From: Deltaproteobacteria bacterium
Lineage (GTDB): Bacteria; Myxococcota; Myxococcia; Myxococcales; 40CM-4-68-19
DNA: 64,000 nucleotides
Assembly: GCA_005879535.1 (NCBI GenBank)
Contig: VBKI01000071.1
Location: 1 to 64,000, forward strand
Direction: 5' to 3'
Both the position numbers and the translations under genes were made by a program. The notes under the pieces are model-generated. The model did no database searches. It was not told where the DNA came from and worked only from the letters and a program-made list of their open reading frames with translations. Below, in pieces: positions 1-64,000 of the stretch. The first letter of the stretch is position 1. Every line of letters starts with the position of its first letter.

Positions 1-510
1 AAGGAAGGCGACAAGGCGCCTGAGTTCACGGCACCGGCATCGCTCGCCGGCAAGGAGTTCAAGTTCGCGCTCAAGGATGCTCTGAAGAAGGGCCCGGTCG
101 TCGTCTACTTCTATCCAGCGGCCTTCACCGGCGGCTGCAACACCCAGGCGCACGCGTTCTCGGAGAACAACGACAAGTTTGCCGCGGCGGGTGCCAGCAT
201 CATCGGGGTGTCGCTCGACAAGATTGCGACGCTGAACCAGTTCTCGGCTGACCCGCAGTACTGCGCCGGCAAGATTCCGGTAGCCTCCGACGCAGACGGC
301 AAGATCGCGAAGAGCTACGACCTGCAGGTGCGCGAAGCCAAGCCGGGCGCCAAGAACACGCGCGGCGAGGAGATCGGCCATGGCTTCGCCGAACGCACCA
401 CGTTCGTCGTGACGCCGACTGGAAAGGTCGCTGCCACCATCGGCAACATGGCTCCCGCAGACAACGTCGCGAAGGCGCTGGAAGCTGTGCAGCAGCTCAA
501 AGGGCGATAG
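1..510 (+). CDS. Peroxiredoxin (AhpC/TSA family), 5' end outside window
   Basis: The frame is open from base 1 and lacks a start, so the N-terminus lies before the window; 169 residues are visible. It is a thiol peroxidase that reduces peroxides through a peroxidatic cysteine. The active-site segment reads PAAFTGGCNTQA with the cysteine at residue 46 of the fragment (bases 136-138), matching the PxxFTxxC pattern of AhpC/TSA-BCP proteins. A second cysteine (PQYCAGK) could act as resolving cysteine. The visible N-terminus starts near the usual mature start, KEGDKAPEFTAP, so probably only a signal peptide or a few residues are missing. It is convergent with the next gene, 2 bases away. Family assignment is firm; subclass is not. 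Confidence 0.88.
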   Translation, partial: KEGDKAPEFTAPASLAGKEFKFALKDALKKGPVVVYFYPAAFTGGCNTQAHAFSENNDKFAAAGASIIGVSLDKIATLNQFSADPQYCAGKIPVASDADGKIAKSYDLQVREAKPGAKNTRGEEIGHGFAERTTFVVTPTGKVAATIGNMAPADNVAKALEAVQQLKGR

Positions 511-512
511 TT

Positions 513-1292
513 CTACTCGATCTCGAAATCGAAGAACGTCTCGGGATACGGCTCGTCGCGCAGCGTGAAGTGCCACCACTCGGGCGGGTACGGCTTGAAG
601 CCGTGCTTCTCCATCAGTGCCCGCAGCATGAGCCGCTTCGTTTTCTGGTCGACGCTCATTCGGGGATTGTCCACGTTGGCCAGCGCGTCGAAGCAGTCGT
701 ACCCGGTGCCGAAATCGAGCGTGTTATCGCCGAATCGCTGGCCGGCAGGCAGGCCGCAGTCGCGCAGCCTGTCGCCGTCCCTGTAGGTCTCTTGCGGCTG
801 CGGAGGTAGCGCGATCACCGTCAAATCGATGGTGCTGCCGCGGCTGTGGCCGGATCGCTCGAGCAGGTACCCTTCGCGGAAGATGCGATCCTTGGGGACG
901 CGCGGGTAGAACTCGGCTTGCATCTTGTCGTCGGCGAAGTCCTTCGCCCAGGTCACGAAGGTGTCGACCGCGCGCTGCGGGCGATAGCAGTCGTATGCCT
1001 TCAGAGAGAGACCGAACGGCCGCAGATCGTCCTGGACGTTTTTCAGGGCCACCACGGCGCGTCTGGTGAGCAGACACTTCTCCGCTTTGTAACCACGCAC
1101 CGGGTGTCCCAGGAAATTATGGGACCCGAAGTACCTCAGCTCGATGGCGATGGACGGGTCTACTTCCGCGAGGGAGACGAACGTGTCGGGCCGCTGCGCG
1201 ACGGTTCCGCGCTGGACCGCCGGCGAGCCGGCGGCACATGCCGACAGGAGCGCTGCGACAACGGACCACGGAGCGGATCGAGAGCGGTTCAT
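513..1292 (-). CDS. VanX/DdpX-type D-alanyl-D-alanine dipeptidase, lipoprotein-like
   Basis: 259 residues from the ATG at 1292; the frame is open further upstream, but this start gives a clean signal sequence with a lipobox-like LLSAC at Cys19. It is a zinc dipeptidase of the M15D family, cleaving D-Ala-D-Ala. The metal site is intact: SGHSRGSTID gives His149 and Asp156, EWWH gives catalytic Glu238 and His241, and the conserved YRP arginine is Arg104. No vanH, vanA or sensor genes are nearby, so a role in peptidoglycan dipeptide turnover in the periplasm is likelier than glycopeptide resistance. The export prediction is an inference from the N-terminus. Confidence 0.85.
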   Translation of the reverse strand: MNRSRSAPWSVVAALLSACAAGSPAVQRGTVAQRPDTFVSLAEVDPSIAIELRYFGSHNFLGHPVRGYKAEKCLLTRRAVVALKNVQDDLRPFGLSLKAYDCYRPQRAVDTFVTWAKDFADDKMQAEFYPRVPKDRIFREGYLLERSGHSRGSTIDLTVIALPPQPQETYRDGDRLRDCGLPAGQRFGDNTLDFGTGYDCFDALANVDNPRMSVDQKTKRLMLRALMEKHGFKPYPPEWWHFTLRDEPYPETFFDFEIE

Positions 1293-1326
1293 GGGGCGTA
1301 GCCTAGACTGTGCCGCCCCTCGACGG

Positions 1327-2610
1327 CTATACGCCGAGCTCCTGGGCGACGCGGCTGCGGGCTTGGACGTAGGCGTGCCAGTCCGCCTCGACGACGGCGG
1401 CATAACTCTCTGCAAACGACACCGCAGAGCGTGCTGCCTCCAGTGCGTTCCACGGCGCACCCAGCATGGCAGGCGCGTTCACGCGACAGTGGAGGCGCCC
1501 CAATACCTCGCCGCACTGCCTGGCGTATGCGATGAGCTGCTCGTGGCCGCTCCCGTCCTGCGCAACGGCGAACCGCGCGCAACGTAGCTTCTCTTCCTCG
1601 GGTTGGATCTCTCGACCGAGCGCGGGGAGCTTGCCCAGGTGGGTGCCCGCTACACGCGGCCATGGATCGCCTTGCATCCTGCGGATGGCCGCGGTTTGCA
1701 CACGCGCTCGCTGGGCAAGGAACGTGTTCGTGCCCCGGGCGAGCTCGATCGCGCTTGGGGCGGCCTCCTTCAATTCGAGCAACATTCGCTCCTCGTCGTC
1801 ACCCAGCAGCGCTGCGAATCGAAGACGCCCCAGGGACCCGTTTCCCTTGAAGCGGTACGCTACGTCGAGCAGCTTCCATCCTCTTCCCCGTGTGTCTGCC
1901 TTGAGCTGTTTCAGGTGGTCGTAATACTCGTCCAGCGCGAGCTCGACCACCTGAGGCCACGGGCCTGCTGCGTGCGCGAACTTGGGCGGCTCGCCGTCCT
2001 CGCCAAAGCGGCGATGCCCCTTCTCCGGAGCAACCTTCGCCACCAGATCCAGTTCCGTTCGGCGTCCTTTCTCGCGCAGCAGTTGCTGCAGCCAACCCTC
2101 GGCCTTGTCGAGGCTCCAACTAGGGATGGGAAAGCGTCCACCGAGCCGATCGATCGCCTCGGCCCAAGCCTGCGCGAGCTCGCGGGCCGCAGCGTGCCGT
2201 GCCTCGCGATCGATTCCTGGAAGAAGCATGGCACTCGTGCACAGACGCCTGAGGTCGAGATCCAGCGGACCCCATCCGACTTCATCGAAATCGTTGACAT
2301 CGAAGCAGAGCTCGCCGCTCGCGCCGCGGTAGGTGCCGAAATTCTCGAGGTGCACGTCACCGCCGATGAGGCCCTCGGGTGCTGCTGGCGCGGCGCCCGG
2401 AACGCGGCCCTGCAGAAGATCGGCCGCCATCAGGTGGAAGGTTCCGCGCAGGAACGGGAACGATCCCGACGCGAGCGCGTCGAGCTTGCGCCGCAACGCC
2501 TCCACCGTCAGGTCGGTCCCGAGGGCTTCATGAAGGACGCGATGCTCTTCCCCTCGCAGTACCTTGCAGGCCGCGATGATCTCCGCAACAGGGTCGCGCT
2601 CAGCCACCAT
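1327..2610 (-). CDS. DUF2252 family protein
   Basis: 427 residues. The conserved DUF2252 segments are visible: FPFLRGTFHLMAADL (51-65), GDVHLENFG (84-92) and DVNDFDE (104-110), the last two resembling the catalytic and metal-binding loops of aminoglycoside-phosphotransferase-like kinases. The family has no established reaction. The ATG at 2610 lies behind a GGAGG; a GTG at 2613 is the alternative. Its C-terminus lies 34 bases upstream of the VanX-like gene on the same strand, so the two may be co-transcribed. It is divergent from the oxidoreductase at 2697 with an 86-base shared promoter region. Confidence 0.82.
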   Translation of the reverse strand: MVAERDPVAEIIAACKVLRGEEHRVLHEALGTDLTVEALRRKLDALASGSFPFLRGTFHLMAADLLQGRVPGAAPAAPEGLIGGDVHLENFGTYRGASGELCFDVNDFDEVGWGPLDLDLRRLCTSAMLLPGIDREARHAAARELAQAWAEAIDRLGGRFPIPSWSLDKAEGWLQQLLREKGRRTELDLVAKVAPEKGHRRFGEDGEPPKFAHAAGPWPQVVELALDEYYDHLKQLKADTRGRGWKLLDVAYRFKGNGSLGRLRFAALLGDDEERMLLELKEAAPSAIELARGTNTFLAQRARVQTAAIRRMQGDPWPRVAGTHLGKLPALGREIQPEEEKLRCARFAVAQDGSGHEQLIAYARQCGEVLGRLHCRVNAPAMLGAPWNALEAARSAVSFAESYAAVVEADWHAYVQARSRVAQELGV

Positions 2611-2696
2611 CACGCCTCCAATCGGAAGATAGCGAAGCTGTGCCTGCGCAGCCGCTATTGCGCCGGCGCTTGCGGGAGCGTATCCACCGAGGTCCC

Positions 2697-4343
2697 ATGG
2701 ATCGTCGCGAGCAGATGTATCCCCGCCTCACCGATGGCCAGATTTCGCGCATTTCTGGAATCGGCAAACGTCGCAGCATCTCGGTCGGGGAGGTCCTGTT
2801 CGAGCCCGGCGACCGGAATACCAACCTCTTCCTGGTGCTCAACGGAGGCATCGAGATCGTGCGTCAGGTCGCCGGCCGGGAAGAACCAATCACGGTGCTC
2901 GGGCCGGGTCAGTTCACCGGCGAGATCAACATGCTTTCGGCCCGGGTTACGTTGGCCCGTGCCCGCGTGGCCGCCGAGGGGTCCGTCGTCGCCCTGGACC
3001 GGGACGGCATCCGCGCCGTCGTGCAAGGCGATCCCGAGCTGAGTGAGATCCTCCTGCGTGCCTTCGTCCTCCGGCGCACAGCGCTGATCTCCCAGGCTGA
3101 GAACGACCTGGTCCTCCTCGGCTCGAGACACTCCCTGGGCACCTTGCGACTCAAGGAGTTCCTGTCGCGGAACGGCCAACCGTTCACGTACCACGACGTG
3201 GAGACAGAGCCGGGAGTGCAGGCGCTGCTCGATCGTTTGCAGATTGGCGTCAACGAAGTGCCGGTGATCATCTGTGAGGAAGGCCACGTCTTCCGAAACC
3301 CTTCGATCGAGGCACTTTCGGCAGAGCTCGGGCTGACCGCGAACCTCGACGCCAAGACGGTGAGGGACGTCGTCATCGTCGGCGCAGGACCGGCGGGCCT
3401 CGGCGCGGCAGTGTACGCCGCGTCGGAGGGTCTCGATGTGCTGGTGCTGGAGAGCACCGCGCCCGGTGGACAGGCCGGAACGAGCTCGCGGATCGAGAAC
3501 TATCTGGGGTTCCCCACCGGGATTTCCGGGCAGGCGCTCGCCGGCCGCGCGCTCACCCAGGCGGAAAAATTCGGCGCCGAGGTGGCCATCGCGCGCACGG
3601 CGGTCCGCTTCAACTGCAACGACCGTCCCTACCGCGTGCACCTCTCTGACGGCGACGTCGTACAAGCCAGGACGATCGTGATCGCCACCGGCGCCAGGTA
3701 CCGGAGGCTCGACGTGCCCGAGCTCTCGCGTTTCGAGGGCGCCGGCATCTTCTACAGCGCGACGCACCTCGAGGCGCAGTCGTGCAGGGAAGAGGAGATC
3801 GCGATCGTGGGCGGCGGCAATTCGGCAGGGCAAGCCGCCGTCTTCCTCTCTGGCAGTGCGTCGCGGGTGAATGTCGTGGTCCGCGGGCCGGACCTCGCGA
3901 AAAGCATGTCCCGCTACCTGATCCAACGCATCGAAAACAGCCGCAACGTTGATTTGCGCACTCGGACACGGATCGATTCGCTCGAGGGCGGCGACCGGCT
4001 CGAGCGGATCCGATGGCGTCACGTGGAAACGGGAGAACCGGAGACGCGACCGATCCGCAGCCTGTTCGTCATGACCGGGGCCGATCCGAACACCGCATGG
4101 CTCCGGGGATGCGTCGTCCTGGACGAGAAGAACTTCGTCAAGACCGGCGCCGACCTCCGCCCCGAGGAGCTGACCGAAGCGCGCTGGCCTCTTGCGCGGC
4201 GACCGTTTCTCATGGAGACGAGCATCCCCGGGATGTTCGCAGTAGGAGACGTGCGCTCGTCCAGCGTGAAGCGGGTCGCCTCGGCGGTCGGCGAGGGCTC
4301 GATCTGCGTCCAGCTCATCCACAGGGCGCTGCAGGAGCTCTAA
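2697..4343 (+). CDS. Cyclic-nucleotide-binding / thioredoxin-reductase-like FAD oxidoreductase fusion
   Basis: 548 residues in three parts. Residues about 20-125 form a cNMP-binding (Crp-like) domain; about 137-213 a thioredoxin/glutaredoxin-like fold without a CxxC; about 222-548 a two-nucleotide-domain flavoprotein of the thioredoxin reductase type, with the FAD motif VIVGAGPAGLG (226-236) and the NAD(P)H motif GGGNSAG (372-378). The CxxC normally found in thioredoxin reductases is missing: its position reads YSATHLE (353-359). It therefore probably does not reduce thioredoxin directly; the electron acceptor is unknown. The ATG at 2697 begins the cNMP domain sensibly; an ATG at 2640 would add 19 basic residues. 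Confidence 0.85.
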   Translation: MDRREQMYPRLTDGQISRISGIGKRRSISVGEVLFEPGDRNTNLFLVLNGGIEIVRQVAGREEPITVLGPGQFTGEINMLSARVTLARARVAAEGSVVALDRDGIRAVVQGDPELSEILLRAFVLRRTALISQAENDLVLLGSRHSLGTLRLKEFLSRNGQPFTYHDVETEPGVQALLDRLQIGVNEVPVIICEEGHVFRNPSIEALSAELGLTANLDAKTVRDVVIVGAGPAGLGAAVYAASEGLDVLVLESTAPGGQAGTSSRIENYLGFPTGISGQALAGRALTQAEKFGAEVAIARTAVRFNCNDRPYRVHLSDGDVVQARTIVIATGARYRRLDVPELSRFEGAGIFYSATHLEAQSCREEEIAIVGGGNSAGQAAVFLSGSASRVNVVVRGPDLAKSMSRYLIQRIENSRNVDLRTRTRIDSLEGGDRLERIRWRHVETGEPETRPIRSLFVMTGADPNTAWLRGCVVLDEKNFVKTGADLRPEELTEARWPLARRPFLMETSIPGMFAVGDVRSSSVKRVASAVGEGSICVQLIHRALQEL

Positions 4344-4582
4344 AGCTTTATCCCGGTCCGCGATACCATCCCGCACCGTCGTCCGCGACAAGGACGAGGG
4401 GCGGCGAGGCAGGAAAGACGAAATGGGACCTTCCGGTCGGGCCCGGTCTGGATGAGCGCGTCCGGCGAGCGCTCGATGGGCATCCACGTTACAATCCGCT
4501 GAACGCCACCCTCGCTTCGTCCTTTCGCCTCCATTTCGGGCGTTAAGCCTGAATCGCAGCTGGCGCCTCGCCAGGAGGCACA

Positions 4583-4879
4583 ATGAAGCGGATGATTCCG
4601 ATCGTGGATCTGAAGACCGGCGAAGTGTCGGTTCGTTCGAGCGACACCTCGACCCTTGACGTTCCTTTCGATCTCGATCGAGGCAGGGGCGTGGCTTCAC
4701 TCTTGAAGTCGCACGCCCACTACTTCTCCACGACTGGAAAGAGCGCCATCACGGCAACCTTTGCGAGGCCGCTCTCGTTGCGCGTTCGCGGCGAGGAATG
4801 CCTCGTCGCCAATCTTTCTGAAGCGATGACGGAGCGGTGCAGCTTCACCCTATCCGCTGTGGAGCCACGTCAGGACTGA
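4583..4879 (+). CDS. Small protein of unknown function
   Basis: 98 residues behind a strong ribosome binding site (CCAGGAGGCACA, then ATG). I recognise no family. The N-terminal part, MIPIVDLKTGEVSVRSSDTS, and the evenly mixed composition look like a soluble cytoplasmic protein; there is no signal peptide or membrane segment. Its last 35 bases overlap the 3' end of the convergent alpha/beta hydrolase gene. The good ribosome binding site is the main evidence that it is translated. Confidence 0.55.
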   Translation: MKRMIPIVDLKTGEVSVRSSDTSTLDVPFDLDRGRGVASLLKSHAHYFSTTGKSAITATFARPLSLRVRGEECLVANLSEAMTERCSFTLSAVEPRQD

Positions 4880-5762
4880 GATGGGAAGAGGGGGGACGCG
4901 TCCTCAGGTGGGCCGGCGACGCGTCGCGCGAGTCGAGAAAGATCCGGAGCGCGCGGGCGAGCCCCTCTGGCTCCTCCCAGTGGACGAAGTGGCCGCAGTT
5001 CTCGAAGCGGATCAACTCGCAGTTCTCCAGCAAGGCGGCGGTGGCCGTGCCATGGGAGATGGGGAGGATGGTGTCGCGAGCTCCCCAGAAGAGGCGCATG
5101 GGTGGAAGCTCGTCGACTTCCGTGATCCGATCGAAGAGGTTTCGCGTCTGGCCCCGCCAGCCGATGACATCGCGCACCGTCCGCGAGAACGCGCGGGCGG
5201 TCCCTGGCTGGCGCAGGTAAGAAGTCAGCAAGGCGATCTCGGCCGCTGCATCGCTGGTGGTCGCCCGCGCCATGGCGAAACCCGCAATCGGCCCCATCCA
5301 GCGCTGGCCGAAGGCTTCGATCAGGAAGGGCACGGAGGCGATCCTCAGCCATGGATAGACCTCCCGCCCCAGACCGCCAGAGGACAGCAAGCCCAGGCGT
5401 CGAATCCGGGGGCGGCATTTCAACAACAGCCATTGAGCAACCCCGCCGCCGTACGAGTGACCGACGACATCCAGATTCCGGAGATCGAGGCGCTCGATGA
5501 AGCGCGCGACCTGCGTTGCGTTCCAGTCGAGCGTGTAGGGAGCGTCCGGGCGGCCCGACATTCCGTGGCCTGGAAGGTCTAGCATCAGGACTCGGCGGCC
5601 CGGCAGGCGAGGCCAGATCTCCCGCCAAGTGCGGTGTGAGTCGTTGAGGCCATGCAAGAGCAAGACGGGCGGCCCCTCGCCCACCTCGGTCCAGTGAAGC
5701 GTCACCTCGCCCAAATCGACGTGATGGTGCTTCGCTTCGCTCGCTAACGGTGTCGCAATCAC
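4845..5762 (-). CDS. Alpha/beta-fold hydrolase
   Basis: 305 residues. It shows the serine-hydrolase plan: oxyanion-hole HG in VLLLHGLNDS, nucleophile elbow GHSYGG with Ser103, an acid in WGARDTILP and the histidine in GHFVHWE near the C-terminus. A cap region sits at about 130-220. The family covers esterases, lipases and C-C hydrolases; the substrate cannot be read from sequence. Its start overlaps the stop of a small upstream gene by 4 bases (ATGA), so the two are translationally coupled. Its 3' end overlaps the convergent small gene at 4583-4879. Confidence 0.85.
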   Translation of the reverse strand: MIATPLASEAKHHHVDLGEVTLHWTEVGEGPPVLLLHGLNDSHRTWREIWPRLPGRRVLMLDLPGHGMSGRPDAPYTLDWNATQVARFIERLDLRNLDVVGHSYGGGVAQWLLLKCRPRIRRLGLLSSGGLGREVYPWLRIASVPFLIEAFGQRWMGPIAGFAMARATTSDAAAEIALLTSYLRQPGTARAFSRTVRDVIGWRGQTRNLFDRITEVDELPPMRLFWGARDTILPISHGTATAALLENCELIRFENCGHFVHWEEPEGLARALRIFLDSRDASPAHLRTRPPSSHLSPDVAPQRIG

Positions 5763-5947
5763 CTGCGCCGATCTCCTCGACGCCGCTCCCCGACCCGGCG
5801 TAACGGAGAGAGAGTGAGCTCCGGTGACGATTCGGCAGCGCCGGTTACGTCCGGCCGTGGCGGTGCTCCCCCTTCGCCGTCCCAGGTCTCCTGGGCGCGA
5901 TCTGCGTCAATCTTCTCGCGTCGAGCCATTTCGTCCTTCTTCGCCAC
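5759..5947 (-). CDS. Small charged protein upstream of the hydrolase
   Basis: 62 residues from a GTG preceded by a perfect AAGGAGG. The protein is very hydrophilic: a lysine/glutamate-rich N-terminus (VAKKDEMARREKIDADRA) and an arginine-rich C-terminus (RRVGERRRGDRRR), with no hydrophobic stretch. No family is recognised. It ends in an ATGA overlap with the alpha/beta hydrolase gene, so it may be a genuine small protein or a leader that couples translation of the hydrolase. The ribosome binding site argues that it is translated. Confidence 0.5.
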   Translation of the reverse strand: MAKKDEMARREKIDADRAQETWDGEGGAPPRPDVTGAAESSPELTLSPLRRVGERRRGDRRR

Positions 5948-6164
5948 GGTGCTTCCTCCTTATCGGTTTGATGCGCGGCGCGCCGATGCGTCGCGTCATC
6001 CGCCTCGGTGAGCTCGTGGCACAAGCGAGCTCGATTGCGACCAACAGGGGGCCAAACCGTCGAAGCAGCAGCAGCCAGCGGCGAAAGGGAAGCACCGCGT
6101 CCATGCGGCGCGTACAATGTCTTCTGCTCGCACAAGCTGCCGTACGGCAGGCAAAGAGGGAAAC

Positions 6165-6455
6165 ATGCGCGAATTCGGAGTGAGAAGGTATGGAGAAACC
6201 CTGTACTACCACTGCATGGCTGCAAACGCGGCCGACGCCGCCCAGTGGTTCGCGCACGCCCAGCCAGGGCTCGCGGGACACGACTTTCAGGCGCTGGTCA
6301 AGGACGTTGCCAACCCCGTCGTTGATGAGATTGGCCTTGGTGGAAATCCGTCCGTCGTTTGGGTTCGCCACGGAGCGCTGACGGAAGGCGCGAAGAAGGC
6401 GACCGACCTCAAGCGGACCAGCTATCTTTCGGTCATCGCGGAGAGAGCGATCTGA
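6165..6455 (+). CDS. Small protein of unknown function
   Basis: 96 residues from the ATG at 6165, preceded by AGAGGG; an upstream in-frame start at 6117 lacks such a site. The sequence (VRRYGETLYYHCMAANAADA, then a mixed alpha/beta body) has no signal peptide, membrane helix or motif I recognise. It stands first in a run of three short plus-strand genes ending with the zinc-finger protein at 6736, possibly one transcript. Confidence 0.5.
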   Translation: MREFGVRRYGETLYYHCMAANAADAAQWFAHAQPGLAGHDFQALVKDVANPVVDEIGLGGNPSVVWVRHGALTEGAKKATDLKRTSYLSVIAERAI

Positions 6456-6473
6456 CGGGGATCGGGGGTTCAG

Positions 6474-6710
6474 GTGGCGCCGACACAGGTTCAGGAAGCG
6501 GATCTGAAGCGGGAGCTCCTGCAGCTCGATGAGCTGCTCGGGGACACGCGCGTCCGCTTCCGCCACGGCCAGACACAGTTTGCTTCCTCGCAGAAGCTCA
6601 TCGACGTCGACCTGGAGATCCGAAGCGCGCGTGCACGGCCCCTCTCGGCGGAGCTGCAGCTCGATGTCCGCCGGCTCTTGGCGCGTCTACGCGCGCTCGA
6701 TCCACACTGA
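6474..6710 (+). CDS. Small helical protein of unknown function
   Basis: 78 residues from a GTG preceded by a G-rich sequence (ATCGGGGGTTCAG). It is rich in Leu, Arg and Glu, and would form amphipathic helices throughout (LKRELLQLDELLG). No family is recognised. It lies 18 bases after one small gene and 25 bases before the DksA/TraR-type gene, on the same strand. Confidence is limited by its size. Confidence 0.4.
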   Translation: MAPTQVQEADLKRELLQLDELLGDTRVRFRHGQTQFASSQKLIDVDLEIRSARARPLSAELQLDVRRLLARLRALDPH

Positions 6711-6735
6711 GCGCGCGCCGCCCAGGGAGTTCCAG

Positions 6736-7044
6736 ATGCTCGCCAACCAAACCTGGAAGCCGCCATTGCTGCGCAAGGGCAAGGAGGTGGCGGAGCTTCT
6801 CGAGGCAGTGCTCTGGGGCAAGGACGTCGATCTCGCGTGCCTGCCGGCGCCCGCGAGCGCCGGCGAAGACCCAGAGCTACGGCTGCGAAGCTTCCTCGAG
6901 CGGATCGATCGCGCCATCCAGGCATTCGATACCGACCAATACGGCCGCTGCGAGATCTGTGGAGTCGATCTCGAGCGGCGTTCGATGGAACAGCAACCGT
7001 GGCTGGCAAGCTGTCCGGCGCACGCGGGCCGCTGGGCTTCCTGA
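6736..7044 (+). CDS. DksA/TraR-type C4 zinc-finger protein
   Basis: 102 residues from the ATG at 6736 behind AGGGAG. The C-terminal zinc ribbon reads YGRCEICGVDLERRSMEQQP followed by a CPAH, i.e. CxxC...CxxH, so the fourth ligand would be histidine rather than cysteine. The helical part before it (RLRSFLERIDRAIQAFDTDQ) matches the segment that precedes the finger in DksA/TraR proteins, which bind in the RNA polymerase secondary channel. It is shorter than DksA (about 150) and longer than TraR (about 70). A transcriptional stress-response role is likely but unproven. Confidence 0.7.
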   Translation: MLANQTWKPPLLRKGKEVAELLEAVLWGKDVDLACLPAPASAGEDPELRLRSFLERIDRAIQAFDTDQYGRCEICGVDLERRSMEQQPWLASCPAHAGRWAS

Positions 7045-7050
7045 GAACGT

Positions 7051-8832
7051 CTAGGAGCCGCTGATGGGCCGAGACTCGCCGCTGGCGAGCTCGAGCGGAA
7101 AGCGCTCGCGCATCATGCCCAGGACCAGGTCTTCCACCGCGGTCTCCGAGCGAAGGGTGAGCGCTTGCGCGACGAGCGCCTCCATCTCGTCGATCCTGCT
7201 GGCGCTGATGACCGATCTCACGGCCGGGATCAGGCGAGGGGACATGGAGAGGCTGCGCAGTCCAAGCCCGATGAGGACCCAGGTAAAGGCTGGGTCTCCG
7301 GCCATGTCACCGCAGATGGCGATGGGTATGCCCGCCCCGTTCGCGCCGTCGATGGCGCTCTTGAGCAGGCGAAGAACGGCGGGATGGAGCGGATGGTAGA
7401 GATGTGCGACGTCTTCGTTCTCCCGGTCTGCGGCGAATGTGTACTGGATGAGGTCGTTGGTTCCGATGCTGAAGAAGCTCGAGCTCTTCGCCAGGTGATC
7501 GGTGCTCAATGCCGCACTCGGGGTCTCGATCATGACTCCGATCGGGAGGTTGCGATCGAAGGCCACACCCTCGCGCGCGAGCTCCTCGGCGGTCTCGGCG
7601 CAGAGCCGCTGCGCCTCGTCGAGCTCCGAGATCCCGGACACCAGCGGGAACATGATTCGCAACGGGCCCACAGCCGAGGCGCGGTAGAGTGCCCGGAGCT
7701 GCGTCCGGAAAATGTCCGGGCGCAGGAAGGAGAAGCGGATGGCGCGCACGCCGAGGCTCGGATTCGCGCCTCGCGGCATCGCCGCCGCCAGGGGCAGCTT
7801 CTCTCCTCCGATGTCGAGCGTCCGGAAGGTCGCTGGCCGGCCGCCGAGAGCGGCGAGCACTGCCACCGCGTCCTGGAACTGCTCCTCCTCGCTCGGAAGC
7901 TCGGGGCGGTCGAGATACAAGAATTCCGTTCGGAACAGGCCCACCGCCTCCGCACCGAACTCGAGGGCGGCCGATACTTCCGAAGGCGCCTCGATGTTGG
8001 CGGAGAGCTCGATCCGCACGCCGTCGCGGGTGACGACCGGACCCATTCCCCGGGATTTCAGCGCTTGCAGCCGTGACCGTTCCCGGTCCCGGCGCTCCTC
8101 GTACAGCTTGATCGTTTCGGCGTCCGGGTTGACGATCACCTCGCCGAGCGATCCGTCCACGACCAGCCTGTCACCGGGATGGACCGCTGAGCGCAGACCG
8201 CGCACGCCGACGACGAAGGGTATCTCGAACGCCCTCAGGATGATGCTAGCGTGCGATGTCTTGCCACCGCGCTCGGCCGCGAAACCGACCATGCCGGACC
8301 GGGGCAGGTGCAAGGCATCGATCGGAGACAGTATGGAACCGACTCCGATCGTGCCGGGAGCGAACGAGGTGTCTGTCGACACTTCCGGTAAACCGAGCAG
8401 CGTGCGCAGCAGACGGTCGCCGATGGCCTCGATGTCCGCACGCCGCTCGCGCAAATACGGATCCTCCATCCGGCCGAACTTCGCGGCGATCGCGTCGATC
8501 ACCCGGCGCACGGCGCCCTCGGCGGCGATCTCGTCGCTCTCGATCAGGCGCCGCGTTCCGCCCACGATCTCGTCGTCCCTGAGCATCATCCGATGAGCTT
8601 CTAGGAGAAGGTGTCCTTCGTGTAGATGTTCCGATTCCAGCCGCGCCGAGAGCACCGCGAGCCGCTCGTCAGTCGAAGTCACCGCGCTGATAAGCCGGGC
8701 GACTTCCACGGGCACGAGATCTCGCGAGATCTGGCGTTCGACGACGATTACGGGCGGAACCAGCAGGTGTGCCGGACCGATGGCAATGCCGTCTGAGGCA
8801 GCCGTGCCGCTAAGTACCCTGCTCGCGGTCAT
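7051..8832 (-). CDS. ptsI: Phosphoenolpyruvate-protein phosphotransferase (Enzyme I)
   Basis: 593 residues, the normal length for Enzyme I. It transfers phosphate from phosphoenolpyruvate to HPr, the first step of the PTS. Visible in order: N-terminal helical HPr-interaction region, phospho-histidine site GGKTSHASIILR (His194), the EAVGLFRTEFLY segment of the PEP-binding barrel, PSLGVRAIR, and ICGDMAGDP with the catalytic cysteine near residue 510. No HPr or Enzyme II gene is nearby, which fits bacteria that use a partial PTS for regulation. It is convergent with the zinc-finger gene, 6 bases apart. No strong ribosome binding site is seen. Confidence 0.93.
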   Translation of the reverse strand: MTASRVLSGTAASDGIAIGPAHLLVPPVIVVERQISRDLVPVEVARLISAVTSTDERLAVLSARLESEHLHEGHLLLEAHRMMLRDDEIVGGTRRLIESDEIAAEGAVRRVIDAIAAKFGRMEDPYLRERRADIEAIGDRLLRTLLGLPEVSTDTSFAPGTIGVGSILSPIDALHLPRSGMVGFAAERGGKTSHASIILRAFEIPFVVGVRGLRSAVHPGDRLVVDGSLGEVIVNPDAETIKLYEERRDRERSRLQALKSRGMGPVVTRDGVRIELSANIEAPSEVSAALEFGAEAVGLFRTEFLYLDRPELPSEEEQFQDAVAVLAALGGRPATFRTLDIGGEKLPLAAAMPRGANPSLGVRAIRFSFLRPDIFRTQLRALYRASAVGPLRIMFPLVSGISELDEAQRLCAETAEELAREGVAFDRNLPIGVMIETPSAALSTDHLAKSSSFFSIGTNDLIQYTFAADRENEDVAHLYHPLHPAVLRLLKSAIDGANGAGIPIAICGDMAGDPAFTWVLIGLGLRSLSMSPRLIPAVRSVISASRIDEMEALVAQALTLRSETAVEDLVLGMMRERFPLELASGESRPISGS

Positions 8833-9156
8833 GGGCCGCGGACACTAGCCTCCGCGACCCGCTCAAACAAGGCTATGGGTGCTCCCTCCTGGGTGTGTGG
8901 CTGACTCCGCTTCTCACCGGAGCGCGGCTCGATTTCCGTCGTGGGCCCTCTGCGTCTCGAGCCGGTCGACGACGAGGCGCTTCTTCGCGCAGGCGAGAAA
9001 TGCAGTCTGACAGTCTGAAGGGCGCGGTCCTCGGACTGCGCGAGGATCAAGTACCGAATGGACGGCGGGTACTGGCCGTCGTAATCCCGCGATGAGCGGA
9101 CAGGTCGCTCCAGTGTGGATGTGGTTTTCCACTTGCTTTGATGCTGGGGGCCGAGG
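8833..9156 (-). other. Intergenic stretch, no gene seen
   Basis: 324 bases between the start of ptsI and the end of the histidine kinase gene, both on the minus strand. Open frames here have low-complexity, arginine-rich translations typical of antisense or noncoding GC-rich DNA. It must hold the ptsI promoter. I see no convincing RNA or terminator. Confidence 0.4.
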
Positions 9157-11427
9157 TCAACGCCGTGATCCGGCGTCCACCGGACGAGGGGCATCCTCGC
9201 GATTGCCCAACGGCAGAGTGAAGAAGAACGTGCTGCCCGTCCCAGTCTCGCTATCCGCCCAGATCTGGCCCCTGTGCGCGTCTACGATCCCTTTGGCGAT
9301 GGCGAGCCCCAGACCGGCGCCCAGCCGCGCGGTCTTCCTCGCTTGCCAGAAGCGCTCGAAGATATGCGGGAGCTCATCCGCTGCGATCCCGGAGCCGGTG
9401 TCGGCGACCGAGAACCGGACCTCGCGATCGGCAAGCTCGGCCCTGACGGTGATAGCGCCGCCTTCCGAGGTGAACTTGATCGAATTCCCAATGAGGTTCG
9501 AGAGAACCCGGAGGATCCGCGGTCGATCGCACCGGAGGTAGACCTCCCCGCCAGGGAGTTGTCTTTCGAGCCGAAGCCTCTTCTGCTGGGCGAGCGGCTG
9601 CATCAGATCCAAGGCTTCGGCGAGCAGCCCCCCAACCGCGCAGCGCTGCTCCTCGATCGTGAGACGCCCGGCCTCGATCCTGGCGATGTCGAGGAGATCC
9701 TCGATGAGGTGCTTCATCGCATCCGCGGATTTTCGTAGCGACTCGACCCATCTTCGGCGCTTTTCGTCAGGCGCCTCGCTCCTCGCGAGAAGCTCGGCGG
9801 TCGTGACGATCGTGGCAAGCGGGTTTTTCAGATCGTGCGATACCGCGGCGATCAATTCGTCTCGCGTGCCGGTGGCCTTCGTGGCGTGCAGGTAGAGCCG
9901 CGCGTTGTCGATGGCGAGGGCGGCGCGGTGCGCGATCTCTTCGGCGAATGCGAGATCCAAAGACGAATAGCGACGGCCGGAGGACGCTGTCGCGAAGGTG
10001 AGCACGCCGAGGTTCTGCCCACGCGCCAGAAGCGGGACGACGATCATCGACTGAAGACCGGCCGTTCGAAGCATCTCCTCGCCCTCCGGAGTATCCTGGA
10101 GATCCGAATCGGCAAGCTCGGCGAGAAGGAGCGGCTTGCCCGACTCGAGCACCTTCGCCTGGGGCGACTGCGAGCCCGGGCTGGGCGCAAGCAGCCGGAC
10201 GCGCTCGGCGAGATCGCGCAGCTTCCGATCGGCGAAGACGACCTCGAGGCGGCGGACCTCGCCGTCCTCCCCGATCTCATCGAGGAAGCAGACGTCGCCG
10301 AGAACCGGGACCGCAAGGCGAACTACCGCTGCGACCGTGACACGGTAGTCGAGCGAGGCGGCGAGGATGGCGCTCGCCTCCGCGAGAAAGCGCTGCACCC
10401 TCTCGACTTGCTTGCGCTGCGTAATGTCATGGAAGGTCGCGACGCCGGATACGATGCGCCGGTCCGGCGCCTCGATGGGAGCCGAGGAGACGAGCATGGT
10501 GCCGCGCGTTCCGTCGCTGCGGAGATACTCGATTTCCTCCTCCGTCACGATCTCGCCCCTTGCGATGGACCGGACGAGCGGCCATTCCTCGGGCTCATAC
10601 GCCCGGCCATCCTCCGGGTGAAACCCCCGGTACTCGCGGTATTCGGCGGTCCCGGCGCCCAGCGCTATCGGGCGTTCCCAGATCTGCTCCGCCTGCTTGT
10701 TGGCGAGGAGCAGCTCTCCGCCAGGAGCTTCACCGATGATGACGCCAGCGGGCATCCGATCCAGCACCGTCTTGAGCCAGCTGCGCTCGGCCTCGGTATG
10801 AGCCTCGCGCACCTCTGCCGCCGCGCGTCTTGCCTCGGCCTTCGCTTGCTTCGCCTCGATGGCCGCCTGCCGATCGAGCGCGACGGCGAGCTGGTTGACA
10901 ACGGCGTTGACGAAAACGAGATCGAGCTCGTCCAGGCGCGGCGCCGTTTCGAACTGAAGAGCGCCGAAGATCGGGCGGTGGTCGACGACGAGTGGAAGCA
11001 AGACGAAGCTCGTCGCGTCCTCCGCCTCGAGCCGCACGTCGTCGCGGAGCGGACCGGGAAGCGTTCGAGCCGCGACAGCGTCCAGGTCAACGCCGGAACG
11101 TACGAGGTAGGAGTACGAGCCGCGCGCACGGGCTTTGGCCGCCCGCAGCCTCTCCTCGCTCTCGGCGTCCGCCTTCCAGACGATGGTCCGCGAAGGGCCG
11201 GCACTCTCCAGGATGAAGATCACGCTGCGCAGGGGAAGCGCTTGCCCCACGATGCCGACGATCGCCGTGATCGTCTCCTCGACGTTTTCGAAGGACGTGA
11301 GCAGCTTGCTGATCTCGTAGAGCTGGCGGAGGCGAAGATACGCCCGCGCCTGCGCTTCCGGTCCTGGGGCCGCCGGTCCTTCCCCGGCTTCCGGACCCCT
11401 GCTCTCCTTTCGACGCTCGGCGCTCAT
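9157..11427 (-). CDS. GAF-PAS-GAF sensor histidine kinase
   Basis: 756 residues. Predicted order: GAF domain about 25-185, coiled linker, PAS domain about 205-335, a second GAF about 345-515, then HisKA and HATPase_c. The phospho-acceptor helix reads AAVSHDLKNPLATI, the N box NLIGNSIKF, G1 VADTGSGIA and G2 GAGLGLAIAKG. There is no membrane segment, so it is a cytoplasmic sensor; no response regulator follows. The ATG at 11427 overlaps the stop of the KaiC-like gene (ATGA) and has GGAGGGG before it, so I prefer it to the start 12 bases upstream. The coupling suggests it works with the KaiC-like proteins. Confidence 0.9.
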   Translation of the reverse strand: MSAERRKESRGPEAGEGPAAPGPEAQARAYLRLRQLYEISKLLTSFENVEETITAIVGIVGQALPLRSVIFILESAGPSRTIVWKADAESEERLRAAKARARGSYSYLVRSGVDLDAVAARTLPGPLRDDVRLEAEDATSFVLLPLVVDHRPIFGALQFETAPRLDELDLVFVNAVVNQLAVALDRQAAIEAKQAKAEARRAAAEVREAHTEAERSWLKTVLDRMPAGVIIGEAPGGELLLANKQAEQIWERPIALGAGTAEYREYRGFHPEDGRAYEPEEWPLVRSIARGEIVTEEEIEYLRSDGTRGTMLVSSAPIEAPDRRIVSGVATFHDITQRKQVERVQRFLAEASAILAASLDYRVTVAAVVRLAVPVLGDVCFLDEIGEDGEVRRLEVVFADRKLRDLAERVRLLAPSPGSQSPQAKVLESGKPLLLAELADSDLQDTPEGEEMLRTAGLQSMIVVPLLARGQNLGVLTFATASSGRRYSSLDLAFAEEIAHRAALAIDNARLYLHATKATGTRDELIAAVSHDLKNPLATIVTTAELLARSEAPDEKRRRWVESLRKSADAMKHLIEDLLDIARIEAGRLTIEEQRCAVGGLLAEALDLMQPLAQQKRLRLERQLPGGEVYLRCDRPRILRVLSNLIGNSIKFTSEGGAITVRAELADREVRFSVADTGSGIAADELPHIFERFWQARKTARLGAGLGLAIAKGIVDAHRGQIWADSETGTGSTFFFTLPLGNREDAPRPVDAGSRR

Positions 11428-12170
11428 CGGCCCCTCCACGTGCTCCTGCCGCGGTCGACCTTCGCCCGCGTAGGGGTGGCTTCGTCGATGCGCTCCGCGA
11501 TCCGAATCCCGCCTTTTGCGATGTCGAAGTAGAAGGTTCCCCGGTCGTGGAGGCTGCCCCGCGTCTTCACCACCGCGAGGGTCGGACGAATCGCCCCCGG
11601 CACCTGCGCGTACCGGAGCATGATGATGTTGTCAGCGACCGGAGAGAAGCCGCCATCGGTGATGGAGTCGGTAGCGTACATCGCCTGCGACTCGAGCGTG
11701 AGGAGGCTCGTCACGTCGAGCGCCTTGAACTGGGCGGCGAGGCCGTAGAGGAGTTGCCGCAACTCTTCGGAAGACAAGCCCTCCGTCACGACATGGCTCG
11801 CGCTGTCGAGGACCAGCCTCCGCGCTCTGCGCGCCCCGATCTTGTCGGTCAGGATGGCGAGGAATTGGTTCGCGCGGACGTGCGCCCTGGAGAGAAAGAC
11901 AATCTCCGCGAGACCCTTCTCGACAGCCTCGCCCAAAGGCAGCGCGAGCGCCTCAGCAGTCTTGAGGATCTGAGCGGGCCCCTCCTCGAGGGCCACGTAC
12001 AGCCCCGGCTCCTTGCGCTTTGCGCCCTCGAGAATGAACTGCACCCCGAGCGTCGTCTTTCCGATGCCGGCGCTTCCCGACACCAGCGTGACGCTCCGTT
12101 CGAGCAGCCCTCCGCCGAGCAGCTCGTCGAGGCCAGGAACTCCGGAGGAAGACCGACGCGAAGTCTCCAT
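11424..12170 (-). CDS. KaiC-like RecA-fold ATPase (probable third domain of a broken larger gene)
   Basis: 248 residues forming one KaiC/RadA-type ATPase domain: Walker A GSAGIGKTT, a Walker B-like RRLVLDSAS and the C-terminal VKTRGSLHDRGTFYFDI typical of KaiC domains. The ATG at 12170 has no good ribosome binding site. Reading upstream in the same frame gives HLDHSKGRHNLIIGPGGINI and then FPRYPAEP, which looks like the C-terminal end of a KaiC domain plus a linker. So this frame probably continued from the preceding gene before a frameshift (see findings). As it stands it may be translated only by coupling or not at all. It overlaps the histidine kinase start by 4 bases. Confidence 0.75.
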   Translation of the reverse strand: METSRRSSSGVPGLDELLGGGLLERSVTLVSGSAGIGKTTLGVQFILEGAKRKEPGLYVALEEGPAQILKTAEALALPLGEAVEKGLAEIVFLSRAHVRANQFLAILTDKIGARRARRLVLDSASHVVTEGLSSEELRQLLYGLAAQFKALDVTSLLTLESQAMYATDSITDGGFSPVADNIIMLRYAQVPGAIRPTLAVVKTRGSLHDRGTFYFDIAKGGIRIAERIDEATPTRAKVDRGRSTWRGR

Positions 12171-12244
12171 CGCAGCCGGAGGCTTCTCGGCCGCGGGCTC
12201 CGCGGGGTAGCGGGGAAAGATATTGATCCCGCCCGGTCCGATGA

Positions 12245-13543
12245 TCAGGTTGTGCCGGCCCTTGGAGTGGTCGAGGTGAGCAGGATGACGCCGTCGACCA
12301 CCGTCTCCTCCACACCGAAGCGGCTGAGCTGCGAGGAGCCGTAGGGGATGTCGGTAGCGAAGAAGCCGACCGCGGCAGCGTTCTGGACGATGGTCGCGAG
12401 CTGGAAGGTTTTCTCGCGGCTGATCTGAGGATCCTTGATCTTGTGCAGGAAGACCGAGAGCGAGTCGAGGACGACGCGTCTCGCTCCCAGCTCCTGCACC
12501 CGCTCGCGCATCATGAGGAGGTGCGCCTCCACCATGATGTCAGGCTGGGGGATGAAGACGATCTCGACCATCCCGCGATCGATCTCCGCGTCGAGGTCCC
12601 AGCCGAGCCCCCGGCCGATGGCGCGCAGCCGTTCCTCGGTCTCCTCGAAGGAGAAGACGATTCCCTTCTCGCCCGCCTGGGCGCCGCGGTAGATGAATTC
12701 GAGTCCGAGAACCGTCTTGCCGGTCCCGGCCACGCCCGCGATGAGCAGGGAGGAGCCGAGCGGGATGCCATCACCGAGAAGGTCGTCCAGCCTGGACATG
12801 CCCGTCTTGAGGCGCTTCGTATCGGCCGTGTTCCGGTCCTCGCGGTGGATGGTGACGCGCGGAGCGAAGACCTCGATGCCGTTGGAGGTGATGACGAACG
12901 AGTGCTCGTCGCGGCTATGGTTGGTCCCGCGCATCTTGGAGATCTGGATGAAGCGCTGCTGCTCGCCGGACTGCTCGCGCTGGTGGAGCGTCAGCATGCC
13001 GTCGACGACGGAAAAGAGCGGGTTCGTTTCGATGTCCCTCGGAGCATACTCGCCGAGGAGCAGGGCCGTGGTCTCCCACGCCATCAGATTCACGGCGATC
13101 TCATAGCTGAACTTCCGCAGCTGTTCGTGCGACTTCGCCAGGTCATCGAACGCCTTGAAGCTGTCGATCACGACGATGGCGGGCTTCACTTTCTTGACGT
13201 GCTCCATGATCAGCGTGGAGGCTGGTTCGAGCCCCTCGGCCCGCAGGATGACGCCCAGGTCGACGAACTGGATGCCCGCCTCGATCTTCCTCGCGTCGAA
13301 GAACTGGAACTGGGTCAGGTAGCGCAGGGTCTTGGCGGTCGGCTCCGAGAGCGTGTTGAAATAGAGCACGCGCGTCTCGGGCGAGGCGTTGTGGAAGCAG
13401 ATCTGCTGGGCGAGGATCGTCTTGCCCGCGCCCGGCGGCCCGCCGACGACGGCGACCGTTCCCTTCGGTAGCCCACCGAGGAAGAGCGCGTCGAGGTTCC
13501 GCACGCCGGTCTTGACGCGCGCAACGTCACTGTTTTCATTCAT
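12245..13543 (-). CDS. Tandem KaiC-like ATPase, C-terminus apparently truncated by frameshift
   Basis: 432 residues with two KaiC-type ATPase domains: Walker A motifs GGPPGAGKTI (about 32-41) and AGVAGTGKTV in the second half, with VVIDSF and RRVVLDSLSVF as Walker B strands. KaiC-family proteins act as ATP-driven oligomeric switches in signalling. The second domain stops early: after VVDGVILLTS the reading frame runs into TTPRAGTT and a stop, whereas the expected KaiC ending (KGRHNLIIGPGGINIFPRY) follows in another frame. The gene start overlaps the stop of the upstream gene by 4 bases. No kaiA or kaiB is nearby. Confidence 0.85.
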   Translation of the reverse strand: MNENSDVARVKTGVRNLDALFLGGLPKGTVAVVGGPPGAGKTILAQQICFHNASPETRVLYFNTLSEPTAKTLRYLTQFQFFDARKIEAGIQFVDLGVILRAEGLEPASTLIMEHVKKVKPAIVVIDSFKAFDDLAKSHEQLRKFSYEIAVNLMAWETTALLLGEYAPRDIETNPLFSVVDGMLTLHQREQSGEQQRFIQISKMRGTNHSRDEHSFVITSNGIEVFAPRVTIHREDRNTADTKRLKTGMSRLDDLLGDGIPLGSSLLIAGVAGTGKTVLGLEFIYRGAQAGEKGIVFSFEETEERLRAIGRGLGWDLDAEIDRGMVEIVFIPQPDIMVEAHLLMMRERVQELGARRVVLDSLSVFLHKIKDPQISREKTFQLATIVQNAAAVGFFATDIPYGSSQLSRFGVEETVVDGVILLTSTTPRAGTT

Positions 13544-14013
13544 GACTTTGCTTCCTCGCCGTGGACTGCATCCTTCGCCGCGACCTTCGCGAGCTCCGCG
13601 TGAAGCGCGGGGGTGAGGACTTCGGCGGTCAGGTTGCCCAGGACTGTCAGGAACTCCACCAGGATGAAACGGATCCCCTCCCCGAGCTGATCGCGGTGCA
13701 AGCTGCCGGCGCCTTGGCGGAACTTGTCGCTGCGGAGACCGGTTGCGTCCACCTCGAGCGGTGAGAGTAACGGGAACCGCTCGGCGGCAGTGTAAAGCAC
13801 GCGATCGAGGATGGCCTTGAGCGTGACGTCACCGAGCGTAACGCGGGCGCGCCGCCACATCGCGCCGAAAGCGCTCTCGAAAGCGTCGAAGAGCCGTTCG
13901 GGCGGAGCCTCCTTGGCGGCCCGCTCCATCCAGGCGTCCACGCGCGCGCGGTGATTGTTCCCGTCAAGCACCGAGGTTCCCGTCGAGGACGCGTGCTGGT
14001 CGGAGTGCAACAT
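13540..14013 (-). CDS. Protein of unknown function, first gene of the KaiC-histidine kinase operon
   Basis: 157 residues from the ATG at 14013; the frame is open upstream but the extra translation is cysteine- and arginine-rich and not protein-like. The body is helical (MERAAKEAPPERLFDAFESA, later ERFPLLSPLEVDATG), without signal peptide, membrane segment or recognised motif. The ATGA overlap with the tandem KaiC gene ties it to that system. It could be a regulator or adaptor of the KaiC proteins. No clear ribosome binding site is seen, so the start is uncertain. Confidence 0.6.
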   Translation of the reverse strand: MLHSDQHASSTGTSVLDGNNHRARVDAWMERAAKEAPPERLFDAFESAFGAMWRRARVTLGDVTLKAILDRVLYTAAERFPLLSPLEVDATGLRSDKFRQGAGSLHRDQLGEGIRFILVEFLTVLGNLTAEVLTPALHAELAKVAAKDAVHGEEAKS

Positions 14014-14380
14014 AATGTGGATGATTAGATGCCGCACGACCCGCAGCGCTGCTGCGCGTCCGATGGCAGGACTAGAACACCTGGCGCAGCACGAGCGTGG
14101 AGGCGAGGTCCGTTCGTCCCCTCGCCAGCCGCAAGTGCCAGCAGGCGCCGCCACGCGCCAAGCAGAACCTCGACCGTACAGAGCACTGGGTCGTCTCTGC
14201 GGGGCACAACCGAGCTTTCGGCGCGCCCAATTAGAGCACTCAATCGTACGCGACAGAAATACAGAAATGTCGAGCGCAGTTCCGGACAGTCGGATCGCCG
14301 GCGAGCCTTCACTTCACGACGTGATGTCACCCGCCGACTTCAGGCTCCCCGGCTTCAATCCAACCAGCGTCAAAATGTGA
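14014..14380 (-). other. Intergenic stretch, no gene seen
   Basis: 367 bases between the start of the KaiC operon and the end of the hsp20 gene. A minus-strand frame at 14025-14330 is open but its translation (arginine- and cysteine-rich) resembles no protein and it has no ribosome binding site. The promoter of the KaiC operon should lie here. The stretch is visibly more AT-rich around 14220-14280. Confidence 0.4.
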
Positions 14381-14866
14381 TCAAGCGATGGGCATCGCTC
14401 TACCCATCCCCTGCTCACCGGGACTCGAGTCGGTCTGCACCTTGATCTGCCGCGGCTTCGTCTCCGCCTTCTTGGGAAGGAAGATGCGCAGCACGCCATC
14501 GCGGCTCTGCGCGGTGACGTTCCCCATCTCCACTGTCGAGGGCAGCGTGAAGCTGCGGCTGAAGCTGCCGTAGGACCGCTCGACACGGTGATACCGCTCT
14601 TGCTTGTCGGCGTTCTCGAGCTTGCGCTCGCCGCGCAGGTTCAGCGCGTTACCCTCGAGCTGGATGTCGACATCGTTGGCATCGACCTCCGGCAACTCGA
14701 CCTTCAGCATGATGCCGTCGTTGTCCTCGAAAACGTCGACGAGCGGCGACCAGCCGCCGCCTGTGCCCTGGGTTTCTTCGTAAGGCTGCTCGAAGTGCTG
14801 GTGGAAGAGCTGGTGCCGCATCTGCTGCATCGCTTCACGAAGCGGGTCGTACCTCACGATGAACAT
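14381..14866 (-). CDS. Small heat shock protein, Hsp20/alpha-crystallin family
   Basis: 161 residues from an ATG preceded by GGGGAGGATTCAA. It is an ATP-independent holdase chaperone. The alpha-crystallin domain occupies about residues 48-140, with the hallmark strand DGVLRIFLPKK (A-x-x-x-n-G-v-L type) near the C-terminus and VDVFEDNDGIMLKVELP at its start. The glutamine/histidine-rich N-terminal arm (MQQMRHQLFHQHFEQ) is the usual variable oligomerisation part. It is a single gene. I see no CIRCE element upstream. Confidence 0.92.
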   Translation of the reverse strand: MFIVRYDPLREAMQQMRHQLFHQHFEQPYEETQGTGGGWSPLVDVFEDNDGIMLKVELPEVDANDVDIQLEGNALNLRGERKLENADKQERYHRVERSYGSFSRSFTLPSTVEMGNVTAQSRDGVLRIFLPKKAETKPRQIKVQTDSSPGEQGMGRAMPIA

Positions 14867-15054
14867 TTGAATCCTCCCCGCTGAACGGGCGCCTCGATCG
14901 GCGCGGGGGAGGCCATCGACTGATCCACGACCTCCAGCCACGCCAACGTAACCACAAGGAAGGGCTCGTCAAGCACGCGACGAGGGGGAGTCGAAGTCCG
15001 TGCTGATCCCGGCAATAAAAGTTCGGCGCCCGCGAACTCCGGTAGAACGGCGCA

Positions 15055-16122
15055 ATGGCCACCTCCGGACCGGCTCGCCCCGCCTCGCAGGTCACGCTCA
15101 AGACCGTCTTCACCGTCTGCTTCGGCGTCCTGGCCGTCACGGCCCTGGTCTTCTTCCTGCTGAGAACGCAGGTCTCGGTCACCCTCTCGCTCGGAGCGGG
15201 CATGTTGGCCGTGGCCATGAACCACGCGGCCGAAGCGCTGACCCGGCGTGGCCTGCCGCGCAAGGTCGCCGTACCCGCCGTCGTAGTCACGCTGCTCGCG
15301 CTGAGCGCCGGCTTGAGCGTCATGCTGATTCCGCCCGTGGCGAGTCAGGCCAAAGCGTTGTTCGCCGCGGCGCCCATGCTCTGGCAGAAGATCCAGCAGA
15401 CGCGGCTGTTCCTCGCCTTGGACGCGCACTTCGATCTCGCCGAGCAGTTCCGCCAGGCAGTGCCGACGGCGGCGGGCGCCGTGGCCCCCGTGCTCACGGC
15501 CATCGGCAGCCTCCTCAGCGCGATGGCGGGCCTGGTGACCCTGCTGCTGCTGGCCATCTTCATGCTGCTCTTCGGCCGCGGCCTGGTCGTCGCGACGCTC
15601 GCCGAGGCTTCGCCACCGAACCGGCGGCGCTACGAGCGCGTCGTCGAGAAGGTCTACGGCTCTGTCGGCGGCTACGTCGGGGGGCTGATCGGGATCTGCT
15701 CGATCAACGCGACTTTGACGACGATCTTCCTGGCCATCACGGGCATGCCGTTCTTTCTCCCGCTTGGAATCATGAGCGGTGCGTCCAGCGCCATCCCCTA
15801 CGCCGGTCCGCTGGTCGCAGGCAGCTCCATCACCCTGCTCGCTCTGATCACCGGCGGGCCGCTGAAGGCGGTCGCCACCGGCATCTATTTCATTGTCTAC
15901 GGGCAGCTCGAAGGCAGCCTGTTCAGCCCCCTCATCTTCCGCCACACGGTGCACGTCAACCCTCTCATCACCACGCTGGCCATCCTGTTCATGGCGGAGT
16001 TCATGGGGCTCCCGGGTGCCATCATCGCGGTCCCGGCGGCGGCGACGGCGCAGATCGTGATTCGGGAGATCCTGTCGCTGCGCAAGGAGCGGGACGACGA
16101 TCTGCGACGCGAGCCCGCATGA
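15055..16122 (+). CDS. AI-2E family transporter (permease)
   Basis: 355 residues with about eight hydrophobic segments in the AI-2E/UPF0118 arrangement: two N-terminal helices, a charged central loop (about 100-150) and a C-terminal membrane block. The conserved region SSAIPYAGPLVAG followed by the YGQLEGSLFSPLIFRH segment and the MGLPGAIIAVPAAA stretch mark the family. Members export a range of small molecules or act as Na+/H+ antiporters; the substrate here is unknown. It lies alone, divergent from hsp20 and convergent with the DoxX gene. Confidence 0.87.
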   Translation: MATSGPARPASQVTLKTVFTVCFGVLAVTALVFFLLRTQVSVTLSLGAGMLAVAMNHAAEALTRRGLPRKVAVPAVVVTLLALSAGLSVMLIPPVASQAKALFAAAPMLWQKIQQTRLFLALDAHFDLAEQFRQAVPTAAGAVAPVLTAIGSLLSAMAGLVTLLLLAIFMLLFGRGLVVATLAEASPPNRRRYERVVEKVYGSVGGYVGGLIGICSINATLTTIFLAITGMPFFLPLGIMSGASSAIPYAGPLVAGSSITLLALITGGPLKAVATGIYFIVYGQLEGSLFSPLIFRHTVHVNPLITTLAILFMAEFMGLPGAIIAVPAAATAQIVIREILSLRKERDDDLRREPA

Positions 16123-16172
16123 AGGCGGACCCTGCGCGCAGAAAAGCCAACTCAGGCCACGCTGTAAACTCC

Positions 16173-16613
16173 TTATTGTGCGGCCCGCGTGACCGCGACC
16201 GGTTCGCCGCGCGTGGATCCTCGGCTGCTGTCGACGCTGAAGGCGCCTGCTCCTCTTCCAAGAACGATCAATAGCCCGCCGCCGATGCCGAGGTTCTTGA
16301 GGAAGTTGACCATCTCCATCTGCTGCTGCGCAGCAGGGACTGCCCAGAAGTTGTGGAACACAAGCGTCACTGGCACGAGGAAGACGAGCAGCGCGAGCGC
16401 ACCCCAGCGGGCCCTGAACCCCACGACGATGGAGACGGCCCCGAGCAACTCGAGGGCGGTGGCGATCGCGAGCAGAATCTCCGGAACGCCCTTGCTGGCC
16501 GCGTACGCGACGGTTCCGCGCCAGGCCGCGAGCTTTCCGAGTCCGCTGACGACGAAGATCGTTCCGAGCGCAACGCGACCGACGACCTGCGCCCACTTCG
16601 AGATGACATCCAT
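16173..16613 (-). CDS. DoxX family membrane protein
   Basis: 146 residues from the ATG at 16613, preceded by ACGGAGGAGCAC. Four predicted membrane helices and the family signature near the N-terminus, RVALGTIFVVSGLGKLAAW, identify it as DoxX. The family covers quinone-linked subunits and proteins of unclear role in oxidative stress. It stands alone here; the C-terminal 25 residues are hydrophilic and variable. Confidence 0.85.
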   Translation of the reverse strand: MDVISKWAQVVGRVALGTIFVVSGLGKLAAWRGTVAYAASKGVPEILLAIATALELLGAVSIVVGFRARWGALALLVFLVPVTLVFHNFWAVPAAQQQMEMVNFLKNLGIGGGLLIVLGRGAGAFSVDSSRGSTRGEPVAVTRAAQ

Positions 16614-16879
16614 GTGCTCCTCCGTTCTACACACCCCATAGCCGGTCGAGGCACCCGCCGCAGCATCAGCACGAGAAATTCGTGCAAGCTTTGGAAGCCT
16701 GGGTCAGCGCAGGCATGCCCTGCCCGCACGGTGGATGAAGGACGCTGCGAGCGGCGCCTTTTCGAGGCAACGCTCGACCACTCCGTCGCGCATCCGGCTC
16801 CCAAGGCGCACATGTCTGGGACGAAAATGTCGCTCAGGAAAAATTGCGCAGTGCGGCATGCCTAACTACGTTCGGCGCC

Positions 16880-17911
16880 ATGGCGGACTTCAAGTCAGGC
16901 CCGCGCGCGCACCTGGACGAGTGGGTCGCGCCCGACATCGCCGACGAGCTGGGATTTCTGCGCGCCGGCAAGATCCTCGAGTGGATGGACGTCGTCGGCG
17001 TTCTGGCGGCGACGCGCCACTGCCGGCGCCCGGTTGTCACTGCCTCCGTCGATGCAATGGAACTGCGGCACCCGATCAAGATCGGCGAGCGGGTCACGAT
17101 GACCGCCGAGGTGGCCTACACCTCTCCCCGGAGCATCGGCGTTTGTGTCGCGATGACGCACGGCCTTCCCACCGCAGGCACCGCGCGAGAATCGGTCGCA
17201 GGCTACATGACCTTCGTCGCTCTCGACGACGCGGGAAAACCAGGTCCCGTGCCGCAGCTGCATCCAGAGACCCTGGAGGAGATCACGCGCTTCGACGAGG
17301 GCCGGCTGCGCCGTGAGTTCCGCGACAAGCTGGCGAGCGGGCAGTTGCGCGGTCCGCCGGGCGGAGGCGGCTCCGCGGACAACACGCTGCTCATCCGCGA
17401 GTTCCTCAAGCTCCTTCCCGCGTTTCGCCTGCCATGGGAGCGCGCGGAAAAGCCGCGGCAGCGGCATCTCTCGTACGTCCACAAGATCGAGCCCATCCGC
17501 TCCAGCCGCCTCAACTTCCACGGCACGCTCTACGGCGGCACATTGATGCGCTGGATCGAAACGAGCGCGAATCTGTCTGCACGGGCGTGGCTCCGCGGCG
17601 AGCCGGTCCGGTTGGCCGGACTGCACGGCCTGAACTTCATCCGGCCAGTGACCCGGCACGTGTTCGTGCACATCCGCTCCGTGGTCGCGCACGCGACGCC
17701 GGAATCGATGACTGTGCTGGTGAACGTCCATGCGGAAAATCCGCTCTCTGACGGCCAGGAGGAAACGCTGCGCGCATTCCTGACCTACGCCCCGGCCCGC
17801 GAGGGATTCCGCGTCTCGCCCCTGCAATGCGAGGGCGAGGAAGAGCGAGCGCTGTTCGAGGAAGTGGAGCACCGGCTGGCGCTGCACCGGAGCCTCGCAT
17901 CCGTCGCGTAG
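16880..17911 (+). CDS. Tandem hot-dog acyl-CoA thioesterase
   Basis: 343 residues containing two hot-dog domains, about 15-130 and 195-330. The first has LRAGKILEWMDVVGVLAA, the second NFHGTLYGGTLMRWIETSAN, both variants of the N-x-x-G-x-(L/T)-x-G-G-x-(L)-x-W-(M/I)-(D/E) pattern of YciA/ACOT7-like thioesterases that hydrolyse acyl-CoA. In the first domain the pattern is degenerate. Acidic WMD and WIE carry the likely catalytic acids. A TTG at 16844 with AGGA upstream is an alternative start that would add 12 residues. The gene stands alone. Confidence 0.82.
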   Translation: MADFKSGPRAHLDEWVAPDIADELGFLRAGKILEWMDVVGVLAATRHCRRPVVTASVDAMELRHPIKIGERVTMTAEVAYTSPRSIGVCVAMTHGLPTAGTARESVAGYMTFVALDDAGKPGPVPQLHPETLEEITRFDEGRLRREFRDKLASGQLRGPPGGGGSADNTLLIREFLKLLPAFRLPWERAEKPRQRHLSYVHKIEPIRSSRLNFHGTLYGGTLMRWIETSANLSARAWLRGEPVRLAGLHGLNFIRPVTRHVFVHIRSVVAHATPESMTVLVNVHAENPLSDGQEETLRAFLTYAPAREGFRVSPLQCEGEEERALFEEVEHRLALHRSLASVA

Positions 17912-17923
17912 AATGCATCGGGC

Positions 17924-19312
17924 TCAGTGGTCGACGACCGGAATGACGTCGTAAGTCTTTTGCGATGCCGGCGCGGTTGCACGCGACGCGAGGGCGAGCG
18001 CGCACAGGTACAGCAGCGCGGCGCATCCGAGCGAAAGGCGGACGGCTTCCGCCGCCGGCCGGCCGTGGAAGGACGACGCGAACACGGCGATGCCGAGGGC
18101 CGTGCCGACCTGACGGCTCGTATTCAGCACCGCGCCGCCGATGCCCGCCAGCGAGGAAGGCACGCTGGCCAGGATCGCGGCGTTCATCGAGGGCGCGACC
18201 AGAGCTGCCCCAAGGCCGGTGAGCGCCAGGAGAGGCCCTTCCATGAAGAGGGGCGCCGAGGCCGGCAGCTCGGCGAGCCCCACTGCACTGGCGCAGAGGA
18301 CGGCGAGCCCACCGACCATCGGCGCGCGCGTTCCGTAGCGACCAGCCAGTCGCCCTGCGACGATGCTCGTCACGCCGAAGAAAACGCTGACGATACCGAA
18401 GAGCAGCCCCGCGGCCGCTGGACTATGTCCCTGGACGTCCTGGAACTCGATCGAGAGCACGAACAGGCCGCCGAAGAAGCCGGCAGCGTAAACCAGGGCT
18501 GCCGCCGCCGTGGTGGTGAAGGTCCGATCGCGAAAGAGGTGGAGCGGCAGCATCGGATCCGCGCTGCGTCGCTCGAGCGCGACGAACGCGGCGATTCCGC
18601 CGGCAGCGCAGACGAACGCGAGCACGATGAGTGGCGACGACCAGCCCCGAGCGGACCGTTCGATCAGCGCCCAGGTCAAGGCGGCGAGTCCGAACGCTCC
18701 CGCCGCTTGCGCACCTAGATCGAACGCCCTCGTCGCGGACGCGGGGCTGCGCTGCACAAAGCGGAGCGCCAGCAGGACGCCGAGCACGCCGATCGGGACG
18801 TTGATGAGGAAGATGCTCCGCCATCCGAATGCGTGGATGAGGGCACCGCCGACCAACGGACCGCTCGCGCCGGTCACGGCCGTGAGGCTGCTCCAGATGC
18901 CGATTGCCCGCGCGCGCTCGACGGGCTCGGGATAGGCGCTGCGGAGGATCGACAGCGATGCGGGCATGAAGAGCGCCGCGCCCATCCCTTGGAGGACCCG
19001 GGCGGCGATGAGCCAGCCGATGTCGGGCGCGGCGACGCACATCGCGGAGGCGGCGGTGAAGACGACGAGCCCAGCGGTGAACAACCGCCGCGCGCCGAGG
19101 CGGTCGCCCAGGCCTCCGGCCAGAAGCAGCAAGCTGGCGAACGGCAACGTGTACCCATCGACGACCCAGGAGAGGCCGGCTGCGTCGGTGTGCAGGTCCG
19201 CGCGGATGCTGGGAAGGGCGACGTTGCCGGCGGTGACGTCGAGCAATGCCATGCCCAGACCGAAGCTGCTGGCGATGAGGGTGAATCGGGGGTCGGGATG
19301 TGGCCGGGGCAT
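17924..19312 (-). CDS. MFS drug transporter, DHA2 (14-helix) type
   Basis: 462 residues with about fourteen membrane helices. The motif A region GGLGDRLGARRLFTAG, the motif C-like SGPLVGGALIHAFGWRSIFL and LDVTAGNVALPSI near the N-terminus fit EmrB/QacA-type proton-driven exporters. The ATG at 19312 follows GGAGG by 6 bases. It is transcribed divergently from the LysR gene; the 92 bases between them contain a palindrome, so the LysR protein likely controls it. Substrates of such pairs are usually toxic organic compounds, but none can be inferred here. Confidence 0.9.
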   Translation of the reverse strand: MPRPHPDPRFTLIASSFGLGMALLDVTAGNVALPSIRADLHTDAAGLSWVVDGYTLPFASLLLLAGGLGDRLGARRLFTAGLVVFTAASAMCVAAPDIGWLIAARVLQGMGAALFMPASLSILRSAYPEPVERARAIGIWSSLTAVTGASGPLVGGALIHAFGWRSIFLINVPIGVLGVLLALRFVQRSPASATRAFDLGAQAAGAFGLAALTWALIERSARGWSSPLIVLAFVCAAGGIAAFVALERRSADPMLPLHLFRDRTFTTTAAAALVYAAGFFGGLFVLSIEFQDVQGHSPAAAGLLFGIVSVFFGVTSIVAGRLAGRYGTRAPMVGGLAVLCASAVGLAELPASAPLFMEGPLLALTGLGAALVAPSMNAAILASVPSSLAGIGGAVLNTSRQVGTALGIAVFASSFHGRPAAEAVRLSLGCAALLYLCALALASRATAPASQKTYDVIPVVDH

Positions 19313-19385
19313 GCATGCCTCCGCGCGGGTCCGCCGGGATAGATGCATGCGCTACTCGGAGGGTGGCCTCGCCCGCGCATGTAAA

Positions 19386-19403
19386 CCATGCAATTCTGCA
19401 TGG
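19386..19403. promoter_or_regulatory. Inverted repeat between MFS and lysR genes, likely LysR operator
   Basis: CCATGCA, four bases, TGCATGG: a perfect 7-base inverted repeat ending 2 bases before the lysR ATG at 19405. LysR-type regulators bind such dyads in the shared region with their divergent target. Its position over the lysR start would let the protein repress itself. Confidence 0.55.
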
Positions 19404-19404
19404 C

Positions 19405-20295
19405 ATGGCGGACTGGGACGCGGTGCGCTTCTTCCTCGAGCTGGCGCGCGCGAAAACCCTGGCGCGCGCCGCGCGCAGGCTGCGGGTCGATTACACGACG
19501 GTGGGCCGGCGGGTCTCCGCCTTCGAGCGCGAGCTCGGCGCGAAGCTCTTCGAGCGGACCCCCGACGGGTTCGTGCTCACCGACGCGGGCGAGAGCATCC
19601 GCGCCGCCGCGGAGCAAATGGAGCAGTCCGCCCTCGCCGTCGAGCAGCGGGCGCTCGGCGCTGACCGCCGCCTGTCGGGCACCGTGCGCATCGCCGCAGC
19701 CGAATCGGCTGGCCACGCGGTGGTCCTCCCGGCCATGCGCGAGCTGCACCGGCGCCACCCGGAGATCCGGCTGCACTTGCAGACGGGACTTGCGCGCCTG
19801 GACATCGCGCGGCGGGAGGCGGACCTGGCGCTCCGCTTCACGTCACCCGAATCCGGCGATCTGCGCTTCCGCCGGCTGACGGCGATCGGGTTCGCACTCT
19901 ACGCGTCCGCGGATTACCTCGCGCGGCACCGCCCGCCCGCGCCTGGAGCAGGGTTCGCCGGGCACGACGCGGTCCTCTTCGAGGAAGGCTTCCGCGGGGC
20001 GCCGGCATTTGCGTCGCTCACTCACTCGCTGCGCGACGCCCGCGCTGCCGTCCGAGCGAACAGCATGCTGTCGCTGGTCGAAGCCGTAGCGAACGGCCTC
20101 GGCGTGGGAGCGCTCACGTGCTGCCTGGGCGATACGGATCCGCGGCTGCGCCGCGTCTTCCCCGATCTACCCGTGGAGCGCGTCGATCTGTGGCTGGTCG
20201 TGCACGCGGACGTCCAGCGCACCGGACGCATCCGCGCGCTCATTGCGGCGCTGGAAGCGCGCTGCAGGGAAGCAGCCGCGGTGCTGCGGGGATGA
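19405..20295 (+). CDS. LysR family transcriptional regulator
   Basis: 296 residues: an N-terminal winged helix-turn-helix (FFLELARAKTLARAARRL, then VDYTTVGRRVSAFERELGAK) and a LysR substrate-binding domain from about residue 90. It probably regulates the divergent MFS exporter. The ATG at 19405 is the only start that gives a normal N-terminus (MADWDAVRFF); it has no ribosome binding site and follows directly on the palindrome, so translation may be leaderless or weak. It is convergent with the SDR gene. Confidence 0.9.
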   Translation: MADWDAVRFFLELARAKTLARAARRLRVDYTTVGRRVSAFERELGAKLFERTPDGFVLTDAGESIRAAAEQMEQSALAVEQRALGADRRLSGTVRIAAAESAGHAVVLPAMRELHRRHPEIRLHLQTGLARLDIARREADLALRFTSPESGDLRFRRLTAIGFALYASADYLARHRPPAPGAGFAGHDAVLFEEGFRGAPAFASLTHSLRDARAAVRANSMLSLVEAVANGLGVGALTCCLGDTDPRLRRVFPDLPVERVDLWLVVHADVQRTGRIRALIAALEARCREAAAVLRG

Positions 20296-20354
20296 TCATG
20301 GCCTTGAAGGTCCTCGACGTCAGCGCTCGGCGCTTCGAGTAGTGAGTCGAGAGT

Positions 20355-21098
20355 TCATCGGCCGCCGGCGACGTCGATGAACGTGCCTGTCGTGTAGGAA
20401 GCCTCGTCCGAGAGCAACCAGAGAACGGCGCGAGCAACCTCGGCAGCCTGGCCGCCCCGCCCCATCGGCTGCAGAGGGCCCAGTCGCGCAACGCGTCCCG
20501 GCTCACCGCCGCTCGCGTGGATCCCCGTGTCGATGATGCCCGCTCGCACGCCGTTGACGCGAATCCCTTCGCCGGCGACTTCCCTGGAGAGACCGATGGT
20601 CAGGGCGTCCAGCGCCGCTTTCGACGCGGCGTAGTCGACGTACTCACCCGGCGCGCCGAGGACGGCCGCGCGCGAGGAGACATTCACGATCGCTCCCCCG
20701 CGACCCCCGTGCCGGTTGGACATCCGGCGGACGGCCTCGCGCGCGCACAGAAACGCCCCGGTCACGTTGGTCGCGAATACCCGGCTGATGCGTGCCGCAT
20801 CCATGTGTTCGACGCGCGTCTGCCCCTCGAGGATGCCCGCATTGTTCACCAGCCCCGCCACGACGCCCACCGTCGCATCCACGGTCTCGAAGAGACGCAC
20901 GACATCGGGCTCGCTGGCGACGTCGGCCTGGACGGCGATCGCCCTGCGGCCCGCCGCGCGCACATCGGCAACCACGGCGGCGGCAGCGGCTTCGTTCGTG
21001 CGGAAGTTCACGCACACGTCATGGCCGCGTTCCGCCGCCAGGCGCGCGGTCGCCGCGCCGATCCCGCGGCTCGCACCGGTGATGACCATGACCGACAT
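20355..21098 (-). CDS. Short-chain dehydrogenase/reductase (FabG-like)
   Basis: 247 residues with the classical SDR features: TGASRGIG (7-14) for NAD(P) binding, NNAG (85-88), Ser142 and the catalytic pair Tyr156/Lys160 in YAASK, and the ending TGTFIDVAGGR. The NFRTN after the second strand favours NADP. The substrate is unknown; proteins this close to FabG are often annotated 3-oxoacyl-ACP reductase or glucose dehydrogenase. ATG at 21098 or 21089 are both possible; neither has a clear ribosome binding site. Confidence 0.9.
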   Translation of the reverse strand: MSVMVITGASRGIGAATARLAAERGHDVCVNFRTNEAAAAAVVADVRAAGRRAIAVQADVASEPDVVRLFETVDATVGVVAGLVNNAGILEGQTRVEHMDAARISRVFATNVTGAFLCAREAVRRMSNRHGGRGGAIVNVSSRAAVLGAPGEYVDYAASKAALDALTIGLSREVAGEGIRVNGVRAGIIDTGIHASGGEPGRVARLGPLQPMGRGGQAAEVARAVLWLLSDEASYTTGTFIDVAGGR

Positions 21099-21273
21099 CG
21101 CGTGGAGGTTTTAGCGCAGCGCGCGGTCGTCTGCGCGCGCCGGAGTCGCTGGATGTCCGGATGCGCTGTTTCAGCATCTCCGTGCGGCCGGACGGCTGGA
21201 AGCTGGGGAATAGACGGCCGGCTGATCGCATCATTGGGAGTGCAACAAACACAAACCGCCAAAGGACAATCAT

Positions 21274-21960
21274 ATGAAGAATTGCAATGCACCAGAAAAT
21301 CGGACCACAAGTCGCATCGTGCCCATGGCTTGGGCCACTGCTCTCGCGGCGGCGTTCGCGATCGCGCTGCCGCAGCCGGCCTACGCCGACGATCTCACGC
21401 CGCCACCCGTGCCCGACAAGCTCAAAGTGGAAGCGGGGAACGAGGTGTTCCTCGTGGGTCATGGCGTCGGCACCCAGAACTACATCTGCGTGCCCTCAGG
21501 CACTGGCGTCGCCTATACGCTCTTCACGCCGCAGGCCACTTTGTTCAGCGACGATGAGAAGCAACTCACCACCCACTTCTTCAGCCCCAACCCGTTTGAG
21601 AACAACACGAATCCAGCGGTGGTAGCCGTTGGCACGATTCGGGCCACGTGGCAACACTCCCGGGACACGAGCACCGTTTGGGCCAAACTGAAAGAGTCCT
21701 CCACCGACGCCCCTTTCGTCGCACCGAATGCCATCGCCTGGCTCCTGCTGACGGCCGTCAAAGGGGAAGACGGACCCACCGGTGGTGGCACGCTGACGAA
21801 GACCACCTTCATTCAGCGGCTGAACACCTCTGGAGGGCTCGCACCGTCGACGGGCTGCAGTTCGCCAACAGACGTCGGCCACTCGGCGTTCGTGCCTTAC
21901 AAGGCCGACTACTTCTTCTACAAGAAGGCCGGTGAAGACCAGGCGGACCAGAGCAACTAG
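21274..21960 (+). CDS. Secreted DUF3455 family protein
   Basis: 228 residues from an ATG behind AAAGGA. The N-terminus has a Sec signal (ATALAAAFAIALPQPAYA, cut predicted after AYA). The mature part matches DUF3455: FLVGHGVGTQNYICVPSG, ATWQHSRDTSTVWAK and IQRLNTSGGLAPSTGC, ending in PYKADYFFYK. The family is found mainly in exported proteins of soil bacteria and fungi and has no known function. Four cysteines or fewer remain after cleavage. It has no obvious operon partner. Confidence 0.82.
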   Translation: MKNCNAPENRTTSRIVPMAWATALAAAFAIALPQPAYADDLTPPPVPDKLKVEAGNEVFLVGHGVGTQNYICVPSGTGVAYTLFTPQATLFSDDEKQLTTHFFSPNPFENNTNPAVVAVGTIRATWQHSRDTSTVWAKLKESSTDAPFVAPNAIAWLLLTAVKGEDGPTGGGTLTKTTFIQRLNTSGGLAPSTGCSSPTDVGHSAFVPYKADYFFYKKAGEDQADQSN

Positions 21961-22068
21961 GATCTCTGCTCGAGGACTGTGGAAGAACCGGACGGCGCAA
22001 CCGTCCGGTTCTCCGTACTTCGCAGTTCGTCCAATGCGCCGCCCATGGGCTGAGGGACTTTCACAGTC

Positions 22069-23055
22069 ATGTTTCAGAACCAGTCCAGCGGCCGTGCATC
22101 TGAACGGCTGGTCCTCACGCAAATGACAGAGAGCTCCGCTGTGTCCGACGCCTCCGCTCTTCAAACCGTGCGACCCAGCCGGATCGAGGCAATCTTCGCC
22201 TTTCTTGCGATCTACGTGATCTGGGGCTCGACCTTCCTCGCAATCCGCTACGCGGTCGAATCGATCCCCCCTTTGTTCACGGCCGCGATCCGGCATTTGC
22301 TTGCCGGGTCCATTCTCCTCGGCTGGGCACTCTGGAAAGGAGAGCGGCCGACGCGCCAGGGACTGCGCGCGGGGATCATTCTCGGCTTCCTCTTCTTTTT
22401 CGTCAGTCACGGGCTGCTGCACTGGGCCGAGCTGAACGTGCCTTCCGGTGTGGCCGCATTGGTGATCGCCATCGAGCCGGCGATCGTTGCCCTTCTGCTA
22501 CCGGTCCTGAAGTTGGGTCCGCGGCCACGAGGCATGACCTGGTCGGGACTCGCGGTGGGTGCGGTCAGCGTCGCACTGCTCTTCCGCCCGGATGTATCCG
22601 CCGAGCCGGGGGTGCTGATCGGGCTTGTCGCAGTTCTCGTCAGCGCCATCGCATGGTCGCTTGGCATCGTCTATTCCCGCAAGCTGCAGCCCGCAAACGG
22701 TTCCACGCTGAACGCGGCCTTGCCGCTGCTGTGCGGCTCCTTGATGCTGCTGGCAGGCGGACTCATCCGAGGGGAGCATCACGCGTTTCAATTCAGCCAG
22801 ATCTTGCCGGAATCATTTGTCGGACTCCTCTTTCTCATCTTCTTCGGGTCGCTGACGGCGTTCAGCGCCTATGCATGGCTGCTCAAGCACTACTCGCCGA
22901 CCCTGGTCGCAACCCATACGTACGTGAACCCGATCGTGGCAGTACTCCTGGGATGGGCGCTGGCCGGCGAAAAGCTCACCGGCTCAATCGTGTTGTCGAT
23001 GGCGTTGGCCATCCTGGCCATCTCGCTGGTGAACCGCGGAAGTCAAGCCGGATGA
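22069..23055 (+). CDS. EamA/DMT family permease (YedA-like)
   Basis: 328 residues with ten predicted membrane helices in two EamA repeats. The YedA-type start FLAIYVIWGSTFLAIRYAVE and the second-repeat ending VNPIVAVLLGWALAGEKL are clear. Such proteins export amino acids or other metabolites. The ATG at 22069 follows GAGGGA at a long spacing; the ATG at 22123 (MTESSAVSD) is an equally good start and would remove 18 residues. Convergent with the ArsR gene. Confidence 0.87.
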   Translation: MFQNQSSGRASERLVLTQMTESSAVSDASALQTVRPSRIEAIFAFLAIYVIWGSTFLAIRYAVESIPPLFTAAIRHLLAGSILLGWALWKGERPTRQGLRAGIILGFLFFFVSHGLLHWAELNVPSGVAALVIAIEPAIVALLLPVLKLGPRPRGMTWSGLAVGAVSVALLFRPDVSAEPGVLIGLVAVLVSAIAWSLGIVYSRKLQPANGSTLNAALPLLCGSLMLLAGGLIRGEHHAFQFSQILPESFVGLLFLIFFGSLTAFSAYAWLLKHYSPTLVATHTYVNPIVAVLLGWALAGEKLTGSIVLSMALAILAISLVNRGSQAG

Positions 23056-23081
23056 AAATGAGAGCCAACCGCATTGGCCCC

Positions 23082-23468
23082 TCAAGACGCCTTGCGGACC
23101 GGCTGCTTGCGCCTGCCCGCGCGCACCCGCGGTGAGTCGGCTCGCTGCTGCGCGCCGCGCGCGGCGAGGATTGCCGGGATCAGCCCGGGAAAGCGCTGGT
23201 CGATCTCGGCGCACCGGGACGAGTTCTGCATCTCGACGCCACGGCGCTCGCTGCGGATCAGTCCGGCCTCCCTGAGCACGCGGAAGTGCTGTGAGAGCGT
23301 CGACTTGGGCACGGTCTTGTCGCTGACTGAGAGAAGGCTCGAGCAGCTCCGCGAGCAGGTGGAAGCCACCAACTCGGTATAGAGCGCCAGGCGCACCGGA
23401 TCCGCGAGCGCGTGCAGGATCCCCTCGACGGTGACCTCTTCGATGGCGGGGTGGAACAGGGGCCTCAC
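23082..23468 (-). CDS. ArsR-type winged-helix transcriptional regulator
   Basis: 128 residues from the GTG at 23468, giving the usual N-terminus of this subfamily (RPLFHPAIEEVTVEGILHAL). The DNA-binding part is TVPKSTLSQHFRVLREAGLI. The metal-binding ELCVC motif of arsenic sensors is absent, so it is likely a ligand- or redox-responsive repressor; it has three cysteines in CSRSCSS. A TTG at 23504 would lengthen it but falls inside the palindrome. It is divergent from the SDR gene at 23577, which is its probable target. Confidence 0.85.
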   Translation of the reverse strand: MRPLFHPAIEEVTVEGILHALADPVRLALYTELVASTCSRSCSSLLSVSDKTVPKSTLSQHFRVLREAGLIRSERRGVEMQNSSRCAEIDQRFPGLIPAILAARGAQQRADSPRVRAGRRKQPVRKAS

Positions 23469-23503
23469 GACTTCAAGTCTAAGCGTTGCGAGGGATTTGT
23501 TCA

Positions 23504-23526
23504 ATAGTTCGAATCTTCCGAACTAT
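23504..23526. promoter_or_regulatory. Inverted repeat between arsR-type gene and SDR gene, likely operator
   Basis: ATAGTTCG, seven bases, CGAACTAT: a perfect 8-base inverted repeat midway between the two divergent starts (23468 and 23577). ArsR-family dimers bind dyads of this size, so repression of both genes is the simplest reading. Confidence 0.6.
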
Positions 23527-23576
23527 GGAAGCATCCATCCCTGAGTTCGTCCCAACCGCTCTGAAAGGAACACCCC

Positions 23577-24323
23577 ATGGGCAAGCTCGCAGGCAAGGTC
23601 GCAGTGGTCACTGGCGCGTCGAAGGGCATCGGCGCCGGCATCGCCAGGTCGCTCGGCGCGGAGGGAGCGTCGGTCGTGGTCAATTACGCTTCCAGCAAAG
23701 CGGGCGCCGACAGCGTGGTCGCGTTCATCGAAGCCGCGGGAGGCAAAGCGGTGGCGGTCTCCGGCGATGTCTCCAGGCCCGCCGACGCGAGGCGCATCAT
23801 CGACGCCGCCATCGAGGCCTACGGGCGTCTCGACATCCTGGTCAACAACTCCGGCGTATACGAGTTCGCGCCTCTCTCCGACATCACGGAGGAGTCGTTC
23901 CACAAGCAGTTCAACGTGAACGTGCTGGGCCTGCTGCTGACCACCCAGGCGGCAGCAAAGCATCTGGGCGAAGGCGGCAGCGTCATCAACATCGGCTCAG
24001 CGGTGAGCCGCATCACCCCTCCGAACAGCGCGGTCTACACCGGCACCAAAGCCGCCATCGACGGGATCACCGGCGTCCTCGCACGGGAGTTGGGATCGAG
24101 GAAGATCCGGGTCAACTCCATCAACCCCGGCATCGTCGAGACCGAGGGCACGCACGCCGCGGGTTTCATCGGGTCGGACTTCGAGAAGAACGCGATTGCG
24201 CAAGCGTCGCTGGGCCGCACCGGACAGCCGGCGGACATCGCGGCGGTCGCGGTGTTCCTCGCAGGCCCCGACTCGGGGTGGCTGACCGGCGAGCAGATCC
24301 TCGCGTCGGGCGGCCTTCGATAG
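23577..24323 (+). CDS. Short-chain dehydrogenase/reductase (FabG-like)
   Basis: 248 residues; ATG behind AAAGGAAC. SDR features: TGASKGIG (12-19), NNSG (90-93, with Ser replacing the usual Ala), Ser141, Tyr154 and Lys158 in YTGTK, and the ending TGEQILASGGLR. VNYASS after the second strand favours NADP. It is most like glucose-1-dehydrogenase/FabG-type SDRs; the substrate is unknown. It is probably repressed by the divergent ArsR-type protein and ends at a strong hairpin. Confidence 0.9.
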   Translation: MGKLAGKVAVVTGASKGIGAGIARSLGAEGASVVVNYASSKAGADSVVAFIEAAGGKAVAVSGDVSRPADARRIIDAAIEAYGRLDILVNNSGVYEFAPLSDITEESFHKQFNVNVLGLLLTTQAAAKHLGEGGSVINIGSAVSRITPPNSAVYTGTKAAIDGITGVLARELGSRKIRVNSINPGIVETEGTHAAGFIGSDFEKNAIAQASLGRTGQPADIAAVAVFLAGPDSGWLTGEQILASGGLR

Positions 24324-24330
24324 GAACGAA

Positions 24331-24362
24331 ACATGCGAGGTCCCGGCGGGGGCCTCGCATGT
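24331..24362. terminator. Rho-independent terminator, probably bidirectional
   Basis: ACATGCGAGG and CCTCGCATGT form a perfect 10-base stem around a G-rich loop, followed by a short CTTTCT tract. It lies between the stop of the SDR gene and the stop of the convergent YCII gene. Confidence 0.75.
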
Positions 24363-24366
24363 CTTT

Positions 24367-24738
24367 CTACGGGCCCATGCCAGGATCGAACATCGGCCGC
24401 AGCTCGGACTCACCCTCGAAGCCCGGCCAATACTTTCGGTGCAACTCCATGAACTCGGTGGCGACCTGGATTGCTTCAGCCTTCGACTCCGTCTTCAGGA
24501 TTGCCCAGCCGCCGATGACCTCCTTGCTCTCGGCGAACGGGCCGTCGGTCACGGTGATCTTGCCGTTGGCGAGCCGCACGCGGACGCCATCCTTGCTCGG
24601 CAGCAGACCGCCCGTGTCGACGAGGGTGCCCTTCTTGATCGATGTCTCGACGAACTTGCGCATTGCCTCCATCAAAGCGGGCGGCGGCGGGGACTCGCGA
24701 TTCGACTCGGGATGGCGAATGAACGTCAGGTATTTCAT
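24367..24738 (-). CDS. YCII-related (DGPF-domain) protein
   Basis: 123 residues from an ATG behind CGAGGAGGAGCC. The DGPF segment TVTDGPFAESKEVIGGWAIL and the start MKYLTFIR identify the YCII/DGPF group, small ferredoxin-fold proteins often encoded beside ECF sigma factors; no catalytic role is established. The 5' end and leader (24731-24800) are nearly identical to a stretch at 49852-49915, where only a truncated copy remains. It is convergent with the SDR gene across the hairpin. Confidence 0.87.
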   Translation of the reverse strand: MKYLTFIRHPESNRESPPPPALMEAMRKFVETSIKKGTLVDTGGLLPSKDGVRVRLANGKITVTDGPFAESKEVIGGWAILKTESKAEAIQVATEFMELHRKYWPGFEGESELRPMFDPGMGP

Positions 24739-24994
24739 GGCTCCTCCTCGGGGGCTCTGATCATGCGACGAGCGGGCCGGGGCCGGATCGACATGGCAGG
24801 AACTTTTTTCGCCCGCACGACGCTGAGCGGCACGAGAGGTAGCGCTCTCCGCTGGCGACCCCCGTGAAGCACGCCGCGCTCGCGGTAGGCCATCGACAGG
24901 CACGTTCACGGCGCTCAATCTAGAACAAGGCAGCCCGGGCCAGGTCGCGCGTGAGCGATCGACCCCGGTCGATGAAGCCAATGCAGGAGACACC

Positions 24995-25105
24995 GAAATG
25001 CGGCAAATCGTCCCCATCCAGAGGACCAACGAGGCGTACGAGCGCGTGCTCAGGAGCGACGTCCGCTAGCGGTTCGTCATCGACATCGCCAGCTTGCGGG
25101 GCTGA
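24995..25105 (+). pseudogene. Remnant of a zinc-dependent alcohol dehydrogenase C-terminus
   Basis: The frame reads EMRQIVPIQRTNEAYERVL then RSDVR, a stop at 25067-25069, and RFVIDIASLRG, stop. This matches the last residues of medium-chain zinc alcohol dehydrogenases (P-x-x-x-x-N-E-A-Y-E-R-x-x...R-x-V-x-D). The TAG occupies the place of an aromatic residue and no catalytic or cofactor domain precedes it. It ends 15 bases before the aldo/keto reductase. The identification rests on a short motif. Confidence 0.55.
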
Positions 25106-26370
<1,265 letters not shown>

Positions 26371-26448
26371 GCTCATGCGAGCGATGGTCGCGGGCATCGT
26401 TTGAGAATCCGCATCAATACACCGGCCAGCCGAGTTGAAAGGACGGAT

Positions 26449-26895
26449 ATGAACATGGTCGCCGCGGCAACGGTCGTTTCCCTTTCCATCGCCCGGGTCG
26501 GCACGCAGCCTTCGCAAAAGGGTCCCGCCGAATACTTCACCGGATCGGTGCGCATCGATCCGCTCTTCCAGGCGAAAGAATCGACGCGCGCATCCGGAGC
26601 GTACGTGACGTTCGAGCCAGGCGCTCGCAGCGCGTGGCACACGCATCCGCTCGGGCAGACGCTGATCGTGACTGCCGGCGTCGGCCGGGTGCAGATCGAA
26701 GGTGGGCCCAGCGATGAGATCCGGCCCGGCGACGTGGTGTGGATCCCGCCCGGCAAACGGCACTGGCACGGCGCGTCTCCGACGACCGCGATGACTCACC
26801 TCGCCATTCAGGAACACCTCAACGGCAAGGTCGTCGACTGGATGGAGAAGGTCACCGACGAGCAGTACGCAGGGGTTGCGACGCCATCCCGATGA
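26449..26895 (+). CDS. Cupin domain protein
   Basis: 148 residues from the ATG behind AAAGGACGGAT; a TTG at 26401 is less likely. It is a single cupin: motif 1 [20 protein letters not shown] with two metal-binding histidines, motif 2 [17 protein letters not shown] with a third. The C-terminal tail [16 protein letters not shown] is characteristic of cupins fused or linked to carboxymuconolactone decarboxylase-type proteins. A weak hydrophobic N-terminus may be a signal. No partner gene is adjacent. Confidence 0.85.
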
Positions 26896-26903
26896 ATCGG
26901 CAC

Positions 26904-27077
26904 TCACGCAGCTCGAGCGGCAGTGCAAGAAGGGGGGTAGATGCACTCGAGGAATGTCGTTTGCTTCCGCCGCAGGATGCCCAGGCAGCAGCGCAGGTAC
27001 GTTGCGGCCCCGAACTCGCGCACGATCGTCCGCGTGTGCCGGAGGACATCCTTGGTAGTGATCAGCCCGAGAATCAT
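26904..27077 (-). CDS. Possible small protein of unknown function
   Basis: 57 residues from the ATG at 27077 (a TTG at 27107 would add 10). The translation LITTKDVLRHTRTIVREFGA followed by TYLRCCLGILRRKQTTFLEC reads like a real amphipathic protein rather than antisense noise, with alternating basic and hydrophobic residues. Only a weak G-rich site precedes it. It lies downstream of the ECF sigma gene on the same strand, 160 bases away. No family is recognised. Confidence 0.35.
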   Translation of the reverse strand: MILGLITTKDVLRHTRTIVREFGAATYLRCCLGILRRKQTTFLECIYPPSCTAARAA

Positions 27078-27237
27078 CGGCCCCCACGCCAGGCTCAGCT
27101 GCCTCAAAGAGACCGATATCCCTCCGGGAGCACGGTGCGCATCTTCTCGGCGTCCCTCTTCGATCGTTCATTCCGATTTGCCTCCGCCCGAATGAATCGG
27201 TACGCCCGGCATCGATTCCTGCGCGCCCCGGCGCAGA

Positions 27238-27783
27238 TCATCGCGCGCCCCGGGCCTGCTCATGCCGGCCGACCGCAGCCTGCAATTGCCGCCGGGCGCG
27301 CGACAGTCGAGACATCACCGTCCCGATGGGAATACGGGCCACCTCCGCGATCTCCTTGTAAGAGAGTCCCTCCATCTCGCGCAGCACGAATGCCTCGCGA
27401 AACTCGACCGGCAGCGCCTGGACCGCTTCGTTGATCAAGCGCCGTTGAGCGGAGCACAGCAGGAGTACCTCGGGTGTCTCGGAGCTTCGACCAGGATAGG
27501 CGGCATCAGCATGCAGCTCCTCGTCGAACTCGGCACCGAGCTCACGCGCGCGGTTCTGATGAAAGAACTTATATGCGCTGTTACGGACCACCTTCAGCAG
27601 CCAGGCGCGCGGGTTCTCGCCACTGAAGCCGTCGAAGAAGCGGAACGCGCGAATGATGGCCTCCTGCACGACGTCCTCGGCGTCATGGTCGTTGCGCAGC
27701 AGCCAGCGTGCGAGGTTGTAGGCGGCATCAAGATGCGGCAAAATAACCTGCTCAAAATTCGGAATATGATCGTGCTCGAGCAT
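27238..27783 (-). CDS. ECF-type RNA polymerase sigma factor
   Basis: 181 residues, ATG behind GCAGGAGGCTTCA. Sigma region 2 is AYNLARWLLRNDHDAEDVVQ with WLLKVVRNSAYKFF; region 4 is ALPVEFREAFVLREMEGLSY with the helix-turn-helix KEIAEVARIPIGTVMSRLSR. No anti-sigma gene follows; the next minus-strand frame is only a short unknown protein. The signal controlling it is therefore not visible. Regulon unknown. Confidence 0.9.
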   Translation of the reverse strand: MLEHDHIPNFEQVILPHLDAAYNLARWLLRNDHDAEDVVQEAIIRAFRFFDGFSGENPRAWLLKVVRNSAYKFFHQNRARELGAEFDEELHADAAYPGRSSETPEVLLLCSAQRRLINEAVQALPVEFREAFVLREMEGLSYKEIAEVARIPIGTVMSRLSRARRQLQAAVGRHEQARGAR

Positions 27784-28198
27784 TGAAGCCTCCTGCAAGC
27801 GGTTCGGCGTCCTACCGGTGCGCTTGAGAGGCCTCACTAGGGTTCGCTTGAAATCGATGCAATGGACGGGCAGTTCCTTCCCGCTGGAATGCGGGTCCCC
27901 TGAAAACAGTCACGAAATCGGCGACTTACGGGGCACTCTCCCCGCCTCGCGTTCACCAAGGATGTCGATGTGGGGCCCTCGCAGACCCGCCATCCGAGGT
28001 CGACCTTGCAAGCGCTAAATCCTCGCGCCTGGCGCGCAGCCCTGGGACCAAAGGCCTTGATTTCTCGCGAACGCGAGGCGCAGTCTGCGCAGCCACGGGG
28101 AGTCCGCCATCGCCGGCATCTGCAGCCGGTCGCGAGATAAGTCGCACGGATTGTTTGGAGCGGCCCGGCTGCTCCGGTCCCCGCAGAAGGGCGGTCCC
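27784..28198. other. Intergenic stretch, no gene seen
   Basis: 415 bases upstream of the divergent ECF sigma gene and before the hydrolase remnant. Frames here translate into low-complexity arginine/serine-rich sequence. It must contain the sigma gene promoter; I cannot point to a convincing ECF promoter pair or RNA. Confidence 0.35.
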
Positions 28199-28348
28199 AT
28201 GCTGTCCATCGGAGCGCTGTCGATGCTCCTCATTCCGGTGCCTGCAAGCGGCGCGGATGCCCGCGTCACCCGGATCGTGATCGCCTCACGCCAGCCGATA
28301 GCGGGTGGGGCGTCGTTCGGCTCGGTGGGGCCGTACGAGCCCCAGTAA
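28199..28348 (+). pseudogene. Truncated 5' end of a secreted alpha/beta hydrolase-domain protein
   Basis: 49 residues: a signal sequence (MLSIGALSMLLIPVPASGAD) followed by ARVTRIVIASRQPIAGGASF and GSVGPYEPQ, then a stop. The second part matches the conserved mature start of large alpha/beta hydrolase-domain proteins (RIVI...PxxGGxxFGxxGxYE), which normally continue for some 400 residues. The stop falls where the family has YExxxG. A remnant is the best reading. Confidence 0.5.
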
Positions 28349-28394
28349 ACTCTGCCCGGCGGTACACTCTCTTCAGACTGCGGTTCACTTCTCG

Positions 28395-30323
28395 ATGCGA
28401 GAAAACCATCAGCTTCGCGGACGGCTCCGTTTTGGGGTTTTCGACTTGGATCTTCGCGCTGGAGAATTGCGCAAACACGGCCTACGAGTTCGGCTTCAGG
28501 AACAGCCCTTCCAAGTCCTGGCGATGCTGCTCGAGCACCCCGGCGAGGTCGTAACTCGCGAGGAAGTTCAGAAAAGACTCTGGCCCGCAGACACCTTCGT
28601 GGATTTCGATCACGGGGTCAATAAAGCGATCAACAAAATCCGTGAGGCCCTCGGCGACTCTGCCCAGAGTCCCCGCTTTGTGGAGACTGTTGCTCGTCGC
28701 GGCTACCGCTTCCTCGCGGAGGTCGAAGTTGCCGATGCAGCCCCTGTTCGCAGTCCGGACCTCGCGACTCAGCCTCCTCCCGCGCCAGAACCGTCTCATC
28801 GCGCCGGTTTCGCTGGCAAACTCGCAATGCTCAAAGATCTTCAGCCGGCACTTGCGTGGAAGATATCAGTGCTCGTACTGCTCCTCCTGATGGCATTTTT
28901 TGGCGCCGGGAAGCTTCAGTCCTGGTATCGCCCGTCGCCTGTCATTCGCTCCTTGGCTGTCCTTCCGTTGGAAAGCCTCTCGAGCGATGCGTCCCAGGAT
29001 TACTTCGCTGACGGGATGACCGACGAGTTGATTTCGGATCTCGGCCAGATCGGCGCGTTGCGTGTGATCTCGCGCACCTCGGTGATGGCTTATAAACACG
29101 CACACAAGCCTCTCCCGCAGATCGCTCGCGAGCTGAACGTGGATGCCGTGGTGGAAGGCACCGTGCTCCGTTCAGGCGACCAGGTCCGCATCACGGCACA
29201 GTTGATCGAAGCCTCTGCGGACAAGCACTTATGGTCCCAGAGCTATGAGGGTGAATTGCGAGATACCTTGGCGCTCCAGAAGAAGGTGGCTAAAGCCATT
29301 GCAGACCAGATTCGGCTCAATTTGAGTCCACAGGAAAAGGCGGCGCTACAAAACGTACGGGTCGTCAACCCGCGGGCATACGAATCCTATCTCAAGGGTC
29401 GCTACTTCTGGAACAAGCGAACGGCGGATGCTTTGAAGGTCGCCCTGGCTCATTTCAATCAGGCGATCGAGGAGGATCCGAAATACGCCCAAGCTTATTC
29501 CGGCCTGGCCGACACTTATGCTCTGCTGGGCGACTGGGAGTATGCGGCAATGACCCCCAAGGAGGCACTCCCAAGAGCGAAGGCCGCGGCGATCAAGGCT
29601 CTGGAATTGGACGGCGCGCTCGGCGAAGCCCACAACTCGCTCGCATTTTGCTTGGATATCTTCGACTGGGATCTGGACTCTGCCGGGAAGGAATTCCGGC
29701 GGGCCATTGAACTGAACCCAGGCTACGCTACGGCCCACCATTGGTATGCCTGGCATCTGAGCCTATTGGGTCGGAATGATGAAGCGATTGCAGAAATGAG
29801 AATCGCAGAAAGCATGGATCCGCTGTCCCTGATCATCAAAACTGAGTTGGCGGAGCTTCATGTCATTGCGCGCTCTTATGACGAATCGATACGAGAGAGT
29901 CGCAAAACGATCGAAATGGATCCTGGTTTTGCTCTCGCACATAATCAACTGGGCGAGGCATACCTGCAAAAACACATGCACCATGAGGCCGTCGACGAAT
30001 TGCAAAAAGCAGTCCAGCTTTCCGGGCGCAGCCCGACATGCATGGCTAATCTCGCTCGCGCCTACGTCGCATCCGGACAGAAGAGCGAAGCGGTAAAGCT
30101 GCTGGACGATCTGAAGAATCGCTCAACCCCTGGTGATGCGAATGCTTCGGAGATTGCCGTGATCTACGCAGCTCTCGGGGATACGAATCAAGCCATGAAT
30201 TGGCTCGAAAAGGAGTACGAAGCGCGATTCAACCCGAGCGTCCTGCTCCGGCCGGGCTTCGATCCCCTGCGCTCGGACCTACGCTTTGAGAAGCTTGTAC
30301 GGCGTATCGGCCTCGCTCGTTGA
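28395..30323 (+). CDS. ToxR/CadC-type winged-helix regulator with membrane anchor and TPR repeats
   Basis: 642 residues: an OmpR-type winged helix (about 8-110, with RLQEQPFQVLAMLLEHPGEV and FVETVARRGYRFLAEV), one membrane helix (about 160-180, VLVLLLLMAFFGAG), an extracytoplasmic FlgO/TolB-like domain (SLAVLPLESLSSDASQDYFA, then DGMTDELISDLG) and TPR repeats from about 340 to 610. This architecture is abundant in Acidobacteria. A 60-base sample (29821-29880) counts about 52% G+C, well under its neighbours, so it was probably acquired horizontally. Its 3' end overlaps tatA by 95 bases on opposite strands. The ATG at 28395 begins just before the DNA-binding domain. Confidence 0.87.
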   Translation: MRENHQLRGRLRFGVFDLDLRAGELRKHGLRVRLQEQPFQVLAMLLEHPGEVVTREEVQKRLWPADTFVDFDHGVNKAINKIREALGDSAQSPRFVETVARRGYRFLAEVEVADAAPVRSPDLATQPPPAPEPSHRAGFAGKLAMLKDLQPALAWKISVLVLLLLMAFFGAGKLQSWYRPSPVIRSLAVLPLESLSSDASQDYFADGMTDELISDLGQIGALRVISRTSVMAYKHAHKPLPQIARELNVDAVVEGTVLRSGDQVRITAQLIEASADKHLWSQSYEGELRDTLALQKKVAKAIADQIRLNLSPQEKAALQNVRVVNPRAYESYLKGRYFWNKRTADALKVALAHFNQAIEEDPKYAQAYSGLADTYALLGDWEYAAMTPKEALPRAKAAAIKALELDGALGEAHNSLAFCLDIFDWDLDSAGKEFRRAIELNPGYATAHHWYAWHLSLLGRNDEAIAEMRIAESMDPLSLIIKTELAELHVIARSYDESIRESRKTIEMDPGFALAHNQLGEAYLQKHMHHEAVDELQKAVQLSGRSPTCMANLARAYVASGQKSEAVKLLDDLKNRSTPGDANASEIAVIYAALGDTNQAMNWLEKEYEARFNPSVLLRPGFDPLRSDLRFEKLVRRIGLAR

Positions 30324-30570
30324 AAGGCAAAACAAACTTCTGCGCTGTCTCCGATACACCCGCTGCCGACTGTGAAGAGCCCGTCGCCTCATTGCCGGCC
30401 CGCTGGCTCGAGGGCGGGCCTTCCGGCTCGGAACCCACGCTCGTGAGGCCATGCTTGAAGCCGCGGATCGCCTCACCCAGACTGGCTCCCAGCGCCGGCA
30501 GCTTGGACGGGCCAAAGAACAGCAACGCCAGGGCCAACACTACAAGAATCTCTCCGAATCCGAGTCTCAT
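30229..30570 (-). CDS. tatA: Sec-independent protein translocase TatA/TatE
   Basis: 113 residues, ATG behind CAGGAGAGGCG. The N-terminus is typical TatA: MRLGFGEILVVLALALLFFG, then PSKLPALGASLGEAIRGFKH, i.e. one membrane helix followed by the amphipathic helix with the FGP hinge. TatA forms the pore-like component of twin-arginine export; one Tat substrate is predicted in this window (35767-36819). The C-terminal 35 or so residues run antisense through the end of the regulator gene and look unselected, so the original C-terminus may have been replaced. No tatB or tatC is adjacent. Confidence 0.87.
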   Translation of the reverse strand: MRLGFGEILVVLALALLFFGPSKLPALGASLGEAIRGFKHGLTSVGSEPEGPPSSQRAGNEATGSSQSAAGVSETAQKFVLPFNERGRYAVQASQSVGPSAGDRSPAGAGRSG

Positions 30571-30784
30571 CGCCTCTCCTGCCGAGTCTGGCTCCAAGAC
30601 CGAATCGTTCGCGCGATTATTCCCAAGTGAACGTGGTTGACACAGAGAGAGTTGGTGATCGCAACCGGGCACCACTCTCGATCTCGAACAGCACCACCCA
30701 CGCCAGCCGTCCCGAAGGCGGCACTACCATCAAGCTGCCACTATGTGACGCGCGGCCGCCGTTTCGCCTGTAACCTCCGGGGGC

Positions 30785-32167
30785 ATGGACTCCCTCGTCG
30801 CCTCCGCGGCGCGTTCGCTGGCGTCCGGCGATCCGCTCGGAGCGCTGAAGCGGATCGCGCTGCGCGACGATCCGCCGGCGCTCGCGCTCCGCGGCATCGC
30901 CATGGCCCAGCTCGGAGATTACGAGCGGGCGCGCGAGCTGCTTCGCCGCGCCGCGCGGGGATTCGGCCCGCGCGAGCGCCTCGAGCGCGCTCGCTGTCGA
31001 GCCGCCGAGGCCGAGGTGGCGCTGGCCGCGCGCGACCTCCGCTGGCCGGCGCGCGCGCTCGACGCCGCGGCCCGCTCGCTGGAAGCGCTGGGGGATCGCG
31101 CGAACGCGCTGCACGCGCGCCTGGTCGGCGTGCGGCGCTCGCTCCTCCTCGGACGGCTCGACGAGGGGGAGGCCGCGCTGGCCGCGCTCGACCTCCGCTG
31201 GCCGGCGCGCGCGCTCGACGCCGCGGCCCGCTCGCTGGAAGCGCTGGGGGATCGCGCGAACGCGCTGCACGCGCGCCTGGTCGGCGTGCGGCGCTCGCTC
31301 CTCCTCGGGCGGCTCGACGAGGGGGAGGCCGCGCTGGCCGCGCTCGACACGAACGGAGCGCCCGCATCGCTCGCCGCGCTGTTCGAGCTGTCACGCGCCG
31401 AGATCGCGCTCCGGCGCGTCCGCGCGAAGGAGGCCGAGCGCTTTCTGGCGCGGTCACACGCGGCCGCGCTAGCGGCGGGGATTCCGGCGCTCGTGGCCGA
31501 GGTCGAACGCGCACAGCGGGCGCTGTCGTCGCCGTCTGCGCGGCTGATCCGCGGCGCATCGGTGACGCAGGTGACGCTCGAAGAATTGGAGGCGCTCTTC
31601 GCCTCCGACGATCTGATCGTCGACGCGTGCCGGCGCGCCGTGCGTGCGCGGGGCAGCTCCGTCTCGCTCGCGAGCCGCCCGGTGCTCTTCGAGATCGTCC
31701 GCGCGCTCGCGGAGGCCTGGCCCGGCGACGTTCCTCGCGAGGCGCTGATCGCCCGCGCGTTCGAGGCGCGATCGCCGAACGAGTCCCACCGCGCGCGGCT
31801 GCGCGTCGAGGTCGGGCGCGTGCGGGCCGCCATCCGATCGCTTGCGGGTGTCGACGCGACCAAGGTGGGCTTCGCGCTCGCGCCTCGCGCGGCGCGTCCG
31901 GTGGTGGTGCTCGCGCCTCCGATCGACGGACCCGCGGGGTCGATCCTGGCGCTGCTCGAGGGCGGCGAGCCCTGGTCCACCTCCGCGCTCGCGTACGCCC
32001 TCGGCGCGAGCCAGCGGACGGTGCAGCGCGCCATTCGCGACCTCGACGAGTCCAGGGCAGTGCGTCCGGTGGGTCGCGGGCGCTCTCGGCGCTGGGTCGC
32101 GCCGCCGCTCACCGGATTCGCGACAACCTTGTTGCTCCCCGGGGCGCTGCCGGTGCGTTATCCCTGA
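30785..32167 (+). CDS. Helix-turn-helix regulator with internal duplicated segment
   Basis: 460 residues. The first 190 are alanine/arginine/leucine-rich helical repeats of TPR-like character, including a perfect 52-residue duplication (bases 31034-31345). About 250-340 resembles a winged DNA-binding module of the kind found in bacterial transcriptional activators (LIARAFEARSPNESHRARLR, VEVGRVRAAIRSL), and 385-440 holds a second HTH (STSALAYALGASQRTVQRAI). It ends in GFATTLLLPGALPV. The downstream beta-propeller gene starts 7 bases after its stop. It is likely a cytoplasmic transcription regulator; inducer and target are unknown. Confidence 0.7.
   Translation: MDSLVASAARSLASGDPLGALKRIALRDDPPALALRGIAMAQLGDYERARELLRRAARGFGPRERLERARCRAAEAEVALAARDLRWPARALDAAARSLEALGDRANALHARLVGVRRSLLLGRLDEGEAALAALDLRWPARALDAAARSLEALGDRANALHARLVGVRRSLLLGRLDEGEAALAALDTNGAPASLAALFELSRAEIALRRVRAKEAERFLARSHAAALAAGIPALVAEVERAQRALSSPSARLIRGASVTQVTLEELEALFASDDLIVDACRRAVRARGSSVSLASRPVLFEIVRALAEAWPGDVPREALIARAFEARSPNESHRARLRVEVGRVRAAIRSLAGVDATKVGFALAPRAARPVVVLAPPIDGPAGSILALLEGGEPWSTSALAYALGASQRTVQRAIRDLDESRAVRPVGRGRSRRWVAPPLTGFATTLLLPGALPVRYP
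31034..31345 (+). repeat. 156-base direct tandem duplication inside the HTH regulator gene
   Basis: Two adjacent copies, 31034-31189 and 31190-31345, differ at one base only (A at 31153, G at 31309). The unit is 52 codons, so the reading frame is kept. The second copy begins with GACCTCCGCTGGCC exactly as the first. Confidence 0.95.
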
Positions 32168-32174
32168 CGCTGCC

Positions 32175-32843
32175 ATGAAGACCACGACCAACCCCAAGAC
32201 AGCGAAGCGCGCGGAGATCGTCCGCGAATATGGCCCGTTTCCGGGCATCGAGGAAGTCCACGGCGTCACCTGGGACGGCCGAAACATCTGGTTCGCCAGG
32301 GGCGAAAAGCTCGCCGCCATCGACCCTGCAAGCGGAGAGCTGGTGCGCCAGCTCGACGTCGCGGCCGACGCCGGGACCGCTTTCGATGGCAAACATCTCT
32401 GGCAGATCGCCGAAGACCGGATCCAGAAGGTGGACCCCAAGACGGGCCGCGTGCTGGGCAGCATTCCCGCGCCGGCACAAGGCCGCGACTCGGGCCTGAC
32501 GTGGGCCGAGGGTACGCTCTGGGTCGGCGAATACCGCGCGCGCAAGATCCACCAGGTCGACGCGAACACGGGCGCGATCCTGCGCACCATCGAGTCGGAT
32601 CGGTTCGTCACCGGCGTCTCGTGGGTCGACGGCGAGCTCTGGCACGCCACGATGGAGGACGAACAGAGCGAGATCCGGCGCATCGATCCGGAGAACGGCG
32701 AAGTCCTCGAGCGCCTGGAGATGCCCGCGGGCGTCACCGTCAGCGGACTCGAGGCCGATGGCAAGGATCTGTTCTTTTGCGGCGGCGACACGAGCGGCAA
32801 GGTACGCGCCGTCCGCAGGCCGACCGCGCGCAACCAGCGCTGA
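32175..32843 (+). CDS. YncE/glutamine-cyclotransferase-like beta-propeller protein
   Basis: 222 residues of repeating four-stranded blades with the pattern W-(D/E)-G-x-x-(I/L)-W and ID-P-x-(S/T)-G-x-(L/V): GVTWDGRNIWFARGEKLAAI, GLTWAEGTLWVGEY and GVSWVDGELWHATMED. This matches the propeller of YncE-like and glutamine cyclotransferase-like proteins. No signal peptide is present, which is unusual for the group. It follows the HTH regulator by 7 bases, so the two are co-transcribed. Ligand or reaction is not predictable. Confidence 0.75.
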   Translation: MKTTTNPKTAKRAEIVREYGPFPGIEEVHGVTWDGRNIWFARGEKLAAIDPASGELVRQLDVAADAGTAFDGKHLWQIAEDRIQKVDPKTGRVLGSIPAPAQGRDSGLTWAEGTLWVGEYRARKIHQVDANTGAILRTIESDRFVTGVSWVDGELWHATMEDEQSEIRRIDPENGEVLERLEMPAGVTVSGLEADGKDLFFCGGDTSGKVRAVRRPTARNQR

Positions 32844-32874
32844 CCGGCGAACCCAACAAGAAAGGAAAAGACGA

Positions 32875-33034
32875 TGAACTCACAGAGAATCGAAGGAGCG
32901 GTCGCCCTGGTGACGGGCGCCAACCGCGGCATCGGGCGAGCGCTGACGGAAGCGCTCCTGACCCGGGGCCTGAGGAAGGTCAACGGCAGATGGCCGCAAT
33001 GATCGCCGCGATGGCACCGGGCTCCGCAGCGTGA
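32875..33034 (+). pseudogene. Remnant of a short-chain dehydrogenase, internal deletion
   Basis: The frame starts behind AAAGGAAAAGACG with MNSQRIEGAVALVTGANRGI and then GRALTEALLTRGLRKVNGRW, a normal SDR N-terminus with TGANRGIG, but stops after 42 codons at 33000. A second frame continues RQMAAMIAAMAPGSAA to the stop at 33034, which resembles an SDR C-terminus. About 180 residues including the catalytic YxxxK are missing, so a deletion joined the two ends out of frame. Confidence 0.6.
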
Positions 33035-33097
33035 GACGCGAACGTGGGACGGAAGGGAACGAACGATGAAGGACACCCGAAGAAGAGGAAAAGAGCA

Positions 33098-33868
33098 ATG
33101 ACGAAGCACATGACCGGTACACATGAAGAGTGGCTTGCAGCCCGGCTGGAGCTGCTCAAGCAGGAGAAGGAGCTAACGCGGCGCAGCGACGAGCTGGCGC
33201 GGCGGCGGCAGGAGCTGCCATGGGTCCGGATCGACAAGGAGTATCGATTCGAGACCGACGAGGGGAGCGCCTCGCTGGCAGACCTTTTCAGAGGGCGCTC
33301 GCAGCTCCTCGTCTACCACTTCATGTTCGGCCCCGACTACAAGGCAGGGTGTCCGTCCTGTTCGGCGATCGCGGACGGGTTCGACGGCTCTGTCGTTCAC
33401 CTGGCCAACCACGACGTCACACTTTTGGCGGTGTCGCGGGCGCCTCTCGCGAAGCTGCAGGCGTTCAAGCGGCGGATGGGGTGGACGTTTCCCTGGGCCT
33501 CCTCGTTCGGCAGGGAGTTCAACTTCGACTTCAACGTGTCGGTCACCGAGAAGCAACAGCGCGAGGGGACCGTCGAATACAACTACGAGCGCGGCGGCCA
33601 CGCGCTGGACGCGAAGCCGGAAGCCGCCGACGAGGGCCCTGTCGCCTTCGCGGCCATGACCGGAACCGACGTGGCCACGTACACGCGCGAGAGGCCGGGC
33701 ATGAGCGCGTTCGCGCTGGAGGACGGCGTCGTCTACCACGCCTATTCCGCCTATGCGCGGGGACTGGACGGCCTCTGGGGCATGTACCAGTGGCTTGACC
33801 GCGCACCCAAGGGGCGCAACGAGACGGGCGTCTGGTGGCGCCGCCACGACGAGTACGACAAGGGCTGA
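33098..33868 (+). CDS. DUF899 family thioredoxin-like protein
   Basis: 256 residues, ATG behind GAGGAAAAGAGCA. DUF899 features: N-terminal helix EWLAARLELLKQEKELTRRS, a thioredoxin-like core with YHFMFGPDYKAGCPSCSAIA (a CPSC pair), and LEDGVVYHAYSAYARGLDG near the end. The family is related to thioredoxin/peroxiredoxins, but no reaction is established. The following DUF2182 gene is on the same strand 52 bases on. The preceding remnant shares the same strand and a similar ribosome binding site. Confidence 0.88.
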   Translation: MTKHMTGTHEEWLAARLELLKQEKELTRRSDELARRRQELPWVRIDKEYRFETDEGSASLADLFRGRSQLLVYHFMFGPDYKAGCPSCSAIADGFDGSVVHLANHDVTLLAVSRAPLAKLQAFKRRMGWTFPWASSFGREFNFDFNVSVTEKQQREGTVEYNYERGGHALDAKPEAADEGPVAFAAMTGTDVATYTRERPGMSAFALEDGVVYHAYSAYARGLDGLWGMYQWLDRAPKGRNETGVWWRRHDEYDKG

Positions 33869-33920
33869 CCGATGTCGTGGTTGTCGTGCCGCTACGGCAG
33901 GACAGGAGATCTCACGACGC

Positions 33921-34712
33921 ATGGCTTCCGAGCGAGCTTCCCAGCAAGCCTTTTTGGGCGTCTCAGCGCTGCTCTTCGCTGCCAGCGGGGCGGTAACGAT
34001 CGTCTGGTGCGCGTCCATGTCGGCGATGGGCGAGATGCCGATGGCCGGCGGCTGGACGATGTCGATGGCGTGGATGCGGATGCCCGGACAGACGTGGCCC
34101 GGCGCTGCGGTGTCGTTCCTTGGCATGTGGGTCGTGATGATGGTGGCGATGATGCTGCCGTCCTTGGTCCCGATGCTGTGGCGCTACCGCGAGGCCGTTG
34201 GCAGGACGCCCGAGACGCGCCTCGGTCCGCTGACCGCGATCGTGGCCATGGGTTATTTCTTCGTCTGGACCGTGTTCGGAATGACCGCTTTTCCGCTGGG
34301 CGTCGCGCTGGCGGCGATGGAGATGCAGCAGCCGGCGCTGGCGCGCGCCGTACCGATCGCGGTCGCTGTGGTCGTCCTGATCGCCGGCTCCCTCCAGCGC
34401 ACCGCGTGGAAGGCGCTTCACCTTGCCTGCTGCCGGGAGGCACCCGGACGCGGCCGTACGCTGCCGGCCGACGCCGGCACGGCCTGGCGACACGGCCTGC
34501 GCCTCGGCGTCCACTGCAGCCACTGCTGTGTCGGTCTGATGGCGATCCTCCTGGTCATCGGGGTCATGGACCTTCGCGCGATGGCTGTCGTGGCGGCAGC
34601 CATCACCGTCGAGCGTCTCGCACCGGCCGGTGAGCGCGTCGCGCGAGGCACCGGTGCCGTCGTCGTGGGGGCAGGGTTGTTTCTGATCGCGCGAGCAGCC
34701 GGGCTCGGATGA
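33921..34712 (+). CDS. DUF2182 family metal-binding integral membrane protein
   Basis: 263 residues with about six membrane helices and very methionine-rich segments (GEMPMAGGWTMSMAWMRMPG, FLGMWVVMMVAMMLPSLVPM). The C-terminal part has GLRLGVHCSHCCVGLMAILL, the conserved CxxCC-like cysteine/histidine site of DUF2182. Methionine and cysteine clusters suggest copper or another soft metal, but function is not established. It probably forms an operon with the DUF899 gene. Its 3' end is convergent with the redoxin gene at 34760. Confidence 0.85.
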   Translation: MASERASQQAFLGVSALLFAASGAVTIVWCASMSAMGEMPMAGGWTMSMAWMRMPGQTWPGAAVSFLGMWVVMMVAMMLPSLVPMLWRYREAVGRTPETRLGPLTAIVAMGYFFVWTVFGMTAFPLGVALAAMEMQQPALARAVPIAVAVVVLIAGSLQRTAWKALHLACCREAPGRGRTLPADAGTAWRHGLRLGVHCSHCCVGLMAILLVIGVMDLRAMAVVAAAITVERLAPAGERVARGTGAVVVGAGLFLIARAAGLG

Positions 34713-34759
34713 CCGAAGCCAGGTCGGCGGAGCTTGTGAATCCAGGAGAGGTCTTCCAT

Positions 34760-35770
34760 TCAGCCGAACGTGAACGCGAACGCCTCCACGCCCGGATCGA
34801 GGAACTCGATCTCGAACAGCCGGTCAGCGATGGGGTTCGGTTGCCGGATCAATTGATACAGCCGCTGCCCGGAAACCGTGCCGTTGCCCTGGTCGTCGAC
34901 GTCGGTTCCATGAGCAGCGCCCGGCGGCTGTCCATCGACGAGGATGCGAAATCGGACGGACGATCCTCGCGCCGCCGGTGCCATGACGAGATGAAGATCG
35001 CGGGCGTGAAAACGGTACGCGATCCGCCCGTTCCCCTTGTTCAGCGCGACGGCGTCTCTCTTCACCGTCCAGTCGCCGGAAAGGGCCCAATCATTGAGCT
35101 TCAGCCTCGCAGGAGCAGCATAGACGCGACGCTTGTCCAGGGCTGCTCCACCCGGGGAGACGAAGTTCTCCGTGCGCTCATGGCCGAGATAGTTTTCCGG
35201 AGACTTCAGGTCTGGCCAATCCGCCTCGGCTTCGACACCACGGGCTTCGACCGCAGCCAGGTGATCCCCGATGCCGCTGGACCCGGCTTCGCCCAGGAGC
35301 TGCTGGATGATCCTTTCCGTCCTTTCGTATCCGCCCTCACCGAACTGATGGTGTCGAATCCGCCCTTGCGCATCGATGAGGTAGAGCGCCGGCCAGTAAT
35401 GGTTGTCGAAGGCGCGCCAGACCCCGTAGTCGTTGTCGATCGCGACGGGAAAATCGATCTTCCTGTCCTTCACAGCCCGGCGGACGTTGTCGAGGTCCTT
35501 CTCGAATCGGAACTCCGGCGTGTGGACGCCGATGACCACCAGTCCCTGTTCCTTGTATTTTCCGGCCCACGCGCGAACATAGGGGAGTGTCCGGAGCCAG
35601 TTGATGCAGGTGTACGTCCAGAAGTCGACCAGGACGACCTTCCCGCGCAGGCCGTCCTTGGTCAGTGGCTGCGAGTTGAGCCATCCGCTCGCCCCGCCGA
35701 AAGAGGGCAACTCACCTTCAACGGGGAGCGGAGCCATGGTGGCGGCGAGCAACGCGGCGAGCAGGCTCAT
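34760..35770 (-). CDS. Exported DipZ-type thioredoxin-domain protein
   Basis: 336 residues with a short signal sequence. Residues about 25-155 form a TlpA/DipZ-like thioredoxin domain (VVLVDFWTYTCINWLRTLPY); the second active-site cysteine is Trp58, so only Cys55 remains. The C-terminal half is the DipZ C-terminal domain of beta character, with LSGDWTVKRDAVALNKGNGR. It probably acts on periplasmic thiols or sulfenic acids rather than as a dithiol oxidoreductase. Its start overlaps the stop of the upstream hydrolase by 4 bases (ATGA). Confidence 0.85.
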   Translation of the reverse strand: MSLLAALLAATMAPLPVEGELPSFGGASGWLNSQPLTKDGLRGKVVLVDFWTYTCINWLRTLPYVRAWAGKYKEQGLVVIGVHTPEFRFEKDLDNVRRAVKDRKIDFPVAIDNDYGVWRAFDNHYWPALYLIDAQGRIRHHQFGEGGYERTERIIQQLLGEAGSSGIGDHLAAVEARGVEAEADWPDLKSPENYLGHERTENFVSPGGAALDKRRVYAAPARLKLNDWALSGDWTVKRDAVALNKGNGRIAYRFHARDLHLVMAPAARGSSVRFRILVDGQPPGAAHGTDVDDQGNGTVSGQRLYQLIRQPNPIADRLFEIEFLDPGVEAFAFTFG

Positions 35771-36819
35771 GTGGTGTACCCGTCGACTTCGACGACAGCT
35801 TTGGCAAAGGCATCCGGAGCCTCTTGCGGCACGTTGTGGCCGATGCCGTTGAGGATCCGGTGCGAATACTTGCCTGAGAACTTGTTGGCATAGGCTTTTC
35901 CGTCCGCGGCCGCGCCATCGAAATCACTGGCGATGGTGATCGCGGGCACAGTGATGACGGGAGCTTGAGCAAGCTTCTCTTCTAGAGCGTCGTACTTTGG
36001 CTCGCCCTTGGCCAGGCTCAGCCGCCAGCGGTAATTATGGATGACGATGCTGACGTGATCCGGATTCTCGAAGGACGATGCGGTGCGATCGAACGTCGCA
36101 TCATCGAAGTCCCACTTCGGCGAAGCTTGCTTCCAGATGAGCTTGTTGAAGTCGTGCCGGTACTTGGTGTACCCGAGCGCCCCGCGCTCCGTGGAGAAGT
36201 AGTACTGGTACCACCACCCCAGTTCAGCCGCTGGCGGCAACGGCTGCAGGTTTGCCTTGCGGTTGGTGATCAGATAACCGCTGACGGCGACCAGCGCCTT
36301 GCAGCGTTCCGGCCAGAGCGCCGCGAGGATGGCGGCCGTCCGTGAACCCCAGTCGAAACCGGCGACGATTGCCTTCTTGATCTGGAGGGCATCCATCAAG
36401 GCGATGATGTCGAGAGCAACGGCCGACTGTTGGGCATTCCGGAACGTTTCGCTCGAGAGAAAGCGCGTCGTGCCATAGCCGCGCAGATAGGGGACGATGG
36501 CCCGGTAGCCCGCCGATGCCAACGCAGAAGCGACATCGACATAGCTGTGGATGTCGTACGGCCAACCGTGGAGAAGAATGACCACAGGACCATCGGCGCG
36601 GCCGACATCCGCGTAACCGACATTCAGGAGGCCGGCATCGATCTGCTTGATGGGACCGAACGCGGTGTGCGACCCCGGCTTGGGCGGGGAGACGTCGGCC
36701 TGTTGTGTCTTGCCGGACTGTGCGCGAGCGGAACGGATCACGCCGAGCGACGCGGCGGCAATGCTCGTCGCCGCGGTGCCCAGGAATCGGCGGCGTTTGT
36801 GGTCGATGTGTTCGGACAT
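35767..36819 (-). CDS. Tat-exported alpha/beta hydrolase (epoxide hydrolase/dehalogenase-like)
   Basis: 350 residues. The N-terminus KRRRFLGTAATSIAAASLGV is a twin-arginine signal. The hydrolase fold shows oxyanion HGWPYD, nucleophile elbow AGFDWGSR with an aspartate nucleophile as in epoxide hydrolases and haloalkane dehalogenases, and a C-terminal histidine in GIGHNVPQEAP. So it would act in the periplasm on epoxide- or halide-bearing substrates. It overlaps the epoxide hydrolase gene upstream by 1 base (TAATG) and the redoxin gene downstream by 4, forming a tight operon. Confidence 0.87.
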   Translation of the reverse strand: MSEHIDHKRRRFLGTAATSIAAASLGVIRSARAQSGKTQQADVSPPKPGSHTAFGPIKQIDAGLLNVGYADVGRADGPVVILLHGWPYDIHSYVDVASALASAGYRAIVPYLRGYGTTRFLSSETFRNAQQSAVALDIIALMDALQIKKAIVAGFDWGSRTAAILAALWPERCKALVAVSGYLITNRKANLQPLPPAAELGWWYQYYFSTERGALGYTKYRHDFNKLIWKQASPKWDFDDATFDRTASSFENPDHVSIVIHNYRWRLSLAKGEPKYDALEEKLAQAPVITVPAITIASDFDGAAADGKAYANKFSGKYSHRILNGIGHNVPQEAPDAFAKAVVEVDGYTT

Positions 36820-38165
36820 TAGCGCCCCGCCACTTTTTCGTTGGCTGGCCGCAGTGACTTGAACGCCGCCCGGATCTCCGCAGAGAAGAGTTCCGGCTGT
36901 TCCCAGGCCGCGAAGTGCCCGCCCTTGTCGACCTCATGAAAATAGATCAGCTTGTGATAAGCCCGTTGGGCCCAGCTCCGGGGCGCGCGATAGATCTCGC
37001 CGGGGAAGACTGTAATGGCGGCGGGAACGTTGATGTCCACCGCGTTGAAGTTGTTCGCGTTGTTCTCCCAGTAGAGCTGCGCGGAAGACGTCCCGGTGTT
37101 GGTGAGCCAGTACAGCGTGATGTCGTCGAGCATCTCATCGCGCGTGAGCACCTTCTCGGGGTCACCGCCGCTATACGTCCAGTCAGCGAATTTGTCATAG
37201 AACCACGCAGCGAGCCCGACCGGCGAATCCGCCAGGCTGTAGCCGAGAGTTTGCGGGCGCGTCACCATCATGAGCGCATAGCCGGAGCCCTTCTTGTAGA
37301 GGGCGTCCATTCCATCGAACGCGACTTTTTCCTCGGGGGACAGCCCTGCCGGGGCCGGACCGGCAGAGGCGAGAACTTTCGCGATCTCCGGTGGCACTGT
37401 CGCGGGCATATTGATGTGGATACCCAATAGTCCCGGCGGCGCTTGACGCGCCATTACGTCCGAGATCACCGCTCCCCAGTCGCCGCCTTGCGACACATAA
37501 CGCTTGTATCCCAGACGCCTCATCAACTCGTCCCAGGCGCGTGCGATGTGGTCGGGATTCCAGCCCGTGCTTTGCGGCTTGCCCGAGAACCCATAACCGG
37601 GCATCGAGGGCACAACGAGATCGAAGGCGTCTTCCGCGCGTCCGCCATGGGCCGTGGGATCGGTGAGCGGGCCAATCACCTTCACGAGCTCGAAGATCGA
37701 GCCAGGCCACCCATGGGTCATGATCAGCGGCAGCGCATTCGGATGACGAGAGCGGACATGGATGAAGTGAATGTCGAGCCCGTCGATCTTCGTCACGAAC
37801 TGCGGCAAGGCATTCAGCTTCGCCTCCGCCTTCCGCCAGTCGTAGCCCGTCCCCCAGTAGCGTACGAGCGCCTGGATCTTCGCCAACTGCGCGCCCTGGG
37901 ACCGATCCGTGACAGGCTCCCGGTCGGGCCACCGCGTAGCCGCGACGCGTTGGCGGAGGTCGAGGAGTTCCTTTTCCGCAACGTTGACCTGGAAGGGGCG
38001 GATTGCGGCTGTCGTGGCGTCCGCCGTCGAGGCCGCCTGCGGCTGGGACGGCTGCGCCGCTACAGCGCCCTGCGTCTTCCCATCGCTCTCGGCGACGACG
38101 CCTTTGCCTTCGTGTGCGCATGCGAGCGCGATCGCACAGCCCGTCAACCATCCAAGACTCTTCAT
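36819..38165 (-). CDS. Epoxide hydrolase with EHN domain (paralogue 1)
   Basis: 448 residues. After a signal-like start (MKSLGWLTGCAIALACAHEG) come the EHN N-terminal domain (IRPFQVNVAEKELLDLRQRV) and the alpha/beta hydrolase core: HGWPGS, nucleophile elbow SQGGDWG (aspartate), and the histidine in GGHFAAWEQP. Microsomal-type epoxide hydrolases have this plan. It probably works outside the cytoplasm. It is closely similar along its whole length to the gene at 39252-40607. The same transcript seems to continue into the Tat-exported hydrolase and the redoxin gene. Confidence 0.9.
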   Translation of the reverse strand: MKSLGWLTGCAIALACAHEGKGVVAESDGKTQGAVAAQPSQPQAASTADATTAAIRPFQVNVAEKELLDLRQRVAATRWPDREPVTDRSQGAQLAKIQALVRYWGTGYDWRKAEAKLNALPQFVTKIDGLDIHFIHVRSRHPNALPLIMTHGWPGSIFELVKVIGPLTDPTAHGGRAEDAFDLVVPSMPGYGFSGKPQSTGWNPDHIARAWDELMRRLGYKRYVSQGGDWGAVISDVMARQAPPGLLGIHINMPATVPPEIAKVLASAGPAPAGLSPEEKVAFDGMDALYKKGSGYALMMVTRPQTLGYSLADSPVGLAAWFYDKFADWTYSGGDPEKVLTRDEMLDDITLYWLTNTGTSSAQLYWENNANNFNAVDINVPAAITVFPGEIYRAPRSWAQRAYHKLIYFHEVDKGGHFAAWEQPELFSAEIRAAFKSLRPANEKVAGR

Positions 38166-38279
38166 GGTGACCTGCCTTTTTCCATAGAGATGTCCGCACC
38201 TACGCGCAGACGCTGCTGGAGACCGGTCTCTCGGTGCACCGCGGAGCGACCGGCCCTAGCTCACGAGGGATCCCGCCGT

Positions 38280-38672
38280 TCACTTCTGCGGTTGGACCGC
38301 GTCGGGATTTCCCTTCTCGCCAGCGTTGATCTCGGTGTCGGTCGGGTTCTTGGCGCTGGCCTTGCGGTTCGCGGAATCCACGCTGTGCGGATTTCCCGTC
38401 TCGCCGGCTTGGAGCTGCTCGTTCGTGGGGTTGGGAGCGCTCTTCTTCCGGGACTTGTAAATCACGCTGTGCGGGTTGCCCCGCTCCAGCTTGTCGAGCT
38501 CGGTCTTGTTCGGATGCTTCTTCACCTTCTTCTTCTTCTCCGGCTTCGTCTGCGAGTCCGTCGTTGGCGGCGCTGCTTCATTTGACGAGGTGGATTCTGC
38601 GCGCGTGGGGACGGACCCGACGACGCACAGCGAGAAGCCCGCGATGAGCGGGAGCATAAGTTTCGAGGACAC
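38280..38672 (-). CDS. Small secreted protein with a repeated GNPHSV module
   Basis: 130 residues from a GTG behind AAAGGAGTTTCCACC, with a Sec signal (LMLPLIAGFSLCVVGSVPTR, cut near RAES). The mature part is lysine-, asparagine- and proline-rich and built from a repeated unit of about 30 residues: ERGNPHSV...RKKSAPNPT, ETGNPHSV...RKASAKNPT, then EKGNPDAV. I know no family. It may be a disordered periplasmic protein. It sits between the two epoxide hydrolase units on the same strand. Confidence 0.65.
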   Translation of the reverse strand: MSSKLMLPLIAGFSLCVVGSVPTRAESTSSNEAAPPTTDSQTKPEKKKKVKKHPNKTELDKLERGNPHSVIYKSRKKSAPNPTNEQLQAGETGNPHSVDSANRKASAKNPTDTEINAGEKGNPDAVQPQK

Positions 38673-38764
38673 GGTGGAAACTCCTTTCGGGTCGTCTTCA
38701 TGGGGTGACCCGACCCCAGGACTAGGATGAACCGGCAACTCCAAGGATTCCCCTCACTCGGCGC

Positions 38765-39166
38765 TCACTTGGCCACCACCAGGAGCGGCTTGCCTTTTTC
38801 GACGACATACGTGGCGAGCTCCGCCCCGTTGCCGGTGCCGACGTTCTTCGCGGAGTGGATCGCTTTGGCGGGGATGAACAAGACGTCGCCGGCCTTGAGC
38901 GTCACCGGCGTCTTGCCCTCGACCTGATACTCCAGCGAGCCTTCGAGGACGTAAATGATCTCTTCGCCCGGATGCCAGTGCTTGGGAGAGGCCACTCCCG
39001 GGTCGAGCTCGACGCGCGCCTGGATGACCTCGCGTCCGGGCGCGCTGAGATCGTGCCGCTGGAGATCGGTGCGCTTGGTTCCTGCCAGCTGCGCCCGCGC
39101 CACGTGCGGCGACAGACCGCTTCCGGCGATCAGCAGTACGACCGACATGATTCGGGTCGTTTTCAT
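38765..39166 (-). CDS. Exported cupin protein
   Basis: 133 residues, ATG behind GAAGGGAAGCCCAC, with a Sec signal ending near VARAQ. One cupin domain follows: motif 1 KHWHPGEEIIYVLEGSLEYQ, motif 2 AGDVLFIPAKAIHSAKN, carrying the metal-binding histidines and glutamate. Secreted single cupins of this kind are common and of unassigned function. It overlaps the stop of a 21-codon upstream frame by 4 bases. Confidence 0.85.
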   Translation of the reverse strand: MKTTRIMSVVLLIAGSGLSPHVARAQLAGTKRTDLQRHDLSAPGREVIQARVELDPGVASPKHWHPGEEIIYVLEGSLEYQVEGKTPVTLKAGDVLFIPAKAIHSAKNVGTGNGAELATYVVEKGKPLLVVAK

Positions 39167-39228
39167 GTGGGCTTCCCTTCGGCGCACGCGATCAGCGCAA
39201 GCGCGAGCGCTGCGCTCCTCGTTTTCAT
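39163..39228 (-). CDS. Very short lipopeptide-like ORF upstream of the cupin
   Basis: 21 codons, MKTRSAALALALIACAEGKP plus T, behind a strong AAAGGAGGATTCCC. It looks like a complete lipoprotein signal with the lipobox LIAC and only a short tail after the cysteine. The stop overlaps the cupin ATG (ATGA), so it may serve to couple translation. It could equally be the leftover signal peptide of a deleted gene; the epoxide hydrolase upstream ends 24 bases before its start. Confidence 0.4.
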   Translation of the reverse strand: MKTRSAALALALIACAEGKPT

Positions 39229-39251
39229 GGGAATCCTCCTTTCTGAATCAG

Positions 39252-40607
39252 TCAGCGCGCCGATACTCTCGGGTCCGCTGGCCGCAGTGACTTGAACGCC
39301 GCCCGGATCTCCGCAGCGAAGAGCGCCGGCTGTTCCCAGGCCGCGAAGTGCCCGCCCTTGTCGACCTCGTGGAAGTAGATCAGGTTGCGGTAGGCGCGTC
39401 GGGCCCAGGTCTCCGGCGCTCGATAGACCTCCTCCGGAAATACCGTGATGGCCACCGGGAGCGAGATCTCGGCGGTTTTCTGCGCGGCCGCACTGATCAC
39501 GCCTCGTCCGGCGTTCTCCCAGTACAGCCGCGCTGCGGAGGTTCCGGTGTTCGTCAGCCAGTACAGCGTGATGTTGTCCAGCACATCGTCTCTCGTCGGC
39601 GACTTTTCGCGATCGTCGCCGTACGACAACTGCGCGAAGCCTGGATGCCCGAGCAGCCATGCCGCGAGACCGGCCGGGGAGTCCGTCACGCCGTAGCCGA
39701 CCGTCTGCGGCCGCGCGCCCATCATCACGACGTAGGCCAGGTTCCCCATCTTGGCGGACGTGAGGAGCACGTCGAACACCGCGCGCTCCTTCTCGGACAA
39801 TCCCGCCGGCGCGGGCCCGCCGACGGGGAGCACCGCCGCTACCTCGGGCGGTACCGTCGCCGGCAAATTGACGTGGATGCCCAGCAGGCCCGCCGGCGCC
39901 TGGCGCGCCATCGCGTTTGAAACCGGGGAACCCCAGTCGCCGCCCTGGGCGACGTAGCGGGTGTACCCGAGGCGCTTCATCAGCTCGGCCCAGGCTCGCG
40001 CGATGTGGTCGGGATCCCAACCTGTGCCTGTTGGCTTGCCGGAGAAGCCGTATCCGGGCATCGAGGGGATGACGACATCAAAGGCGTCTTCCGCACGTCC
40101 ACCATGAGCGGTGGGATCCGTGAGCGGAGCAATGATCTTGAGCTGTTCTATGACGGACCCCGGCCAGCCATGGGTGATGATGACCGGCAGGGCGTTCGGA
40201 CGACGAGAGCGGACGTGGATGAAGTGAATGTCTAGGCCATCGATCGTGGTCATGAATTGCGGCAAGGCATTCAGCTTCGCCTCCGCCTTCCGCCAGTCGT
40301 AGCCCGTCCCCCAGTAGCGAACGAGCGCTTGTAGCTTTTCCAGCTGGACGCCTTGCGATCGATCGGGAACCGTTTCGCGGTCAGGCCACCGCGTAGCTGC
40401 GATGCGTTGGCGGAGGTCGACGAGAGCGTCCTCCGGAACGTTGACGTTGAAGGGGCGGATTGCGGCTGTCGCGCCGTCCGCCGGCGGCTGGGACGCCCCC
40501 ACTACAGCGCCCTGCATCTTCGTGTCGCTCTGGCTTACGACGCCCTTGCTCTCGTGTGCGCACGCGAGCGCGAGCGCACAGCCCGTCAGCCATCCAGGGC
40601 TCTTCAT
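39252..40607 (-). CDS. Epoxide hydrolase with EHN domain (paralogue 2)
   Basis: 451 residues, ATG behind GGGGGGAGCACC. Same architecture as the gene at 36819-38165: lipoprotein/signal-like start, EHN domain (IRPFNVNVPEDALVDLRQRI), HGWPGS, AQGGDWG with the nucleophile aspartate, and GGHFAAWEQP. The two differ most in the cap region about residues 265-345, which lines the substrate pocket, suggesting different substrates. It starts the minus-strand run that continues with the cupin and the repeat protein. Confidence 0.9.
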   Translation of the reverse strand: MKSPGWLTGCALALACAHESKGVVSQSDTKMQGAVVGASQPPADGATAAIRPFNVNVPEDALVDLRQRIAATRWPDRETVPDRSQGVQLEKLQALVRYWGTGYDWRKAEAKLNALPQFMTTIDGLDIHFIHVRSRRPNALPVIITHGWPGSVIEQLKIIAPLTDPTAHGGRAEDAFDVVIPSMPGYGFSGKPTGTGWDPDHIARAWAELMKRLGYTRYVAQGGDWGSPVSNAMARQAPAGLLGIHVNLPATVPPEVAAVLPVGGPAPAGLSEKERAVFDVLLTSAKMGNLAYVVMMGARPQTVGYGVTDSPAGLAAWLLGHPGFAQLSYGDDREKSPTRDDVLDNITLYWLTNTGTSAARLYWENAGRGVISAAAQKTAEISLPVAITVFPEEVYRAPETWARRAYRNLIYFHEVDKGGHFAAWEQPALFAAEIRAAFKSLRPADPRVSAR

Positions 40608-40871
40608 GGTGCTCCCCCCAGCCCGCGACGCGCGGGCTACGTCGTAGCGGAGCGGTACGTTCTACGTCCGCGCTACAGCGCGCGGATGACGCTCGCCGAG
40701 GACGGGAAAGTCAAGTGACAAAGAACCAGGGCACGACGGCTCGGATACGGCCCGATCAAAAGTTTTCAACCGTCTGCCGAGAGGGCTTCACGCGCCCGGC
40801 GCTGTCCGCAAGAGAGACCCGGTTTGCACCGGCCCATGGGCGCCGGTGCGAGAGAGCGAAGGAGACAATCC

Positions 40872-41206
40872 ATGGCAGATGTGACGTTTCGATTGGATCG
40901 GACGGACGTCATTGCATTGGAACACTGGTGCTCCAGCGGGTTCGCCAACACCGATCTCGATTTGCAGCTCAAGAAGCACGGCATTCACCAACTGATCGCG
41001 ATCGGCCTGCGCGCGAACACTTGCATCGACTCGACAATTCGTCATGCGGCGGAACTGGGTTACGAAGTCACGCTGGTGAAGGATGCCATCGGGGGCTTCG
41101 GCTGGGACGAAATGAAAGCCACGCTCGAGTTGATCTCCCCAACTATGCCCGGGCGATTTTCTCGACGGAAGAATTGATCGCTGCGATCCAGAAGATCAGC
41201 GATTGA
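40872..41206 (+). pseudogene. Isochorismatase-family hydrolase, truncated and frameshifted
   Basis: The frame from 40872 (ATG behind GAAGGAGACAATCC) gives VIALEHWCSSGFANTDLDLQ, LKKHGIHQLIAIGLRANTCI, then DSTIRHAAELGYEVTLVKDA: the C-terminal half of an isochorismatase-like hydrolase including the cysteine region. The N-terminal half, with the catalytic Asp, is missing. Near 41128 the frame breaks: the expected ending DLPNYARAIFSTEELIAAIQ runs in another frame to 41206. A single missing base would restore it. Confidence 0.7.
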
Positions 41207-41210
41207 AGAC

Positions 41211-41612
41211 TCAGAACCGTAAGACAAGACCGCCGCCGGCCGTGAAGAGAATGACCATGCTCATGGCCATGAGCATGAGGTCGTAGTGCCAGCCGCCGGC
41301 CTTCTCGCCCCAGAATCCCGTCTTCCACGTCAGCGCCTTCTTTTGGATTGCTCCCATGCTCACCAGGATGAGCCCCAGCGCCGCCGGCTGGATGAGAATT
41401 CCAGTGACCAAGCCGAGGCTCGCCAGGGCTTCCGCGGCACCCAGCCCGGCCGTGACGGCGGGGCTCAGCTCGACGCTCTTCGCGCGCCCAATCGGGTCCT
41501 TGAGATGGAAGTAGCCGCTGGCACCGAAAACGATCGCCACCACCACGCGCAAACCGAGCAGCGCGAAGTCCTGCAGGTGGAGGAGCTGAGGGAAGGTGAC
41601 GTTCGCGGACAC
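41211..41612 (-). CDS. DoxX family membrane protein
   Basis: 133 residues with four predicted helices. The signature LGLRVVVAIVFGASGYFHLK and the WHYDLMLMAMSMVILFTAGG ending place it in DoxX/DUF417-like small membrane proteins. It follows the RND pump gene by 16 bases on the same strand, so it is probably co-transcribed with the pump. Function in this context is unknown. Confidence 0.75.
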   Translation of the reverse strand: MSANVTFPQLLHLQDFALLGLRVVVAIVFGASGYFHLKDPIGRAKSVELSPAVTAGLGAAEALASLGLVTGILIQPAALGLILVSMGAIQKKALTWKTGFWGEKAGGWHYDLMLMAMSMVILFTAGGGLVLRF

Positions 41613-41628
41613 GGAGGATTCCTGATCT

Positions 41629-44600
41629 TCACTTCAATCCGACTTGTGCTCCGCCGTCAGAGACCGCGTCGACATGACCTCCGTCCGAAGCAACCGGATA
41701 AAGGGGCCGGCCTTCGACCTGCGTTTTACGCCTGTGGCTCAGCCGTTCGACGAGGACGAAGAGCATCGGGATGACGAAGATCGCGATGGCGGTCGCCGCC
41801 ATCACGCCGGTGATGACGGCGGTCCCGAGGATCCGCCGCGAAACCGCGCCGGCGCCCGACGCGATCCAGAGCGGCAAGAGACCGAAGATGAACGCGAACG
41901 AAGTCATGAGCACCGGCCGGAAGCGAAGCCTTGCTCCCTCCAGGGCGGCGTCCATGAGCGGTCGGCCCTTTTCCAGCTCTCCCTTGGCGAACTCGACGAT
42001 GAGGATCGCGTTCTTCGCCGAAAGACCGACGAGCATGACGAGCCCGATCTGGCTGTACACGTTCAAGTCGTACTTTCGCAAAAGCAATCCAGCAAAAGCG
42101 CCGAACACGGCGATCGGAAGAGAAAGCAGCACGCTGAACGGCAGCGACCAGCTCTCGTACAGAGCGGCGAGAATGAGGAACACGAACATCAGCGAGAGCA
42201 CGAAGGTCTGCGTGCCGGTGCCAGCGGCCTTTTGCTGCTGGAACGAGAGGTCCGCCCACTCGAAGCCCATCTCGCGAGGCAGGACTTGGTTGGCCACTTG
42301 TTCGAGCGCTCGCTGCACCTGATCCGAGCTGTAGCCGGGTGCGGGTCCTCCGATCAGATGGGCACCGCGGAACAGGTTGAAGCGATTCGTGAACTCGGGA
42401 CCGTAGACGCGCTTGGTGGAAACGAAGGCGGAGAGAGGGACCATCTGGTCGGCCTCCGCTTGCAAGAACACCCTCCACTGGCGGCCGAAGCGGTTGAACT
42501 GGTTGATGTAGGCGCCGCCCATGAACGCTTGCATGGTCTGGTAGACGCTGCTCAAGCTGATGCCTTGCTTGAGGACCTTGTCGCGGTCGACGTCGGCGTA
42601 AATCTGGGGTACCGAGGCGCGCCAGACCGTGTTGATCGATCCCACCTCGGGCCGCTTCCTTGCGGCTGCGATGAACGCATTGAGGTTCTTCGCGAGGAAC
42701 GGGACGTCGGCGCCGCTGCGGTCCTGGATCCACATGGAGAATCCGCCCGAGGCCCCTAGACCAGGGATGGCAGGCGGCGGGAAGCCGAAGGCGATTGCCT
42801 CGTTGACCTGACCCGCGAGCTGCCCGTTGATGCGGGCGATCACCGCGTCGACGGTGTGCTTCGCGCCCGGGCGTTCCGACCAATTCTTGAGCGACACGAA
42901 GTAGAAGCCGCTGTACGTCGCCGAGCTGTAGCTCAAGATCGAGAAGCCGGCGATGGTGTTGTAGGACTGGACCTCCGGGGTCGCCGCGAGGATCGCGTCG
43001 ATCTTCCGGCAGACCGCATCCGTCCGCTCCAGCGAGGCGGCGTCGGGGAGCGTCACGTTGAGGAAGAAGTAGCCCTGGTCTTCTTCCGGGATGAACCCTG
43101 CGGGAACTTTCTTGCCGGCGAGCACCGTCAGCACGGTGAATCCGGCGAGGATGGCGATGCCCACGACCGCCTTGCGCGCGAGGAAAGCGGACGCCTTGAC
43201 GTACCCGTCGTTCGCCCGGCCGAACCAGCGATTGAAGCCACCGAAGAATCCGGCGAGGACGCCGATGCCCACGACCGCCTTGCGCGCGAGGAAAGCGGAC
43301 GCCGTGACGTACCCGTCGTTCGCCCGGCCGAACCAGCGATTGAAGCCACCGAAGAATCCGGCGAGGACGCCTTTCCTTTCCGGCCGGGGCCGCAGGAGCA
43401 AGGCGGAGAGCGCAGGCGAAAGCGTCAGCGCGTTGAAAGCGGAGAAGAGCACCGACACCGCGATGGTGAGCGCGAATTGCCGGTTGAGGAGCCCGGTGAT
43501 GCCGCCGGTGAACGCCAGCGGAATGAAGACCGCAGCGAGGATGACCGCCACGCTCACCACCGGCGCGGTGACCTCCTTCATCGCCGCGAGGGTCGCGTCC
43601 TTGGGCGTGAGCCCCTCCTCGATGTGGCGTTCGACCGCCTCCACCACCACGATCGCGTCGTCGACCACCAGGCCGATGGCGAGCACCAGCCCGAACAAGG
43701 ACAGCGTGTTGATGGAGAAGCCCAGGAACGGAAAGAGAACGAACGTCCCGATCAGCGACACCGGTACGGCGAGCAGCGGAATCAAGGTGGCGCGCCAGCT
43801 TTGCAGGAAGAGAAAGACGACCAGCGCGACGAGCAGCACGGTCTCGAGGAGGGTGACGAGGATCTCTCGGATTCCCTCGGTCACCGGCGCCGTGGTGTCC
43901 AGGGAGATGGCGTAGTCTAGGTCGGCCGGAAAGCGCTTCTTCAGCTCCGCCATCGTCGCCCGGACACCGTTGGCGACGGCGATCGCGTTCGAGCCGGGCG
44001 TCTGGAAGACGCCGAAGACGAGCGCAGGCTTTCCGTTGTAGCGCCCGAGCTGGTTGTAGGTCAGCGCGCCGAGCTCGATGCGGGCGACGTCGCTGAGCCG
44101 CACCGTCGAACCGTCCGGGTTGAGCCGCACGGCGATGTTGCCGAACTCCTCCGCGGTGAGGAGCCGCCCCTGGGCGCGCACGGTATAGGTGAACTGCTGG
44201 CCGCGCGGAGCCGGCTCCGCGCCGAGGCGGCCCGAGGGGTTCACGTTGTTCTGCGCCTGGATGGCGGCGGCGAGGTCAGGGACGGTGAGACCGAGCTTGG
44301 CCAGCTTGTCGGGCTTGACCCAGACGCGCATCGCGTAATCCGAGGTCCCCCAATTGAGGACCTGACCCACGCCGGGCACGCGGTAGAGCGCATCCGTCAA
44401 GTTGATGGTGGCGTAGTTTCCGATGAAGAGCGTGTCGAAGCTGCCCTTCGGCGAGTAGAGCGAGATCCCCAGCAGTGGAAGACCGGTGGACTGCTGGAAC
44501 GTGAGACCGTAGCTCGCCACGTCGGCCGGCAAGGATGGCTGCGCCTGAGCCACCTTGTTCTGCGTGTTCACCTGGTCGATGGCGATGTTGCTGTCGATGT

Positions 44601-44883
44601 CGAAGGTAACCTGCAGGACGAGCGAGCCGTCGTTGGCGTTGGTGGACTGCATGTAGAGCAGCTTCTCGACCCCGGACATCTGCTGCTCGATCGGAGTCGC
44701 GACCGATTGCTCGACGGTGACGGCATCGGCTCCCGTGTAGATCGTGCGCACCTGGATCTGCGGCGGCACGATGTTCGGGTACTGGGCCACCGGGAGGCCG
44801 ACCAGCGCGACGGCTCCCACGATCACCATCAGGATGGCGATGACCATCGCCACGATGGGACGGCCGACGAAGAAGCGGGACAT
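41629..44883 (-). CDS. RND (HAE1) efflux pump inner-membrane subunit, AcrB/MexB type
   Basis: 1084 residues. It is a proton-driven drug exporter. Family features: N-terminal RPIVAMVIAILMVIVGAVAL, the proton-relay aspartates in GLVVDDAIVVVEAVER and the lysine in GLSAKNAILIVEFAKGELEK. The protein is about 36 residues longer than usual because of a tandem duplication (43156-43371) of the stretch joining the large periplasmic loop side to membrane helix 7, GGFNRWFGRANDGY...ARKAVVGI. That insertion may disturb helix 7. It lies 2 bases after the adaptor gene; no outer-membrane channel gene follows. Confidence 0.93.
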   Translation of the reverse strand: MSRFFVGRPIVAMVIAILMVIVGAVALVGLPVAQYPNIVPPQIQVRTIYTGADAVTVEQSVATPIEQQMSGVEKLLYMQSTNANDGSLVLQVTFDIDSNIAIDQVNTQNKVAQAQPSLPADVASYGLTFQQSTGLPLLGISLYSPKGSFDTLFIGNYATINLTDALYRVPGVGQVLNWGTSDYAMRVWVKPDKLAKLGLTVPDLAAAIQAQNNVNPSGRLGAEPAPRGQQFTYTVRAQGRLLTAEEFGNIAVRLNPDGSTVRLSDVARIELGALTYNQLGRYNGKPALVFGVFQTPGSNAIAVANGVRATMAELKKRFPADLDYAISLDTTAPVTEGIREILVTLLETVLLVALVVFLFLQSWRATLIPLLAVPVSLIGTFVLFPFLGFSINTLSLFGLVLAIGLVVDDAIVVVEAVERHIEEGLTPKDATLAAMKEVTAPVVSVAVILAAVFIPLAFTGGITGLLNRQFALTIAVSVLFSAFNALTLSPALSALLLRPRPERKGVLAGFFGGFNRWFGRANDGYVTASAFLARKAVVGIGVLAGFFGGFNRWFGRANDGYVKASAFLARKAVVGIAILAGFTVLTVLAGKKVPAGFIPEEDQGYFFLNVTLPDAASLERTDAVCRKIDAILAATPEVQSYNTIAGFSILSYSSATYSGFYFVSLKNWSERPGAKHTVDAVIARINGQLAGQVNEAIAFGFPPPAIPGLGASGGFSMWIQDRSGADVPFLAKNLNAFIAAARKRPEVGSINTVWRASVPQIYADVDRDKVLKQGISLSSVYQTMQAFMGGAYINQFNRFGRQWRVFLQAEADQMVPLSAFVSTKRVYGPEFTNRFNLFRGAHLIGGPAPGYSSDQVQRALEQVANQVLPREMGFEWADLSFQQQKAAGTGTQTFVLSLMFVFLILAALYESWSLPFSVLLSLPIAVFGAFAGLLLRKYDLNVYSQIGLVMLVGLSAKNAILIVEFAKGELEKGRPLMDAALEGARLRFRPVLMTSFAFIFGLLPLWIASGAGAVSRRILGTAVITGVMAATAIAIFVIPMLFVLVERLSHRRKTQVEGRPLYPVASDGGHVDAVSDGGAQVGLK
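43156..43371 (-). repeat. 108-base tandem duplication inside the RND pump gene
   Basis: Two adjacent copies, 43156-43263 and 43264-43371, differ by a single base (T/G in the run ACGCC-T/G-TGACG, giving Lys or Thr). The unit is 36 codons, so the frame is preserved. Confidence 0.95.
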
Positions 44884-44885
44884 GG

Positions 44886-46040
44886 CTAGCGACCCGGTGA
44901 GGGCGGCGCAGGTGCCGTCGCGGAAGCCGTGGAGCTGTCGGAGGAAGGAGTCGCGTGCACGAGCATGCCGGGCCTCACACGCACGAATCCCTCGACGATG
45001 ACCTTGTCGGCGGGTTGAAGACCTTCCTCGATGATCAACCGGTTGGCGACCTGCTCTCCCACTCGCACCGTCCGGACGTCGACCGTGCCGTCCGGTGCCA
45101 CGACGCCGATCTGGTACGCCCCTTGGAGCTCGTTGACGGCCCGTTGGGGCACGACCAGCGCCCCCTTCCGAACGTCGATCGCGGCCCGCACTCTTCCGTA
45201 CTGACCTGGGCGCAGGATGTTGCCGCGATTCGGGAATGCACCCTGGATGGCGATGGTGCCCGTCCGCGGATCGACCTGGCGATTGGTCACGACCACGGTC
45301 CCGCGTGCCGGGTACACGCTGCCGTCGTCGAGGATGAGGTCGAGGAGCGGATCATCGCCCCTCGCCGGCTCGGCCCAATGGTTGCCCTGGGCGGAGCGGA
45401 GGTATTCGACTTCGCTGATGTTGAACTGGACCTTGATCGGATCGACTTGCGAGACCGTGGTCATGACTGTGGAAGGGCTCACCAGGCTGCCGACCTGCGC
45501 CTGGGCTATGCCCGCGATGCCGTCGATCGGCGAAGTCACCTGGGTCCAGCCGTGACTGAGCTTCGCCTGCGCAAGTGTGGCACGAGAAGACTCGACGCTC
45601 GCTGCCGCCTCCTTCTCGGCCGCGAGATCGTTGTCGAGTTGCTGTCTTGGGATCACCTCCTGGGCGATCAGCTTCCTGTCGCGCTGGACGTCGAGGCGCG
45701 CCTTAGCCAGGGCCGCGATGTTCCTCTCCAGGGCAGCTTTTGCCTGGTCGGCTACCGCCTTGTAATTGCGCGGGTCGATCACGAAGAGGAGATCTTCCCT
45801 CCCGACGTACGTCCCCTCCTTGTACGCCTGCTTGCGGACATACCCTTCGACCTGCGGCCTGATATCGGCATTGACGAAGCCGTCCAAAGTCCCAACCCAC
45901 TCGCGGAAGAGCGGGACGTCCATCTGTTCGACCTGCGCCACCTGGACGGTGGGAGGTGGCGGCGCTGGAGTGGCGGCGGTCTTGTGACAGGCGGCGCTGG
46001 CGAGCGTCAGGGCGACGATCCAAGTGCGCGTGTTCATCAT
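44886..46040 (-). CDS. RND efflux periplasmic adaptor (membrane fusion protein)
   Basis: 384 residues, ATGATG behind GAAAGGGGGCCGCGCC. A lipoprotein signal (IVALTLASAACHK, lipobox cysteine at about 17) anchors it. The order is beta-barrel, lipoyl half (IRPQVEGYVRKQAYKEGTYV), coiled-coil hairpin (about 100-170, AALERNIAALAKARLDVQRD), second lipoyl half, then barrel and membrane-proximal domains. It links the AcrB-type pump to an outer-membrane channel. It is the first gene of the pump operon; a proline/serine-rich tail ends it. Confidence 0.9.
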   Translation of the reverse strand: MMNTRTWIVALTLASAACHKTAATPAPPPPTVQVAQVEQMDVPLFREWVGTLDGFVNADIRPQVEGYVRKQAYKEGTYVGREDLLFVIDPRNYKAVADQAKAALERNIAALAKARLDVQRDRKLIAQEVIPRQQLDNDLAAEKEAAASVESSRATLAQAKLSHGWTQVTSPIDGIAGIAQAQVGSLVSPSTVMTTVSQVDPIKVQFNISEVEYLRSAQGNHWAEPARGDDPLLDLILDDGSVYPARGTVVVTNRQVDPRTGTIAIQGAFPNRGNILRPGQYGRVRAAIDVRKGALVVPQRAVNELQGAYQIGVVAPDGTVDVRTVRVGEQVANRLIIEEGLQPADKVIVEGFVRVRPGMLVHATPSSDSSTASATAPAPPSPGR

Positions 46041-46244
46041 GGCGCGGCCCCCTTTCATGATCCACCCGGTGCTCGGATGCGGCGCGCGGGCGAACGATGC
46101 AGAACCGCTCCCGCGCACATCTATCAAGAATGCGCGTGGGTGTCCGCATCCGGGTCACGACGGCGCGGCGCCGACGTTGTCGGCGTCGTCGCTTGGAGAT
46201 GAATCCTCCTCGGAGTCGCGGAAAGCCCGCTGCCGCCGAGCGGA

Positions 46245-46841
46245 TCAGTCCTGTTCGGCCAACATCTGCGCCTGCGTTTTTCCGTACGGATGGAAGTTTG
46301 CCTTCTCGCCCTTCGCCCAGGCTGTTCGCTGCTCCGCGCCGCTGATGTCCCAATCGGGACGGCAGCGCTGCAGTACGGCGCGCAGGTCGAGGCGCAGCTC
46401 CTCCACCGTCGGCCGGCCGAAGAACCAGTACCCATTGTAGATCTTGTAGACACGCAGGCCAGGCTCGAGCACCAGCGTGTGAGGGATCATCGGATTGTGA
46501 TGCGGGTCGGTGTATTCCGCGATGTCGAGATCCTTCTGCACTTTGCGCCCGGGGTCCGCGAGAAACGTCCACCAGGCGCCGACGCCAGCGCGGAACTCGT
46601 TCGTCTCGAGGAGGTTGTCGGTCGAGATCGTCACGAGACGGCAGTAGCCCACCTGCATCTCGCGGTGGATTTGCAGGAGCCCTTCGTGTTGCCTCCTTTC
46701 TTTTGGACAGAAACCTCCGCGAGAGAGCACCAGCACCAACGGATCGCCTCCCTGCAACTCCGAGAGCGTGCGGTGCTTGCCGCGGTGGTCAGGAAGCTCG
46801 TAGTCGGGAAACACCGCGCCGGGAACGATGTCGGGTCGCAT
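46245..46841 (-). CDS. Redoxin (AhpC/TSA-like) protein
   Basis: 198 residues from the ATG at 46841; one at 46892 is possible but yields an arginine-rich extension without ribosome binding site. The thioredoxin-like fold has LVLVLSRGGFCPKERRQHEG with the likely peroxidatic cysteine in a GGFCP context, and FLADPGRKVQKDLDIAEYTD. These features match peroxiredoxin-like redoxins. The C-terminal WDISGAEQRTAWAKGEKANF is unusual for the family. It is downstream of the glyoxalase gene on the same strand, 72 bases away. Confidence 0.8.
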   Translation of the reverse strand: MRPDIVPGAVFPDYELPDHRGKHRTLSELQGGDPLVLVLSRGGFCPKERRQHEGLLQIHREMQVGYCRLVTISTDNLLETNEFRAGVGAWWTFLADPGRKVQKDLDIAEYTDPHHNPMIPHTLVLEPGLRVYKIYNGYWFFGRPTVEELRLDLRAVLQRCRPDWDISGAEQRTAWAKGEKANFHPYGKTQAQMLAEQD

Positions 46842-46913
46842 TCCGACAATCTCTACCCCTGCGCGCGGTCGCACAAGCGGCCGGCGGCTCATCGATCGGC
46901 TGGCGCGCGGCCC

Positions 46914-47606
46914 TCAGCGGCGGGTACCTTCCATGTGGAGCGCGGCATCTTTGGCTGCCTCGTCGGGAGTCCTCCCCTGCTCGCGCGCGACGATGTAGGC
47001 GGCGTACCACCCGGACCAGTGATGTTTCGGAGCGGTCGGTTCGTACTCGCCATGGCGCTTCTCTGTCTCTCGCAGAAGCTCCGTCAGAGTCGCGACGTCC
47101 ATGCTCAGTCCTCGTCCGGGAAGCCGCGTCTTGATCTCCTGGAGCAGCCAGCCGTTGCCATCTGGATCACTGAATGAGGCCCATGAGCGGTAGGAGTGAC
47201 CTTCCGGGTCCGGGCCCGGCACGCGTCCCTTCGTCCCGTCGAGATGGAGGCCACCCGCGAAATGGAACACCTCACTCGCGTCGACGTCGTGTCCGATCAA
47301 CTCGGCGCGTGCTGCCTCGATGTCATCGACGATGAGGAAATTTCCCTGAACTGAGCCCGGCACGGCGGTCGTGATTCCCTTGCCGAACAGAATCGAGCAC
47401 GGTGAGCCGGGAGGTGTCAGCTGCACCACCCGCCAGTCCTCACCGGTGGCGAAATCGGCATCCAGGCGCCACCCCAACCTCTGGTAGAAGCGCTTGGCGC
47501 GATCGACGTCGGACACCGGAAGGACGACGACCTCGAGCTTCAGATCGACCATCCCAGCCTTCGGGTTCTGGGTTGCGTTTTCACTGTGCATCTGCGTGCT
47601 GCTCAT
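46914..47606 (-). CDS. VOC (glyoxalase/bleomycin-resistance fold) protein with C-terminal extension
   Basis: 230 residues, ATG behind CGGAGGCCACG. The VOC domain (about 20-150) shows DLKLEVVVLPVSDVDRAKRF, YQRLGWRLDAD and YRSWASFSDPDGNGWLLQEI. About 80 residues follow that are typical of this subgroup: TELLRETEKRHGEYE and HHWSGWYAAYIVAREQGRTP, a small helical module. Substrate unknown; members include dioxygenases and lyases. It is likely co-transcribed with the redoxin gene. Confidence 0.87.
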   Translation of the reverse strand: MSSTQMHSENATQNPKAGMVDLKLEVVVLPVSDVDRAKRFYQRLGWRLDADFATGEDWRVVQLTPPGSPCSILFGKGITTAVPGSVQGNFLIVDDIEAARAELIGHDVDASEVFHFAGGLHLDGTKGRVPGPDPEGHSYRSWASFSDPDGNGWLLQEIKTRLPGRGLSMDVATLTELLRETEKRHGEYEPTAPKHHWSGWYAAYIVAREQGRTPDEAAKDAALHMEGTRR

Positions 47607-47768
47607 CGTGGCCTCCGTGGGTTGGTCGTGTGAGGCATCAGGGTCGCGCTTTGGCCGCCACTTCGCGCCCGTGGAAGACCCTGGTCGGTGCGCTGGTGTG
47701 CGCGTTCTGGAAGCCAAAGGCAAGGACGGATAAGCACGGTCCTCGCCTATCTCCCCGCTTCATCAGAG

Positions 47769-48554
47769 TCAGCGCTTTCGCTCGCCGATCAGGAGACCCT
47801 GCAGGCCATATCCGATGGGGCCGCGCACGTCGTGCACGACCGAGTGCGCGAGCCCCAGGCCGCGGTTCGAGGCGGTGGTCACCGCCTCGAGGCAGACCCA
47901 CTCGCCCTCGGGGTAGCGGTGCAGGTACACGGTGAGATCGGGGTTGATGAAGATGAAACGGCGGTAATCGAGTGCGCTCGACACGCCGTTGCCGGAATCG
48001 GCGGCAATGAGCACGCGCGCGAGCGGCGTCACAGGCTCGCCCGCGATGAGTGGATGGCGCATGCGCAGCCACGCGATCGCCGGGCCCTGCTCGAGGAAAC
48101 CGCCGCGCACGAACGAGTTCTCCATCCCGGTGTGGTAGCCGACTTCGTAGCCGGTGGGAAAGAACCGCGCCACCTTGCCCCGATCGGGTCCGGGAACCGC
48201 AGGCAGGAGCGGCGGCTCGGGAAACGAGAGGTCGGTCGTGCGGATGCGTAGCGCCTCCCCGCGGAGGATCTCCTCGCTGCCCGCGGAGATCGTGCCGCCG
48301 AGGACCTGGACGCTGCGCCCCGCGTTGAGCACGCGGGTCGCGACCGTCAGCGGCGCGAGTGGGACGGGCTTCAGCATCTCGAAGGTGGCGCGCACGATCA
48401 TCGAGTCGTCGCGCCGCTCAGTTGCCTCCAGGACCGTGCCGAGGAGCGCAGCGGGCGGACCGCCGTGCTGCGCGTCGGCGCTCCAAGGCCCGCGGGTGAG
48501 CTCGGTCGGGACGTAGCGGCCGCCGTCACGGTGGAAGAAGGCATCGAACGTCAC
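47769..48554 (-). CDS. Acyl-CoA thioesterase-like protein (TesB-type double hot-dog)
   Basis: 261 residues from a GTG start. The N-terminal hot-dog contains GPWSADAQHGGPPAALLG and ATFEMLKPVPLAPLTVATRV; the C-terminal one FIFINPDLTVYLHRYPEGEW and the ending HDVRGPIGYGLQGLLIGER. This is the thioesterase_3/TesB-like arrangement of long-chain acyl-CoA hydrolases. The catalytic residues are not obvious. No strong ribosome binding site. It lies 162 bases before the glyoxalase gene on the same strand. Confidence 0.8.
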   Translation of the reverse strand: MTFDAFFHRDGGRYVPTELTRGPWSADAQHGGPPAALLGTVLEATERRDDSMIVRATFEMLKPVPLAPLTVATRVLNAGRSVQVLGGTISAGSEEILRGEALRIRTTDLSFPEPPLLPAVPGPDRGKVARFFPTGYEVGYHTGMENSFVRGGFLEQGPAIAWLRMRHPLIAGEPVTPLARVLIAADSGNGVSSALDYRRFIFINPDLTVYLHRYPEGEWVCLEAVTTASNRGLGLAHSVVHDVRGPIGYGLQGLLIGERKR

Positions 48555-48671
48555 GGTTGAACGATGCGCGGGGTTGTGTCCCGTTGCGCGTTATGCGCCG
48601 CCGAGGCCCTCTCCGGGCAGATCGAGAAGTATCTCCGCATGCGCGCGTAGCGTGCGGTTCCCCGAAGGCGG

Positions 48672-49388
48672 CTACCGTCGCTTCGCCGCCACTTCGTTGG
48701 CGGCCTTCTCGATGAATGCGGCCACCGACTTCGGCTGCGACACATAGACCGCGTGGCTGCCGGCGACCTCCGTGACGGTCGAGCCGGCGCGCTTTGACAT
48801 GTTCCGCTGGGCAGGCGGCGGGATCATCCTGTCCTCGGTGGACACCAGGTACCAGCTCGGCTTGGTCTTCCAGGCGGGCTCGGTGATCGTCCCGGACAGT
48901 GCTTCCACGCCCCAGGGGACCTGCGAGCTTGCCATGAACGCGGCCGTGTCGGCGTCCACGTCACCCGCGAAGGAGAAGTGGAACTTCGCCTTGTCGAGGA
49001 ACAAGAAGCCGTCTTGCGGAGGCAGGATCGGAGGGACCGGCGCGCCAGGCGGGGGATCCTTGATCAGCGACGACACCGATTCCCCTTTGTCGGGAGCGAA
49101 AGCGGCGATGTACACGAGCCCGGCGACCTTCGGGTCGGTGCCGGCTTCGGTGATCACCACGCCGCCGTAGGAGTGACCGACGAGCAATACGGGGCCGCCT
49201 TGCGCGGCGATCGCGCGCTTCGTCACCGCGACGTCGTCAGCCAGAGACAGCGTGGGGTTCTGCACGACCACTACGTCGTACCCGTCCTTCTTCAAGATCC
49301 CGTACACGGCCGCCCAGCCTGAGCCGTCGACGAAGCCGCCGTGGACCAGAACGATGTTCCTGATTGCCGAGCTATCGGTTGCAGGCAT
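48672..49388 (-). CDS. Alpha/beta hydrolase (salicylate-esterase/AB hydrolase-1 like)
   Basis: 238 residues, ATG behind GTCAGAGGAGATCGCC. The fold is complete: IVLVHGGFVDGSGWAAVYGI with oxyanion HG, nucleophile elbow LVGHSYGG, the acid in STEDRMIPPPAQ and the histidine in AGSHAVYVSQPKSV. It belongs with small esterases of the plant methylesterase type (MES) often found in soil bacteria. The substrate cannot be read. It has no operon partner. Confidence 0.87.
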   Translation of the reverse strand: MPATDSSAIRNIVLVHGGFVDGSGWAAVYGILKKDGYDVVVVQNPTLSLADDVAVTKRAIAAQGGPVLLVGHSYGGVVITEAGTDPKVAGLVYIAAFAPDKGESVSSLIKDPPPGAPVPPILPPQDGFLFLDKAKFHFSFAGDVDADTAAFMASSQVPWGVEALSGTITEPAWKTKPSWYLVSTEDRMIPPPAQRNMSKRAGSTVTEVAGSHAVYVSQPKSVAAFIEKAANEVAAKRR

Positions 49389-49487
49389 GGCGATCTCCTC
49401 TGACGCGCAGTGCGCGGAACCTGTTCGTTGCCGTGGAGGGTGATTGCATTGCCCTCCGAGGCCCTCGATTAGAAGCGGCTGCTCGGG

Positions 49488-49640
49488 ATGTCAATAGGCA
49501 CCGCCAAGGTCGCCGCACTCTCGATCCACTACCGCGGCGGCCGTTCGCGCGGCACGAACTTGATGCGGGAGATCAACGGCGCCGAGGGCAATCTGCAGCT
49601 CACCGCCGACGGGGGCCAGGCCCAGATCGGCCTGGCCAGG
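49488..49640 (+). pseudogene. Fragment of a Gfo/Idh/MocA-type oxidoreductase
   Basis: The plus-strand frame reads AALSIHYRGGRSRGTNLMRE and INGAEGNLQLTADGGQAQI, which matches the C-terminal beta-sheet segment (HYRGG-x-SRGTN-x-x-x-EINGTEG) of Gfo/Idh/MocA dehydrogenases. Nothing of the N-terminal Rossmann domain is present. It abuts debris of other genes on the opposite strand, so it is a fragment inside a mosaic. Confidence 0.5.
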
Positions 49641-49858
49641 GACGAGAAGAGGCCTAGCCCGCTCCCGAGTGCGACCGGATGAATCAGCAGCCGGTACTCG
49701 TCGACCAGTCCGAGCCGCACAAGGCTCCGGGCAAACCCGACGCCTCCGTGCGCCATGATCTCCTTGCCTGGCTCCTGCCGAGACGGACATCTTGAGAATG
49801 AGGTTCCTCACGGTTTGCCTCCCGGGGAATCGCCGCGGATGAACGACAGATATTTCAT
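49640..49858 (-). pseudogene. Fused debris of a YCII gene start and a dihydrofolate-reductase-like C-terminus
   Basis: Reading the minus strand: MKYLSFIRGDSPGGKP then stop, with the same leader as the YCII gene at 24738. After about 50 bases comes RQEPGKEIMAHGGVGFARSL then VRLGLVDEYRLLIHPVALGS, which matches the C-terminal part of RibD/dihydrofolate-reductase-like proteins, and it breaks off after LFSSLARP. Neither gene is functional. Confidence 0.6.
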
Positions 49859-49940
49859 GGCTCCTCCTCGGCTTCCGATCATGCGACGAGCGAGCCCGGC
49901 GAGCCGGATCGACACGTCAGAGCCTTTTGCGCTGGAAATA

Positions 49941-49968
49941 AAAAAGCCCGGATCAGACCGGGCTTTTT
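49941..49968. terminator. Rho-independent terminator downstream of the tRNA-Gly fragment
   Basis: AAAAAGCCCGG, a six-base loop, CCGGGCTTTTT: an 11-base perfect stem flanked by A and T runs on both sides, so it can work in either direction. On the minus strand it follows the CCA end of the tRNA fragment by 8 bases, as a normal tRNA terminator would. Confidence 0.85.
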
Positions 49969-49976
49969 CAAAGACT

Positions 49977-50021
49977 TGGAGCGGAACACCGGGTTCGAAC
50001 CGGCGACCTTCGCCTTGGCAA
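49977..50021 (-). repeat. 3' fragment of a tRNA-Gly(GCC) gene, direct repeat copy 1
   Basis: On the minus strand: anticodon loop TTGCCAA (anticodon GCC), 3' anticodon stem GGCGA, variable AGGTC, a complete T arm GCCGG-TTCGAAC-CCGGT, the 3' acceptor strand GTTCCGC, and TCCA. The 5' half is missing: the bases before the loop cannot pair with GGCGA, and no GCGGAAC acceptor strand is found. A 39-base core (49983-50021) recurs at 62308-62346 with one mismatch, in the same orientation. Confidence 0.8.
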
Positions 50022-50220
50022 TTCTGAAGGCCAGGATTCCCGAACCTCCACGCCACGGTCTACACGCTGTGCGCCCGTGGACGACTGCCACACGTTCGCA
50101 TCTCGAGATCTCGCTGCGTTCATCGTCGCACGTCCGGAGCACGAATGACCCCTGGCCGAAAACGCCCCGCTTGACGAGTCGTGGCGAACGGCGTAAACGC
50201 GCCAACGCAATTGCTAGACG

Positions 50221-50395
50221 TGCCGCCGTGGCGCCCCACAAGGGCCTAGAGGGAAGCCGGTCGAATTCCGGCGCGGTCCCGCCACTGTAGCCGGGCAGCT
50301 CGTCCCAGAAGCCACTCGGTGCATGCACCGGGGAAGGCGGGACGCGCGCGCAGCGAGTCGCTGCGGACCCGGGAGCCAGGAGACCTGCCTGGCGG
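50221..50395 (+). ncRNA. Cobalamin riboswitch
   Basis: The conserved features are in order: GAGGGAAGCCGGT (50249-50261), a GCGCGGTCCCGCCACTGTAG core (50270-50289), GCCACTCGGTGCATGCACCG, GGGGAAGGCGGGA, and the B12 box AGCCAGGAGACCTGCC (50374-50389). It lies 47 bases before the btuB start. Binding of adenosylcobalamin should lower expression of the whole operon downstream. Confidence 0.95.
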
Positions 50396-50441
50396 CATGA
50401 GACGAAGTCCTTCGCCTCTTCGAGAGAAAGAGGGAGACATC

Positions 50442-52445
50442 ATGCCGCTGGTCGAAGCCCCGCAGGGGCGTCTCGTTTGTTCGCGCGCGAAGTCGGCCGC
50501 GAGCTTCTTCACCGTCCTCCTGTCCGCGTTGCTCTCCTGGACGCGGAGCGTCCGTGCCGATCAGGACGCGGGCGTCCCGGAGGAGCCTGTTGCCGGGCCA
50601 CTGACCGAGGTCATCAATGTCCGCGGCTCGCGCCCGAGCGGCGCCGCGCAGACCTCAGTGGTGGACGCCGAACGTTTCGCAGGCGAGGCGCCGACGGTCG
50701 CCGAGCTCCTCGCCACATCGCCCGGCGTCTCAGTGCAGCGGAGCGGCGGCCCGGGACAAGCCGCGTTCGTGTCGCTGCGCGGAGCGTCGCCCGATCAAAC
50801 GCTCGTGCTGCTCGACGGCATTCCGCTCCAAGGGCCCGGCGGCGATGCCATCGACCTGTCCACGCTGCCATCCTCGTTCGTAAGCAAGGTGGTCGTTAGC
50901 CGCGGCGTTCTCGGCGCGCAGCTCGGCGCCGGCGCTCTCGGCGGGGCGGTCGAGCTGGTGCCGAAGACGACCGGTGCTTCCGAGCCGCAGTTTGGCGCTG
51001 AACTCGCCGCCGGGTCGTTCGGCTCGGTGCGCGTGACGGCGGATGCGGTGGTCTCGCTGGCCAGCGCGGCCCGCAGCATCGTGGCGATACAGCTCGATCG
51101 GACGAACGGCAGGTTCCAGTACGAGCGCCAGTTCACGCCGGAGATCCCGGGCGCGCCCTACTACCCAGCCGTGCGGGAGAACGCCGATGCGATGCGCGGC
51201 TCGCTGCTGGTGCGGACCGAAGTGCCGCTGCGCGAAGGCCTGGAGCTCGACGCTCTTTTCCAGGGCACCGCGGCCAGCCGCGGATTGCCTGGACCTGTGG
51301 GCATGTTCACGCCGCGGGCGCGTGAAAGCGACCAAGGCGGGATCTTCGGCGCGCGACTGCGGGCGACCGTCGGGGAGACCGTGATCCAGGCTCGCGGCTG
51401 GGGCCGCGCCAGCCTCGTCCAGCTGCGCGCGCTCGGACTGGGTTTCGACTGTCCCGAAGGCGGTTCGAGCCCTGCTTGCGCGGTCCAGCAGAGCCACACA
51501 CTGGGGACGCGCGGCGAGCTCGAGGTGACGTTCCCCGTTTCTCTCAGCCATTCCATCGCGACGTCCCTATCCGCGGGCGGCGAATGGCTAGCAGGAAGCT
51601 ACGCCGGAATCCACCGCCGCGAGATCGTCTCGCTGGGGATCTCCGACGACGCTTCGCTCCTGCGGGGAGCGCTCTCCGTGTATCCGGCACTGCGGCTCGA
51701 CTTCGTTGGGACAATGACCGGATTCAGTCCGGGCCTGAGCGCCAGCGCGCGACCCTTTCTGGGCACTGCTGTCGAACCCTTCGAGGTGCGAGCTGGCGCT
51801 GGAGCCTCCTTCCGCCCGCCCACCTTCTCGGAATTGTATCTCGACACGGGCCCTACGCAGCCGAATCCAGATCTGCGCCCCGAGCGGGCCCTGTCGGTCG
51901 ACGCCGGCCTGCGTTGGAAGACCCATCCGTTCACCGCCTCGGCCGGCGTCTTCTGGTCTCGCTATCGCGATCTGATCCTTTACGAGCTGTATCCGCCGGC
52001 GCGGGTGAAGCCGTACAACATCGGCGCTGCGCGAATCCGAGGCGCCGAAGTCCAACTCTCCGTCAGACTCCCGCTCGAGGTTGGCCTCGAGGTGGCCTAC
52101 AGCTTCGTCGAGGCGGTGAACGAGCGGCCCTCGGCGACCCAAGGAGGGCGCAAGCTCTCGTACCGCTCGCCCCACCGCCTCTTCGCGCGGCTCGACCGCC
52201 GGGGAGACCGGCTCGAAGGTTTCGTTCAAGTCCAGCTCTCCTCGGCGATGCCGCGAAACGCGTATGGCACGGCCGAACTGCCCGCGCAGGTCTGTATCGA
52301 CGCAGGCGCGGGTGTGCGCGTGGCTGGCCCACTCTGGGTCGACCTCGAAGTCCGCAACGTGCTCGACGACCGTACGCAGCAGGATCTCTTCCAGTACCCG
52401 CTTCCGGGGGCCTCGTTCCAGGCGACCGCGCGGGCCCGCTTCTAG
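50442..52445 (+). CDS. btuB: TonB-dependent cobalamin receptor
   Basis: 667 residues, ATG behind AGGGAGACATC. After the signal sequence comes the TonB box region (TEVINVRG), the plug domain (VAELLATSPGVSVQRSGG, FVSLRGASPDQTLVLLDGIP) and a 22-strand barrel ending in the required C-terminal phenylalanine (ATARARF). It imports cobalamin and other corrinoids across the outer membrane at the expense of TonB energy. The riboswitch in front and the B12 genes behind fix the substrate class. Sequence alone would only give a TonB-dependent receptor. Confidence 0.93.
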   Translation: MPLVEAPQGRLVCSRAKSAASFFTVLLSALLSWTRSVRADQDAGVPEEPVAGPLTEVINVRGSRPSGAAQTSVVDAERFAGEAPTVAELLATSPGVSVQRSGGPGQAAFVSLRGASPDQTLVLLDGIPLQGPGGDAIDLSTLPSSFVSKVVVSRGVLGAQLGAGALGGAVELVPKTTGASEPQFGAELAAGSFGSVRVTADAVVSLASAARSIVAIQLDRTNGRFQYERQFTPEIPGAPYYPAVRENADAMRGSLLVRTEVPLREGLELDALFQGTAASRGLPGPVGMFTPRARESDQGGIFGARLRATVGETVIQARGWGRASLVQLRALGLGFDCPEGGSSPACAVQQSHTLGTRGELEVTFPVSLSHSIATSLSAGGEWLAGSYAGIHRREIVSLGISDDASLLRGALSVYPALRLDFVGTMTGFSPGLSASARPFLGTAVEPFEVRAGAGASFRPPTFSELYLDTGPTQPNPDLRPERALSVDAGLRWKTHPFTASAGVFWSRYRDLILYELYPPARVKPYNIGAARIRGAEVQLSVRLPLEVGLEVAYSFVEAVNERPSATQGGRKLSYRSPHRLFARLDRRGDRLEGFVQVQLSSAMPRNAYGTAELPAQVCIDAGAGVRVAGPLWVDLEVRNVLDDRTQQDLFQYPLPGASFQATARARF

Positions 52446-52519
52446 CGCCACTCCTCTTCCCAGCGGTGGCGCCGGCGAGCCCTTCGCCATCGCACATTTG
52501 CCACGCGCACGAGGTCCAC

Positions 52520-53662
52520 ATGAACCGTTCCGTATCCACTCGATCGTTTACCCTGGCGCTGGCGGCATTCCTGGCCAGCTGCAGCGGCGGCAGCTTCCGC
52601 GCACCGCCTCCCCTCGCCAGCATCACTTTGCCTTCTGGAAGCGCGTTGCGGCCCTTCGATCCCACCCATCCCACCCGGCCCGCGCCTGCCGTCATCGCGT
52701 CCGGACCAAGTGGATCCGCTTTCGTTTCCTTGACCAACCTCGACGACAACTTCGCGCCTGGGGGTCCCGGCATGCTGGTCCGGGTCCAGCCGGAGACCGG
52801 TGTCAGGACGGTGATCCTGCCCGGCGGCGCGGACGATCACGCCTGCACCAACAGCGGCGTGGTGAGAAACGACGGCAACCTGCTGCTGGTGGTCTGCGCC
52901 GGCTCGTTCTCCGCGCAGGAGTTACGCGGACGCGCGGTGATCGAGGTCGATCCGGCCACGAACGCGCCGCTCCGCAAGGCATCGCCACCGGCGGGTTTCC
53001 AGCCGTCGTACGTCGCCAGTGGTCCAAGCAAGATATGGGTGGGCGACTTCGGCTCCGCGCGCCTCTACAGCCTCGACCGGAGCACGTTCGCGCTGGCCGA
53101 CGGCGCGGACGAAAGTCACCCCGCCATCCAGCTGCCCTGCCCCGCGTCGCTGACGTACGTGGCCGATCTGCTGGTGAACGGCAACGATCTGTTCGCGCTC
53201 TGTGGAGCGGACGAGGGCTACCTGGTCCGGCTCGACCCGCAGAGCGGCGCCGTCAAGGGCGACAAGGTCTTGGTCGGCGCCCAGCCTACCGCGATGACCG
53301 TCGCCGGCGACGGCCGTCTGGCGGTGGTCAACTCAGTGAGCGGCACCCTTACGATGGTGACGATCGGCGCGCAGACGATGATTGCCGAGGTGAACTTCTT
53401 CTCCTTCGGCAAGAGCGCCGCGCTGCAGGACGTGCGCGCACGCGGCCAGTTCCTCTATACCGTGGCGTCCGCCACCAACACGGTGCAGAAGCTCGACCTG
53501 TCCGTGAAGGACCCGGCGAAGATGTTGGTCGCGGAGGTCAACACCGGCGACGGTTCGAACCCCTGGAACATCCTGCCGCTCGACGACGACCAAGCGATCG
53601 TCAGCAACTTCATCGCCGGAAACATTGTCGGCGTGGACTTCAGAAAAGGGGCGAGGCCGTGA
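52520..53662 (+). CDS. Beta-propeller lipoprotein of the B12 operon, BtuG-like
   Basis: 380 residues, ATG behind GAGGTCCAC. A lipoprotein signal (FTLALAAFLASCSGGSF, lipobox cysteine at about 21) is followed by a repeating YncE-type propeller: VLVRVQPETG-type blades such as GRAVIEVDPATNAPLRK, GDFGSARLYSLDRST and GAVKGDKVLVGAQPTAMTV. It lies between btuB and cobT, and overlaps cobT by 4 bases, so it is under the riboswitch. In gut Bacteroides the surface lipoprotein BtuG is a propeller that captures B12 on BtuB; position and build agree, but I do not claim homology. It has also a few cysteines (HACTNSG, CPAS) that could form disulfides. Confidence 0.8.
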   Translation: MNRSVSTRSFTLALAAFLASCSGGSFRAPPPLASITLPSGSALRPFDPTHPTRPAPAVIASGPSGSAFVSLTNLDDNFAPGGPGMLVRVQPETGVRTVILPGGADDHACTNSGVVRNDGNLLLVVCAGSFSAQELRGRAVIEVDPATNAPLRKASPPAGFQPSYVASGPSKIWVGDFGSARLYSLDRSTFALADGADESHPAIQLPCPASLTYVADLLVNGNDLFALCGADEGYLVRLDPQSGAVKGDKVLVGAQPTAMTVAGDGRLAVVNSVSGTLTMVTIGAQTMIAEVNFFSFGKSAALQDVRARGQFLYTVASATNTVQKLDLSVKDPAKMLVAEVNTGDGSNPWNILPLDDDQAIVSNFIAGNIVGVDFRKGARP

Positions 53663-54720
53663 AAGTCGTCGTCCCGCCGTTCGACCTCGCCTCCGCGGAG
53701 CTGGCCCGGGCGCGCCAGCAGCGCCTGACCAAACCCCGCGGGAGCCTCGGCCTGCTCGAGGACATTCCCGTGCGGCTCGCCGGGCTGCAACGAACTGCGC
53801 TGCCGGCTTCGCGGCCCGCGGCCGCGATCGTGTTCGCCTCCGACCATCCGGTCGCCCGGCACGGCGTCTCAGCCTATCCCGTGGAAGTCACCGCGGCGAT
53901 GCTGCGCAACTTCGTCGCCGGCGGCGCGGCGGCGAGCGTCCTGGCCAAAGAGCTCCGGGTTCCGCTCCACATCGTCGACGTCGGCGTGCGAGACGGCGCC
54001 GATCTCGCGTTCGAGCAGGACATTCGTCTCGCCCGCGCGCCCGTGGCTCGAGACGAAGTGGGCGACCTGAGGGTGGAGGACGCGATGAGCGAGGCGACGT
54101 TCGCCCGCGCCGTCCTGGCCGGGGCGGCCGCGGTGGACGCATTGCCCGCGGGCGTTCTGGTGCTAGCCCTGGGCGAGATGGGAATCGGAAACACCACCGC
54201 CGCCTCGGCGGTGGCCGCAATGCTCCTGGACGCGCGCGGTGCGGACGCCGATACGCTCGTGGGCGCCGGCACCGGCGTGAGCGGTGCCGCGCTGGCACGG
54301 AAGAGAGCGGTCGTGCGCGACGCGCTCGCACGCGTCGGCAAGGTCGGTTCGTCCCTGGAGGCCGTTCGCCGGCTGGGCGGGCGCGACATCGCCGCGCTGT
54401 TCGGAGCCGCCGCGCGCGCCTGCGAGCGTGGAATGGCGATCCTCGTCGACGGCTTCATCGTTTCCACGGCGGTCCTTGCCTTGGTGCGGACAGCGCCCGC
54501 GGTGCGCAGATCCCTCTTCTTCGCGCACCGCTCTGCCGAGCCGGGGCACCGCCGCGTCCTGGAGGCGATGGAAGCAAGACCCCTCCTCGACCTCGAGCTG
54601 CGCCTGGGCGAGGCGAGCGGAGCGCTGCTCGCGCTGTCCCTCCTCGATCACGCCTGCGCGCTCCACGTGCGCATGGCGACCTTCGCCTCGGCGGGCGTCC
54701 CGGACGGCGGCGCCCCATGA
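53659..54720 (+). CDS. cobT: Nicotinate-nucleotide-dimethylbenzimidazole phosphoribosyltransferase
   Basis: 353 residues from a GTG that overlaps the preceding stop. CobT makes alpha-ribazole phosphate, activating the lower ligand of cobalamin. Features: TKPRGSLGLLEDIPVRLAGL near the start, FASDHPVARHGVSAYPVEVT, the GEMGIGNTTAASAVAAMLLD loop and GAGTGVSG, and FFAHRSAEPGHRRVLEAM with the catalytic glutamate. It overlaps cobS by 4 bases. Confidence 0.96.
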   Translation: MKVVVPPFDLASAELARARQQRLTKPRGSLGLLEDIPVRLAGLQRTALPASRPAAAIVFASDHPVARHGVSAYPVEVTAAMLRNFVAGGAAASVLAKELRVPLHIVDVGVRDGADLAFEQDIRLARAPVARDEVGDLRVEDAMSEATFARAVLAGAAAVDALPAGVLVLALGEMGIGNTTAASAVAAMLLDARGADADTLVGAGTGVSGAALARKRAVVRDALARVGKVGSSLEAVRRLGGRDIAALFGAAARACERGMAILVDGFIVSTAVLALVRTAPAVRRSLFFAHRSAEPGHRRVLEAMEARPLLDLELRLGEASGALLALSLLDHACALHVRMATFASAGVPDGGAP

Positions 54721-55484
54721 CCGTCCTTCGCGCGGTGCCGGCTGCGTTTGCCTTCCTCACCCGGCTGCCGGTGGGCGGACCGGCATTCACTGCGGAGGAC
54801 TTGCGCTGGAGCTCCGCGCACTTTCCGCTCGTGGGTGCGGTGCTGGGGTCGGTCCTCGCGGGGGTGATGCTGGTCTCCGCGCGCGCCGGCCCGGTGGTGT
54901 CGGCCGCTCTCGCCGTATCCGCCGGAATGCTGCTCACGGGCGCCTTCCACGAGGACGGCCTCGCGGATACCGCCGACGCGCTGGGCGGCGCTTCCGATCG
55001 CGAGAAGCTGTTCGTGATCCTGCGCGACAGCCGCATCGGGACCTTCGGCGCGGCGGCCCTCTGCATGGCGCTTCTCCTGCGGGTCGCGCTCCTCTCCGCT
55101 CTTGCCGGACTGGCGCCCTTGGCGCTGCTGCTGACGCAAGCGCTGGCGCGTCTTCCGCCGGTGTGGATGATGGCGATCTTGCCTTCGGTGTCGCCGGAAG
55201 GCGCGAAGAGCAGCGCTGTGGTGCGCGCTGGGGCGGCGCAGGTGGCGGTCGCGAGCGGCTGGATCGCGCTGCTCTTCGGCGCGGCCGCCGTTACCGGATT
55301 CCTCGACTGGAGGTTGCTGGTGGGCCTGCTCGCGATCGCCGGCCTGACCGCGGTCGCGTGCGGCGTCCGCTTCATGCGGCGGGCCGGCGGATTGACGGGA
55401 GACTTCCTCGGCGCCACGGAGCAGGTGGTGGAGTGCACCCTCCTGCTCACGCTTGCTCTCTGGCGGGGAAGCGGCGTCCGATGA
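54717..55484 (+). CDS. cobS: Adenosylcobinamide-GDP ribazoletransferase (cobalamin synthase)
   Basis: 255 residues, multi-pass membrane protein. CobS joins adenosylcobinamide-GDP with alpha-ribazole (phosphate). Characteristic segments: FLTRLPVG, GAFHEDGLADTADALGGASD with the acidic active-site residues, ILRDSRIGTFGAAAL and GLTGDFLGATEQVVE. ATGA overlaps on both sides (cobT, cobC) show tight translational coupling. Confidence 0.95.
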   Translation: MTVLRAVPAAFAFLTRLPVGGPAFTAEDLRWSSAHFPLVGAVLGSVLAGVMLVSARAGPVVSAALAVSAGMLLTGAFHEDGLADTADALGGASDREKLFVILRDSRIGTFGAAALCMALLLRVALLSALAGLAPLALLLTQALARLPPVWMMAILPSVSPEGAKSSAVVRAGAAQVAVASGWIALLFGAAAVTGFLDWRLLVGLLAIAGLTAVACGVRFMRRAGGLTGDFLGATEQVVECTLLLTLALWRGSGVR

Positions 55485-56047
55485 GCCTCCTCCTGTGCGC
55501 GCGGCATGCCGCGGTCGCGGTCACCAACCGCTGTTACGGGAGGCTCGACCTGCCCCCGGGCGAGGACCCGCGCGCGAGCGCGAGGCGTCTTTCGCTCGCG
55601 CTCCCGAGCACGACCCCGCTGGCGGTCTGGACGAGTCCGTTGCGGCGCTGCCGCGAAGTGGCTGACGAGCTTGCCCGGCTCCTGAAGGCCGTCCTGCGCA
55701 TCGACGACAGGCTGGCGGAAATCGATTTTGGCGAATGGGAGGGCCGCGGCTGGAACGAGATCGAGCGCCGGGATCGCGTCCGCTACGAAGCATGGCTCGC
55801 CTCCTGGCGCGACGTCGGTCCGCCGGGCGGCGAATCTCTCGTGGCTTTCGAAGGTCGCGTCCGCGCGTGGGCAGGTGAACGCGGCGCTCACGGCGACATC
55901 GAGACCTTGGCGTTGGTCGGTCACGCGGGCGTCATCCGTGCCCTGCGCGTGCTCGGGGCAGGCGCCACCTGGGACGAAGCGCTCCACCAGCCCATTCCGC
56001 ATCTCGAGTGGCTGGCCCTTCCCATCGCTCGAGATTCGCACCGATGA
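55481..56047 (+). CDS. cobC: Alpha-ribazole phosphatase (histidine phosphatase family)
   Basis: 188 residues. The phosphohistidine motif is CARHAAVAVTNRCYGRLDLP: RHA in place of RHG, as seen in the CobC branch of the family. Other histidine-phosphatase features are TSPLRRCREVA, IDFGEWEGRGWNEI and VGHAGVIRAL with the second catalytic histidine. It would remove the phosphate left on the nucleotide loop by CobT/CobS. It overlaps both neighbours by 4 bases. Confidence 0.88.
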   Translation: MSLLLCARHAAVAVTNRCYGRLDLPPGEDPRASARRLSLALPSTTPLAVWTSPLRRCREVADELARLLKAVLRIDDRLAEIDFGEWEGRGWNEIERRDRVRYEAWLASWRDVGPPGGESLVAFEGRVRAWAGERGAHGDIETLALVGHAGVIRALRVLGAGATWDEALHQPIPHLEWLALPIARDSHR

Positions 56048-56889
56048 AGATCCCGCTTCGAGCTTGGACCATCCTTCTTTGCGCGCTGGCGGTGGCGCGA
56101 GGTGCGCCAGCCGCGGCGCAGCGGGTGGTCAGCCACACCGTCGGCACCGACGAGCTTCTGCTCGCCCTGGCCGATCCGGGGCAAATCGCCGCCCTCAGCC
56201 ACCTTGGCCGCGACCGGGCTTACAGCCTGAACGCAAGCGAGGCGGCGGCGTATCCCACGCTGAAGAGCAACGATGCGGAGAGTGTCATGCGGTTCCGTCC
56301 GGACCTCGTGCTGGTCGCCAGTTACACGGAGGCGCCCACGCTCGCGCTCCTCCGCCGCGCGGGCGTGAGGCTGATCGTCGTCGAGCGCTTCGAGTCGCTC
56401 GAGGACGTCTACGCGAACATCCGCGCCATCGGCGCCGCGCTCGGCCATTCCGATCGCGCCGAGAAGCTCATCGGGAGCACGAAACAGCGCGTAGCCGAGC
56501 TCGCCCGCAAGCTGGAGGGAGTGAAACCGGTCCGCGTGCTGGCGGTGAGCACCTATCCATTCACCGCAGGCTCGCAAACCACGTTCCAGGATCTCTGCGA
56601 CCACGCCGGCGCGATCAACGTGGCCGCCGAAGCGGGCCTCGTCGGGCATGCCTCGACCCCCGATGAAAAGCTGCTCACCTGGAATCCAGAGCTGCTGATC
56701 GCCTCGGATAACGAGGGAGCCGGCTTGGAGGCCCGGCTCTGGCAGATGCCGGCCTACCGGCACCTGCCGGCGCTGAGGGCCGGCCAGCTGGTCCTTCTTC
56801 CCGGGCCGCTGATGGCGAGCGTCACTCACCATCGCGTCGCGGCGTTCGAGGCGCTTGCCCGCAAACTGCACCCGGAGCGTTTCCCGTGA
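56044..56889 (+). CDS. btuF: Periplasmic B12-binding protein of the BtuFCD importer
   Basis: 281 residues with a Sec signal (WTILLCALAVARGAPAAAQ). It has the two-lobe, single-helix-linker fold of BtuF: RVVSHTVGTDELLLALADPG, RFRPDLVLVASYTEAPTLAL, TFQDLCDHAGAINVAAEAGL and WNPELLIASDN. It delivers corrinoid from BtuB to the BtuCD permease. Start overlaps cobC by 4 bases; the stop overlaps the GTG of btuC. Confidence 0.9.
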   Translation: MKIPLRAWTILLCALAVARGAPAAAQRVVSHTVGTDELLLALADPGQIAALSHLGRDRAYSLNASEAAAYPTLKSNDAESVMRFRPDLVLVASYTEAPTLALLRRAGVRLIVVERFESLEDVYANIRAIGAALGHSDRAEKLIGSTKQRVAELARKLEGVKPVRVLAVSTYPFTAGSQTTFQDLCDHAGAINVAAEAGLVGHASTPDEKLLTWNPELLIASDNEGAGLEARLWQMPAYRHLPALRAGQLVLLPGPLMASVTHHRVAAFEALARKLHPERFP

Positions 56890-57857
56890 AGCGACGGCTC
56901 GTCACCTGGCTGCTGGTCTCGCTGCTGCCGGCCGCATTTCTCGCGTCGCTCGCGCTCGGCGAGGTGCGGCTCCCGCTCACGGACGTCGCGCAGGCGCTTC
57001 GCGGCCGGGGAGATCCCATCGCCGTGACGATCGTCCGCGATTTCCGTCTGCCGCGATCGCTGGTCGGAGCAGCCGTCGGCGCCGCGCTGGCGGCGAGCGG
57101 CGTCGTGATGCAGGCGTTCTTCCGCAACGCGCTGGCGAGCCCGGGACTGCTTGGTGTTTCCAGCGGCGCCGCGCTGGGTGCAGTGTCGGTGCTGGCGTTC
57201 GGAATCGGGCATGCGCTTTGGACCGTCCCGCTCGCGGCCATCGCGGGCGCCTTCGCCGCCACGGCGGCCGTGGTCGTGCTCGCCCGGAGAGGCGCCGCGA
57301 CGGAGCGACTGCTCCTCTCCGGAATCGCGCTGAATGCTCTCCTGGACGCGGGGACGGCGTTCGTGCTCTCGGCCAATGCCGGCCGCCTCGAGCTCAGCGG
57401 CCAGATCCTCTTCTGGTTGATGGGCGGGCTCGAGAGCCGTACGGCCGAGCACGTGATCATCGGCATTCCTTCCATCGTGGTCGCCTGCGTTCTCCTGCTG
57501 CCGCTGGGGCGCGACCTCAATCTCATCAGCCTCGGCGAGCAGAGCGCGCAGAGCCTGGGCGTGGACGTGCGCCGGGTGCGTTGGAGGCTCGTCGTTCTCT
57601 CTACCCTGCTCACCGCGCTCGCCACCTCCGTCGCGGGAGTGGTCGGCTTCGTCGGGCTGGTCGTTCCACACCTCTTGCGGCTGTCGCTCGGTCCCGATCA
57701 CCGGAGACTCCTTCCCGCCTCGATGATGGGCGGAGCGGTCCTGACGCTCGCCTGCGACGTGGCGACGCGCCTCCTCCCGGGCGGGCTGCGCCTTGGCGTG
57801 ATCACGGCGCTCGTGGGCGGTCCGTTCTTCCTCTGGATGCTGAGGACGCTGGCATGA
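56886..57857 (+). CDS. btuC: Vitamin B12 ABC transporter permease
   Basis: 323 residues from a GTG, with about ten membrane helices of the FecCD/BtuC family. Landmarks: LRLPRSLVGA-like RDFRLPRSLVGAAVGAALAA, QAFFRNALASPGLLGVSSGA, the coupling loop around GEQSAQSLGVDVRRVRWRLV, and VGFVGLVVPHLLRLSLGPDH. It forms the channel of the corrinoid importer with BtuD. Overlaps of 4 bases on both sides. Confidence 0.94.
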   Translation: MKRRLVTWLLVSLLPAAFLASLALGEVRLPLTDVAQALRGRGDPIAVTIVRDFRLPRSLVGAAVGAALAASGVVMQAFFRNALASPGLLGVSSGAALGAVSVLAFGIGHALWTVPLAAIAGAFAATAAVVVLARRGAATERLLLSGIALNALLDAGTAFVLSANAGRLELSGQILFWLMGGLESRTAEHVIIGIPSIVVACVLLLPLGRDLNLISLGEQSAQSLGVDVRRVRWRLVVLSTLLTALATSVAGVVGFVGLVVPHLLRLSLGPDHRRLLPASMMGGAVLTLACDVATRLLPGGLRLGVITALVGGPFFLWMLRTLA

Positions 57858-58588
57858 GCGCTCTGACGGTCCGCGCGCTGACGGTGCCCGGCCGACTGAA
57901 CGGCGTGTCCTTCGCGCTGCGGCACGGCACCCTGGCAGCCGTCGTCGGCCCGAACGGGAGCGGCAAGTCGACATTGCTCCAGGCGGCCGCGGGACTCCTG
58001 CCGGCCGGCGGCGACGTCGAGCTGGATGGACGGACGCTGCCGCGCATCGCCGTCATCGACCGGGCGCGACGCCTGGCCTGGGTGCCGCAGGAAGCGAGCT
58101 TCCAGTTCGCCTTCAGCGTCCGGGAAGTGGTCGCCCAGGGGCGCTACATGTGGGCCGACGATGGGAGCGGCGTCGATGATGCGCTGACCGCCTTCGACCT
58201 TCGAGATCTGGCGGACCGGCCGGTGACCCGGCTCAGCGGGGGCGAGCGCCAACGGGTGAGCCTTGCACGCGCGGTCGCGACCGGGGCTAGATTGCAGCTC
58301 TGGGACGAGCCCGTCGCCCAGTTGGACGTGCGGCACGCTCTCGAGGTCATGGCCCTGGCGCGCCGATTCGCGAACGGCGGCGCTGCGCTCCTCGTCAGCC
58401 TCCACGACCTGCGCATGACGCGCTCGTTCGACCGCGTCCTTCTGCTCCAGCTCGGCCGGTTGGTCGCCGATGGCCGCCCGGAGGAAGTGCTCACTCCCGC
58501 TGCCATCCTCAAAGTCTTCGGAGTGCGTGCACGCCCTGCTGTTTCCCTTCATCTGGAGCTCCCCGATGACAGACGCGAACGAGCATGA
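57854..58588 (+). CDS. btuD: Vitamin B12 ABC transporter ATPase
   Basis: 244 residues. Complete ABC ATPase: Walker A GPNGSGKST, Q-loop region AWVPQEASFQFAFSVREVVA, signature LSGGERQRVSLARAV, Walker B LQLWDEPVAQLD and the switch histidine in LLVSLHDLRM. It energises BtuC. Start overlaps btuC by 4 bases; its last 23 bases overlap cobO in another frame. Confidence 0.94.
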   Translation: MSALTVRALTVPGRLNGVSFALRHGTLAAVVGPNGSGKSTLLQAAAGLLPAGGDVELDGRTLPRIAVIDRARRLAWVPQEASFQFAFSVREVVAQGRYMWADDGSGVDDALTAFDLRDLADRPVTRLSGGERQRVSLARAVATGARLQLWDEPVAQLDVRHALEVMALARRFANGGAALLVSLHDLRMTRSFDRVLLLQLGRLVADGRPEEVLTPAAILKVFGVRARPAVSLHLELPDDRRERA

Positions 58589-59156
58589 AGCGGAGATGAA
58601 GGCTTTGCAGAAGCAGATGCGCAGCAAGATGGCCGCCGCCCGCCGCCGCAAGGGACTGATCATCGTCCACACCGGCGACGGAAAGGGAAAGACCAGCGCC
58701 GCCCTGGGCATGTTGCTGCGCTCGCTCGGCCACGGCTTCAAATGCGCGGTGGTCCAGTTCATCAAGGGCGGCCGCGGGACTGCAGAGTCCCTGCTCAAGT
58801 CTCCACGCCTGCGGTGGGACAAGGTCGGCCAGGGCTTCACCTGGGACACGCAAAGCCGGGAGAAGGATACGCAGTGCGCCCGGGCCGGGTGGGCGCTGGT
58901 GCGGCGACATTTGGCGGACCCCGAGCTGAAGTTCCTGTTGCTCGACGAGTTGAACATCGTCCTGTCCTACGAGTACCTCCCCGCCGCCGAAGTGATCGAG
59001 GCCCTGCGGAACAAGCGCGAGGACCTGCACGTGGTGGTCACCGGCCGCGGCGCTCTTCCGGCGCTGATCGAGATCGCGGACCTGGTGACCGAGATGAAGG
59101 AGATCAAGCACCCCTTCAAGGAAGGCATCCGGGCGCAGCCGGGGATCGAGTTCTGA
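58566..59156 (+). CDS. cobO: Corrinoid adenosyltransferase (CobA/CobO/BtuR type)
   Basis: 196 residues. It transfers adenosyl from ATP to the cobalt of corrinoids. The P-loop is HTGDGKGKTSAALGMLLRSL, followed by CAVVQFIKGG, WDTQSREKDTQCARAGW and LLLDELNIVLSYEYLPAAEV, with the C-terminal ITEMKEIKHPFKEGIRAQPG-type ending of the family. The start lies inside the 3' end of btuD; the stop shares a base with cobU (TGATG). Confidence 0.94.
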   Translation: MTDANEHEAEMKALQKQMRSKMAAARRRKGLIIVHTGDGKGKTSAALGMLLRSLGHGFKCAVVQFIKGGRGTAESLLKSPRLRWDKVGQGFTWDTQSREKDTQCARAGWALVRRHLADPELKFLLLDELNIVLSYEYLPAAEVIEALRNKREDLHVVVTGRGALPALIEIADLVTEMKEIKHPFKEGIRAQPGIEF

Positions 59157-59665
59157 TGGGAACGATCCTGTTCGTCACTGGTCCGGCGCGGAGCGGGAAG
59201 AGCCGCTGGTCGGTGGCTCGCGCGCGCGAGTGGGGACCCGAGGTGGTCTTCGTCGCGACCTGCAGGCCCGGCGATCCGGAGATGGACGACCGCATCCGCG
59301 TCCACCGGAGCGAACGACCTTCCTGGCGCACCATCGAGGCGCCCGATAGCGTCAGCGCGGCACTCGCGAGCATCCTGCCGCCGCCGAGTGGCGTGGTGCT
59401 CGACTGCGTCACCCTCTGGATGAGCGACCGGCTGGACTCGACCGACGACCAGATCCTGGCGGCGTGGGACGAGGAGCTCGGCGCATTGCGGCGGGCGGCG
59501 TGGCCGGCCGTGATCGTCGGCAATGAAGTGGGCTGGGCGCCGGTGCCCGATTCCATGCTCTTGCGCCGCTTCCGCGATCTCAATGGCTGGCTCGGTCAGC
59601 GGACGGCGGAAGCCGCCGACGAGGCCTGGCTCCTGATCGCCGGCCGGCCGCTGCGCCTCAAGTGA
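59156..59665 (+). CDS. cobU: Adenosylcobinamide kinase / adenosylcobinamide-phosphate guanylyltransferase
   Basis: 169 residues. CobU phosphorylates adenosylcobinamide and attaches GMP. Features: P-loop VTGPARSGKSRW, VFVATCRPGDPEMDDRIRVH with the GMP-acceptor histidine region, VVLDCVTLWMSDRL and VGNEVGWAPVP...LNGWLGQRTAEAADEA. Start overlaps cobO by 1 base; its stop overlaps the GTG of cobQ. Confidence 0.94.
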   Translation: MGTILFVTGPARSGKSRWSVARAREWGPEVVFVATCRPGDPEMDDRIRVHRSERPSWRTIEAPDSVSAALASILPPPSGVVLDCVTLWMSDRLDSTDDQILAAWDEELGALRRAAWPAVIVGNEVGWAPVPDSMLLRRFRDLNGWLGQRTAEAADEAWLLIAGRPLRLK

Positions 59666-61083
59666 CGGCGATCCCGAAACGCCCGATCATGGTGCTCGGC
59701 TGCAGTAGCGATGCCGGGAAATCGTTCCTCGCCGCGGCGCTGTGCCGCTGGTTCGCGCGGCGGGGGGAGCGAGTGGCGCCGTTCAAGGCGCAGAACATGT
59801 CGAACAACGCGGGCGTGTGCGCGGACGGATCGGAGATCGGACGCGCCCAGTACCTTCAGGCCCTCGCCGCCGGCGTGCCGCCGGAGGCCCGGATGAATCC
59901 GGTCCTGCTCAAGCCCGAATCGGACACGCGCAGCCAGGTCGTGGTCCTGGGCCGCTACGATTCGCGGTTGAGCGCGATGCCTTGGCTCGAGCGTCGGGAT
60001 CGGCTCTGGCCTGCCATCGCGGGCGCACTCGATTCCCTGCTCGGGGACTTCGAGCGGATCGTGCTGGAGGGCGCGGGCAGCCCGGGGGAACCGAATCTGA
60101 TGCCGGGAGATGTAGTGAACTTCGCCGTCGCGCGACACGCAGGCGCCGCCTGCTACCTGATCGCGGACATCGATCGGGGCGGCGCCTTCGCGCACCTGCT
60201 CGGGACCTGGGAGACGTTGGAGCCGCGGGACCGCGCGCTCCTCCGCGGATTCGTCTTGAACAAGTTCCGCGGCGATCCGGCGCTCCTGCTCGACGCGCGA
60301 GAATGGCTGCGGACGCGGACCGGCATTCCCACATCGGCGCTGGTCCCGTATCGGCGACACTTGCTGCCCGAGGAGGACGCGTTCTTCCATCGGCCGAACT
60401 GGCGGACGGGTGCAACACGGGTGGCGCTGGTGCTGTACCCCTACGCGTCGAACCTCGACGAGTTCGACCCGCTGGTGCACGAGGAAGGCGTGGATGTGGT
60501 GCCGATCGAGGGGCCGGAAGGACTGGAGGGAGTGGGCGCGGTCCTTCTCCCCGGGAGCAAGAACACGGCGGCAAGCCTGGATTACCTCCGTCGCAGCGGA
60601 CTCGCCGCTCGGATCTGCTCGCTGGCCAGAGCCGGCGTCCCCATCCTGGGGATCTGCGGCGGCCTGCAGATGCTGGGCAGACGGGTCCGCGATCCCCAGC
60701 GGATCGAGGGGCGAGACGCCGAGGGGTTGGGATTGCTCGACGTCGAGACGACCTTCGCCGGCGAGAAGACGACACGAAGGACGCGAGTGCATTCCGCGGA
60801 CTGCGGCTGGATCGAGGGGTACGAGATCCACCTTGGCCAGACGGCCGCCGACGCTCACGTCGAGACACACCTGGATGGCGGCCTCGGGTTTCGCCAGGGC
60901 AACGTCGCAGGCGTCTACCTGCATGGCCTGTTCGAGAACACCTCCTATCGGCTTCACTTCCTCCGCTCGCTCGGATGGAGCGGCGCGACCGCCGAGTGGG
61001 ACCAGCGCATCCGCGCAGATCTCGACCGGGTCGCCGACCTGATCGACGAATCCGGTTGGGCGCGCGATCTAATCGCTCTTTGA
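59662..61083 (+). CDS. cobQ: Cobyric acid synthase (glutamine amidotransferase)
   Basis: 473 residues from a GTG. CobQ amidates adenosylcobyrinate a,c-diamide at four positions. N-terminal P-loop-like VLGCSSDAGKSFLAAALCRW, KAQNMSNNAGVCADGSEIGR and RSQVVVLG; C-terminal amidotransferase with LLPGSKNTAASLDYLRRSG and GICGGLQMLGRRV (nucleophile cysteine) and GVYLHGLFENTSYR with the histidine. Its presence means more than simple cobinamide salvage is possible. It is the last gene of the operon visible; cbiB and cobD are not here. Confidence 0.95.
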   Translation: MTAIPKRPIMVLGCSSDAGKSFLAAALCRWFARRGERVAPFKAQNMSNNAGVCADGSEIGRAQYLQALAAGVPPEARMNPVLLKPESDTRSQVVVLGRYDSRLSAMPWLERRDRLWPAIAGALDSLLGDFERIVLEGAGSPGEPNLMPGDVVNFAVARHAGAACYLIADIDRGGAFAHLLGTWETLEPRDRALLRGFVLNKFRGDPALLLDAREWLRTRTGIPTSALVPYRRHLLPEEDAFFHRPNWRTGATRVALVLYPYASNLDEFDPLVHEEGVDVVPIEGPEGLEGVGAVLLPGSKNTAASLDYLRRSGLAARICSLARAGVPILGICGGLQMLGRRVRDPQRIEGRDAEGLGLLDVETTFAGEKTTRRTRVHSADCGWIEGYEIHLGQTAADAHVETHLDGGLGFRQGNVAGVYLHGLFENTSYRLHFLRSLGWSGATAEWDQRIRADLDRVADLIDESGWARDLIAL

Positions 61084-61704
61084 GGCAGGGATGGGGTCGA
61101 ATTTTGCTATCACCCTTTTGGGTCATGGCCGGCCCTTGCAGGGCGACGACTCCTGCGACATGACGGTGCTCACGGCGCCTGCTGCGCCTCGGCCGCCTGG
61201 ACTGCTCTCTCCGCTTCTGCTCGCGTCAGGGGGCGATGTGATCGATCACCCAGCCCGGGCAGGCACCGCTGTGCTTGTCCGTACTCGGGCACGGAAACCA
61301 TTTGCGGAACTGTGCCTTTGCTCGCGACGATCGCGGATGGGCGCCGCAGTGGTGTCTAGCTCGGGCTGCCGCGCGCGAGCGGGTAAGGTCCCTCTGGTCA
61401 GCGCTTTGCTCAAGCCGCTGCCGATGATCGCCTTTGCGGTGTGGTCGATCTGGCTCTTGACGTTCGGCGTGAGCCTCATGTGGCATGCAAAGAAAAAGAC
61501 GACCAGCCTCCCAGGCTGGAGCGAATCAGCGAGGTGACGACGTGACTCAAGCCGATTCCTGCGATCGGGGAATCGATCGCTGCCCTGGTTCGACGCGCTA
61601 ATCTAAATTGCCGCGAGGAAGGACGCATCGTGAACGTGCCTGCCTTGAAGGTGGGTGTCACTTTCAGATCGATGCCGGGACCGCCGCCGCAATTGCGGCG
61701 CTAC
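61084..61704. other. Long stretch without a convincing gene
   Basis: 621 bases after cobQ. The plus-strand frame 61091-61537 is open but most of its translation is unlike protein; only its end (LPMIAFAVWSIWLLTFGVSL followed by MWHAKKK, near 61416-61500) reads like a membrane helix and may be the tail of a lost membrane protein. I see no terminator after cobQ. Confidence 0.35.
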
Positions 61705-62211
61705 TCACTTTCCTGCGGGGATGAGCGAAGCTGTTGCGAGAGCAGCGAGATACAGGCCAAAGCCATAGACCGTGTGTGTGGCTAGGCTTTTCATGCTGTT
61801 GAAGAGAGGGGTTGCCGTCTTGGAGGATGCGATCCCTGCTCCCAGTGCCGGCTGCAAGATAAGCAATGGCGCTAACACCGTCACGATCCCAATGAGGAGC
61901 GCGGGAAGCAAAGACGGCGATCGGGCCCACTTCAAGCCGAACGTCGACAGCAGGAGAGCGGCGAACGTTATCCCAATCGAGTAGTGTGCACACCAGCCCA
62001 TCAGCACCTCGCCTCTCACGGGCGTTGCCCTGGCTATGCTCTCATGCATCCATTGCCGTCGGCGAAGGTGACCTATCCAGCGCCCCAGGAAAGCGAAATT
62101 CAAGGGCGGTATTCCAAACTGTCTAAGCAGAAAGGCCCATGCGTCCATCACCACTGTGGCGCCAACTCCGATCAGAATCGTGCGCAGGACGAATTCGACT
62201 TTCTCACTCAC
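61705..62211 (-). CDS. DUF2938 family membrane protein
   Basis: 168 residues with four predicted helices. The DUF2938 pattern is visible: LRTILIGVGATVVMDAWAFL, then RWIGHLRRRQWMHESIARAT, ending in HTVYGFGLYLAALATASL; HYSIGITFAALLLSTFGLKW lies between. Function is unknown. It lies inside the tRNA-repeat-bounded segment, downstream of the B12 operon and on the other strand. Confidence 0.82.
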   Translation of the reverse strand: MSEKVEFVLRTILIGVGATVVMDAWAFLLRQFGIPPLNFAFLGRWIGHLRRRQWMHESIARATPVRGEVLMGWCAHYSIGITFAALLLSTFGLKWARSPSLLPALLIGIVTVLAPLLILQPALGAGIASSKTATPLFNSMKSLATHTVYGFGLYLAALATASLIPAGK

Positions 62212-62526
62212 GGTAATTCCTTCGGAAGGCCATCAGCATCGACAAGTAACTTTCCCTCTGGGGCTGCGATAATCAAACGGTTTCCCGATGTCAGCCCTCG
62301 GTTGCGTGGAACACCGGGCTCGAACCGGCGACCTTCGCCTTGGCAACGAGGCAGCCCGCCATCCGCGATGATCAGTAGTTGCATTGACCAACGCAAGGCG
62401 GCCTCCTTGCTGCCGCCCATTGAGACTCTGCGCGAGGAAAACGCTACAGCCGTCGATCAGACAGTGGAACCGTTCGCCGGACGCATTCCCTCCTGCAGCG
62501 CTGTACGGGGCGCCAGGAGGATTCCA
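62212..62526. other. Intergenic stretch holding the second tRNA-Gly fragment
   Basis: 315 bases between the divergent DUF2938 and cytochrome genes. Apart from the tRNA fragment at 62308-62346 I see no gene. Frames crossing the fragment (for example reading LRGTPGSNRRPSPWQ on the plus strand) are translations of tRNA sequence and not proteins. Confidence 0.5.
62308..62346 (-). repeat. 3' fragment of tRNA-Gly(GCC), direct repeat copy 2
   Basis: Same 39-base core as 49983-50021, one mismatch (C for T, in the T loop region). It runs from the anticodon loop TTGCCAA through the T arm to GTTCC of the acceptor strand; then it diverges, so the acceptor end and CCA are lost. The 5' half is absent, as in copy 1. 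Confidence 0.75.
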
Positions 62527-63483
62527 ATGAAATCCGCGCTCGTCGGCTTGCTGATCGCCGGCTGTACGGGAAGTCTCGTTCGCGACACCAGCAGCGAGCC
62601 GTTTCCCACCACGCCCGACGAAGTCGCCCGCGGCAAGTACCTCGTCGATGCGGTCACTGCCTGCGGAGCGTGCCACACCGGCCGCGCCAGCGGCCTGCTC
62701 ACCGATCCCGAGGAGCCGCAGCGCTACCTCGCCGGCGGCAACACGCTCGAGGACGTCGGCAACTTCAAGCTCTACGTCCCGAACCTGACTTCGGACGCGG
62801 AGACCGGCCTGGGCAAGTGGTCCGACGATCGGATCTCGCGCGCCATCCGCGACGGCGTCGACGACGAAGGGACGCTGCTCTTCCCGGTGATGCCGTTCCT
62901 CAGCTACCAGCACATGTCCGACTCCGACGTGCGCGCGATCGTGGCCTACCTGCGCACGGTGCCGAAGGCGCGGCCGGACCGGCCTTGGTTCGATGGTGAC
63001 ATCCCCTTCATGGCCAGGTGGGCAATTCGGCTCGGCTTCGTACACCACGCGCCGGCCAGGAACGTGCCGATGCCCGATCGAAAGGACCGAGTCGCCTACG
63101 GAAAGTACGTCATGTATCTCGCCCACTGCGAAGAGTGCCACGCGCTCGGCAGCCGGGGGCCGAAAGGCGAGGACGATGACGCGTTCATGGGCGGTTCGGA
63201 CAAGCCGTTCACCACCCGGGGCGTCGGCAAGGTGTGGGCCACGAACCTGACGCCCGATCCGGAGTTCGGGATCGCGAAGTATGACGACGCGCGGGTGAAG
63301 GACGCGCTCCGCAAGGGCCTGCGCCTCGAGGACGGAAAGCCGATGGCGTTTCCGATGTCGAGCTACATTCCACACTTCGCGGCGATGACCGACGCGGATC
63401 TCGACGCGCTCATCGCGTACCTGCGGACGCTGCGGCAGGTGCACAAGCAGGTGCCGGCGCGCGAGCTCTCGTCTACGCCGTAA
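62527..63483 (+). CDS. Dihaem cytochrome c lipoprotein
   Basis: 318 residues, ATG behind CAGGAGGATTCCA. A lipoprotein signal (MKSALVGLLIAGC) is followed by two cytochrome c domains with haem motifs CGACH (about residue 48) and CEECH (about 200); methionines such as those in PVMPFLSYQHM and MAFPMSSYIPHF could be axial ligands. Such dihaem c-type proteins accept electrons from periplasmic dehydrogenases (alcohol, aldehyde or sugar). No dehydrogenase gene is in reach within the window, so the partner is unknown. Confidence 0.9.
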   Translation: MKSALVGLLIAGCTGSLVRDTSSEPFPTTPDEVARGKYLVDAVTACGACHTGRASGLLTDPEEPQRYLAGGNTLEDVGNFKLYVPNLTSDAETGLGKWSDDRISRAIRDGVDDEGTLLFPVMPFLSYQHMSDSDVRAIVAYLRTVPKARPDRPWFDGDIPFMARWAIRLGFVHHAPARNVPMPDRKDRVAYGKYVMYLAHCEECHALGSRGPKGEDDDAFMGGSDKPFTTRGVGKVWATNLTPDPEFGIAKYDDARVKDALRKGLRLEDGKPMAFPMSSYIPHFAAMTDADLDALIAYLRTLRQVHKQVPARELSSTP

Positions 63484-63580
63484 GCCTCAAGTCGAGGCGG
63501 CCCGGTCGTCTCCATGCGAGTCATCCAGACGGAGCGCGACGCGGTCGCTCGAGCTCATTCGCTACGCAAAAGGCGTCAAC

Positions 63581-63913
63581 GTGGGCGAGGTGCGTCGTCT
63601 TCTCGGGGTCACCGGCACGCGCCGGCCGGACCGCGCCGATGACGCGCTGGCCGAATTGATGCGGGACATGCTGGTGGATCGTGGGCCGTCGTCGGTGCCG
63701 GAGCGCGGGATTCCATATCTGAGCCACGAACGGTTTCCTTACAGGTGCTTCGAAGAAGCCCACCCGGAGCTGGTCCGGAGAGCCATGAGCATGTCGATCG
63801 CACGCGGCGTGGCGGATGTCGTCGAGCCGCTGCGGCAGGTTGCTCCGCGCAGGCTCGCAACGATCTTGAAACTCTGCGCGACGAAGGACGAGATTGAATC
63901 AGCCCAGAAATGA
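63581..63913 (+). CDS. Protein of unknown function
   Basis: 110 residues from a GTG; the frame is open a little further upstream (a protein-like LELIRYAKGVN precedes it), so the true start may be earlier or the gene may be 5'-truncated. It is helical and charged: ADDALAELMRDMLVDRG, CFEEAHPELVRRAMSMSIAR and APRRLATILKLCATKDE. No family is recognised and no signal or membrane segment is seen. Confidence 0.4.
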   Translation: MGEVRRLLGVTGTRRPDRADDALAELMRDMLVDRGPSSVPERGIPYLSHERFPYRCFEEAHPELVRRAMSMSIARGVADVVEPLRQVAPRRLATILKLCATKDEIESAQK

Positions 63914-64000
63914 TCGGGCCCGGCAGCTTTGACAGGCGCGCAGGCACACTAGGCCGCCGTTCGAGGAATCGGGCAAGAACCATACGCCCTTTCGCAGCAA

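Follow-up and report, generated by a model that had tools for sequence, protein, structure and literature searches.

The gene directly downstream of btuB in the 64,000-nucleotide stretch of Deltaproteobacteria bacterium DNA analyzed here (the window) encodes a lipoprotein propeller that is probably a surface lid on BtuB for the capture of corrinoids. The lipoprotein signal, the propeller fold, the riboswitch ahead of the operon, the strict one-to-one pairing with BtuB and the likeness of distant family members to the Bacteroides protein BtuG are computational results. Surface exposure, B12 binding and a complex with BtuB are inferred.

The B12 operon and its propeller lipoprotein

The operon is headed by a cobalamin riboswitch (Table 1). 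An earlier note on this DNA, made from the letters alone, had described a lipoprotein with a repeated propeller pattern between btuB and cobT, a riboswitch above btuB and a 4-base overlap with cobT. All of these features were recovered: the open reading frame is exact, the riboswitch scores well above its cut-off, and the propeller gene and cobT share GTGA at 53659 with the cobT start inside the propeller stop. GAGG precedes the propeller open reading frame. The genes after cobT are, in order, cobS, cobC, a btuF-like gene, btuC, btuD, cobO, cobU and cobQ, and their family matches assign the operon genes beyond the propeller to B12 import and late corrinoid assembly. A comparison of the window BtuB with PDB entries gave E. 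coli BtuB as the top match (2e-16), and Bacteroides BtuB ranked lower (2e-11). Its top NCBIfam model was TIGR01779 (TonB-B12), with a score under the cut-off of that model.

Table 1. Positions of the riboswitch, genes and protein regions of the B12 operon in the window
Feature	Position	Strand	Evidence
Cobalamin riboswitch (Rfam RF00174), upstream of btuB	50211..50406	+	cmscan 91.9 bits, cut-off 31.5, E 1.7e-21
btuB, TonB-dependent vitamin B12 receptor, 667 aa	50442..52445	+	Pfam Plug and TonB barrel
BtuG-like lipoprotein propeller, 380 aa	52520..53662	+	Exact ORF: ATG start, TGA stop
Lipoprotein signal peptide, residues 1-20	52520..52579	+	Lipobox LASC before Cys21 (sequence)
Seven-bladed propeller domain, residues 30-380	52607..53659	+	DSSP of AlphaFold model; alignments
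cobT, GTG start	53659..54720	+	TIGR03160, 341.6 bits (curated CobT match)
cobS, cobC, btuF-like, btuC, btuD, cobO/cobA adenosyltransferase, cobU, cobQ	54717..61083	+	NCBIfam matches

Two further features of the DNA were recorded around the operon. Base pairing is predicted between the riboswitch 3' end, GGCGGCATGA, and the region of the btuB start codon, TCATGCCGCT (50380-50460; z-score -2.5), which suggests translational control of btuB. Copies of a 39-nt repeat lie on either side of the B12 operon at 49983-50021 and 62308-62346, 97% identical and in the same orientation. The repeat core resembles a tRNA T-arm (GGTTCGAACC) and has five copies genome-wide, the others being on contig C71 (78299-78333), C40 and C48. 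No intact tRNA was found. The repeat may represent attachment sites derived from a tRNA or the scattered remains of one.

The amino terminus of the propeller protein reads MNRSVSTRSFTLALAAFLAS up to the predicted cut and CSGGSF after it, with the lipobox L-A-S-C and Cys21 as the first residue of the processed protein. Cys21 is kept in 16/16 aligned relatives. The AlphaFold model, built with the 16 relatives in the alignment, has a pLDDT of 89.5 and a pTM of 0.87. DSSP analysis of the model divides it into seven four-stranded blades; in blade 7 the last strand comes from the amino terminus (residues 34-36). The protein is confidently predicted to fold as a seven-bladed propeller, and the propeller pattern seen earlier in the letters thus withstood structure prediction, which gave no sign of a non-propeller fold. 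A Pfam scan of the window propeller found no family above cut-off, only sub-threshold propeller matches. Cys109, Cys126, Cys207 and Cys228 are invariant (16/16 relatives). Judged by sequence position, in blades 2 and 4 each pair would link the loop ahead of strand A to the end of strand B, and disulfides between the four are inferred from this arrangement.

In 12/12 homologs, the face built from the DA and BC loops has a net acidic composition and the other face is about neutral, based on loop counts without electrostatics that do not establish the ligand side. In BtuG2, the B12 site is on the negative face (PMC10404256). Conservation of the DA/BC face is not higher than that of the opposite face (permutation p 0.91), which weakens the acidic-face argument.

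Inner-membrane lipoproteins of Myxococcus xanthus typically carry Lys at +2, and exported ones Ala at +7 (PMC3222651). In the window lipoprotein, position +2 is Ser and position +8 is Ala; most relatives have the Ala at +7 or +8. The inner-membrane retention signal of the M. xanthus rule (Lys at +2), which would have contradicted the lid proposed in the earlier note, was not found in the window protein. In Myxococcus-type and related members (L048, L049, L051, L052, L186-L189), one to several Cys-rich Stig1-like repeats (CGxxCVDLxxDxxNCGxCGxxC) are placed between the lipid anchor and the propeller, which suggests a stalk in these members.

The outer-membrane lipoproteins of Proteobacteria mostly face inward and the sorting signal of the window protein is unproven, leaving room for a propeller that faces the periplasm on the inner side of BtuB, where it would relay B12 to BtuF or tether BtuB. 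There is a precedent for periplasmic propellers beside TonB receptors in E. coli YncE, whose gene is next to the TonB receptor gene yncD; YncE is not known to be lipid-anchored, and the partner receptor is YncD and not BtuB. This orientation is considered unlikely for the window protein because the operon already codes for a BtuF-like protein, the Stig1-like repeats suit a long extracellular stalk and the distant members are BtuG-like, BtuG being surface-exposed (PMC6143338). A lid on the outer side of BtuB is the preferred, inferred placement.

Pairing of the propeller with btuB across Myxococcota

The propeller gene is directly after btuB in 11/11 same-family genomes (44-97% identity), and none of these genomes has a second copy away from btuB. 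The window's own genome has two riboswitch-btuB-propeller loci, one in the window and one on contig C52 (L033; positions 1-20000). The L033 propeller is ~45% identical to that of the window. It is followed by btuC and btuD, and no salvage genes like the window's were detected directly after the locus. The riboswitch is present in 12/13 same-family and own-genome loci, and the contig carrying the thirteenth (L037) stops ~320 bases upstream of the btuB match.

Most relatives have btuC and btuD after the propeller, which marks the salvage genes as the unusual part of the window operon. This gene order is difficult to reconcile with a corrinoid-modifying enzyme of the lactonase propeller type, periplasmic or on the surface, such as a nucleotide-loop or side-chain hydrolase. 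Such an activity would fit the adjoining cobT, cobS and cobC genes and an operon that runs on into salvage, and propellers do include lactonases and lyases, with virginiamycin B lyase among the Foldseek matches. An enzyme is nevertheless very unlikely, as no conserved catalytic set was recognized and there was no match to Lactonase (PF10282) at or above cut-off, only isolated weak ones (E 0.03-0.04, one member each, 16 relatives).

The pairing with btuB was surveyed in 40 regions downstream of cobalamin riboswitches across Myxococcota, picked regardless of the propeller gene. An iterated profile located btuB in 20/40 regions. The next gene after btuB encodes a lipoprotein propeller in 20/20 of the btuB loci, which represent 12 families. 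Eighteen of these genes were identified by an iterated propeller profile, and those in L078 and L087 were assigned by eye as lipoproteins with propeller-like repeats. Many of the propeller genes share 4 bases with btuB, and nearly all encode a cysteine where one is expected. Weak profile matches (for example L075 and L083, 1e-5 to 1e-4) reflect the broad propeller class and not close kinship. Loci of Myxococcus-like genomes that were picked by a propeller match again have the order riboswitch, btuB, propeller. Twenty other TonB-receptor loci from two same-family genomes served as the control, and in these the next gene is never such a propeller; one locus is preceded by a generic YVTN propeller, and at another a generic propeller is encoded further downstream. 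The placement of the propeller beside btuB is far beyond chance and is conserved phylum-wide.

The earlier note had allowed that absence of the gene beside btuB in all relatives would refute the lid; it is beside btuB in every relative with btuB found. The note had also attributed the BtuG-like lid to one lineage. The lid itself is supported by the survey, but it is not a peculiarity of that lineage and is general in Myxococcota.

The phyla covered were Myxococcota and Bacteroidota. The Myxococcota placement of the surveyed genomes is partly an inference, including from family structure. The same-family relatives are mostly metagenome-assembled genomes, start codons in relatives were set by rule, and a single scan of genome contigs returned same-family metagenome-assembled genomes only. 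Searches of plasmids with the window protein and the distant proteins found no relatives. A generic YVTN propeller directly upstream of a non-B12 TonB receptor was seen in the window's own genome (L164; contig C81, 6438-8747), and it is related to the B12 propeller family only by the repeat.

Relation to BtuG and circular permutation

The closest known proteins are BtuG1, BtuG2 and BtuG3 of Bacteroides (PDB 3DSM, 8bmx, 8okv, 8p97, 8ptd), which act there as the lid of BtuB. A BtuG3 fragment scores 48.7 bits against DUF5074 (PF16819), the BtuG family, and the window protein has no match to this model at the curated cut-off. A PDB search with the single window sequence returned chance matches only. 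The window profile gave hhalign scores of 43-65 against BtuG and about 92 against generic YVTN propellers. Homology between the window protein and BtuG by direct profile comparison looked promising at first and failed against these generic controls. Membership of the window protein in the BtuG family was likewise rejected, and without a DUF5074 match or any special closeness it is called BtuG-like, a term for an inferred function and not for proven membership. No BtuG binding residue was mapped onto the window protein. The Bacteroidota lipoprotein export signal, described as exclusive to Bacteroidetes (PMC6143338), follows the cysteine as MKWD in BtuG2; it is absent from the window protein, which reads CSGGSFRAPPP with no acidic residues directly after the cysteine.

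The DUF5074 model was also searched against 117 Myxococcota genomes. It found mostly generic propellers, and the only match beside btuB was in G064, at the L078 locus, where 21.5 bits (cut-off 27.2) is the top score among the BtuB-adjacent Myxococcota members. A small propeller-like protein of the window, at 32172-32843, outscores the btuB-adjacent one against DUF5074, indicating that the DUF5074 model is too unspecific here.

A generic YVTN/NHL surface propeller that is in the operon by chance and does something else, for instance metal or redox handling, would fit a window subfamily profile that is as near to generic YVTN as to BtuG, but it is scarcely credible in the face of a strict phylum-wide btuB pairing under the riboswitch, 0/20 occurrences at other TonB receptors and the lack of further copies in same-family genomes.

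Distant members of the family connect the putative BtuB lid to BtuG. The profile of a group of distant btuB-adjacent Myxococcota proteins (A4) matched BtuG chains at 2.6e-6 versus 4.5e-4 for E. coli YncE. The A4-BtuG alignment spans ~305 columns in register from the signal peptide to the last blade with hhalign scores of 98-107, and generic multi-sequence propeller profiles reached 48-53 against BtuG. In the reverse view, generic profiles scored 84-93 against A4 and the margin is smaller. The A4 group has 12 sequences only, and the margin is moderate. The model of one distant relative (L079; pLDDT 86.0) gave BtuG chains at all Foldseek ranks from 1 to 16, with YncE at rank 50. A second group of relatives (A3) scored 164-171 against A4, with controls at most 99. 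Profile comparisons thus support a chain from the window family through A3 and A4 to BtuG, the last link being moderate.

The window protein differs from these relatives in the order of its blades. Its carboxy-terminal half matches the amino-terminal half of relatives and vice versa, a swap seen with several other families of the order and several distant families. A doubled profile fused the two halves into one continuous match. With the window-family alignment rotated to start at residue 213, hhalign against the A3 relatives scored 399 over 317 columns instead of ~255, and a start at 254 lifted the A4 score from 95 to 130. Two generic-propeller controls scored 50-87 under the same rotations (84 and 73 unrotated). 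The gain in score on rotation indicates that the propeller of the window lineage is rotated, which makes the window protein divergent from its distant relatives and a circular permutant of them. A Foldseek search of the PDB with the window model returned many propellers, with BtuG from rank 16 on and mixed with others, and this blur is probably due to the permutation. A specific likeness to BtuG structures, a comparison suggested in the earlier note, is seen for the distant L079 model and not for the window model.

Common descent with BtuG is likely, not proven. The earlier note had proposed an analogous protein, evolved independently or transferred, and the specific BtuG likeness of the distant members now makes ancient descent probable. 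It is unlikely that Bacteroidota recently passed on a btuB-btuG cassette, given that the pairing is phylum-wide and that the window BtuB lies closer to the E. coli receptor than to the Bacteroides one.

The Bacteroides system and the Myxococcota one share a seven-bladed lipoprotein propeller encoded next to btuB, a cobalamin riboswitch and a propeller for every btuB copy; an acidic face may be a further common trait, judged from loop counts alone. The distant Myxococcota members match BtuG specifically in fold and full-length profile. Unlike BtuG, the window protein lacks a DUF5074 match and the Bacteroidota export signal, is circularly permuted and has four invariant cysteines. Its gene is downstream of btuB, whereas btuG is upstream in the Bacteroides finegoldii locus (L111). 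Two Persicobacter plasmids (L112, L113; Cytophagales) encode a DUF5074 protein directly after a TonB receptor, the order found in Myxococcota. E. coli YncE (PDB 3vgz) is also a seven-bladed YVTN-type propeller but is a weaker match than BtuG for the distant members. XusB of Bacteroides fragilis (PDB 9hqk) is a lipoprotein with a fold near that of L079 (Foldseek ranks 18-29), but it binds xenosiderophores and its ligands are ferric siderophores, not B12. The archaeal surface-layer YVTN propeller 1L0Q was the top PDB sequence-profile match, as expected for canonical YVTN blades, and has no tie to B12 or TonB receptors.

Proposed corrinoid capture by a BtuB lid

In the proposed mechanism, the propeller would be anchored as an outer-membrane lipoprotein and sit over BtuB at the cell surface. 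It would bind cobalamin or other corrinoids outside the cell, by analogy with BtuG (PMC6143338, PMC10404256), and pass them to BtuB for TonB-driven import. BtuFCD would then carry out import and the CobOUSTCQ salvage enzymes would finish the corrinoid, all from the same riboswitch-controlled operon. Riboswitches of the cobalamin class allow expression when cobalamin is scarce, and the propeller should accordingly be made under cobalamin scarcity. CbiC and CbiD are absent from the window's own genome and from 43/45 genomes tested, which means that the corrin ring is probably not built and that outside corrinoid is probably needed. The organism probably scavenges corrinoids. As a separate observation, four riboswitch loci (L064, L065, L067, L068) of G035 and G019, the two relatives that do have CbiC and CbiD, lack btuB and the propeller.

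BtuG was described as exclusive to Bacteroidetes in papers of 2018 and 2023, and lipoprotein-capped TonB transporters were said to seem exclusive to that phylum (PMC10404256, 2023). B12-binding proteins of the DUF4465 type are reported in Myxococcota among other clades (PMC13398666). The literature search found no account of a BtuG-like propeller lipoprotein in Myxococcota. The kind of protein is already known; relative to the literature found, what is new is its occurrence across the phylum and its permuted form.

On balance, we favor the view that lipoprotein-capped B12 transport is general in Myxococcota and not a specialty of gut Bacteroidota, and that the lid of the window lineage was permuted by about half a propeller and kept its job. 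If the Myxococcota propellers are B12 lids, the published restriction of such lids to Bacteroidetes is mistaken. Their users would then include soil bacteria, often predatory and for the most part apparently unable to make the corrin ring, and the usual gut-competition explanation of the lid would have to be broadened. The finding raises the question of how Myxococcota place lipoproteins on the outer face, and Myxococcus xanthus offers a tractable genetic model for the lid. The permuted lid would be a natural experiment on which parts of BtuG-type lids are important, and a circular permutant would help the study of how bound B12 is handed over to BtuB.
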